IMG/VR virus record: IMGVR_UViG_3300044798_000308 | Span: 1 to 35,276 of that record | Reading direction: 5' to 3' (one strand) | Source: a virus | DNA: 35,276 nt | Shown: piece by piece, positions 1-35,276 of the stretch | How positions within the stretch are numbered: the first letter of the stretch is position 1 | Layout of the letters: each line of letters opens with the position of its first letter | Notes under the pieces: generated by a model | Databases searched by the model: none | What the model was told of the DNA's origin: nothing | Seen by the model: the letters and a program-made list of their open reading frames with translations, nothing else | Made by a program: the position numbers and the translations under genes

Positions 1-212
1 GTGAAATAATGTGTCACCCCGTAGAGCCCGACCGGAGACATGTAGGTCGTTGGAGTCTGGGTTTTTCCGCCCACAGTACACGACCAACCAAGGGTGGTTA
101 CGAGATCGTCATACAGATCATCGATGATGTTCTGAACGTCGGCCACCCCAGCATGAAGCCTGTAGGTAAAATCTGTGTTCAGCGTTCCAGCCAAAAAACT
201 TGGTACTGCCAT
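1..212 (-). CDS. Hypothetical phage structural protein, 3' end cut by window edge
   Basis: An open frame of 70 codons starts with ATG at 212 (MAVPSFLAGTLNTDF...) and runs off the left edge without a stop. Its start overlaps the stop of the upstream fibre gene in a TAATG junction, which suggests translational coupling and supports the start. The visible N-terminus has an acidic stretch (DVQNIIDDLYDDL) and then a TLGWSC segment; no family is recognised. Its place directly after two fibre genes suggests another virion or tail-tip protein. That role is inferred from position only. Confidence 0.7.
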   Translation of the reverse strand, partial: MAVPSFLAGTLNTDFTYRLHAGVADVQNIIDDLYDDLVTTLGWSCTVGGKTQTPTTYMSPVGLYGVTHYF

Positions 213-1519
213 TATGCGTACTCCTTCATGAATCCAGTCACGATCCATTTGTCCAGGACCGCGTTGTAGATCGCACCCATCATGTCCGTTTTACCAGGTC
301 CGGTGCTGAGGGTGGTGTCGGGCATGTTAATCGGGATGCTGAATTTGGTGTCCAACGTTAGAGTTCGGTTGCCCGAAGCATCTTGCGTGAATTCCCAAAT
401 GATGCGCTGGCCATCCACTCCGTTAGTAGGATTTCCGAGTGTTCTGTTCCCAACTAAAGTAACCCTGAAATGGTTACCCAAAGCGGCGTTGGTGGCAATT
501 GTGGCGGCGTCAATCAGATTCGTGACACACGGTAGGACCGCACCAGATGTTGCCTTGATCTTACCTGTGACTTCCAGGCCCGTGGCGTCTATTATCGCGC
601 GTAAGTTACCCCCTCCAGTCCAAAATCGAAGTGATCCCGAAGGGTGCATCGCGCTTAGAGCCAGACCACCGGCTCCACTGGCTTCTATCACTCCCGATGC
701 AGCTATGTACCGTCCACTCGTTACAAAAGTTGTCCCGAGCACGTAGTACCATACGGTGGAGGTCCCACAGCACGTGCTGTACTGCATGAAAGAAGTGTCG
801 TCGGTATTTTCCAGTTTCTGTACGAGAGGGTGTGCTCCACTGACCTGCATCAAGGTATTCGCGGTCAGTGCGTTGGGACCTATGCACAACGTCCCGTCGA
901 AACTGATCTCCCCGGCATTCTCAGTAATGATCGAATCCCCAAGCGTGCTTGTGGTAGCAAACTTAGGAATCTTTCCGATAGTTCCGCTTCCGCCAACTTT
1001 CGAGTTAAATGTGGTCCAGTCTGTTGAAAAAAGGTAACCATCAACAGATCCGGTAGCCTTTGGTATTGAGAGAGTGCGGTTGGCGGAGAGATCTCCGCCG
1101 CCCGACAACGGAGAAGTGGTCGAAATCGTTCTGTTGGCGGGGGCAAATCCAGTATGGGCAGCAGTGGCATAATCTAAATGTGTGAGTAGGGCGTGATCGG
1201 ATATTCCGCCACCTCCACCAGATATTGGAAGAGGGGTCTTCCCTCCCGATTTCAGAAGATCGAGATAAATGTTTCCAGCCTCAACTGATGAGAGATAATT
1301 CTTGGTGACGAAATCGGTTGCCGTCAAATTCTTTTGTAGCGGCCCATCCATAATCGCATTCGCGGTCATCCTGATGGGATTGTAGAACGTGACGGGACCC
1401 TCTTCACCGTGGAGATTCTTCAGAAGATCAAAAATCTGCCTGATGATAAAGTTCAACTTCTCCCATTGCTGAGCATCAGACGATTTTCGATTAAAGTCAA
1501 TCTGATAGAATTCTGACAT
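212..1519 (-). CDS. Putative tail fibre protein (435 aa)
   Basis: The gene starts with ATG at 1519, with GAGGAA about 5 nt upstream, 9 nt after the stop of the giant fibre gene. The N-terminus (about residues 1-60) is helical and may be the virion-attachment part. A glycine run (GGGGG) lies near residue 100. It is followed by a segment with PLSGGGDLSANRTLSIPKA, a pattern very common in phage tail fibres, then low-complexity G/S/T/A-rich beta sequence. The last ~90 residues (RVTLVGNRTLGNP..., GQRIIWEFTQD..., NRTLTLD) resemble a beta-rich tip domain seen at the C-termini of many metagenomic fibre proteins. It probably acts outside the cell as a host-binding or structural fibre. The family is recognised by pattern, not by a specific homologue. 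Confidence 0.75.
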   Translation of the reverse strand: MSEFYQIDFNRKSSDAQQWEKLNFIIRQIFDLLKNLHGEEGPVTFYNPIRMTANAIMDGPLQKNLTATDFVTKNYLSSVEAGNIYLDLLKSGGKTPLPISGGGGGISDHALLTHLDYATAAHTGFAPANRTISTTSPLSGGGDLSANRTLSIPKATGSVDGYLFSTDWTTFNSKVGGSGTIGKIPKFATTSTLGDSIITENAGEISFDGTLCIGPNALTANTLMQVSGAHPLVQKLENTDDTSFMQYSTCCGTSTVWYYVLGTTFVTSGRYIAASGVIEASGAGGLALSAMHPSGSLRFWTGGGNLRAIIDATGLEVTGKIKATSGAVLPCVTNLIDAATIATNAALGNHFRVTLVGNRTLGNPTNGVDGQRIIWEFTQDASGNRTLTLDTKFSIPINMPDTTLSTGPGKTDMMGAIYNAVLDKWIVTGFMKEYA

Positions 1520-1527
1520 TCCATTCC

Positions 1528-4500
1528 TCAGTACGTCTGCGGTGGAGCCATACGCTCTCTGCGATACCCGTCTTCCACGTTGAGATCTTTCAGTTCAATC
1601 TCGCTCTTCTCCCAGAAGATCCCAAAGGCACTCGTTGAATTAAAACTGAGACGGAACAACTTCCCCTTCTTCGCGCTCGGAAGATCAATCTTCCTTTTCG
1701 AGAAGGACGGATCCGGGGTTGGATCCGCGAGGATAACGCCCGAGTGTTTCAGAACATTGTCAATCCAGATCTCAAAGTTTACATCCGCATCAGGATTGGT
1801 CATTGAAATCCACAACCGCCTAAGGATCTTGTAACGATCGTAACTCAAGGTCTGAGTCCAAGTATCGGCCAGTGTCACGTCGGGTGGTAGCTTGTCAATT
1901 ACATAACTGATCGAGTAATTCCTCATGATCTTCGCGCTGAAGGTCACCCTGGCTATTTTCCCGATCGTATCTTTAGCCAGACTGAAGGTAGAAAGTAGTC
2001 GACCGGCGTGGGCGAAGGTAAAGGTCTGAGCGGTTATTACCCCATCAAGCCAGAATGTCATGGTAGCTGGCTGACCACCGGTATCGGCCTGGACCACCAC
2101 TTCTTTCCAGAGTTTCTTGTAGGGCCATTCCTCGATTACCCATGGCATTTCGATGATCGTCTCTTCGATACTGTCTTCGAAATACTTAAAATCATGTTCA
2201 TAAATTGTAAATGGATAAGACGAGGTGGCCGTAAGGCGCATGATCTTCCCTATCGTATCAATCGGCAGAGAAAATACCACACGCGAACGCGCGGAAGTAT
2301 TTAGAGTGTAGGTGTCCGGCAGGGTGTAACCGTCGATCCAGACGGTCACCACAACGTCCTGCCCCCCTGTGTCTGCTTCGATGATCACGTCCCGCAACCG
2401 TTTCTGATTGGCTACGCCCTGATCTGTCCAGGGTGACTCATGTCGATATTCCTGAAAGGGTTCCGGAATAGCCTCTACCCAAGCACGCCAAAATCTCATT
2501 TGGGATCCGGTTTCGGATCGCAAAATGGTCCTCCACAAGATTCCTACAGTGTCCGGTTCGAAGCTGAACGAGTAAACAGTTCTTCCGAAATCAACGATGT
2601 TTGCCGGAATGACGGCAGGACTGATTAAGATAGAATGTTGGTCTATTTGAGCTTCTACTTCGATTCCACCCAACCCAAGATTATTTACTTCTACCAAGAG
2701 CTTCCGAAATCTCTTCCTCTGGTTCGGCGCACCGTTGTCGCTCCACGGAGTTTCGATGATCGTATCTTCGATGGCATCGTCGAACGGGACAAAGGTCTTT
2801 CGGTAGATAGTGAACGGCGTCAAGGCGGTCGCTGTAATCCTGGCGATTTTGCCTTGTGTATCAACCGGCAAAGAGAACACTATTTCCTTGCGAAGGATGT
2901 AGCCCGGAGCTGTCGGGTTGCTGTTTATGGTGTAGGTACCTGGGAGCACGGCTCCGTCCACCCAAACCGAAACCGTAACATCCCGACCAACAGTATCGCA
3001 ATCGACGATTAAATCCCTAAGTCTCTTGTGTCCCACGCCGCTACCGATATCTTCCCAGGGTGACTCATACCTATATTCCTGGAAAGGCTCCTGAATGGCC
3101 TCTACCCAAGCACGCCAGAAGCGCATCTGAGATCCGGTTTCGGATCTTAGAATCGCACGCCACAGAATGCCGACCGTGTCTGGCTCGAAACTGAACAGAT
3201 AGACAGTCCTTCCCGTGTCACCGATACTTGCCGGAATAATGGTAGGACTGACGACGATCGAATGTTGGTCTACTTGGGCCTCGACCGTAATATCTCCGGG
3301 GCCTAAGTTGTTTACCTCAACCATCAACTTCCTGAATCTCTTCCGTTGATTTGGAGCGCCCTCGTCGCTCCACGGAGTTTCGATGATTGTGTCCTCAATA
3401 GCATCATTGAAATGTACGAACTCGTGACCATAGATTGTGAACTTCTGATAAGCCGCCCCAGTGATCCTCGTAATTTTTCCAATGAGATCGACCGGCAGAG
3501 AAAAGACCGTTCTTGTTCTATAGTCGGTGTTGAGCCAGAAAACATCAGGCAACGCAACGCCATCCACCCATGCGGTGATTTCGACGTTTTCACCTTCCGT
3601 GTCGGCCTCAACGACAAGATCGCGTAGGCGCTTCTCGCTGTCCGTGCCATTATTAACCCACGGAGATTCATATCTCCACTCGTGGAAGGGCTCTGGAATA
3701 GCCTCTACCCAAGCACGCCAGAAGCGCATCTGAGATCCAGCGGCTGATCGTAGTACCGCTCTCCACAAAATGCCCACCGTATCCGGATCAAAACTGAAGA
3801 CATATTCGCTGCGTCCGATAGTTGTGATCGTTGCTGGCGTTGTCGCAACGGTTGCGTTGTCTATCTGTACTTCCACGGTGACCGCACCCGGACCGAGATT
3901 ATTTACTTCAACCATTAGTTTTCGAAACCGCTTCTTTTGATTTGGAGCGCCCTCGTCGCTCCACGGAGTTTCGATGATTGTGTCCTCAATAGCATCATTG
4001 AAATGTAGAAATTCATGGTTGTAGATTGTGAACCAATACCCCGAGGTAGCTGTAATGCGGGTGATCTTGCCGACCAAATCTACGGGCAGCGAAAAGACCT
4101 TCTTCATCCTCTCTGCGGTATTAAGCAGAAAGGTATCCGGAAGGTCGAAGCCATCCACCCAGGCCGTTACGGTGACATTGCGGCCTCCCGTGTCTGCCTC
4201 GATAACCAGGTCCCTGAGTCGCTTTTCGTTATCCGTGCCATTGTTTACCCACGGAGATTCAAAGCGCCTTTCCTCGAAGGGTTCCGGAATAGCCTCTACC
4301 CAAGCTCTCCAGAAGCGCATCTGAGACCCAGGAGCTGACGTGAGAACAACCCTCCATAGAATGCCAAGGCTGTCCGGCTCGAAACTAAATACGTGTTCAG
4401 TGCGGCCTAACGTGGTAATGGTTGTAGGAATCGTTGTCATTGTGGCATTGTCAATTTGGGCATCAACCGTGATCGCGCCCGGACCAAGGTTATCAACTTC

Positions 4501-7173
4501 CACGACCAACTTCCGAAATCTCTTTTTCAGGTTGGGTGCACCCTGATCATTCCACGGAGTTTCGACGATTGTGTCCTCGATTGAATCATCGAAATGTACA
4601 AATTCGTGGTTATAGATCGTAAATGGGCGATCGCCGGTGGCCGTGATACGCACAAGTTTTCCGATGGTATCAACCGGCAAAGAGAACACAACGCGCTCTC
4701 TTTTAATTGTGTTTACGGTATACGTGGTTCCCAGCGCGGCCCCATCCACCCACATGGTAACCACCACATCGTCGCCAACGGTATCAGCTTCAACTACAAG
4801 GTCTCTGAGCTTTTTCTCTTGGTTGGTGCCATTGTTTGTCCATGGAGACTCATAACGCCATTCCTGGAACGGTTCCGGAATAGCCTCTACCCAAGCCCTG
4901 TAAAATCTAAACGTTGAACCGGCGTCGTTGGCGGTAACTAAGACGCGCCATATAACACCCACGGTATCAGGCTCAAAGCTAAATACATATTCGCTGCGTC
5001 CCCTCTCCGTAACATTGATTCCAGTAGATACCGTATTGACAGATTTATTGTCTATCTGGACATCTACTGTGAGTCCACTCGGACCTACGTTATCGACCTC
5101 GACCACCATTTTGCGATAACGCTTGCGCATGTTAGGTGCACCCTCGTCACTCCAAGGAGTTTGAACATTCTCAATCTCAGGTGGTTCGGGCATAAACCTA
5201 ATATCATGACTATAAACTTTTATAAGCTTTCCGGGGGCCGGGATAAATTTTAGCCTAATAACTTTTCCACGTATGTCGGGAAGAATGGCCCTATATAACC
5301 GTTGCTTTCCTTCGGCCACGATGTCGTCAAATACCTGTACAACCGACCCGTCAACATGGATCTCGATAGTAACGGCTTTGCCATATGTGTCAACCTCTAC
5401 CCATAATTCGCGTAAAAACTTTGAACCCGGCGTTCCGTAGTCGCTCCATTCGGTGACGTGAGTCTTGTGTGGAATCGGTTCAACAAGGATCCTATGAGAT
5501 ACTTTATATAGTTTCGTAGTCGAAGTTGAACCAATAAAGGTGGTAGATCTGAGTCTTAACTGACACCTGGTAGCGAGTTTGCTTTCTCCCTCACCAAGGA
5601 GAACGGGGAGAATTATTCTTTCTCTGCCCGTAGCCTGAACAAGTCCGATAGGATCATAATCAGCGCTATCGAATGATGCTTCAAGCATTACCGAAACACC
5701 CTGTGTATCAGAATCAACAACGAAATCAACAAATCTCTTTTCTTGATCCGGCATCCCCAGATCGTAATCTTTGGTATCAACAATCCAATCAATCCCAAGG
5801 TTTCCGTACTTCGTATCACACTGATCAAAAAACCCGTTTTCTAACTGCATTGGCCACGGGCCACTATAAGAAAATCCTCCTGGGTCTACAGGCGGGACCG
5901 CAGGAGGGATCACGGGAGGAACTACAGGCGGGATCACGGGAGGAACTACGGGCGGGGAAATCGTGCCAGTAAACGGATAGTCAAAACCAGCTCCACTGTT
6001 ATATAACGCAACCTTTTCATCATCCCCCAACAGCCTATTCCAGTAAGATAGAGAATCGATTGCTCCGAGACCACCGAGGTGGGAGTACAAACCATAGTCC
6101 CACTGGGCCGCGATGGCAGAGTCAACAACGCTTATTGGAGTCCCGTTATTGATACTGGCATAGTAAGTACTCATGGCCGGATCGTACCAATAAAGGAGGA
6201 GGCACCACGTATTAAAGGGAACTTGGAGTAATCCTGGACCTTCAACGAACGAATGGAGGGCCACCTGCAATGTGGCATAGGTATCGCCATCGTCCATGCG
6301 AATCACACCGTTAAGGCTATTTCGAACAACGAGATAGTTGTACGCTGATGCGGGCGGGAGGTTGATCCACATGCCAACAGTAAAACCATCGGACACATCC
6401 GAAATAAGCTCAAGAAGTGGAGTACTAATACATCCAAGGGTGCCTGGGGCCTTGGAAATGGCGTTTCCAAATTTCCCGCTGACAGTTTGCAGATCGTCAG
6501 CACCAACGACAAAATCACACGCTCCGTTTGCGCTAACTAGATGAGATCCATTCGTAACAACCGCATCATCTAATTTCCAATGACCTACAAGTCTGTCCAA
6601 AAGTGTTGCATGCGAAGGTTCAGGGGGCGGGACCACGGATGGGTTGGCCACTGGATCATAATGAGGCTTTAATGACGCAATAATAGTGTTATCTACTACG
6701 CTAGAACCCCAATCATAAGATAATGCAGCCAAGCCATTCCTGTGTAAAAATAAACCAATCTGGGCATTGGTCGGAGGAGTCTGGGTGGGACTCCCAATGG
6801 CCACCCATTCTCGGTTGGCCAGACGAGCATCGATAGTATCACCCTGAACTGCATAGTAGTTATTAGAAAATACTGGTCTTAGAAGCCACAGGGTCCCACT
6901 TAGCAGATCAACCCACGGTACATCATTAACAATGGTTGTGTAGTCGGGATGGAAGGTATTTATGATGGTATCGTCTCTCCAACCACCACTTAGCCCATAA
7001 GTAAGACCTATAAGACCGTACCGTCGCATTACAGAAGTAATCTGTTCTTGTGTGGGCGGGGTCTGCGTGGAACTTCCTAAGGCTACCAGGCCCATACCTG
7101 CCAGATTCTCTGTATGTCCGTTCGGATCAATCCCGTAATAGGTTCCCTGAATGGGTTCAGTTAAAAGCCACAC
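1528..7173 (-). CDS. Giant repeat-containing tail fibre/adhesin with LamG-like domain (1881 aa)
   Basis: The start is GTG at 7173, with GGAGGAATT just upstream. Residues 2-84 and 95-180 are an internal duplication; both halves carry STQTPPT or PTQTPPT and a DxTII motif. Residues about 194-403 form a LamG/concanavalin A-like domain (VGHWKLDD at its start, LSYWNRLLGDDEKVALYNSG at its end). Residues about 405-434 are a rigid PPV/PPVIPP linker. From about 435 to the end I count roughly 14 beta repeats of ~95-105 residues. Two alternating types, one beginning ESPW and one beginning ETPW, share KRxRxLxVExD, an R---FS---D-xGK/GI motif and an aromatic end. No signal peptide or membrane segment is seen. 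The likely role is a long carbohydrate-binding fibre; repeat number may change by recombination. Confidence 0.8.
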   Translation of the reverse strand: MWLLTEPIQGTYYGIDPNGHTENLAGMGLVALGSSTQTPPTQEQITSVMRRYGLIGLTYGLSGGWRDDTIINTFHPDYTTIVNDVPWVDLLSGTLWLLRPVFSNNYYAVQGDTIDARLANREWVAIGSPTQTPPTNAQIGLFLHRNGLAALSYDWGSSVVDNTIIASLKPHYDPVANPSVVPPPEPSHATLLDRLVGHWKLDDAVVTNGSHLVSANGACDFVVGADDLQTVSGKFGNAISKAPGTLGCISTPLLELISDVSDGFTVGMWINLPPASAYNYLVVRNSLNGVIRMDDGDTYATLQVALHSFVEGPGLLQVPFNTWCLLLYWYDPAMSTYYASINNGTPISVVDSAIAAQWDYGLYSHLGGLGAIDSLSYWNRLLGDDEKVALYNSGAGFDYPFTGTISPPVVPPVIPPVVPPVIPPAVPPVDPGGFSYSGPWPMQLENGFFDQCDTKYGNLGIDWIVDTKDYDLGMPDQEKRFVDFVVDSDTQGVSVMLEASFDSADYDPIGLVQATGRERIILPVLLGEGESKLATRCQLRLRSTTFIGSTSTTKLYKVSHRILVEPIPHKTHVTEWSDYGTPGSKFLRELWVEVDTYGKAVTIEIHVDGSVVQVFDDIVAEGKQRLYRAILPDIRGKVIRLKFIPAPGKLIKVYSHDIRFMPEPPEIENVQTPWSDEGAPNMRKRYRKMVVEVDNVGPSGLTVDVQIDNKSVNTVSTGINVTERGRSEYVFSFEPDTVGVIWRVLVTANDAGSTFRFYRAWVEAIPEPFQEWRYESPWTNNGTNQEKKLRDLVVEADTVGDDVVVTMWVDGAALGTTYTVNTIKRERVVFSLPVDTIGKLVRITATGDRPFTIYNHEFVHFDDSIEDTIVETPWNDQGAPNLKKRFRKLVVEVDNLGPGAITVDAQIDNATMTTIPTTITTLGRTEHVFSFEPDSLGILWRVVLTSAPGSQMRFWRAWVEAIPEPFEERRFESPWVNNGTDNEKRLRDLVIEADTGGRNVTVTAWVDGFDLPDTFLLNTAERMKKVFSLPVDLVGKITRITATSGYWFTIYNHEFLHFNDAIEDTIIETPWSDEGAPNQKKRFRKLMVEVNNLGPGAVTVEVQIDNATVATTPATITTIGRSEYVFSFDPDTVGILWRAVLRSAAGSQMRFWRAWVEAIPEPFHEWRYESPWVNNGTDSEKRLRDLVVEADTEGENVEITAWVDGVALPDVFWLNTDYRTRTVFSLPVDLIGKITRITGAAYQKFTIYGHEFVHFNDAIEDTIIETPWSDEGAPNQRKRFRKLMVEVNNLGPGDITVEAQVDQHSIVVSPTIIPASIGDTGRTVYLFSFEPDTVGILWRAILRSETGSQMRFWRAWVEAIQEPFQEYRYESPWEDIGSGVGHKRLRDLIVDCDTVGRDVTVSVWVDGAVLPGTYTINSNPTAPGYILRKEIVFSLPVDTQGKIARITATALTPFTIYRKTFVPFDDAIEDTIIETPWSDNGAPNQRKRFRKLLVEVNNLGLGGIEVEAQIDQHSILISPAVIPANIVDFGRTVYSFSFEPDTVGILWRTILRSETGSQMRFWRAWVEAIPEPFQEYRHESPWTDQGVANQKRLRDVIIEADTGGQDVVVTVWIDGYTLPDTYTLNTSARSRVVFSLPIDTIGKIMRLTATSSYPFTIYEHDFKYFEDSIEETIIEMPWVIEEWPYKKLWKEVVVQADTGGQPATMTFWLDGVITAQTFTFAHAGRLLSTFSLAKDTIGKIARVTFSAKIMRNYSISYVIDKLPPDVTLADTWTQTLSYDRYKILRRLWISMTNPDADVNFEIWIDNVLKHSGVILADPTPDPSFSKRKIDLPSAKKGKLFRLSFNSTSAFGIFWEKSEIELKDLNVEDGYRRERMAPPQTY
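3346..3416 (-). repeat. 71-nt perfect direct repeat, copy 1
   Basis: By direct comparison this segment is identical to 3937-4007. It encodes the junction between an ESPW-type domain and the following ETPW-type domain of the giant fibre. The spacing of 591 nt is one repeat unit, so homologous recombination between the two would remove or add exactly 197 residues in frame. Confidence 0.9.
3937..4007 (-). repeat. 71-nt perfect direct repeat, copy 2
   Basis: This is the second copy of the segment at 3346-3416. The flanking bases differ on both sides (G versus T before it, C versus G after it), so the exact identity ends here although looser similarity continues. Confidence 0.9.
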
Positions 7174-7188
7174 AATTCCTCCGGCTAA

Positions 7189-9603
7189 CTACGATATGGT
7201 TAACGTTCCGCCAAGCAAAATATTGTTTTGGGGTTCTGTGTAATAAAAATAAGCCCCGTAGAGATAATAATGCCATCGTTCATAAAGTGTATCCCAAATC
7301 AAAGTTCGATTGTTCTTGATGGCTGCATTCAGAGTGTTGGGATAAGAAAAGTACACCTTGCTATCCCAAAACCCCATGCAACATTCCGCTTCTCGGCCAA
7401 CAGCCACCGGATCGATTTCGTTCAGCCTCTGGTCGAAAAACACTTGATTAATAGGTTCCGATATCTTCCTTCCAGCAGGAAATTCATAAATCCCATCGTA
7501 TGCATGCATATACAAAGAACGAAGCCCGCGCACGATTCCGAACCTACTCTTGAGTCCCTGATTAACGGGAGTAGCAATCGCCCGATAAACCCCACTACTA
7601 CCAATTATATTATAAACCCGAGTAAGAGTAAAAACAAACAATTGGCCGTCGTTTTCCACAATGCGCTGTATCTGTTCCGATCCCGTACCAACATACAAAT
7701 AGTTAGCGGTTGGGAAATGCTCAACGCGCACGGCCTTTGAGAACCTTATCCTATTCGGGGGTTCGGGAACAGTTTCGCCATCATCGGTCGTATAGTATCC
7801 GCCCCAGGTCCACAGACGATCATCGTACAATTCGATTCCTGTTACAGCGGCCATCGGCAACTGGTTGTCTATTTCAAGGACTTGCCCCAACAACGAGTCC
7901 GGTTGGTCATCGACAACCACCGGAATGCTACCTGCCACATATGGGATATCAATATCCAACAGTTGGAACTGAGACACGGTTCCACCCATACGATAGACGC
8001 GCACTTTGTCGGGGATGGATTCGGGTGGAGTCGTAACCGGTAACCGAGGTAGAGTTAGTGTGTATGAATCGTGTTGAGCACCGGGCGCGGGAACCGCAGC
8101 AACTGGAGAATAATCGCTCTCAGTGTTTGTCTTGGAATTGTAAAAAGTATAGACCCATTGATAATCCCAACCCTCCAGATTCCCGGTCGTCAACCTCTGG
8201 CAAAAATCAAATTCAACATTGCAAGTCTTGCCACCCGTTGCAGACGCAATGGTTTTTATATCAATACGAATAGCGGTAACATAGGCCCAACTAAGATCCG
8301 GCCTGGTCAGGACATCAGTTCCTATTCTTTTAAACTCATCCTCCGTAACTCTCTGCCTTATCCACACTCCGCTGCTTGGGGGAAGAACTACTGTATCTCC
8401 CGTACTATCACGAGGGTCGCCAAAGGTTGGATTACTAGCATCCCATCCTAAACCATATCTATCGGCGAGTAATTGCCGGAGATATATAGGATCCAAGGAC
8501 TGCAGATCATCCGGATAACCTAAATCAATTCCGAAATTACGTAAATCATTCAATAGTCCGTATCCCTGGTTTCTACCATACACGACTTTACCAAATATAA
8601 TGTCGTAAGCAAATTCCTGTTCTGCTGTATAGTCGGTAGTTCTTCCGGTAGACCCACCTGCAGTTGACCCCTGAAACGCAGACGGCACCCAGGTTTTTTG
8701 CATCGAGGTTTGAAATGTAGCATCTCCTAAAATATGAGACAGACAAAAATCGATGGTGATCTGCTGGCAATTTAAGGCCGATTCAGCATCAACAAACTTC
8801 ATCCAAATCTCAATCGTACTGGTTCCGTCAATACCAAGGTTTGCTATGATGGGATACCCACCGGAGGTAATAGATTTGTATGCGCTACCAACAATTTCGT
8901 CTCCCGGTGTTACCGCCATTTCCATTGCGTATCCAGTGGAAGCTCCATCGCATTTTGTCGTATTTGTCAAAATACAATTGGTTGGTGTCCATTGGTCTTT
9001 ATCGTCAAAATCCTCGATATCCTCTGTTGTGTTTTGATCCCTGGCTACCAAAGTAGGAGAACTGGTAGGTTTTGGGATACCAATTCTTCGAGCTGAATTA
9101 TTTCCGCCAGCATGTTTTAGAAACTTCGTACCATCCGTAAAGAAAACGTATGGTTTAATCTCCGAGCCAATCAGGGTGTAAGTTGAAAATAGGGCTCGCG
9201 GATCATTTTCAGGAGATAATTTATCCCCACCGTCTACCGGCAAAAAATAGTTTTTAGATGCAAGGGGCCAGATAAGACTGTCGTTCGGTTCAATTACCGG
9301 AGCACAATATAACTTTCCGTACCTGGTAGTTCTTCCACGAGAATCTGTCGCCACAACTGAACAGATAGCATATCGCCATTGAATACCATTGACATCCTTT
9401 AAATAGTACAAAGAGTGTGGAGACGAAGGCAGTCCATCGTTTAGTCTGGTAAATCCCTTACGAACAGAAATAGAATTCTCCCTGTCCGTAATAACATTCA
9501 TCAGGGCCTTGTACGCAGTAATAGGAAGCTCGTCGGGCGCACTTTTTATAACGATTCCGGTATTCGCAAATGTGATCGGTATCGATTTAATTTCTTGTGG
9601 CAT
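7189..9603 (-). CDS. Tail nozzle / tail tubular-like virion protein (804 aa)
   Basis: ATG at 9603, 3 nt after the stop of an adaptor-like gene. The N-terminus (FANTGIVIKSAPDELP, then ALMNVITDRENSISVRKGF) matches a pattern I know from large neck or nozzle proteins that begin with a statement of offsets and then a beta-propeller-like body. Blade-like segments include QIQRIVENDGQLFVFT followed by LTRVYNIIG, and FGIVRGLRSLYMHAYDGIYEFP, which recall T7 gp12 and P22 gp10 type tails. The order adaptor, adaptor, nozzle, fibres agrees. No membrane segment is seen. The protein probably closes the short tail under the portal and carries fibres. The call rests on pattern and context; an unrelated baseplate hub protein is less likely. 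Confidence 0.65.
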   Translation of the reverse strand: MPQEIKSIPITFANTGIVIKSAPDELPITAYKALMNVITDRENSISVRKGFTRLNDGLPSSPHSLYYLKDVNGIQWRYAICSVVATDSRGRTTRYGKLYCAPVIEPNDSLIWPLASKNYFLPVDGGDKLSPENDPRALFSTYTLIGSEIKPYVFFTDGTKFLKHAGGNNSARRIGIPKPTSSPTLVARDQNTTEDIEDFDDKDQWTPTNCILTNTTKCDGASTGYAMEMAVTPGDEIVGSAYKSITSGGYPIIANLGIDGTSTIEIWMKFVDAESALNCQQITIDFCLSHILGDATFQTSMQKTWVPSAFQGSTAGGSTGRTTDYTAEQEFAYDIIFGKVVYGRNQGYGLLNDLRNFGIDLGYPDDLQSLDPIYLRQLLADRYGLGWDASNPTFGDPRDSTGDTVVLPPSSGVWIRQRVTEDEFKRIGTDVLTRPDLSWAYVTAIRIDIKTIASATGGKTCNVEFDFCQRLTTGNLEGWDYQWVYTFYNSKTNTESDYSPVAAVPAPGAQHDSYTLTLPRLPVTTPPESIPDKVRVYRMGGTVSQFQLLDIDIPYVAGSIPVVVDDQPDSLLGQVLEIDNQLPMAAVTGIELYDDRLWTWGGYYTTDDGETVPEPPNRIRFSKAVRVEHFPTANYLYVGTGSEQIQRIVENDGQLFVFTLTRVYNIIGSSGVYRAIATPVNQGLKSRFGIVRGLRSLYMHAYDGIYEFPAGRKISEPINQVFFDQRLNEIDPVAVGREAECCMGFWDSKVYFSYPNTLNAAIKNNRTLIWDTLYERWHYYLYGAYFYYTEPQNNILLGGTLTIS

Positions 9604-9605
9604 AT

Positions 9606-10382
9606 CTATCTTCCGGGTACCATGTTAGTTTCTGTTCCCATCGTCAACCGTTTAGCCAATGACACACCCATCAAATATCGCTGGTGTGCGTAATTACTAC
9701 GCGCGAGGTCTTGGTTGTCCCCATCTTTGCCCAAAGCCAACGACAATACCTCCCAACGAATAAACGGTTCCCAGACAAAATCCACCGATGTCGTCGTCGT
9801 GTTCGATTCCGAAACAAAGAATGGCAGAGGCGCAATCCGATCCGTGTCGCCATAGTGAAGCGGCTCCCTCGGAAACATCCGCGCGGGGCTGGGTAACGGT
9901 AACGTCCTGCCGCCGGTTACAACGGTAATCACTGTAACTGAAGTATGCGGAGGAGGCAGAAGATCCCCAATAATTCTGTAGCTTCCGCCTTGAGCCGGAA
10001 CCCGATCAAACTCAAACTCCAAAACCGATGCGAGGTGATCTTCGTGGTAATAGCGTGTCTTACCATTTGGCGTGGAACGCCACTTGGGATTTTCTCGTTG
10101 TAGGTCCCATGATGTTACGCGCCTTAATCGTTTTAGGTTGAATGAGATGCGGTCAATGTCCATCATGTTCGTTGGCTTAGTAAAAATGATCTGGGTGCCT
10201 GGCGCTACCGTAGTCGTCACGTCTACCTTTACAATACCCGTCTGACGATAAAAATCTCTTTCCGCATGTTCAATATATCCCAGCATTTCGTCAACAGTCC
10301 ACAGTCCGGACGGGAATGTATTGTCCTCCTCATGAAGGTCCAGTGCGATTCTCGTCAAGAAATCACCAATCGTGATACCCAT
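9606..10382 (-). CDS. Head-tail adaptor-like protein with shared GRTLP...APLPF motif (258 aa)
   Basis: I place the start at ATG 10382 (MGITIGDFLTRIALDLHEED), 6 nt after the stop of the preceding adaptor; the frame is open upstream, but that extension lies inside the preceding gene. The helical N-terminal part (WTVDEMLGYIEHAERDFYRQTG) resembles the DUF6682-like connector family, as does the neighbour at 10388-11074. A proline-rich motif at about residues 180-216 (GGRTLPLPSPARMFPREPL, then YGDTDRIAPLPF) recurs in the small protein at 11471-11791. The C-terminus is helical again (ALGKDGDNQDLARSNYAHQR). The likely role is in the neck between portal and nozzle. The SD is weak, so translation may be coupled to the gene upstream. 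Confidence 0.65.
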   Translation of the reverse strand: MGITIGDFLTRIALDLHEEDNTFPSGLWTVDEMLGYIEHAERDFYRQTGIVKVDVTTTVAPGTQIIFTKPTNMMDIDRISFNLKRLRRVTSWDLQRENPKWRSTPNGKTRYYHEDHLASVLEFEFDRVPAQGGSYRIIGDLLPPPHTSVTVITVVTGGRTLPLPSPARMFPREPLHYGDTDRIAPLPFFVSESNTTTTSVDFVWEPFIRWEVLSLALGKDGDNQDLARSNYAHQRYLMGVSLAKRLTMGTETNMVPGR

Positions 10383-10387
10383 TTCGG

Positions 10388-11074
10388 TTATCGCGCCGCC
10401 ACAGGTTTCGGCGCTCCCTCCCTCAACGAAGTTTCCGACAGTTTGCTCTCTCGGATATCCCAAGACGGCAAACTTCTAATTACATTTCTACCGGACAATT
10501 CCTGCACAGCTTCTATGAAACGAGTGTAATAAATCAGCGCCTGCTGAAATTCAGCTCCGCCTTCCTTGAACATCGCTCTTGACACAATAAAATCCTCCAC
10601 GGCCCTTTCGTATTCCGGACGGACGGGCAGGTTGAGAGCCACGTCTCCGATAGGATCATGAAATTCCAAAATCTCAACATAGAGGGTCACGCTCACTAGT
10701 GGACGTGGATAAATAAGGATTTTATTTAGACCAACCGGACTCCAAGAACGAGGCCATAGCCTGATTGCGTTGGAGGCTTCCCAGTCTGCCTCATTGTCGA
10801 TGTCGTTTACCTGTTGGCGAAGAAGATACCCGTGCGTTGTCCTGACCGACAAAGGCGCTACCGTTCCTGCAGGAAGGTCGTAAATATTGTGGGTGCTGTC
10901 GGCAATAATCTCAATAGTATCCTGGTTATCGGCTGCGATCAGATTTAATTCAAACAGGGCGTCGTTCAGGAACACAAGCAGTTCGGGACGGGTCCATCGA
11001 ATCGGAGCCGCCGTATTGTTCATTTCGTTCAGGCGTCTGATTGCCTGATCTATAAGCTCGCTTGCAGTAGCCAT
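10388..11074 (-). CDS. Head-tail adaptor/connector protein, DUF6682-like (228 aa)
   Basis: The start is ATG at 11074, with AGGGG 5 nt upstream; a GTG two codons earlier is less well placed. The N-terminus reads ASELIDQAIRRLNEMNNTAA, then RWTRPELLVFLNDALFELN. This is the helical signature of phage adaptor proteins that sit under the portal (R-W-x-x-x-E-L-L--LNDA). The middle is beta-rich with YDLPAGTVAPLSVR. The C-terminal helices (RPEYERAVEDFIVSRAMFKE, then EFQQALIYYTRFIEAV) also match this family. It forms a run with the next adaptor and the nozzle. The family assignment is from memory of the pattern, so the DUF number is tentative; the adaptor role is fairly secure. Confidence 0.7.
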   Translation of the reverse strand: MATASELIDQAIRRLNEMNNTAAPIRWTRPELLVFLNDALFELNLIAADNQDTIEIIADSTHNIYDLPAGTVAPLSVRTTHGYLLRQQVNDIDNEADWEASNAIRLWPRSWSPVGLNKILIYPRPLVSVTLYVEILEFHDPIGDVALNLPVRPEYERAVEDFIVSRAMFKEGGAEFQQALIYYTRFIEAVQELSGRNVIRSLPSWDIRESKLSETSLREGAPKPVAAR

Positions 11075-11106
11075 CTTCACCCCTAAGTCGGATCACCGTA
11101 GCCATC

Positions 11107-11460
11107 TCATGTTGTCAGGGTTACATCTGGCATAACTACCAGGCTTCCCGATGCCACCGTATAAATCATACCGTTAGCATCCTTAATCTGAACATCCCAT
11201 AGCAACAACGTCTTAACGGGTGGGAGATCCTCAGTATCGGATGCTGTCAAAGCCAATGAGCCTCTTCCGGCAAGGGCGTTTGTCACGGTAATTCCATCCC
11301 CGATCGTCTTCTGAAAGACAGCGACCGAGTCTTCATCTTTGTAGGCATATTTTCCCGTGAACCAGATCTCGCACCCAGTTAAGGAAAAGGCCACCGCTGA
11401 TTTGGTAACCAGCATGTTGAACACCACTGTGTCACCGCGATACATTTGCAAGTCTGCCAC
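11107..11460 (-). CDS. BppU N-terminal-like beta-domain virion protein (117 aa)
   Basis: The start is GTG at 11460 (GTG GCA GAC), with AGGAGGT about 7 nt upstream; no ATG fits as well. The protein is one beta domain: YRGDTVVFNMLV, LTGCEIWFTGKYAYKD, GITVTNALAGRGSLALTASD, LLLWDVQIKDANGMIYTVAS and a final MPDVTLT. This order matches the immunoglobulin-like N-terminal domain of phage baseplate upper proteins (BppU/DUF2479 type), in which a D-T pair, a WFTxK strand and a terminal DVT recur. It is a whole gene here and not part of a longer fibre. It probably serves as an attachment or accessory unit at the neck or tail. Confidence 0.6.
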   Translation of the reverse strand: MADLQMYRGDTVVFNMLVTKSAVAFSLTGCEIWFTGKYAYKDEDSVAVFQKTIGDGITVTNALAGRGSLALTASDTEDLPPVKTLLLWDVQIKDANGMIYTVASGSLVVMPDVTLTT

Positions 11461-11470
11461 AGCCTACCTC

Positions 11471-11791
11471 CTATATTGCCTCACAGGTTATCGTCGCAAT
11501 TGGTCCCGGATCCAATATTAGAATAGCTATAGGCGGACACACATTGCCCCCGCCTCCACTTCCGCTTCCGCCCACGACGGTCACACAGGAACCATCATCA
11601 TCCGGATTAATTACGCTAACCTTACTTTGCAGAATCTGTTTGATCGTGAATATGGATTCAACAACAATGGTCTGAACAGCGCCGACCTGGAATGGTAAGG
11701 GCGCAATCCGATCCGTATCGCCATACTCCAATGGCTCGATTGGGTAGATGCGATCCGGATTGGGAATCGGAAGAGTTCGACCTCGTGCCAT
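11471..11791 (-). CDS. Small protein carrying the adaptor-type GRTLP...APLPF motif (106 aa)
   Basis: ATG at 11791 overlaps the stop of the upstream gene in a TGATG junction, with GAGGT a few nt before it; a TTG 15 nt upstream is a poorer choice. Residues 3-36 (RGRTLPIPNPDRIYPIEPL, YGDTDRIAPLPFQV) closely match residues about 180-216 of the adaptor at 9606-10382, with similarity at DNA level too. After this come a short beta or helical stretch, a glycine/serine linker (SGSGGGG) and a hydrophobic C-terminus (IAILILDPG). No known family is recognised. The layout suggests a short tag that docks where the adaptor's motif docks, or one that competes with it. That is inference. Confidence 0.6.
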   Translation of the reverse strand: MARGRTLPIPNPDRIYPIEPLEYGDTDRIAPLPFQVGAVQTIVVESIFTIKQILQSKVSVINPDDDGSCVTVVGGSGSGGGGNVCPPIAILILDPGPIATITCEAI

Positions 11792-14043
11792 CAATACCTC
11801 GCGCAAATTCCTTTAATAACCTGAAATTCTTCCAAAGTCGCGTAGGATCCAGTCCCAGAGCTATGCTGGTAATAGATCGGAAATGGCCGGATCCCAAACA
11901 TGTGAACTCCTCCGCATCTCCTAACAATCGCAGTTTGAGTGATGGTGTTCCACCCGCCGCCAGCGATTTGGTATTCCGCCACATTGAAGGTAGTGAGTTT
12001 TTCGGCGGAGTCCGACTTAATGTGCAATCGCAATTCCACGTCGAACGGATTCGTGGGAACGCTTACGTTGGGAATCGTCACTAGGGCATCTGTACTAATT
12101 GACGGTGGTGTCGTGGTTTCGGACTGAGGAGTGGTTACCGCCAACCCAATCTCCAGATCGCTCAGGGTTGGAGTTGTAGCCCTCTTTTCACGAAGAACCA
12201 AGCCAACGAGGGCGCAGTCGTATCCGTAATATTGCAGGCCCTGACCCGGAAGTTGTAAAAATAATCCAACTCCACCGGCATTCGCAGTCAACGCTGGCCC
12301 CCTGGTTAGGGAAACCGACCATTTTGTGCGAATCTGAATCTCTCCCTCTAGCCTCGAAGGGAAAATCCTAAATCGACCAGCAGGACCGGCGTAACCAATC
12401 TCATTGATAAGGGCGCTGGTTATAGCTGCCCCGGTAATGGTTCCGTCTGCCTCCATGGTCAAAGTTACGCCTTGCCCTTGGAGCGTTGGGATCCACCAGT
12501 TCCGATCGCTGAACTGAGTCCAGGTGTAATCGCCCTCGATGTAATCCGAAGCATTCCCCATGAGGTCGGTGCTGTGGATAATTCCCCCGTCCGATCTCGA
12601 AAACCGGTTTTCGAACCAGACGCGGCATTCCACATTAGCTACCGAACTCGGAACCTGCACGGCTCCGGTGGTGAAGGAACGATCCGTGAAGTTCGCATAG
12701 ATCCAGTTGTTGCCAGGAGTGTTCTCATTCCACAAGCCGTAGCCTGGAGTGGCCCCAAGATAACCTTCGGTAGTCCACGCCCAGGGTGGCTTCACGATTT
12801 TGATGCGAACTCTATCGTACACTGAGCCCGTCATATGAGCTGTCGATTGAAACCGATCCCAAGCCTCGATAGTCAACGTGGTGCCTACTGCTTCAATCCC
12901 TACCCAAGTACAATAGTTAACATCGAAATTGGTATCGCCCCTCACATCGATGAGAACCAAATCCCCAACGGTGGCGGTCCCCCATCCTGCCCCCCCATTG
13001 GATATTTCCCCGGTCGCAGGATCATAACTGTGGTTTGATCCGGACCCGTCGTAATAGGTTTCCGCTGCTCCCGTATTTTCGTCCAACGCCCTCCATGCTC
13101 CAGTAGACGCATCCTTGAACTGCGCCCAGAAGAACAGGATGCAACCGCCCTTGGTTCTCGGCCTTGAGGCTGAAGCTATGTAGGTATTGGCTATGGATCC
13201 AGGTTGTACTGTAACTTCCCAATCGTCAGGAGGTCCAGTATCCGTCAGCGTGGATGTATCGGCGTATTGATAAACCAGGCTCGGCGTGAGATTGCCATCA
13301 GTCCAGTTCGACCACCCATAGGTGTTTTTCAAGCGCCACGCAAAATACCAACGGCCCTGAGCGCCAGATGTGAATCGACAGGTAGATCCATTTCGCGCCG
13401 CTCGCAGGCCGGTGATAATGAGTTGGGTCGTTCCATTGTGAGCGAACGAGCCGCCTTCCGCCGCAGTCCTTAGATCCACGTAGGCAGGCAGAACAGTAGT
13501 GGGATCGACGTACATCGCCCTAAACTCGCCCTCGGAGAGACTGGCGTTATTGTAATTAGCGACACAATCGGAGAGGCCGAACAGGCCATTGAAGAGCAAC
13601 TTCGCCACCAATCCATCGGGTTTATTCGCGGATACAGCCGCACAGGTGGTTACGGCATAAGTAATCACAACATCATAGGTATGTGCGCCACTGTCGTTGT
13701 TTTTGATTTGTAGATGCAGATGAAGGCCCACGTCTGAATCTTCGTATCGACAAATGAAGGACTCGCTTCGTCCATAATAATTTGCTCCACGTTCTTCAAC
13801 TGGATCATAGAAAGGTTCTGCGGTATCTCCTGGCCACGGAGCGGTCGCATAGACTAGATTCCCCGCCGAAGCGGTCACGGATTTGTGGATGAAGAATTCC
13901 GCAGTTCCACCACTGCTGTTCGGCGTGATTTTGATCTGGAAAATATCGATAGCGTTATCCGGCATGTCGCGGTCGATGCCCAGTGTCACACCGGGTCCTA
14001 CCGAAGCTGTGGTAAAGGAATCCTGAGTAAATCTCGATGTCAT
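11791..14043 (-). CDS. Large surface/fibre protein, paralogue 3 of 3 (750 aa)
   Basis: ATG at 14043, 3 nt after the stop of paralogue 2. The N-terminus (FTQDSFTTASVGPGVTLGID) matches those of the two upstream paralogues. Shared landmarks in order: DGLVAKLLFNGL, EFRAMY, EGGSFAHNGTT, GRWYFAWRLKN-YGWSNWTDG, RPRTKGG, QFKDASTGAWRAL, LVLIDVRG, YCTW, PPWAWTTEGYLG, ARVWFEN-like ECRVWFENRFSRSDG, and a C-terminal YATLEEFQVIKG. The protein is all-beta, has no signal peptide or membrane segment, and looks fibronectin-like around the WTDG segment. It was probably produced by tandem duplication and serves as a tail or head fibre. Its precise substrate is unknown. Confidence 0.7.
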   Translation of the reverse strand: MTSRFTQDSFTTASVGPGVTLGIDRDMPDNAIDIFQIKITPNSSGGTAEFFIHKSVTASAGNLVYATAPWPGDTAEPFYDPVEERGANYYGRSESFICRYEDSDVGLHLHLQIKNNDSGAHTYDVVITYAVTTCAAVSANKPDGLVAKLLFNGLFGLSDCVANYNNASLSEGEFRAMYVDPTTVLPAYVDLRTAAEGGSFAHNGTTQLIITGLRAARNGSTCRFTSGAQGRWYFAWRLKNTYGWSNWTDGNLTPSLVYQYADTSTLTDTGPPDDWEVTVQPGSIANTYIASASRPRTKGGCILFFWAQFKDASTGAWRALDENTGAAETYYDGSGSNHSYDPATGEISNGGAGWGTATVGDLVLIDVRGDTNFDVNYCTWVGIEAVGTTLTIEAWDRFQSTAHMTGSVYDRVRIKIVKPPWAWTTEGYLGATPGYGLWNENTPGNNWIYANFTDRSFTTGAVQVPSSVANVECRVWFENRFSRSDGGIIHSTDLMGNASDYIEGDYTWTQFSDRNWWIPTLQGQGVTLTMEADGTITGAAITSALINEIGYAGPAGRFRIFPSRLEGEIQIRTKWSVSLTRGPALTANAGGVGLFLQLPGQGLQYYGYDCALVGLVLREKRATTPTLSDLEIGLAVTTPQSETTTPPSISTDALVTIPNVSVPTNPFDVELRLHIKSDSAEKLTTFNVAEYQIAGGGWNTITQTAIVRRCGGVHMFGIRPFPIYYQHSSGTGSYATLEEFQVIKGICARY

Positions 14044-14046
14044 GGC

Positions 14047-16368
14047 CTAGTATACCTCGGCTAACCCGTTAATAAGTTCCACTTTGGTAAGACAAACTTC
14101 CGTGTCTTGCAGGACGCAATTTGCCACGACGCCTACAAACAGTTCCAATCCCCCGACCTGTGCTGAAAACCCATCCCTTTGCCATACCGGAGTAACAGGC
14201 ATGACGTGGCCCGGACTTCCAAATGTCACCCCTTGGATATCCACAGCATACATAGCAAATGGTGGCATACTTGCGGGAGCTTTTTGGAAAGCCCACTGGC
14301 CCTGTACCGTGATGGCATCTCCGTAATCGGGAGCGATCACATTGTTGTAACTCACGGAATCTGGGAAGTAGATATTAGTAAGCGCTGCCACATTCGCGCG
14401 ATGGTAAATATAGACTCCGTTGACGCACATCCAATTAGGAGTATGGGTGTCGGGTCCAAGAGCAGTAAGTGCAGCTCCCATGGTCGGAGTTTGCCAACCC
14501 GCGCTTGGGCCAGAACAAAAAATGCCAACGGACAGGCGATCCAGGGCTCCGATCGGATGGATCGTCACCGAAGAAAAGGTGGCCCTAACGGTTAGAAGTC
14601 CAGCCGCATCGGGATAGAGTCTGAATCGGGCCTTAACCCCCATGGCAGAAAAATACGAACTGACGGTGCTCCCTACCGACTGCATCACGCACTGACGATC
14701 TAAGCCGCCAGGTGCCAGCGGGAAGGTCACCAGTCCCCAATCAGCCTGCGGATAAACGGGGATCCAATACTTGGTATCGGCCATGTTGTTCCAAGTTCTC
14801 GGCGCTTGGATCACACCGATCCCTCCAGATTTTCCGGTGCTATGGGTACAATTGTTGTCCGATCGTGAATAGGTATTTTCAAAGAAGACTCGGGCCTCCG
14901 GATTGGTGATCGTCACCGGAATGGCTATTGGGTCGGAAACAAATTCCAACGTTGACTTGTCATAGATTTGGGGACTGTTGAATGCTCCGCCTCCGGGATA
15001 CCAGAAATTGTGCCGATTATTTTCTCCGACGTTCCACCAGCCACGATTGGGATATGTCGTACTTCCCAAATATCCATTGGCCGTCCACGCCCACGGGGGC
15101 GTTACAATCTTGATCCTTAAATCGGTGAACTGTTGTGGTCGCACGGAACTGGAAGGAAGGGCGAAGGACTGTCCGTTCACCGTGAAATTGTTTCCCATCC
15201 AGAAAGGCTGTAGGGTTAGCGTTAATCCGGATACCGTTTTGACGAGCGCCCACTGGCAATAGGAGATCCCGAAAGCTCCGCCGCGCACATCGATCAGAAC
15301 CAGATCATTTACTTGAGCGACCCCATAGGTTCCGGACGCTTTAGAGACGGTCACCCCATCCGGTGAGAGGGTGTGCGCGATTGCGGATCCATCATAATTT
15401 AGGGTTCCGGGAGCCGAGGCGGTATCCACCGCCACCCAAGCTCCCGTGCTGGCATCTTTGATCTGCACCGACCAATAGAGGACAGTGCCGCCGTTGGTCC
15501 TTGGCCGTGTGGCGCGTACCACCACGGTCCCGATTGATGGGCCGTCCTCGAACGTCACTTCCCAATCTGCCGGTGGGCCTGTGTCGGATGTCGTTGCCGA
15601 CTCGGTATCCACATATTGCTTTGTGTTGACCGGGACAAGATTGCCGTCTGTCCATCGTGACCACCCGCCCTGATTATGCAACCTCCATGCGTAATACCAG
15701 CGTCCCGCTCCCGCAGAGGTGAACGAATAATTGGCCCCGCCTGCATCCGCTGTGATGTTTTGGATTTGCAGATCGGTGGTTCCATTGGGGACGAATGTAC
15801 CCCCTTCAGACACCAGGGAAAGGTCCACATACTCTTGGCCAACGGACGCAAAATACTTCGCCCGGAACTCACCGAGATCGATTCCCTCGTTATACCTGGA
15901 TGCGGTCACAACAAAGAGAAGGTTCAAGCCGTTGGCTATGGCTCTGGCAACTAACCCGTCCGGAGAACCCGGCATAGCCGCTACGGTGGTCGGCATGGAC
16001 TCATATTCAATTGTGACGGCGTAGGTTTTGGCTACACTGTGATTGTTTTTGAAGGTGAAGTGCAACAGTTGGGTTCCATCGTCGTCGTTATAGGGAATGA
16101 TCCATCCCTCATTCACTTCTGCACCAGTGGAGTCAACGGGATCCACGGAGGCTGCTCCGGTAAATGCTTTGGTGGACCAAATTATGTCCGCCGCGCCGCG
16201 TGCCGCCTTCTTGTAGAGTATGACCTGATCGGTTCCAGCATTGATCGAAGGCACAACTTTGATCTTGGCAATATCGATCGAATCGAGAGGGATCGCTAGA
16301 TCATGAGCGAGAGATCCCCCCGCCGAAACAGACGCGGTGGTGAAAGTTGCAGTTGTGAATCGGGCCAT
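14047..16368 (-). CDS. Large surface/fibre protein, paralogue 2 of 3 (773 aa)
   Basis: ATG at 16368, with AGGT about 9 nt upstream. It shares with its neighbours the N-terminal domain (MARFTTATFTTASVSAGGSL), SPDGLVARAIANGL, EFRAKY, SEGGTFVPNGTT, GRWYYAWRLHNQGGWSRWTDG, RPRTNGG, VQIKDASTGAWVAVD, LVLIDVRGG, YCQWALV, PPWAWTANGYLG and ARVFFENTYSRSDNN. The C-terminal ~250 residues fit the paralogues less well, and it lacks their FATLKEFEVIKG/YATLEEFQVIKG ending, closing instead with DTEVCLTKVELINGLAEVY. A conserved front with a diverged end is expected for receptor-binding proteins. No catalytic motif is visible. Confidence 0.7.
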   Translation of the reverse strand: MARFTTATFTTASVSAGGSLAHDLAIPLDSIDIAKIKVVPSINAGTDQVILYKKAARGAADIIWSTKAFTGAASVDPVDSTGAEVNEGWIIPYNDDDGTQLLHFTFKNNHSVAKTYAVTIEYESMPTTVAAMPGSPDGLVARAIANGLNLLFVVTASRYNEGIDLGEFRAKYFASVGQEYVDLSLVSEGGTFVPNGTTDLQIQNITADAGGANYSFTSAGAGRWYYAWRLHNQGGWSRWTDGNLVPVNTKQYVDTESATTSDTGPPADWEVTFEDGPSIGTVVVRATRPRTNGGTVLYWSVQIKDASTGAWVAVDTASAPGTLNYDGSAIAHTLSPDGVTVSKASGTYGVAQVNDLVLIDVRGGAFGISYCQWALVKTVSGLTLTLQPFWMGNNFTVNGQSFALPSSSVRPQQFTDLRIKIVTPPWAWTANGYLGSTTYPNRGWWNVGENNRHNFWYPGGGAFNSPQIYDKSTLEFVSDPIAIPVTITNPEARVFFENTYSRSDNNCTHSTGKSGGIGVIQAPRTWNNMADTKYWIPVYPQADWGLVTFPLAPGGLDRQCVMQSVGSTVSSYFSAMGVKARFRLYPDAAGLLTVRATFSSVTIHPIGALDRLSVGIFCSGPSAGWQTPTMGAALTALGPDTHTPNWMCVNGVYIYHRANVAALTNIYFPDSVSYNNVIAPDYGDAITVQGQWAFQKAPASMPPFAMYAVDIQGVTFGSPGHVMPVTPVWQRDGFSAQVGGLELFVGVVANCVLQDTEVCLTKVELINGLAEVY

Positions 16369-16374
16369 AATCCA

Positions 16375-18669
16375 TTACCTCACAAGCCGATGTTCCACGA
16401 CGATTCCCTTGATTACTTCAAATTCCTTGAGCGTGGCGAAGATTCCCGTTGAACTAGGAGAAGCGGTAACGTTCGATATCCGAGAGCGAATGATGCCAAA
16501 CATTGGGGACAGACCGCGCAAGCCACACATATGATCCCCAATGGTGATGAGACTATAAGCAAGGCCGGTATTGTTGTCAATCCAGGTCGACCCGTCGTCA
16601 AGACTATAGGCCATCTCGGTGACCAGATAGGCAACGCCAGCGCGGTTTGCGATCTTAAGTTTGATTTCGAGATTGTATCCCGCAGCCGGTCTGGACGCCG
16701 TAATGTAATTTGCGTGGGGAGGCGTCCCGTATTTACTGGAAAATGGGTAGAGGGTTCCCTCCGTGGCATACATGTCTTCGTCGACTGTTGTAAAAACAAT
16801 ATTCGCATCATCTCCGTAATTACCCCACATGACCATCCCCTTCGGGAACCAAATCCCACCGCTGGGTTCCGCGCCCATGATAGCCAGCGATGATCTGTCC
16901 TGCGAGAATGAATTGGAGGTAAAGGGCCATGCATCCAACTGGACATCTTCCCAGCGGCCCCGCAATTCAATGTATCCTTGATCGTCCGGGTAGATCTCAA
17001 AACGGCCCTTCACCCCCCAGAAATCTCCCGGAGTTACGGTCTTGTTGGTCCCTCCCCCATATGGTTGCGTCACCGTGCGGACGTATAAACCTCCGCAACG
17101 CACAGACCCGTTGGCCGAATTGAAAACCACCGATCCCGTCTCGGGAGACGAATAGATTGGAATCCAATACCGGCGATCATTAAAATTGTTGAACAGGCGT
17201 GAAGCCGCAAACCCTCTCCTGCCACAGGAGCGGGTCATATCGTTGTCATTCCGGCAGTAGCCATTCTCAAACCAGACCCGCGCTTCCGTGCCGGTTATCG
17301 CCGCTGGAACTTCAAAAGCCGTGGTAATGAATTCGGAACTTGACCAGTCATCCCAATACATCAACTGATCTTCGAGGCGCGTAGGCCACCAGCCATGATT
17401 GGATTCGCCACCTAAATATCCGCCATCCTGCCAACTCATTGGATGCTTGATGATGATCAGACGCAGATTGGTCAGCAGTTGCGGATAGAAAAATCCGGTG
17501 CAGACGAGCGTCGAGGCACTTACTGTTCTCACAAGAGCCCACTGGCAATACTGCTCGTCCCATGTTGCACCAGCGCCGCGAACATCGAGAACAACCAAAT
17601 CTCCCGCTGCCGCTGTCCCGAATCCGGAGTTGGTGGCGTCCGTCAGGGTCTTGTAATCGCTACCGAGATTATAGGAAATGGCACGCCCATCGTGCTTTAA
17701 ATGATTCGCATCGATCCCGGCTAGTAAGGTTTTCCAAGTTGCGCCCACCGCATCTTTGATCTGCACAATATAGTCGGTGATAACTAGCGAATTCGAACTG
17801 GGCCTTTTGGCACTCACAAGCACAGTATTGACTACCGGACCATCCTGCACATAAACGTCCCAGCCATCCGGCTTGTCGTCGTCCGCCTGCATGGTGGTAT
17901 CAATGAACTTGGTTACGTGGGCGGGAGCGGTATTTCCGTCCGTCCATAACGAGGCACCGGAGGCGTTGTAAAGTTTCCAGGCATAATACCACCGGCCTGG
18001 GGATGACGCCGTGAACACATACTGGGATCCGGTTTCATCTGCCACGAGCGAAACAGCGACAATGGCGGTAGTGCCGTCATGAACAAGAGTTCCGCCCTCT
18101 GCGGGTGTCCGCAAGTCGTACTGTGCTTGAAGAGCCGATCCATCCGAAACGAATTTAGCCCTAAATTCGGCGGAGAAGATTCCATTGGTATTCTTGAAAG
18201 ACCTCACCCGCGACATGATCTCGGATCCACGAGCGATCGCACGCTGGAGCAACCATTCCGGATAAGTCAGGGCTACCGTGGTTCCGCCAGCCGCAACCGT
18301 CTCGTAAGTGATCGTCCCCGTGTAGGTGACACTGGCGGTGTGGGCATTTTCGATGCGGATGTAGATTTTACCAGCTGATGCCAGATCCTCGTAGGGGAAC
18401 AAGAAGCCTTCGCTTCTCTCAGTGATAATGACACCATTTTCTTCGCAAGGATCGATCAAACTACCGGTATACTGTTTCGTCGCATAAATCAAGTCAGCAT
18501 CCGCATAGGTGCCGTTCTTATACATGAACACCGTAGTCGGGGCCGAGAAGATCGAAGGAACGATCTTGATTTTTACGACATTTAGGGAGTTAGCCGCAGC
18601 AACGCTGAAATTGGCGTATGATCCCGCCGCGATCGTCCTGGTGAAGCTGATATTTTGAAATCTAGCCAT
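16375..18669 (-). CDS. Large surface/fibre protein, paralogue 1 of 3 (764 aa)
   Basis: ATG at 18669, with AGGT a few nt upstream and 7 nt after the stop of the small tail protein. It shares the family landmarks: MARFQNISFTRTIAAGSY, PEWLLQRAIARGSEI, EFRAKF, EGGTLVHDGTT, GRWYYAWKLYN-SGASLWTDG, VQIKDAVGATWKTL, LVVLDVRG, YCQWALV, a GYLGGESNHGWW segment, ARVWFENGYCRNDND and an ending FATLKEFEVIKGIVVEH. Of the three it has the longest N-terminal variation (ENGVIITERSEGF). It is beta-rich with no export signal. Its position next to the nozzle and adaptor cluster suggests a virion appendage, probably trimeric, though I see no trimerisation or chaperone motif. Confidence 0.7.
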   Translation of the reverse strand: MARFQNISFTRTIAAGSYANFSVAAANSLNVVKIKIVPSIFSAPTTVFMYKNGTYADADLIYATKQYTGSLIDPCEENGVIITERSEGFLFPYEDLASAGKIYIRIENAHTASVTYTGTITYETVAAGGTTVALTYPEWLLQRAIARGSEIMSRVRSFKNTNGIFSAEFRAKFVSDGSALQAQYDLRTPAEGGTLVHDGTTAIVAVSLVADETGSQYVFTASSPGRWYYAWKLYNASGASLWTDGNTAPAHVTKFIDTTMQADDDKPDGWDVYVQDGPVVNTVLVSAKRPSSNSLVITDYIVQIKDAVGATWKTLLAGIDANHLKHDGRAISYNLGSDYKTLTDATNSGFGTAAAGDLVVLDVRGAGATWDEQYCQWALVRTVSASTLVCTGFFYPQLLTNLRLIIIKHPMSWQDGGYLGGESNHGWWPTRLEDQLMYWDDWSSSEFITTAFEVPAAITGTEARVWFENGYCRNDNDMTRSCGRRGFAASRLFNNFNDRRYWIPIYSSPETGSVVFNSANGSVRCGGLYVRTVTQPYGGGTNKTVTPGDFWGVKGRFEIYPDDQGYIELRGRWEDVQLDAWPFTSNSFSQDRSSLAIMGAEPSGGIWFPKGMVMWGNYGDDANIVFTTVDEDMYATEGTLYPFSSKYGTPPHANYITASRPAAGYNLEIKLKIANRAGVAYLVTEMAYSLDDGSTWIDNNTGLAYSLITIGDHMCGLRGLSPMFGIIRSRISNVTASPSSTGIFATLKEFEVIKGIVVEHRLVR

Positions 18670-18675
18670 GGTTAC

Positions 18676-19062
18676 CTAGCACCGAGCCATCTGGATTTTG
18701 AAGGTGAAGTTGAGAATTCCTCCGATCGCCAATACTGATCCTGGAGTTATAACCTCCCGAAGTAGCATGTTCCCACCAGAGACAGCATCAAAAAGACCCC
18801 ATTCCGTAATCGTCAGCACCGCCAACGCGGTAATCGATCCACTTACCTGGTAGGTGTCTCCCGCCTGAGTAATCGTAACAATCGTAGATACACCGGGTGA
18901 GCGTGCATATCCGCCAGTGGTATCCTCGGTGGCCAACTGGGTATTGGTTGCGACTGGAGCTGCTATCCCAGTTCCCCAGCCGATGTAAAGAGGTTCGGTG
19001 CCGACGCCTTTGATTCGGCTGGCCAAGATGCTGAGTCCTTTATTGGTTATAATTTTGGCCAT
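18676..19062 (-). CDS. Small tail-fibre-type virion protein (128 aa)
   Basis: ATG at 19062, with AGGGGG 4-5 nt upstream. The pattern is IITNKGLSILASRIKG, EPLYIGWGTG, TTGGYARSPGV, VTITQAGDTYQVSGSITA, TITEWGLFDAVSGGNMLLRE and FTFKIQMARC. It is familiar from many short phage tail proteins in which I-x-N-x-G-L---A opens the protein, a GxGTG loop follows, and ITExGLFDAxSGGxML-R lies near the end. These are related to the N-terminal parts of tail-collar and H-type fibres. It lies immediately upstream of the three large fibre paralogues and may be a collar or fibre-base component. No enzyme motif is present. Confidence 0.65.
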   Translation of the reverse strand: MAKIITNKGLSILASRIKGVGTEPLYIGWGTGIAAPVATNTQLATEDTTGGYARSPGVSTIVTITQAGDTYQVSGSITALAVLTITEWGLFDAVSGGNMLLREVITPGSVLAIGGILNFTFKIQMARC

Positions 19063-19070
19063 GGATCCCC

Positions 19071-19373
19071 CTAGAATTCTTCGTAAAAGCAGGTTACGCC
19101 GTCACCGTTGCTTCCCTTGAGGTACATACCAGCCAGGTCGATATTGTTGCCCACCCCAGCCGGTTTGATCAGTACCCTGTCAAGGGGTGCCGCTCCAGTA
19201 TTCGGAATCAGGCAGATTCCCTTGTTCGTGCCCACCGTCGCATCACCCAAGAAAATATTCGCTTGATTGTCTATGTAGGACTGAATCCACGCCTGGGCGC
19301 ATTTAATGCTTGTGGCGCTAATAGCCTGGACGCTGGTGCCACTGAGAATCTTTTGGGTCAACTTCCAAGTCAT
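19071..19373 (-). CDS. Hypothetical virion protein, paralogue of the next gene (100 aa)
   Basis: ATG at 19373, with AGGAGG 4 nt upstream; the SD overlaps the preceding gene's stop. The protein (MTWKLTQKILSGTSVQAISA...) aligns over its full length with the product of 19382-19690: an ISATSIKCAQA segment, IFLGDATVGTNKG, a P-LDRV/P-DRI stretch, GVGNNIDLAGMYLKGSNGDG and the shared ending YYEEF/FYEEF. The repeated small-residue turns suggest a compact beta fold. No database family is recognised. A small neck or tail accessory protein is likely from context. Confidence 0.65.
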   Translation of the reverse strand: MTWKLTQKILSGTSVQAISATSIKCAQAWIQSYIDNQANIFLGDATVGTNKGICLIPNTGAAPLDRVLIKPAGVGNNIDLAGMYLKGSNGDGVTCFYEEF

Positions 19374-19381
19374 ACCGCCTC

Positions 19382-19690
19382 CTAGAATTCTTCGTAATAA
19401 ACGTCCACTCCTTCACCATGAGTGGCCAAAATGTAAATATGTTGGAGATCCATGTTGTTTCCTACGCCATTGGACTCCAAAGGGATTCTGTCCGGGGCAT
19501 CAGCATCCTTCCCTGGCCCCAGCAGGACAATCGCCAACTTGTTGGTGACATTGAGGTCACCAAGATAAACAGCATCGTGACCGACTCGGCAGTATTGGAC
19601 GATTGCTCGTGAACACCTTATGCTGGTAGCAGAGACCGGCTCTGGAGTTGAACCTGTGCCATCAAACAATTTCTGAACCAGTTTGAACAC
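19382..19690 (-). CDS. Hypothetical virion protein, paralogue pair member (102 aa)
   Basis: I choose GTG at 19690 because AAGGAGG lies 6 nt upstream and the resulting N-terminus (MFKLVQKLFDGTGS) aligns with the MTWKLTQKILSGT start of the downstream paralogue. A longer frame to 19759 would run through the end of the upstream gene. Shared landmarks are VSATSIRCSRA, VYLGDLNVTNK, GVGNNMDLQHIYI and YYEEF. It is small and has no membrane segment. The role is unknown; tandem duplication is clear. Confidence 0.65.
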   Translation of the reverse strand: MFKLVQKLFDGTGSTPEPVSATSIRCSRAIVQYCRVGHDAVYLGDLNVTNKLAIVLLGPGKDADAPDRIPLESNGVGNNMDLQHIYILATHGEGVDVYYEEF

Positions 19691-19700
19691 CTCTGCCTCC

Positions 19701-19925
19701 TTACGGAATCTGCCTGCCTTTGTCTTTCTCGCAGGGGAGATCTTCCTCGTCCAAGACAAACGGAGTCATAAACTCGCCTCCTGCCTTGGTGGCACAATCC
19801 GGAATGGTGAAGGCCATGCTCGGGTCATCCGGTGATCGGCCATCGGGGATCTTGTGGCCCGTGGGGGCCTGGTTAAACGTGCGCTCCGATCTCTCGGGTG
19901 GATTCGGGATTTCTTTTCTTGCCAT
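19701..19925 (-). CDS. Small hypothetical protein (74 aa)
   Basis: ATG at 19925, with GAGGT about 7 nt upstream. The sequence (MARKEIPNPPERSERTFNQA...) is polar and rich in proline and charged residues, with two cysteines (about 44 and 65), and has no predicted fold I recognise. It sits between the glycosyltransferase and the paralogue pair. Its stop lies immediately before the next gene's SD, supporting co-expression. Function unknown. Confidence 0.55.
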   Translation of the reverse strand: MARKEIPNPPERSERTFNQAPTGHKIPDGRSPDDPSMAFTIPDCATKAGGEFMTPFVLDEEDLPCEKDKGRQIP

Positions 19926-19950
19926 GGCAATACCTCAATTTATAATACCA

Positions 19951-20604
19951 CTATCTTGTCAACCTGTATTGATCGTAATGGGCGGAGCCTACCGAAACCG
20001 GCAGGTTCATCTGCCTAACCTCGACCGAACTATCACACCAAGTACGAAATCCAAGCTTTCTAGCCCGGTCACAAAAATCCACATCCTCGCCTATGGTTGG
20101 ATCAGAAGTTCCGCGCCAGTAAGGACTTCCAAGAGCCTTTAGAACGCTGGTCTTTATCAACATAACACCGGTACCGCTACCAGCCGGAGTCTCAAAGAGA
20201 GCATTCTTCGGATAATCGTACATGGGAACCCTGTTCCCGTCCTTATCAAATTCAAATATCAATGGATCGATAGGAGGATTTGAACGGAAAAACAACGGTG
20301 AAATAATGTCAACGTCTCTCTTTAAAAGTACATCCAATAGGTTTGCCGGAACTACCATGTCATCGTCTATGAGCAATAGTAGATCGGTGTTGAATTCCAC
20401 CGAAAGAGCCGAAGCTGCGTTTCTGGCTACCACGATAGGTATCTTGGGACCGGGCACACACCAACGCACGGCGTATTCTCCGCGCTCTTCCGCTTTTCCG
20501 GTAGCCTGAGAAAACACAAGGAAATTGATGAGTGGTTCCGGTTCTACAGCATGATACGTTGGAACCGCAGCAATTATTTTTAGGGGACCTCTTTTATCTA
20601 CCAT
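19951..20604 (-). CDS. GT2-type glycosyltransferase (217 aa)
   Basis: I place the start at ATG 20604 (MVDKRGPLKIIAAVPTYHAV), just past the upstream stop at 20607; a TTG at 20631 would overlap that gene. The fold is GT-A: a first strand with IIAAVPTYH near residue 10-18, LLLLIDDDMVVP with a DDD triad at 80-82 (the DxD metal/nucleotide-sugar site), an acceptor-side GSGTGVMLI at 142-150, and EDVDFCDRARKLGF at 173-186, where the ED pair is the usual catalytic-base region. It is short for GT2 and lacks a membrane segment, so it is probably cytosolic. The donor and acceptor are unknown. Its position among structural genes suggests glycosylation of a virion protein or modification of a host surface sugar. 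Confidence 0.8.
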   Translation of the reverse strand: MVDKRGPLKIIAAVPTYHAVEPEPLINFLVFSQATGKAEERGEYAVRWCVPGPKIPIVVARNAASALSVEFNTDLLLLIDDDMVVPANLLDVLLKRDVDIISPLFFRSNPPIDPLIFEFDKDGNRVPMYDYPKNALFETPAGSGTGVMLIKTSVLKALGSPYWRGTSDPTIGEDVDFCDRARKLGFRTWCDSSVEVRQMNLPVSVGSAHYDQYRLTR

Positions 20605-20606
20605 GC

Positions 20607-21776
20607 CTAATCCGCGTCGTGACTCTGCCAATATGCAGCACCGTGCTGGGTAAATGGATATTTAGAAAACGCCCACATCAAATTGTTCATATAAATGCTG
20701 TCGTCGGCCATTGCCGCATTAATGTAATCCTGTTCGTGTTGGGCCTGAAAGTCCCTAGAAAGCTGTATGTCATAATACGGACTCTTACGATTATACATCA
20801 TAATGTCTGAAAGAGCGCCGTGAACGAGCATATGGGAAGGAACAGCCGGAGGAGGCGTATCCTCATCCTCGACCATGTTCTCAACTGTACGATACGCAAT
20901 ATAGGGAAATCCCTGCTCCATACTTGGGGTAGGATAAAGTTCGTACTGGAAGCGGCCTACTTCGTCCGGAATATAGTCATTGAGCATGTAAACCCATCCG
21001 GTCGTCTGTCTCCAAGTATCGTAAGTATTCAATACCTCTTGCGGCATGTTAAGTCGTAGACGCCATCCCTGCGCTGTGTTTACCACCGACCAAACCATTC
21101 TCAGGTTCTGTCCTAGATTTACATAGGCTTGACAGATCTGGTAGCTTGAGTTGGTTGTGCTAGGGTGCCCGTAGGGAAGGTCAAGCAACAATTCCTGAGT
21201 CAGCGTAACACCGCGAATATTATAAAACGGTCGCGTTGTTCCAATGCGGAACTGTCTACGCATAAGAGAGGACTTAAAGATGGTTTCGCCAGCACTATGG
21301 ATTTTGGTCGGTTTGCATTTGAAGTTTGTACTATCAATAGAAAGGACAAGAAGTACGTCTTGGTTTGGACCGCCACTATTGATTGTTAACCAGTCACCAA
21401 CCTCTATCCCGGTCATGGAAAGTGGGGTGATATCCTGATATTCGCCAACCACGGTGACGGCCTGAGAGAGGGTGGTATTTACACCTCCATCATTGGCTAT
21501 CCATCCCGTGCCAACGCCCGTGACAATACTAGATCCACGAGTTACAGATACGCTTCCGGTAGTGTAGGCGGCGGGAATAGACATCTCTCCACGCACAAGA
21601 AGACCGCCCCACATGCGGCGATCTTGTACTTGACGCAGACGAGTATTTAAACGACGCTTAACCAGTTGCGGAGGAGCATCGGGATTATACGAGAGAACAT
21701 GATCCACCATTTGGCGGAAGTTCTCCTGTACCCCGCCGCCGCCGACAAATGGCTGCGTCGGTCCTGTTTGACTCAT
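20607..21776 (-). CDS. Virion structural protein, possible neck/adaptor component (389 aa)
   Basis: The start is ATG at 21776 (MSQTGPTQPFVGGGGVQENF), with GAGGGG 3 nt upstream; the TTG-start extension of five codons is less likely. The N-terminus holds a glycine run, then VDHVLSYNPDAPPQLVKRRL with a LNTRLRQVQDRRMWGGLLVRGE segment, a helix-then-beta layout known from connector-like phage proteins. The middle is beta-rich (SVSVTRGSSIVTGVGTGW). The C-terminal half has helical stretches and ends SKYPFTQHGAAYWQSHDAD. It lies between the capsid-decoration cluster and the glycosyltransferase. A neck, adaptor or gateway protein is the best guess, not certain. Confidence 0.55.
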   Translation of the reverse strand: MSQTGPTQPFVGGGGVQENFRQMVDHVLSYNPDAPPQLVKRRLNTRLRQVQDRRMWGGLLVRGEMSIPAAYTTGSVSVTRGSSIVTGVGTGWIANDGGVNTTLSQAVTVVGEYQDITPLSMTGIEVGDWLTINSGGPNQDVLLVLSIDSTNFKCKPTKIHSAGETIFKSSLMRRQFRIGTTRPFYNIRGVTLTQELLLDLPYGHPSTTNSSYQICQAYVNLGQNLRMVWSVVNTAQGWRLRLNMPQEVLNTYDTWRQTTGWVYMLNDYIPDEVGRFQYELYPTPSMEQGFPYIAYRTVENMVEDEDTPPPAVPSHMLVHGALSDIMMYNRKSPYYDIQLSRDFQAQHEQDYINAAMADDSIYMNNLMWAFSKYPFTQHGAAYWQSHDAD

Positions 21777-21793
21777 GATCCCCTCGCGCAAAT

Positions 21794-21819
21794 ATCGGAG
21801 GGCCTTACGACCCCCCGAT
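21794..21819 (-). promoter_or_regulatory. Strong GNRA-capped hairpin in the intergenic leader
   Basis: In the transcribed (minus) strand an 11-bp stem (one internal G-U and one closing U-G) is capped by GUAA, a GNRA tetraloop. It lies between the stop at 21838 and the SD of the gene at 21776. No U-tract follows on the minus strand, so it is not a classic intrinsic terminator for these genes. It may be an RNase-processing or stability element or an attenuator of downstream expression. Confidence 0.6.
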
Positions 21820-21837
21820 TAATTTTGCCCAGGCTTC

Positions 21838-22086
21838 TTATTTGAAGCCGATAACCAGAATGCTGGTTGCACCGTAAGAGCCACTTAGAACGAATGTGAT
21901 AGTACCTCCACTTGCCGTATATCCACCCGTCTGACCCGAAGTCGCGTTAGTGAAACTAACGTGTTCAATGACAGACAAGCCGGTTACGAAGGTATCGCCG
22001 TTATCAATTCCAGCGGTCTTAGCGATGACTCCATCTCTGTTACCGAGGGACAGGTTTTCTTTGTACGTAGTTGTGATCGCAGGCAT
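21838..22086 (-). CDS. Small virion protein, family B copy 2 (82 aa)
   Basis: ATG at 22086, with AAGGGGG about 5 nt upstream. It aligns with the product of 23259-23507 over its whole length: LSLGNRDG, GDTFVTGLSVIEHVSFTN, GGYTASGGTITFVL and a final FK. It is a short, beta-rich protein with no cysteine or membrane segment. A nearly identical layout after the A-type genes suggests a capsid decoration, stabilising or minor head protein. Confidence 0.65.
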   Translation of the reverse strand: MPAITTTYKENLSLGNRDGVIAKTAGIDNGDTFVTGLSVIEHVSFTNATSGQTGGYTASGGTITFVLSGSYGATSILVIGFK

Positions 22087-22096
22087 TGGGTCCCCC

Positions 22097-22669
22097 TTAC
22101 CAGATCATGTTGTGTAACAAAACAGGGCCAAAGTTGGTTGGAGCGTCTACTGCCAGGGCTACCCCAAACGGGAGCCCAACAAGAGCCGCATCCACGGCAC
22201 ACCGGCCAAATCTCTGATTAGTTGAACTGTAGATCATGATTTCTCCGGCGGCGGTAGATGCATCAACCCCAGCCAATAGCGCTACCCCACCCACCTGAAT
22301 CCAGGTGTAATAGCCTTGTGTAACCACTCCGAGAAGAACTCCGGCTAGGAGATTCTTTCCCTTTGCGGCAGCATAGGCGCTTGTTACTGTAAACAAACCA
22401 TTGGCCGGATCTAGGCTGTACCAATGTACAACCCCTCCAGCCACTGCGGCTACAGCAGTTTGCTGACCATTAGCACCGTTTTCAAACAGTACATAACGGT
22501 AAACGTTACCTTTGTGCCGATACAGAGTTCCAAGAGGTGCCTTCTGAGTCGCATCGTTTGTCGTTGCGATATCCCCAGGATACGCCCCGGAGATATTCAT
22601 TGTAGGGGGAACCTCTACGATTTCCTGCGACCCAAAGGTAAACAGGCCATCTTTTAATGTAACTGTCAT
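22097..22669 (-). CDS. Capsid-associated protein, family A copy 3 (190 aa)
   Basis: ATG at 22669, with GGGAGG upstream. The family A landmarks are present: an opening MTVTLKDGLFTFGSQEIVEV, KAPLGTLYRHKGNVYRYV, HWYSLDPANGLFTVTSAY, and GYYTWIQVGGVALLAGV with a preceding NLLAGVLLG. The family resembles phage head-associated proteins of the decoration or fibre type (DUF2190-like in general layout) with a hydrophobic GxVxxG turn in place of a catalytic site. Location downstream of the capsid gene supports a role on the shell. Confidence 0.6.
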   Translation of the reverse strand: MTVTLKDGLFTFGSQEIVEVPPTMNISGAYPGDIATTNDATQKAPLGTLYRHKGNVYRYVLFENGANGQQTAVAAVAGGVVHWYSLDPANGLFTVTSAYAAAKGKNLLAGVLLGVVTQGYYTWIQVGGVALLAGVDASTAAGEIMIYSSTNQRFGRCAVDAALVGLPFGVALAVDAPTNFGPVLLHNMIW

Positions 22670-22683
22670 TGTTTAGTCCTCCC

Positions 22684-23244
22684 TTAGAAGCACGTCAAAA
22701 CAGGGGCGCATAGAAGCACCGATGATTTGTTGCTTGAAAACGCTGTGTAGGCCACGCCGAAGGGTACGCTTAAAATCTCCCCATCGGCATCAATATGAGC
22801 AAATTCCAAATCAGTTGCCGATCCGAGCATAACGTCGCCGATCGCCACGCTTGCATTAACCAGAACCGAAACCACGCCACCCACCTGAATCCAGGTGTAG
22901 TAGCCATCGGTCACGACGGTAGTGCCAAGCACTCCGGCAACGGTGTTAACACCGCCGATTTCGTCGGCGTGATCACTAGTTACAGTGAACGTTCCAGCGG
23001 TTGGGTCCAGACTCTTCCAATGAACAACGGCGTAGGCCACTGCCGCTACATTGTTCGTTCCGTTGTCGAACTTGACGTAGCGGTACATGTTGCCCTTGTA
23101 GCGATACAAAGTTCCCAAAGGGTTCTTCGCAGTCGCATCATTGGTGTTTTTGATCCCGCCATAGGGCGAAGCGATCAGATCTGGAGGAATCTCCACTGTC
23201 TGGGCATTCTTGAAGGCGGATAGTTCATCACCATATACAGACAT
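22684..23244 (-). CDS. Capsid-associated protein, family A copy 2 (186 aa)
   Basis: ATG at 23244, with AGGAGG 5 nt upstream. It has KNPLGTLYRYKGNMYRYVKF, VHWKSLDPTAGTFTVTSDHA, VNTVAGVLGT and GYYTWIQVGGVVSVLVNA. It is closest to copies 1 and 3 in the YYTWIQVGG segment, which is also conserved at DNA level. The N-terminus (MSVYGDELSAFKNAQTVEIP) is its least conserved part. Probably an external head protein. Confidence 0.6.
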   Translation of the reverse strand: MSVYGDELSAFKNAQTVEIPPDLIASPYGGIKNTNDATAKNPLGTLYRYKGNMYRYVKFDNGTNNVAAVAYAVVHWKSLDPTAGTFTVTSDHADEIGGVNTVAGVLGTTVVTDGYYTWIQVGGVVSVLVNASVAIGDVMLGSATDLEFAHIDADGEILSVPFGVAYTAFSSNKSSVLLCAPVLTCF

Positions 23245-23258
23245 AAAGCCTCCTTTGG

Positions 23259-23507
23259 TTATTTGAATCCTTGGACAAACACCGTAGCACTTGCAAGAGA
23301 CCCACCACCTATCTTAAAGGTGATAACACTGACAGATACGGTATAGCCCACGGTTGAACCTTGAGTGTTGTTGGTAATATCCACATGCTCAATTGACGAC
23401 ATTCCGGTTTCCCAGGTATCGTTATTTGCGATCGATGTGAACTTTGCCGTCAACCCATCCCGGTTTCCTAATGAAAGTTGAGCGAGAGAGGTAGGGGTAA
23501 TAGACAT
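23259..23507 (-). CDS. Small virion protein, family B copy 1 (82 aa)
   Basis: ATG at 23507, with AGGAGG upstream. Paralogue of the 82-aa product at 21838-22086, sharing LSLGNRDG, WETGMSSIEHVDITN, a GYTVS strand and a closing QGFK. The same length supports a recent copy of a single unit. It lies between two family A genes. Confidence 0.65.
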   Translation of the reverse strand: MSITPTSLAQLSLGNRDGLTAKFTSIANNDTWETGMSSIEHVDITNNTQGSTVGYTVSVSVITFKIGGGSLASATVFVQGFK

Positions 23508-23516
23508 ATCATCCTC

Positions 23517-24086
23517 CTACCATTCCAGGTTCTGCAATAGAACCGATCCGGTACCAGCGGTAAAATTGGCAACTGCTGTAAGCACGCCAAAAATAATCGC
23601 TCGTGGTGTTGCTGCTGTTGCTGCCCCCGTGAGTTTAAGCTTAAGGTCAGTTGTAGTGTACGAACACTTGCAACCAGCCACCGCTGCCGCGAGCTGATCT
23701 CCTGGAAGTGAGGTAAATTCAAGTTTACAGGTTGCAACGCCACCGACCTGAATCCAGGTGTAATACCCGGTGGTCAGCGTGACTCCTGTATTCTGGAAAA
23801 TACCAGCGACAAGGTTTGCACCAATGCCGCTAGTATAATCAGATGTAACGGTAAAGGTCCCGCTTGGCGGATCTAAGGCGTACCAGTGGGCAGCGCCATA
23901 GACCGTAGCAGCTACGGGACCTGTTCCCGTACTTAACTTGACATACCGCCAGACTTTGCCACCTACCCGATACAGCGCCCCTAATGGAGCCTTGGGAGTA
24001 GCATCGTTTGCATTTCCAGGGGTGGAGGGAACCTCAGCCGTCTGGTTTGTGCCAAACTCAAAGAGACCGTCAGGCGTATTAGTCAT
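23517..24086 (-). CDS. Capsid-associated protein, family A copy 1 (189 aa)
   Basis: ATG at 24086, 13 nt after the capsid gene's stop, with GGAGG about 5 nt upstream. It opens MTNTPDGLFEFGTNQTAEVP and has KAPLGALYRVGGKVWRYVKL, HWYALDPPSGTFTVTSDY, NLVAGIFQNTG and GYYTWIQVGGVATCKLEF. It is the family A gene nearest to the capsid gene and the likely original decoration gene. Copies 2 and 3 probably arose from it. Confidence 0.65.
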   Translation of the reverse strand: MTNTPDGLFEFGTNQTAEVPSTPGNANDATPKAPLGALYRVGGKVWRYVKLSTGTGPVAATVYGAAHWYALDPPSGTFTVTSDYTSGIGANLVAGIFQNTGVTLTTGYYTWIQVGGVATCKLEFTSLPGDQLAAAVAGCKCSYTTTDLKLKLTGAATAATPRAIIFGVLTAVANFTAGTGSVLLQNLEW

Positions 24087-24098
24087 GGATGGCCTCCG

Positions 24099-25073
24099 TT
24101 AACTCGTAATCGCGGTGAACTTAAAGAACAGACGCGGTGCAGGGAACAATAGGTTTCCTGCAAACAAATACTGACCGGCCACATCGTCGGTATTCTGAGC
24201 TTCCTTGAAGCCGGTGAATCCGAACTGGTACTTAGCCAATGTACTGATATAGAACTGGATGTACTTGCTATTCAGTCCAAAGATGTGTGCTGCCGGGCAA
24301 TACTGATCAACGCAGATACTTGCGCCATTCCAACGCATCGACTGGAAGCCGATCTTGGCCACATCTGTAGATTCTTCCATGAAACGCTGTTGCGGAAGGA
24401 TCTTGTTCCAGATGATGTTCCAAATAAGCTGAGTCGTGGCGATCAAGTCTACGTGTTCATTGCCGAACCACGCTCCACCATAAGCGGTCTGAAGCAGCGC
24501 CATGGTAAATGCAGTTGAGCTAGTGTCCGCGTAGGCGTTGATGCCTGCGTTGTTGGTTCCGTTGCCAACACCCAGGTCGGAGCGGGTGATTCCACCGTAA
24601 GCAGCAAACGCAGATCCGTTATCCAGAGCTGCCTGCATACCGTCTAGGTTGATGGTACCAGAGTTGGTTCCCTGTCCATCAAGGAACAAGTCGGTGCCGA
24701 GGTTCTTCGCCATCTTTCCAGAGGCGTTAACCATCTTCGATTCAACGTAGCTCATGGCCGCTTCCGGTCCACGAGCCAACACGTTGTCGGTTCCGAACAA
24801 AGTCACGTTGACGTAGTAGTACTTTGGGTTTACTTCCAGGGCCGTATCGGTCTGGACGTAAGAAATGTTGAAAGTTCCACCGCGCTGGAACGCACCACCG
24901 TTTAATTCGGCGTATGCGATAGGGTGACGAATAGTCGTACCACCTTCGAAACGTTCAGCGTTGCGGGTCCTCAGCCGGGTAAATACCGGGCTGGACTTGT
25001 ACACGTTATCCACAAGACGTGGAACAATGTGCTTATTCACCTTACCGGTGATGTCATCCCATGTTAAAGCCAT
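24099..25073 (-). CDS. Major capsid protein, HK97-fold type (324 aa)
   Basis: ATG at 25073, with AGGAGGT about 8 nt upstream, an SD expected for a highly expressed gene. The order portal, scaffold, this gene, decoration genes is the standard head cluster. The N-terminus (MALTWDDITGKVNKHIVPRL) opens the arm; an FNISYV strand follows. Then come a YYYVNVTLFGTD-type E-loop or P-domain stretch, a long helix (GPEAAMSYVESKMVNASGKM) and AKNLGTDLFLDGQGTN, a pattern I know from uncultured-phage HK97-type capsids. The length of 324 aa is normal. No protease gene is visible, so maturation may use the scaffold alone. Confidence 0.8.
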   Translation of the reverse strand: MALTWDDITGKVNKHIVPRLVDNVYKSSPVFTRLRTRNAERFEGGTTIRHPIAYAELNGGAFQRGGTFNISYVQTDTALEVNPKYYYVNVTLFGTDNVLARGPEAAMSYVESKMVNASGKMAKNLGTDLFLDGQGTNSGTINLDGMQAALDNGSAFAAYGGITRSDLGVGNGTNNAGINAYADTSSTAFTMALLQTAYGGAWFGNEHVDLIATTQLIWNIIWNKILPQQRFMEESTDVAKIGFQSMRWNGASICVDQYCPAAHIFGLNSKYIQFYISTLAKYQFGFTGFKEAQNTDDVAGQYLFAGNLLFPAPRLFFKFTAITS

Positions 25074-25085
25074 GGTGTTGACCTC

Positions 25086-25280
25086 CTAAGTTAAAAGGTT
25101 AAACGAAACAAACTTTGCAAATGCTTCATTGGCTCGTACCCAATTGACACTCACCTCTGCTTGTCTCACCTTCCAATTCAGGTTCGGCCTTACGGCTTCC
25201 ATCACTGGCTCTGGTAACGCTTTCGGCTTGTGCTGCGGGGACGGACGTGCGAGCCGCTGCCGCCCATCCCCTAAAATCAA
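25086..25280 (-). other. Gap between scaffold and capsid genes holding an in-frame open stretch
   Basis: The 207 nt between the scaffold stop and the capsid start contain no certain gene. The scaffold frame stays open for 64 codons after its TAG and ends with a TAG inside the capsid SD. A candidate 38-codon ORF begins at an internal ATG near 25202 with MEAVRPNLNWKVRQAEVSVN. The minus-1 frame is also open over about 50 codons with alanine- and glutamate-rich content. An AT-rich stretch just before the capsid SD could hold a promoter, but I see no clear boxes. I cannot tell coding from untranslated leader here. Confidence 0.3.
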
Positions 25281-26138
25281 CTAGACCTTGCCTTCCGCCC
25301 GAAGTTCAGCCCCGATCAAATTGGACAAACGTCCAGTTCCATCGGCCTGAACATCATCAGGAATGCCGGTATCTTTTTTCTGAAGTCTCTGTTGTAGCGG
25401 TCCCAAAGTGGGTTCCCCGCCAGGAGCATAAGGAACACCCTGAGCTTTCAACTTCTCCTGGTATTTCTTCTCCACATCGAATTCAATGTCTTTACGCAGC
25501 TTGTCCTCGCGGGATTTTGCTGTTACGGTCTCATAAGCCTGCGCCAAATTGCCGCCACGCTTCTGAGCTTCCTCAAGCAACGCTCTCCGGTCGAGCTTAG
25601 TTCCGAAATTTTTCTGATGCTCTTCCTGAAGATCGATGATATCAAGCAGGGCCGCGCCGAGTGCATCTCCGCGCTTGTTGATTTCCTCGTCGAATTTCTC
25701 GGGGGTCATCAACTTGCCTTCTTTTACCATCTGATTTAATGTCTTGACGGTTGTGTCGAGTTCGCCAATCTTCTTATTGGCTTCCACAGCATCTTTTCGA
25801 GCTGCGGCGAGCTGCTTATTTAGCTCGTCCTCTTCCTGTGGGGTTCCTCCCGACTGACGCTGGGCACTTTCGAGGGCTGCTGCCCTCTCTTGTGCTGTTT
25901 TCAGATCGGTTTCGAGGGTTTTGTACTGCAAGTCTGCTTGTTCGTACCATGCGAGGTTTTGCTGGTGTTTAGCTTCCTGAGTTTTACGAGACTCGGCCAG
26001 CTCGTTCATCTTGCGAGAAAATTCAGATTGGCGAAGTCCATTATCAGACAACTCAATAAGCTCTTTCTTTCTCGCTTCTCGTTCCGCTGGATCTGTTATC
26101 AGGACCAGCATTTTTTCGAGTTCCGCTGAGATTGGCAT
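25281..26138 (-). CDS. Capsid scaffolding protein (285 aa)
   Basis: ATG at 26138 (MPISAELEKMLVLITDPAER), without a strong SD. The protein is highly charged and helical, with a coiled-coil core: about residues 40-160 are rich in E, K, Q and A (SRKTQEAKHQQNLAWYEQAD, ELNKQLAAARKDAVEANKKI), and residues about 160-235 continue as helices. It lacks cysteine, is hydrophilic and ends with a short proline/glycine linker and LIGAELRAEGKV. These are the usual features of phage scaffolds. Its position, directly before the capsid gene and after small head genes, fits. It probably guides capsid assembly and then leaves. An alternative is a minor core protein. Confidence 0.75.
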   Translation of the reverse strand: MPISAELEKMLVLITDPAEREARKKELIELSDNGLRQSEFSRKMNELAESRKTQEAKHQQNLAWYEQADLQYKTLETDLKTAQERAAALESAQRQSGGTPQEEDELNKQLAAARKDAVEANKKIGELDTTVKTLNQMVKEGKLMTPEKFDEEINKRGDALGAALLDIIDLQEEHQKNFGTKLDRRALLEEAQKRGGNLAQAYETVTAKSREDKLRKDIEFDVEKKYQEKLKAQGVPYAPGGEPTLGPLQQRLQKKDTGIPDDVQADGTGRLSNLIGAELRAEGKV

Positions 26139-26187
26139 TTGTTACATCTTCATTCTCTCATCTCATGTTATGGCAATTCCCGAGTCT

Positions 26188-26212
26188 GTCAGCAGCCAAC
26201 GACTGGCTTGAC
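26188..26212 (-). promoter_or_regulatory. Intergenic hairpin before the scaffold gene
   Basis: In the minus strand, GTCA and AGCCA pair with TGGCT and TGAC around a GTCGT loop, with a 2-nt bulge. The hairpin sits between the stop at 26215 and the scaffold start at 26138. No U-tract follows. It may stabilise or cut the transcript, or act as an attenuator, but no function can be shown. Confidence 0.4.
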
Positions 26213-26214
26213 GG

Positions 26215-26604
26215 CTACCCCAGTGCGGGCATTTGTGCGTTACCACCCGGAGGTGGCGGCGTAGGTCCTGCGGTTCCGGTCTCAGTAGGACCGGCTCCAG
26301 GACCACCTGGCGATGGGGCAGTGCTAACAGCGGACACTCCTGTATCCATAATCTGAATAGCTTTTTGTGCGAACGGAGCAAATGTCGGTTCAGCACCGGC
26401 TATTTGTTCTAAAACCTTCTTCACCGCATCCACTTGAGCCATCAAAAATCCATGCGGATTAGGTGCCCCAGGTGCCGGTCCACCCTGGTTCATGGGCTTA
26501 ATTCCTGAAAGCCCACCTTCCCTAGGTGGTGGTTGGGGGACGCCCATCTGCGACTGGATATCTGGACTTGGCAACGGTGGCCGGTCCATTCCAGGCAGTG
26601 GCAT
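26215..26604 (-). CDS. Proline/glycine-rich hypothetical protein (129 aa)
   Basis: ATG at 26604, with GGAGAG about 7 nt upstream. Residues 1-55 and 95-129 are disordered and rich in P, G and M (MPLPGMDRPPLPSPDIQSQM; GGPGAGPTETGTAGPTPPPP). The central part (about 53-90) holds a predicted helix, FLMAQVDAVKKVLEQIAG, followed by APFAQKAIQIMDTG. It lies between a 61-aa gene and the scaffold. Proteins of this shape near phage head genes are common, but their function is not established. Possibly an internal head or portal-associated protein. Confidence 0.55.
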   Translation of the reverse strand: MPLPGMDRPPLPSPDIQSQMGVPQPPPREGGLSGIKPMNQGGPAPGAPNPHGFLMAQVDAVKKVLEQIAGAEPTFAPFAQKAIQIMDTGVSAVSTAPSPGGPGAGPTETGTAGPTPPPPGGNAQMPALG

Positions 26605-26606
26605 TT

Positions 26607-26792
26607 TTAACTCTCCTTGCCCTTACGACCGGTTTCGGTCTTGCTGTTTACGCCCTTTGGCTCCTGAGACAATGGAGCAAAAGTTGCCGGACTCTGAATT
26701 CCAGCAGGCTGAGTGTTATCACCGTGACCTTCCATCTGCTGTCCCGGTACGATTTCGCCGACTCCGCCTTTGTTTCCCTTAGATTCTGCCAT
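26607..26792 (-). CDS. Small hypothetical hydrophilic protein (61 aa)
   Basis: I set the start at ATG 26792 (MAESKGNKGGVGEIVPGQQM), with AAAGGA 6 nt upstream, in place of the longer frame that begins in the CNNGG leader. The protein is disordered, with K, G, E and P. It lies directly after the pentamer array and 3 nt before the next gene. Function unknown. Confidence 0.55.
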   Translation of the reverse strand: MAESKGNKGGVGEIVPGQQMEGHGDNTQPAGIQSPATFAPLSQEPKGVNSKTETGRKGKES

Positions 26793-26852
26793 TGGTTTTC
26801 CTTTCGAAAGAAAAAATGTTATCGCAACTCCCAAAATCTATGTGTTTTATTC

Positions 26853-26912
26853 CCTTGCCTTGCCTTGCCGCGCCGGGCCCTGCCACGCCCCGCCTTGCCG
26901 CGCCGCGCCTGG
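26853..26912. repeat. Pentamer array 1: 12 units of CCNNG (CNNGG on the transcribed strand)
   Basis: On the plus strand 12 contiguous pentamers fit CCNNG with no exception: the three fixed bases are intact in every unit while the middle two vary widely (TT, GC, GG, CT, AC, CC, TG). On the transcribed strand the array reads CNNGG and ends with CAAGG three times on the side of the 61-aa gene. It lies in the 139-nt leader between the stop at 26932 and the ATG at 26792. The flanks are AT-rich, in sharp contrast to the array. Confidence 0.9.
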
Positions 26913-26919
26913 CTTTACT

Positions 26920-26949
26920 ATTTTACCACACTTATTTCCTAATGTCCAA
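26920..26949 (-). promoter_or_regulatory. Candidate sigma-70-like promoter before array 1
   Basis: On the minus strand TTGGAC (26944-26949) and TAAAAT (26920-26925) are separated by 18 nt, and TGTGG precedes the -10-like box. The transcript would begin near or within the CNNGG array. The -35 box overlaps the end of the 59-aa gene. The boxes are imperfect, so this is a candidate only. Confidence 0.25.
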
Positions 26950-27111
26950 CCGGTTAGACTTTCTTTTAGCCGTTTCCCGGTACTCTTTCAATTCTTTAGC
27001 CTGACCCACGGCCTCTTTAGCTCGGACCTTTTGGCCACCCGAGCGAAGCACCTTTAAAAGGTGTTCGTGCTCCCTCACCGCCTGTTTGCCGGGTATAACA
27101 ACATCGGCCAT
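26932..27111 (-). CDS. Small basic helical protein (59 aa)
   Basis: ATG at 27111, with AGGAAG about 8 nt upstream inside the end of the preceding gene. The protein (MADVVIPGKQAVREHEHLLK, then VLRSGGQKVRAKEAVGQAKE, LKEYRETAKRKSNRLDIRK) is a charged, mostly helical, lysine/arginine-rich chain with no stop until 26934. The regular alternation of charged and hydrophobic residues and a clean frame support coding. Its position in a run of small basic proteins suggests a nucleic-acid-binding or virion-internal role, but this is inference. Confidence 0.6.
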   Translation of the reverse strand: MADVVIPGKQAVREHEHLLKVLRSGGQKVRAKEAVGQAKELKEYRETAKRKSNRLDIRK

Positions 27112-27116
27112 ATGGC

Positions 27117-27239
27117 CTACTTCCTATTGCCGCCCCGACCAGACTTGCGAGACTTCTTCTTGGCAATGAACTCTTCGCGGACTTCCTTAGAAGAACTCTC
27201 GGCTTTTTCGTGCTTATCTGATTCCTGTTCCTTCGCCAT
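27117..27239 (-). CDS. Tiny lysine-rich protein (40 aa)
   Basis: I place the start at ATG 27239 (MAKEQESDKHEKAESSSKEV), with GGGAGA about 8 nt upstream; the frame is open further upstream but overlaps the preceding gene. The chain is a highly charged helix that ends KKKSRKSGRGGNRK. The stop is 6 nt before the next gene's start. Function unknown. Confidence 0.5.
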   Translation of the reverse strand: MAKEQESDKHEKAESSSKEVREEFIAKKKSRKSGRGGNRK

Positions 27240-27240
27240 T

Positions 27241-27459
27241 TTATCGTCTCCCTGAAGCACGCGGTCTCTTCCGAGCCCCGCCACTTTTTCGTGATTGTCC
27301 TGATTCGCTAAGAGCGATTGCCACTGCTTGATCACGACTGTGTACTAGCGGGCCTTTCTTTGATCCGGAGTGCAACTCACCGTGTTTGAACTTATGCATT
27401 TCTTCATGCACTCGTTCCTGCCTTGATGATTTGCTAGCTCCTGGGCCCAGTTTAGGCAT
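27241..27459 (-). CDS. DUF6496-like small protein (72 aa)
   Basis: ATG at 27459 overlaps the upstream stop by one base (TAATG), suggesting coupling. The sequence includes RVHEEMHKFKHGELHSGSKK, then GPLVHSRDQAVAIALSESGQ. This is the signature I associate with DUF6496: M-EFKHGxLxSGS-gkg, then a QAIAIALSEAG helix. The C-terminus is arginine-rich (RKSGGARKRPRASGRR). Members are found in phages and bacteria and have no known biochemical role. The assignment is from recognisable pattern. Confidence 0.7.
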   Translation of the reverse strand: MPKLGPGASKSSRQERVHEEMHKFKHGELHSGSKKGPLVHSRDQAVAIALSESGQSRKSGGARKRPRASGRR

Positions 27460-27767
27460 TACCGCCTACCCCCTATTCTCCTAGATGCTCTCCTGCGACC
27501 CTGACGAGCAATCCCCCTGGGAGTAATTATATCACTCGGCTCTTCGAGCCCGCCCGAAAGATCCTGGATCGCCTGATGCTCAGAATTGATATGACTGATT
27601 GCGGCGCTGTGACGCGCCTTGTCCCCTCTCAACTCCGCATATCGCTTAATTTTGTCGGCGTCGTCCCTGAGTCTGTACTGCTCATCTTCGTTCTTAGCCG
27701 CTGTAGAAAGTTTGGGCTGTGTAGGAGCGGTAATAATTAACTTTGCCTTATTCGGTTTCTTTGCCAT
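27459..27767 (-). CDS. Small basic hypothetical protein (102 aa)
   Basis: ATG at 27767, with GGAG 5 nt upstream. The start is MAKKPNKAKLIITAPTQPKL; a charged helix follows (EQYRLRDDADKIKRYAELRG and DKARHSAAISHINSEHQAIQ). The C-terminus is arginine/glycine-rich (RRASRRIGGRR). It is the first gene after a strong hairpin. Possible nucleic-acid contact is suggested by the basic tail only. Confidence 0.55.
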   Translation of the reverse strand: MAKKPNKAKLIITAPTQPKLSTAAKNEDEQYRLRDDADKIKRYAELRGDKARHSAAISHINSEHQAIQDLSGGLEEPSDIITPRGIARQGRRRASRRIGGRR

Positions 27768-27777
27768 AAATCTCCAG

Positions 27778-27826
27778 GGTCAAGGAGTGGTTTGGGCGGA
27801 TGAGAGACCCGCTCCACTCCCTGACC
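27778..27826 (-). promoter_or_regulatory. Long hairpin just before the 102-aa gene
   Basis: A 13-bp outer stem (one wobble) pairs the two ends of this segment, and an inner GCGG/CCGC stem caps a 9-nt loop. The two stems are separated by a 5-nt/1-nt internal loop. It sits a few nt upstream of the SD and start at 27767 and after the stop at 27883. No U-tract is seen on either strand, so a simple terminator is unlikely. A processing site, mRNA-stabilising element or attenuator is possible. Confidence 0.6.
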
Positions 27827-27882
27827 ACATCGGGAGTTGCCGTCGATTAAGAGTAACATACCCTTGTCAAGTACTCCCTGTT

Positions 27883-28239
27883 TTACCTTGTACTTGGCCT
27901 GGTCTTCTTGCGCAAAGTCTTACGAACCACGGCCTCGCCTTTGTGTAGTTGCGCCGGACCGGACTTCTGAACTCGTCCCCCCTGGCGGTATTTCTGCATC
28001 GTTGCCGCACCTTGTTCGCCGCGTTCTTTGCGAAGAAGATCCATACCCATCTTTCGGGCACTAAGCTCATTATTAGACAATAACTTAGAATAATCATCCT
28101 GAAGGGGGCCTGGGTTCTTGATTTGACCCAAAAGATTCCTTTGTGAATGGTAGTCTCGAAATTCCTTGAGTCTGGCGTCGGCATATGCTAACCAGTCTTT
28201 GGACTTGCCCGTCTTAGGGAGCATCTCACCTTCCGCCAT
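27883..28239 (-). CDS. Basic small phage protein with HKGE tail motif (118 aa)
   Basis: ATG at 28239, with AGGAGGT 5 nt upstream. The body is helical (DWLAYADARLKEFRDYHSQR). The C-terminus reads YRQGGRVQKSGPAQLHKGEA then a lysine/arginine tail. A G-GRV-KTGPA-LHKGE pattern recurs at the ends of many small phage proteins, where its role is not known. It could be a DNA- or head-associated protein. No enzyme motif is present. Confidence 0.6.
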   Translation of the reverse strand: MAEGEMLPKTGKSKDWLAYADARLKEFRDYHSQRNLLGQIKNPGPLQDDYSKLLSNNELSARKMGMDLLRKERGEQGAATMQKYRQGGRVQKSGPAQLHKGEAVVRKTLRKKTRPSTR

Positions 28240-28278
28240 AATTACCTCCTAACTAATCAAAACGCAGATGGGTCCTCG

Positions 28279-28623
28279 TTAAATCGGCCTGCCGTCCGGT
28301 CCTACCAGACCAGCTTTCTGGGCCGGTGAGTTGGCATCCAAGATTATCTTGGATTCAATCGGAGCCGCAACTTCGATCTCACGATAGCACTTATTGCACT
28401 TAAACGAGAGAGAGTTTCCTGCGCGACCCTTGCATTTATAAGCAGATTGCTTGTTTCGTTTTCCGCATCCAGGACAATCAAATACAACGTAATCGGTTCC
28501 CTTAGTCTTCGGGCCGTACTGTGTACGCCTTCTGCCCCCTCCGAGGTTTTCGGTTGTACACTTTCTGCCCCCACCTTTATTGACAATTTTCAAGGATTTA
28601 CCCTGAAGAATAATTCCTGTCAT
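28279..28623 (-). CDS. Small zinc-ribbon protein (114 aa)
   Basis: The start is ATG at 28623 with GGAGG 5 nt upstream; a GTG one codon earlier is possible. Cysteines at about 50, 53, 76 and 79 form a C-x2-C...C-x2-C zinc ribbon (FDCPGCGKRNKQSAYKC, then FKCNKCYREIEV). Extra cysteines lie at 22 and 64. The N-terminus is glycine/arginine-rich and the C-terminus (NSPAQKAGLVGPDGRPI) is short and polar. Zinc ribbons of this kind bind nucleic acid or protein partners. It follows the portal gene; no specific task is evident. Confidence 0.65.
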   Translation of the reverse strand: MTGIILQGKSLKIVNKGGGRKCTTENLGGGRRRTQYGPKTKGTDYVVFDCPGCGKRNKQSAYKCKGRAGNSLSFKCNKCYREIEVAAPIESKIILDANSPAQKAGLVGPDGRPI

Positions 28624-28652
28624 CACGGCCTCCCGAAATTACTACTCAACGT

Positions 28653-30566
28653 TTACCCAGAAGCTCCCGCTGCCGCTCCACCAGGAGCGCCTCCCCCAGG
28701 AGGAGAATTGCTAAGATTGTTTAATATGCCGGGCGGAACCCCCCCGCCGCCGCCCCCAGCCCCACCACCCATCTTCTGGCGGATGATCTGAATCAAAAAG
28801 TCCTTTCCTTCCGCTTCCAGATTCTTGCGGATGCTTTCCTTCAATCCACCCAGGTCGAGAGCTTCCAGCATGTTGTCACGATCCATGTCGCCCATACGGC
28901 GCAGGTTGAGCATCAACATCTGTTGTGGTACACGACTGGACTTCAGCAACGATCCCGGTTGAATCAAGAACTGGAATGAGCGCCAATGTTCTTCAGGTGG
29001 TACTCCCGCAGGAATCATCTTTCCTGGATCGTAATCAAAGTCCTCGAATGTCAATCCGTCCTGACCCAGGATCTGAATCCTGCGCTCCATATTATAAAAT
29101 TGGAAAAGATTGGGTACAAACTGCTGCCCTATCTCCTTCAGGAACGATTCAATATACCGAACCTTCAATCTAACTAGAGTTTGCTGTCCTTCTTTCATCT
29201 GTTCCAGGGTATCCGCAGCTGGGATAATACCCTTCCTGCTAACCGAACTAAGGTCGATGAATCCGGACTGGGCATCCAGTTCCTGTTGAGCATATAACAT
29301 GGTTTGAAAGACAAAGCTAGGAAGAGCCGGAGGTGGCGCGTACTGCGGAGCCGCAATCGAGGCCGGTGAGTAGAATACTTTGGCCCCCGGCATATTGGGA
29401 TCAAGACTGCGTTTAATGGCTAATCCAAAAGCGTTATCCGGTGCTATCAGGGGAGGATTAACCGCCTTCTTAACCGCATCCAGGATGCCCGCCAGGATGT
29501 TATTCATAACGTCTTGTAGGGGTATCTGGTTACGGAATTCAGATACACCCGGCCATTGCCACGGCACCCGATTCAAACGCAGCGCGGCAAAAGGAAACTG
29601 ACCGTGCCAAAATGGATTGGGCCCGTCATACAAGACGACGGGACCACCCATGCAGACGAGTCGACCCCTCGGATACAGCTTTTGTCCGGGTTGGACTTTG
29701 TACCCGTACTCCTTATTTAGATCCCCAATAAACACTTCCCTGTCGGATGTGTTCTTCTGATCATCTCTGATCCAGAACTCTCTATATAGAGCCATGGGTA
29801 TAACGGAGTCTCGGTACTGACTTGCTGACTGACCGAAAAGCCGACGCATCTGCGGAGAGAGCACTTGCCATGCTCTTCCCCACATACTTTGTCCAGCATT
29901 AGACGAGGTCATGGAGATAAACTGGCTATACTCCCTATCGACCGGAACCGCAAATCCTTTGGTTGGATATTTCTCCTGAAACCAGGAAAGAGGTTTCGGT
30001 ACACGATAGATCACCCCCAGGGCTTTCTGGAGATTGTGTCCGGGTCTGATCGGAATTACATCCATGGCCCCACAAGCCGTCAGTTCTAGTTCGCCCTCAC
30101 CATTCCTCAGTTCTGGGTTCCATGTTAAACGACCATATCCGATCGTCAGGGCGCTGTGAATGATGATCATGGCCATGGTCATATCAATATCTTCACTGAA
30201 GAACCAGCCACGAATCAACTTATTCAGAATCTCAGCATGCTTATCGTACAGACGATTATTTGCCTTGATTTCAAAGGATTGCCGGATATCGGTAAGGTAG
30301 GATACCAACTGAATCAAGTTGGTCCATAGGCGGTTGGCTACCGGGCTGGACTTGTAGGAGGGTCGTCTTTCAACCCACTGCTTTCCCATGAGATAGTTGA
30401 TGTTACGGTCTATGTTGACGATCTCTTCGTATCGTTCGAGTTCGTCTTTGGCCTCTTCGAATACGGCTTGGCACCAGTTCCCCACTGCCTTGTCATGTTC
30501 ACTTATAGTAATCGGTCGATCCGTGCCACCGGAGTCATACGAATACCAGCCGGGTAGATTGGACAT
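28653..30566 (-). CDS. Portal protein (637 aa)
   Basis: I choose ATG at 30566 (MSNLPGWYSYDSGGTDRPIT), which has GAGGGA 5 nt upstream; a TTG four codons earlier is weaker. Residues 20-60 contain the typical helical start (KAVGNWCQAVFEEAKDELER), then NYLMGKQW and SPVANRLWTNLIQLVSYLTD, IRQSFEIKA, IIIHSALTIGYGRLTWNP, and a region with IPLQDVMNNILAGILDAVKK. These match the phage portal pattern (N-R-W-N-L-I, a D-R-P stretch and a long helical wing). The ~70-residue C-terminus is disordered and G/P-rich. The portal is the dodecameric gate in the head vertex through which terminase drives DNA. Confidence 0.85.
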   Translation of the reverse strand: MSNLPGWYSYDSGGTDRPITISEHDKAVGNWCQAVFEEAKDELERYEEIVNIDRNINYLMGKQWVERRPSYKSSPVANRLWTNLIQLVSYLTDIRQSFEIKANNRLYDKHAEILNKLIRGWFFSEDIDMTMAMIIIHSALTIGYGRLTWNPELRNGEGELELTACGAMDVIPIRPGHNLQKALGVIYRVPKPLSWFQEKYPTKGFAVPVDREYSQFISMTSSNAGQSMWGRAWQVLSPQMRRLFGQSASQYRDSVIPMALYREFWIRDDQKNTSDREVFIGDLNKEYGYKVQPGQKLYPRGRLVCMGGPVVLYDGPNPFWHGQFPFAALRLNRVPWQWPGVSEFRNQIPLQDVMNNILAGILDAVKKAVNPPLIAPDNAFGLAIKRSLDPNMPGAKVFYSPASIAAPQYAPPPALPSFVFQTMLYAQQELDAQSGFIDLSSVSRKGIIPAADTLEQMKEGQQTLVRLKVRYIESFLKEIGQQFVPNLFQFYNMERRIQILGQDGLTFEDFDYDPGKMIPAGVPPEEHWRSFQFLIQPGSLLKSSRVPQQMLMLNLRRMGDMDRDNMLEALDLGGLKESIRKNLEAEGKDFLIQIIRQKMGGGAGGGGGGVPPGILNNLSNSPPGGGAPGGAAAGASG

Positions 30567-30598
30567 AATTTCCCTCAATTAAGGATACTACAAACGTG

Positions 30599-30892
30599 TC
30601 AAGATACCTGTGGAAACGAGGTCTGTGGAGGGGCCCCATCGGCCATCTTAACCTTATGTTCGCTCTCAAGTTGTCGCAATTGTCCTGACCCACGCACCGT
30701 AACCGGTTCCCCCTCCGGCAAGATGTTTCTAGTCGTAAAAACCTCAAACACCTTGACGGCGGCAAGAGAATAGACTCGATCTCCGGTTCCGCTGCACTTT
30801 TGACAAGTCTCAACTAGCATGTCGTGAGGCAGGGTAGAGTAAGACTCCCAGGTTCTATTACACTTTCGGCACTGGTATTCATAGATGGGCAT
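30599..30892 (-). CDS. FmdB-type zinc-ribbon protein (97 aa)
   Basis: ATG at 30892 (MPIYEYQCRKCNRTWESYST), overlapping the 3' end of the upstream gene by 14 nt. C8-x2-C11 and C30-x2-C33 give the two zinc knuckles of the FmdB/putative regulatory zinc-ribbon family, which always opens MPxYEYxCxxC. The remainder (VKVFEVFTTRNILPEGEPVT, QLESEHKVKMADG) is not in the usual family and is longer than a bare ribbon. Such proteins are found in many phage genomes near head genes. Function is not established. Confidence 0.75.
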   Translation of the reverse strand: MPIYEYQCRKCNRTWESYSTLPHDMLVETCQKCSGTGDRVYSLAAVKVFEVFTTRNILPEGEPVTVRGSGQLRQLESEHKVKMADGAPPQTSFPQVS

Positions 30893-31541
30893 GATCGACT
30901 ATCTCCCTACGAGTAATTTCCCCCATCCATGTTTTGTTCTTCCATGGCCTGAAGAGTATCTCTTGCGTAGTCATAAATTCTCTTTTATCGGCTGAACTAA
31001 AGGATATCGACGCATGGAACGTGTACTCTTCAAAAAGATCATTTATACTTTTTGCGCGGCTGGAAATATGAAGAAGCCTGGAAAAATCTGATTTTTCCAT
31101 AGCGCCAGCATTATCATATTCGGGCATCAGCTTGACAAATTCACCCGGACCTAGACTCGAAATCCCTTGGGGGGAAAACCGGATAAATTCAACACAAAAT
31201 ACATCTTTGTAAGATCCGTCCTCCTGGCGCACGCTTCTCGGGATCAAAACATGAATCGGATGAATCTTAATGTTTATCGCATGGTGAACAGACGATAGGT
31301 TGATAAGTTCAAAGGAATAATCTCTCTGCTCCGGCAAATCCAGCGGATACACCATAAAGTTTGGGTTGTCCTTCACCTTCTTTTTCTTCTTGTTTCCCTC
31401 AGGACTTAATCCTAGATTACGAACAGGCGGAAACGGTACCGGGCTAAGCATCGGATCTTCGTGTTCATAATTCAATCCAAGCATGAGATCAATAGGCTCA
31501 GGCTCGGGACGCTTCCTGAACCAATTCTTGAATATTTTCAT
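30879..31541 (-). CDS. Hypothetical protein upstream of portal (220 aa)
   Basis: I take ATG at 31541 (MKIFKNWFRKRPEPEPIDLM), with AAGGAG about 6 nt upstream; the longer frame from 31607 lies inside the upstream gene. The N-terminus has a basic patch and a KKKKK run near residue 53. The rest is beta-rich (NFMVYPLDLPEQRDYSFELI, INIKIHPIHVLIPRSV, FCVEFIRFSPQGISSLGPGE). No family is recognised. Its position between terminase and portal suggests a packaging- or head-related protein. Confidence 0.6.
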   Translation of the reverse strand: MKIFKNWFRKRPEPEPIDLMLGLNYEHEDPMLSPVPFPPVRNLGLSPEGNKKKKKVKDNPNFMVYPLDLPEQRDYSFELINLSSVHHAINIKIHPIHVLIPRSVRQEDGSYKDVFCVEFIRFSPQGISSLGPGEFVKLMPEYDNAGAMEKSDFSRLLHISSRAKSINDLFEEYTFHASISFSSADKREFMTTQEILFRPWKNKTWMGEITRREIVDHAHL

Positions 31542-31563
31542 AACAACTCCTTTGTTTAACGGT

Positions 31564-32208
31564 TTAGTAATACCACTGATTGTCCAGGCCGTCCTCGACC
31601 TTGGCATTCATGTAGCGCGTAATGTCCATGCCGTTGGCCTGGGCGATGTCTCGTATCGGACTAACATGACGTTCAGGTATAACCAGTTGGACAACGATGT
31701 CTCCCCCGACGATTCTAGGGGCCTCACCGGGACCGATCTTGGAAACGGACTTTGCGTCCTGTAACCGGCGTAAAAGTTCCTTGGTATCGTTCAACTCCTG
31801 GCTAATCGCAAAGACAGATCCAAACAGGGTAGACGAATCCCTGAAAGTGCCAAGAAGGCTAGCAAGCCGAGCCATATCAATTGGAGGAATCGTGAGACTC
31901 TTAACGCCATCGATATTTAGGCCGGTGCTTCCAATAGGAAGCGTGCTTTCCCCGGCTTTGTTGTTGGGGTCCGGAGGAGGAAGCGGTTCATCCAAGATTG
32001 GGGGCGGAGTATCCGCCTTGGGGGCCAGCGACTTCTTCTGATCAAGCATTTGCTTGGTCAAGACGCTTAACTCTTCCCGATCCTCAAAGACGTGTTCGTT
32101 CTTGCACTTCAGAGGCTGGGTACTCCCTAGGTGGTAAATCAAAGATTCGTCAATCCCGTCCTGTAAATAACATTTCGGGCACATGTCCTGTTTTCTAGGT
32201 CCTGACAT
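31564..32208 (-). CDS. Zinc-ribbon/proline-rich protein downstream of terminase (214 aa)
   Basis: ATG at 32208, with AAGGAGA about 6 nt upstream. C10, C13, C35 and H39 (CPKC...CKNEH) form a possible zinc site. A proline-rich stretch (about 68-82, TPPPILDEPLPPP) and a helix (LASLLGTFRDSSTLFGSVFA) follow. The C-terminal ~45 residues (DIVVQLVIPERHVSPIRDIA, then QANGMDITRYMNAKVED) look like a small strand-helix-helix unit, perhaps like ribbon-helix-helix proteins. A terminase-associated or DNA-binding role is possible; neither is shown. Confidence 0.6.
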   Translation of the reverse strand: MSGPRKQDMCPKCYLQDGIDESLIYHLGSTQPLKCKNEHVFEDREELSVLTKQMLDQKKSLAPKADTPPPILDEPLPPPDPNNKAGESTLPIGSTGLNIDGVKSLTIPPIDMARLASLLGTFRDSSTLFGSVFAISQELNDTKELLRRLQDAKSVSKIGPGEAPRIVGGDIVVQLVIPERHVSPIRDIAQANGMDITRYMNAKVEDGLDNQWYY

Positions 32209-32219
32209 ACAACATCTCC

Positions 32220-34115
32220 TTAAAGCATAAAATAATCAGGATCAGCTCCTGCTTTGGCCTGATCATGATCAAAGATTGGTGAATATTCCGTATTTTGAAA
32301 GTCCATGCCACCAGGGGCGGGTTTCTCTTCAATGTCGTTGGCAGTTCGCGGACGTAGTTGCGTAGCACAATAATAGCAAATCATGTGCGTCATTACGCAG
32401 TCGTCTGTTGCCCCAGACCGGGCCGAATAACGCTCGGTACCCTCCTCCTCCTCCACAAAATCAAACATTTCATCAATATCATCTTCACACCGAACAATTA
32501 CGGTCCATTCATCCAGAGCCTCCCGGTAACGACCGATCAGTTCATTCTTGTTACGGAAGGTAGTCTGCCACCCGATCCAGTTCGAGTATGCGTTTCTTGC
32601 CTTGTCTTCTCGCATCCATCGGTACCACTTCGGGTACATGAGAACTTTTACAAGGTCAGAAGCCACGGTTGTGATGGTATTGCACTCGGGAGCGACCTCA
32701 GCGGTGTTGTAAAGGTACCCTATTGCCGCCAGGATGCGTGCAAACTGAGTAGGTGGGGCATAACCATGCCAACGTGCGACCTGCCTCAAGGGCTTGTTTA
32801 TATCCTCGGGAACAATGTATACCTGGGCGCACGCCGGATCACCTCCATCAATGCCCATTGATGGGTCACCGGCGACATAATACTTCTCGTTCGCCTTGGC
32901 AAACTCCCATATTTGAAACCGACCTTCATACTGAGGAGATAAACGCGGGGTAAGATTGTCCTTATCGTCGAGACGTATTTCCCCGCGCCATTTGGACGGT
33001 CGGCAAAAGTGGGTGATCATGTCATTGAGACGCTTCTTCGAGAACGCACATCGACCGGATGCCACGAAAGCCTCGGCGGGGGTGAGCGGAAACTCCTGAT
33101 GAAACTTCTCTGGATCTCCGTCCGTGGCCTCAAACTCGTCCATCTTATCACGTCTCCAGACGAGCTGCCCGTTGGTTATGTTAAAATCGAGTTGATCCTT
33201 ACACTTCTTTACAATCGCTTCTTCTTCCTGCGTTCTTGAGAATTCACGGGGAACCGACACTGAATATCCGGGTTCTCGGAACCACTCCATAAAGACAAAG
33301 TCCCACTTTAGGATTCCCCGCTCGGATCTGCGACAAATTCTATGCCACGTCGAATGTCGACCGCGTGCAGTACTTTCCATGATTCCGATGGAGTGTTTGT
33401 AGTTGACAAGTGATCCGAAGATACCTTCCGTGATCGAGTTTGAGTTGCGATAACGGGCGACTTCGGCCAAATGGGCTCCATAGAGCGACTTGGAATAAGC
33501 GGCCCCAGAAGACTGGTTAGCGGATTCAAAGTATAGTAGGCTTTTCATTCCTGGATCACGCGCTCGATCGATATCTTTAATCCTGTCAAATCCGAGCAGT
33601 TGACCTCTGACATCGTACCTCTTTTCCGGCTGGATCCACCACGGTAGGTTTTCCCAGGCGGTTCGCGCCATAGAAAAATTAACGTCTACCCGGTCTTCTT
33701 CGTCTGACATTGAAAGGGTGTGGATGTTTGGGTGAAGGAAACACAACCAGCACATAAAAGCAACTGAAAGAGTTGTGATTCCGAGCTGTCGGGCTTTCAG
33801 AACAATGATCCTGATCTTGTCGTTGAGATTAAACTGTCTTTCAAACGACGCCAGCATGAGTTCCTGGCTATCCCAGAAGGGCCACAATGGTTGTACACCG
33901 GCTTTTTTTGTTCTTATGAAGTGGTAGTTTTCGAGGTAATATCGTGGGTTACGCAGACACTTATTGATCTCGCCGACAACAAAACGTAGTTCTATTTCCG
34001 TCAATAGGTCCCATGCCCGGCGAGCGTTCTTACCGGCCTCCTCAAATCTAACTTCGAGTTGCTCTAGAGGCTCGTAAAGACTCTCATTCTTACGTCTAAG
34101 TACATTACTAAGCAA
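32220..34115 (-). CDS. terL: Terminase large subunit (631 aa)
   Basis: The only start in frame after the upstream stop is TTG at 34115, with GGGA 4 nt before it. The ATPase has a Walker A-like KARQLGITT (107-115), a Walker B-like LYGAHLAEVA (211-220) and a coupling motif IMESTARG (245-252). The linker has FPLTPAEAF (342-350). The RNase H-like nuclease shows YVAGDPSMGIDGGDP (413-427, D417), APECNT (475-480, E477) and DDCVMTHM (571-578, D571/D572). All expected acidic positions are present, so it should be active. It forms the motor that docks on the portal, packages and cuts DNA. A small terminase was not found nearby. Confidence 0.9.
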   Translation of the reverse strand: MLSNVLRRKNESLYEPLEQLEVRFEEAGKNARRAWDLLTEIELRFVVGEINKCLRNPRYYLENYHFIRTKKAGVQPLWPFWDSQELMLASFERQFNLNDKIRIIVLKARQLGITTLSVAFMCWLCFLHPNIHTLSMSDEEDRVDVNFSMARTAWENLPWWIQPEKRYDVRGQLLGFDRIKDIDRARDPGMKSLLYFESANQSSGAAYSKSLYGAHLAEVARYRNSNSITEGIFGSLVNYKHSIGIMESTARGRHSTWHRICRRSERGILKWDFVFMEWFREPGYSVSVPREFSRTQEEEAIVKKCKDQLDFNITNGQLVWRRDKMDEFEATDGDPEKFHQEFPLTPAEAFVASGRCAFSKKRLNDMITHFCRPSKWRGEIRLDDKDNLTPRLSPQYEGRFQIWEFAKANEKYYVAGDPSMGIDGGDPACAQVYIVPEDINKPLRQVARWHGYAPPTQFARILAAIGYLYNTAEVAPECNTITTVASDLVKVLMYPKWYRWMREDKARNAYSNWIGWQTTFRNKNELIGRYREALDEWTVIVRCEDDIDEMFDFVEEEEGTERYSARSGATDDCVMTHMICYYCATQLRPRTANDIEEKPAPGGMDFQNTEYSPIFDHDQAKAGADPDYFML

Positions 34116-34130
34116 TTATCCCGACCGCAT
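34116..34130 (-). other. Four-codon leader ending in a stop in frame with terL
   Basis: On the minus strand ATG CGG TCG GGA TAA (M-R-S-G-stop) ends exactly before the TTG used by terL, in the same frame. GGTGAG lies a few nt upstream of this ATG, a better SD than the one before the TTG. Either a leader minicistron drives re-initiation at the TTG, or the old terL start has been cut off by a stop mutation. Confidence 0.5.
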
Positions 34131-34134
34131 AATC

Positions 34135-34545
34135 TCACCCAGTAGTTTTAGTTTTCCCGATTTCTGAAACGGCCTGTTTTACAAAAGCATCAAGTTCTTC
34201 TTGACTCATTCCTTGACGGCGAAGTTCATCAACCTGTTCTTGAACAAACGCACCTTCATCCGAATATGGTTCAAACCCCCCGTCCGTGGGAGCCATACGA
34301 GCTTTAATAAACTCTTTGAGTTTGGCCTCTTTGTTTGGTATGTCTCCCAGGGCTATATCTACAGCTTTGCTCTGTCCCTTGAACTCTCGTATGAGCGCGG
34401 TCTGCATACTCACAACCAAGGACATGAAATGATAGGCAACGTAGACTACGCTCGCAAAAGCAAATAGCAATAGCGCTGAAGAGAAGATAATCGCAACCAA
34501 AATCCACATGCCCGGCATTATATCAGTATACTCCATAAATGTCAC
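34135..34545 (-). CDS. Single-helix membrane protein (136 aa)
   Basis: ATG at 34545 overlaps the upstream gene's end by 4 nt (ATGA-type); Met4 and Met10 are other possible starts. A strongly hydrophobic segment at about residues 13-38 (MWILVAIIFSSALLLFAFAS) is a likely transmembrane helix. The remaining ~90 residues are hydrophilic and helical (EFIKARMAPTD..., EQVDELRRQGMSQEELDAFV). It resembles small phage inner-membrane proteins in shape. Holin and spanin are possible, but it lacks a second helix and a lipobox, so I do not assign one. Confidence 0.6.
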   Translation of the reverse strand: MTFMEYTDIMPGMWILVAIIFSSALLLFAFASVVYVAYHFMSLVVSMQTALIREFKGQSKAVDIALGDIPNKEAKLKEFIKARMAPTDGGFEPYSDEGAFVQEQVDELRRQGMSQEELDAFVKQAVSEIGKTKTTG

Positions 34546-34826
34546 TGGATCAGTGGATTAACAGGCTGAAGATATGGGATGCATTCGCTCACGCCGGTCA
34601 TGGGATCGCCTTCCACAATTTCCAGGCCAACAAGAAACCCCTCGGCATCGTAGTCTAAGCACATCCATCCATTGCGAAGTACAAGTTCCCCATCGTGGCG
34701 GCGTGGAAGTTTTTTTTGATCAGGACTTAGGTTAATGTAGATTCGTGAATCGGAGGTACCTTCTAGCGAACCCATAGCAGGATTCACCATTAGTGGTTCG
34801 TTGTCGCTTTTGAAAAGGATTTTCAT
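34542..34826 (-). CDS. DUF2283-like small protein (94 aa)
   Basis: ATG at 34826, with only a weak AGAG SD. The middle has DSRIYINLS, then GWMCLDYDAEGFLVGLEIVE. A D-Y/D-x-D-x-x-G-x-L-V-G-L/I-E-I motif is characteristic of DUF2283, a small beta-rich family with no established function, common in bacteria and phages. The match is partial, covering residues about 28-72. The gene is the first after the tRNA and starts the terminase operon in this window. Confidence 0.5.
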   Translation of the reverse strand: MKILFKSDNEPLMVNPAMGSLEGTSDSRIYINLSPDQKKLPRRHDGELVLRNGWMCLDYDAEGFLVGLEIVEGDPMTGVSECIPYLQPVNPLIQ

Positions 34827-34839
34827 CGGAACTCTCTGC

Positions 34840-34858
34840 CCAAGCCAAAACGGCTTGG
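34840..34858 (-). promoter_or_regulatory. Perfect 7-bp hairpin between tRNA and DUF2283-like gene
   Basis: On the minus strand CCAAGCC pairs with GGCTTGG around a GTTTT loop, 13 nt upstream of the start at 34826. No U-tract follows, so it is unlikely to be an intrinsic terminator. It may help process the tRNA from the mRNA, or control translation of the next gene. Confidence 0.5.
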
Positions 34859-34907
34859 ACCTGTCTATTGAAGTCCGAGTGTGTGCGGTATCGACGTTGA
34901 AGGTTAT

Positions 34908-34983
34908 TGGTCTGGGAGGTGAGATTCGAACTCACGTCGTCATGATCCCAAGTCATGTGCCTAAACCCCTAGGCTACTCCCAG
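34908..34983 (-). tRNA. tRNA-Pro (anticodon UGG) with encoded CCA
   Basis: Read on the minus strand. The acceptor stem CTGGGAG (34977-34983) pairs with CTCCCAG (34912-34918). The D arm is short (GCC/GGC). The anticodon stem CATGA/TCATG encloses the loop CTTGGGA, so the anticodon is TGG. The T arm GTGAG-TTCGAAT-CTCAC is canonical. Discriminator A and CCA (34908-34910) are encoded. All arms are intact. It may help decode proline codons (CCA/CCG and others) in the proline-rich virion proteins. It overlaps the end of a putative 54-aa ORF. Confidence 0.95.
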
Positions 34984-35125
34984 ACGAGCGATACCATCGC
35001 TTAGAAAGGTCCAGCGCCATTGAGCGCCGAACCTTCCTCGGCTCGCCAGGGTAGTCTTCAGACAGGTTTTTAAAGGCTTCTTTGCGAAACCTATACCTGC
35101 GAACGGCTCTGCTGTCGATTTTCAT
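34961..35125 (-). CDS. Possible small basic protein read into the tRNA gene (54 aa)
   Basis: ATG at 35125 follows the last CAAGG unit of the pentamer array by 5 nt, which serves as an SD. The product (MKIDSRAVRRYRFRKEAFKN, then LSEDYPGEPRKVRRSMALDL) is basic and plausibly helical. Its final residues (SSGSSLGV) are encoded by the tRNA's 5' half, and the stop lies at 34961-34963. Coding potential is supported by the SD and composition but weakened by the 23-nt tRNA overlap. Function unknown. Confidence 0.4.
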   Translation of the reverse strand: MKIDSRAVRRYRFRKEAFKNLSEDYPGEPRKVRRSMALDLSKRWYRSSGSSLGV

Positions 35126-35130
35126 TGATT

Positions 35131-35195
35131 CCTTGCCTTGCCTTGCCTGGCCCCGCCATGCCCAGCCACGCCCGGCCACGCCCGGCCCAGCCGTG
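35131..35195. repeat. Pentamer array 2: 13 units of CCNNG (CNNGG on the transcribed strand)
   Basis: Thirteen contiguous pentamers fit CCNNG on the plus strand with no exception. The middle dinucleotide varies (TT, TG, CC, AT, CA, AC, CG, GT). As in array 1, the transcribed strand ends in three CAAGG units next to the downstream start. It lies in the 80-nt gap between the stop at 35206 and ATG at 35125. Flanks are AT-rich. Confidence 0.9.
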
Positions 35196-35205
35196 ATACA
35201 AATTT

Positions 35206-35276
35206 CTACCGTGGCCAGCCCTCAGATTTAAGCGCTATTCTGGTTGGGCTTTTCGCTCCCATTTTTAGAGAGCGTT
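35206..35276 (-). CDS. 3' end of a partial CDS (at least 22 codons)
   Basis: The frame is open from the right window edge to TAG at 35206-35208, reading ...RSLKMGAKSPTRIALKSEGWPR. No SD precedes the internal ATG at 35262, so the segment is more likely the C-terminus of a longer protein than a gene of its own. No family is identifiable from this length. Confidence 0.4.
   Translation of the reverse strand, partial: RSLKMGAKSPTRIALKSEGWPR

Follow-up and report, generated by a model that had tools for sequence, protein, structure and literature searches.

A 1881-aa phage open reading frame that probably derives, by detachment and lengthening, from the C-terminal half of a tail-nozzle-type protein

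Podovirus tail nozzles of the T7 gp12, SU10 gp17 and P22 gp10 type have a seven-bladed beta-propeller body and a platform beta-sandwich built from the N- and C-terminal parts of the chain. The nozzle of the Kuravirus SU10, a short-tailed phage with an adaptor followed by a nozzle, carries in addition a chain of Ig-like domains. Its platform binds the adaptor, and on attachment the chain of four Ig-like domains, which is inserted between propeller blades 2 and 3, straightens and makes the tail longer by 277 A (PMC9509320). In a more general kind of protein, length changes in frame by whole repeated domains. The locus described here resembles SU10 gp17 in its order of adaptor and nozzle-type gene and would also combine a nozzle body, a putative platform beta-sandwich and a chain of domains, but the chain lies C-terminal to the platform-like domain, reaches 12-14 domains, differs in number among relatives and is a separate gene in one phage. 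Compared with repeat-varying proteins in general, the unit here is a two-domain block, and its copies are old and diverged.

The window, the whole 35,276-nucleotide stretch of virus DNA that was analysed, contains a real open frame of 1881 aa on the minus strand, a strand that the preliminary description had left unsaid. That description had seen alternating ESPW and ETPW repeats preceded by a proline linker, and both are present. After an N-terminal part of ~430 aa, the domain order is N, N1, five A-B pairs, C1 and C2, where A denotes the ETPW type and B the ESPW type, and the flanking N1, C1 and C2 are related to them. The protein thus has 14 domains of ~100 aa each, N being larger. The features of the locus are the following:

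7189-9603, minus strand: 804-aa nozzle-type protein, the N-terminal partner in the fused relatives (phrog_3287, E 3e-8), its TAG stop being in frame with the 1881-aa ORF.
7171-7191, minus strand: split point, TAG TTA GCC GGA GGA ATT GTG, with an in-frame stop, a GGAGGA Shine-Dalgarno sequence and a GTG start.
1528-7173, minus strand: 1881-aa ORF, starting with GTG at 7173; open frame confirmed.
6658-7173, minus strand: cassette, first part, two copies of a ~80-aa repeat (V/LWLL...TQTPPT...) at residues 1-80 and about 93-172; no relatives found in the searches given below.
5959-6633, minus strand: cassette, second part, possible LamG/ConA-like domain at residues ~181-405; Laminin_G_3 match below threshold.
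5883-5958, minus strand: proline linker (PPVVPPVIPPVVPPVIPPAVPPV) joining cassette to array, with a 24-nt tandem repeat at 5901-5956.
5455-5868, minus strand: N domain, residues 436-573, kept in 7/7 phages by alignment; resembles the platform domain of T7-type nozzles.
5164-5454, minus strand: N1 domain, residues 574-670, kept in 7/7 phages; modelled as a jelly roll, CBM6-like.
2155-5163, minus strand: array of five A-B pairs, residues 671-1673.
A units, minus strand: A1 5163-4855, A2 4566-4264, A3 3975-3673, A4 3384-3070, A5 2757-2443.
B units, minus strand: B1 4854-4567, B2 4263-3976, B3 3672-3385, B4 3069-2758, B5 2442-2155.
1870-2154, minus strand: C1 domain, residues 1674-1768, kept in 7/7 phages and 93% identical to that of relative L001.
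1531-1869, minus strand: C2 domain, residues 1769-1881, a C-terminus kept in 7/7 phages.
212-1519, minus strand: next gene, fibre-like, 435 aa (phrog_4757 and phrog_19976), with a homologue following the nozzle/array gene in every relative.

A Pfam match of the whole protein to Peptidase_M91 (E 4.9e-7) was rejected as an artefact, since it sums weak matches over many repeats and no single stretch passes.

A tblastn search of the whole protein against 50,697 phage records gave no match, and the fused form had no relatives among contigs of 84,980 bacterial and archaeal species. Searching IMG/VR returned six relatives (L001, L002, L023, L024, L025 and L026), and in 6/6 one uninterrupted frame encodes the array region together with a homologue of the 804-aa protein encoded upstream in the window. 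The whole fused protein of L001 has 2038 aa and four A-B pairs; those of the other five relatives have 1140-1255 aa and N-N1-C1-C2 only. Over the seven phages the number of A-B pairs is thus 0, 0, 0, 0, 0, 4 and 5 (the window having 5), which corresponds to 1, 5 or 6 two-domain blocks. The repeat number is therefore not fixed among close relatives, and the earlier proposal that length changes by whole repeats without a frameshift agrees with these counts. Gene order is also kept in the relatives: two adaptor-like genes, then the nozzle/array gene, then the gene of the 435-aa type. On a tree of the nozzle part, the window and L001 are sisters (support 100/100), so that the A-B array is most simply derived in their lineage; an A-B profile search of viral contigs found no array carrier beyond L001. 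A tRNA search of three loci found none.

Based on these comparisons, the 1881-aa ORF most likely belongs to a nozzle-type protein, although the nozzle identity itself, read from sequence and gene context, is uncertain. The 804-aa gene follows directly after two adaptor-like genes (SU10_adaptor PF24175, E 3e-10; phrog_399) and precedes the fibre-like 435-aa gene, as it does in the relatives. It matches phrog_3287, a 'virion structural protein' (E 3e-8), and a second family matched in the group is phrog_511, an 'internal virion protein'; each family is found in 4/7 members, and neither is named 'nozzle'. Two described proteins, the 'phage stabilization protein' of Podoviridae sp. ct1fd225 (MW202744) and the 'internal virion protein' of Pseudoalteromonas phage PH1, align over the central ~160 columns in a pairwise profile test (96.9%, E 1.6e-10), but they have 606-647 aa and are without the array. 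A test of the last ~90 residues of these proteins for homology to the repeat unit gave no clear signal.

Structural comparison may point to the same class of protein. The model of the N domain aligns with the platform region of six nozzle entries (T7, Kp9, cyanophage A4 and P-SCSP1u) over 112-118 residues with VIA-align Z scores of 7.8-8.4, where Z 7-8 is the usual best score without a clear match and a value of about 8 may reflect no more than a widespread fold arrangement; the matched chain ranges span the N- to the C-terminus, as expected for a platform domain. Unlike the proteins studied here, the matched entries have no C-terminal array after the platform and no profile sequence similarity to them. 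Profile searches of the PDB found no relative by sequence, SU10 gp17 included. The N1 model resembles CBM6/galactose-binding-like jelly rolls (best Z 8.7, to be read against the same usual best of 7-8), and a search of a viral structure library gave low TM-scores only. Modelling of the fused protein gave a poor result (pLDDT 38), and the model of residues 1-869 is usable only past about residue 480, with an uninformative LamG-like stretch. Whole-model Foldseek matches in the PDB (reelin, Cry toxins) were discarded as meaningless at a TM of about 0.1.

We consider it probable that the 1881-aa ORF represents a C-terminal half that has come loose from a short-tailed-phage protein of the tail-nozzle type: it would have been lengthened by duplication of the N1-C1 block and, in the window, split off together with a cassette. 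The ancestral single chain would have run from nozzle body to platform-like N domain, N1, C1 and C2. On the branch leading to the window and L001, repeated duplication of the N1-C1 block would have given N-N1-(A-B)n-C1-C2, with n = 4 in L001 and 5 in the window, in length steps of whole two-domain blocks produced by recombination at short conserved junctions. Later, and in the window only, a cassette of ~430 aa would have been inserted where the nozzle body joins the platform-like domain. The platform-like N domain would continue to dock, now in trans, on the nozzle or adaptor. By analogy with SU10, the chain of beta domains may form an arm projecting from the tail. Trimeric tail fibres are homotrimers whose receptor-binding domain is C-terminal and distal; here, since the relatives carry the array fused to the nozzle-type protein, each nozzle subunit would be expected to bear one chain, in which case there would be up to six copies, and the reach of the arm would be set by the number of A-B pairs. 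Judging from the polarity of the fused relatives, the cassette would lie at the virion-proximal base and C2 at the tip.

A further-reaching version of this reading we hold only tentatively. It describes a split tail nozzle in which the 804-aa body and the platform domain are separate proteins that have to come together again, and leakage through the TAG may produce a mixture; the second protein would bear an arm of 12-14 domains and the cassette, with a reach set by the number of duplicated blocks. The seven phages form a natural series in which the same core carries 0, 0, 0, 0, 0, 4 or 5 extra domain pairs, and tail-arm length would thus change by whole domains. This series makes the question of appendage length against host surface thickness directly testable. 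The window itself is one case of a fused tail gene turned into two genes by an insertion at a domain joint, and suggests one route from a nozzle protein to a stand-alone fibre-like gene.

The preliminary description had instead taken the protein for a fibre with a LamG-like head, built by unequal crossing-over, in which gain or loss of repeats would tune the reach. Spelled out, this is a stand-alone tail fibre with a receptor-binding head, whose nearly identical repeats are often gained and lost. No relevant paper turned up when the literature was searched for phage tail fibres that vary in repeat number through unequal crossing-over. The periodicity reported in the preliminary description, 594-627 nt in multiples of three, was reproduced almost exactly: the A-to-A and B-to-B periods are 591-627 nt and in every case a multiple of 3. 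The near-identity of the central pairs was not. The units A3/A4 and B2/B3 share 74% of amino acids and 69-71% of nucleotides, with an identity at third codon positions of 44-49%. Amino acid identity is 57-85% among the A units and 54-74% among the B units, and the pairs of same-type units that were measured are 56-75% identical in nucleotides and 29-52% at third codon positions. Tandem Repeats Finder (longest period 500) reported only the 24-nt repeat of the proline linker within the ORF. Synonymous codons match at a rate of about 0.44 when orthologues from the window and L001 are compared, and of 0.37-0.55 for paralogues; because this is so low, with synonymous sites largely saturated, most copies are old.

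Most units are also closer to their positional counterpart in L001 (71-90% amino acid identity) than to their neighbours in the same protein. Matched by position, the identities are 79% for A1, 77% for B1, 80% for A2, 82% for B2, 90% for A3 and 71% for B3, and B5 of the window corresponds to B4 of L001 (83%). This positional match leaves no rapid unequal crossing-over visible and argues against frequent turnover. The extra pair in the window perhaps did not arise by plain tandem copying. Both A4 and A5 group as sisters with the A4 of L001 and are 84% identical in amino acids (support 99/91), while B4 (2758-3069), which sits between these two most similar A units, is an orphan with an insertion and only 54-64% identity to all other B units.

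Recombination between copies has nonetheless left traces. The longest exact DNA tract within the window, 71 nt, is shared by the B2/A3 and B3/A4 junctions and covers 23 whole codons. A tract of this length occurred in 0/5000 simulations; as these take codons as independent and several pairs were tested, P values near 0.01 carry little weight, but the 71-nt tract is far outside the null. Other exact tracts within a genome measure 38 nt (A3/A4) and 29 nt in the window and 36 nt (B1/B3) in L001, compared with a longest exact tract of 20 nt between the window and L001. The 71-, 38- and 29-nt tracts of the window are located at or near unit junctions. Because such tracts exceed expectation between copies of the same genome, we conclude that the copies recombine, mostly over short tracts near conserved junctions. 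Net gain or loss of units, as judged by comparing the two arrays, appears to be rare enough for positions to remain recognisable. Of the proposed construction by unequal crossing-over, the exchange between copies therefore stands, and rapid turnover is not visible.

Variation of the repeat number among relatives and the exact tracts as signs of recombination would suit a stand-alone fibre. Nevertheless we regard this reading as improbable, since the copies are diverged (54-85% in amino acids) with largely saturated synonymous sites, most units match L001 by position, in 6/6 relatives the array forms the C-terminal portion of a nozzle-type protein, and the LamG match is below its cut-off and on the proximal side. 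This match, to Laminin_G_3 at residues 261-385, has E 0.069 and 13.7 bits against a Pfam cut-off of 27.6, and the term 'head' is probably wrong, the cassette being basal if the polarity of the fused relatives applies.

Turning to the alternation itself, the most likely origin of the array is a copying of N1 and C1 together as one two-domain block, with A derived from N1 and B from C1. In profile comparisons (hhalign), A is nearest to N1 (98%, E 1.3e-13) and B to C1 (99%, E 1.4e-18), and the match between A and B is lower (97%, 8e-11). Duplication of such a block accounts both for the alternation of two types and for the position of the array between N1 and C1. The unit tree groups A with N1 and leaves B with C1 on the other side, with weak support (86/77); neither A and B as one clade (p-AU 0.167) nor A with C1 (0.079) is rejected, so that the N1-C1 origin is drawn mainly from the profile scores. 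The long branches of A and B and the single clade allowed by the tree would be compatible with an array that came in as a whole from some other protein instead of being duplicated in place. Such an acquisition is unlikely, given that the profiles place A and B nearest to N1 and C1, that the array lies exactly between these two domains and that the A-B profile search matched L001 only.

Regarding the split that we propose for the nozzle-type protein, the 804-aa frame ends in ATA TCG TAG TTA GCC GGA GGA ATT GTG TGG, where five codons separate the stop from a start in frame with it. The last residues of the nozzle align to L001 (GGTLTIS in the window, GGTIVSS in L001) and the alignment picks up again with the N domain at residue 436, which places the cassette exactly at the inter-domain linker. 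As the front edge of the cassette carries a stop codon, a ribosome-binding site and a new start codon, the arm would be made as a separate protein. The cassette of ~430 aa, with two ~80-aa repeats, a possible LamG/ConA domain and the proline linker, is present at the nozzle/array joint in the window only among the seven phages. Its relatives were sought in phages, viral contigs and the relatives' own records and none were found, and neither codon use nor flanking direct repeats gave a signal of foreign origin.

Partial readthrough of the TAG, which would yield both the 804-aa nozzle and a nozzle-cassette-arm fusion and hence a tail mixing armed and unarmed subunits, is very unlikely: the two ORFs do share a frame with only five codons from the stop to the GTG, and the relatives make the fused form, but the same frame is expected by chance in 1/3 of cases or from descent of a fused gene, GGAGGA precedes the GTG at a distance also used by other genes of this phage, and TAG is a normal stop here. 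An alternative genetic code or a suppressed TAG as the main reading is unneeded, since TAA (14), TAG (12) and TGA (7) all end genes among the 33 listed ORFs.

Both the split and the cassette are known from the window alone, and the TAG or the cassette may be a sequencing or assembly error. The contig L003 (IMGVR_UViG_3300044799_000328) is 99.98% identical to window positions 7937-19603, the only part it covers, and ends inside the nozzle gene just upstream of cassette and array; this end is possibly an assembly break caused by variation at the cassette or array.

Paralogous genes are also found elsewhere in the window. Three adjacent structural-type genes (11791-14043, 14047-16368 and 16375-18669; ~750-773 aa) have 28-38% mutual identity and are kept in relatives, and two adjacent genes of 100 and 125 aa (19071-19373 and 19382-19759) are 39% identical. 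Beside the major capsid gene, at 21838-24086, small paralogues alternate, two of 82 aa (52% identical) and three of ~190 aa (40-51%), and are perhaps capsid decoration proteins. Part of one gene seems to have been copied into another: a stretch of ~64 aa in the adaptor-like gene at 9606-10463 is 47% identical to the small gene at 11471-11806 (RTLP..P.R..P.EPL.YGDTDRIAPLPF). A glycosyltransferase-like gene (19951-20631; phrog_12406) lies among the structural genes and is kept in L006, L023 and L026. Finally, three relatives have related genes of ~208 aa downstream of the tail genes (L023:14522-15148, L025:12307-12939 and L026:16416-17036), which by eye resemble GNAT acetyltransferases.
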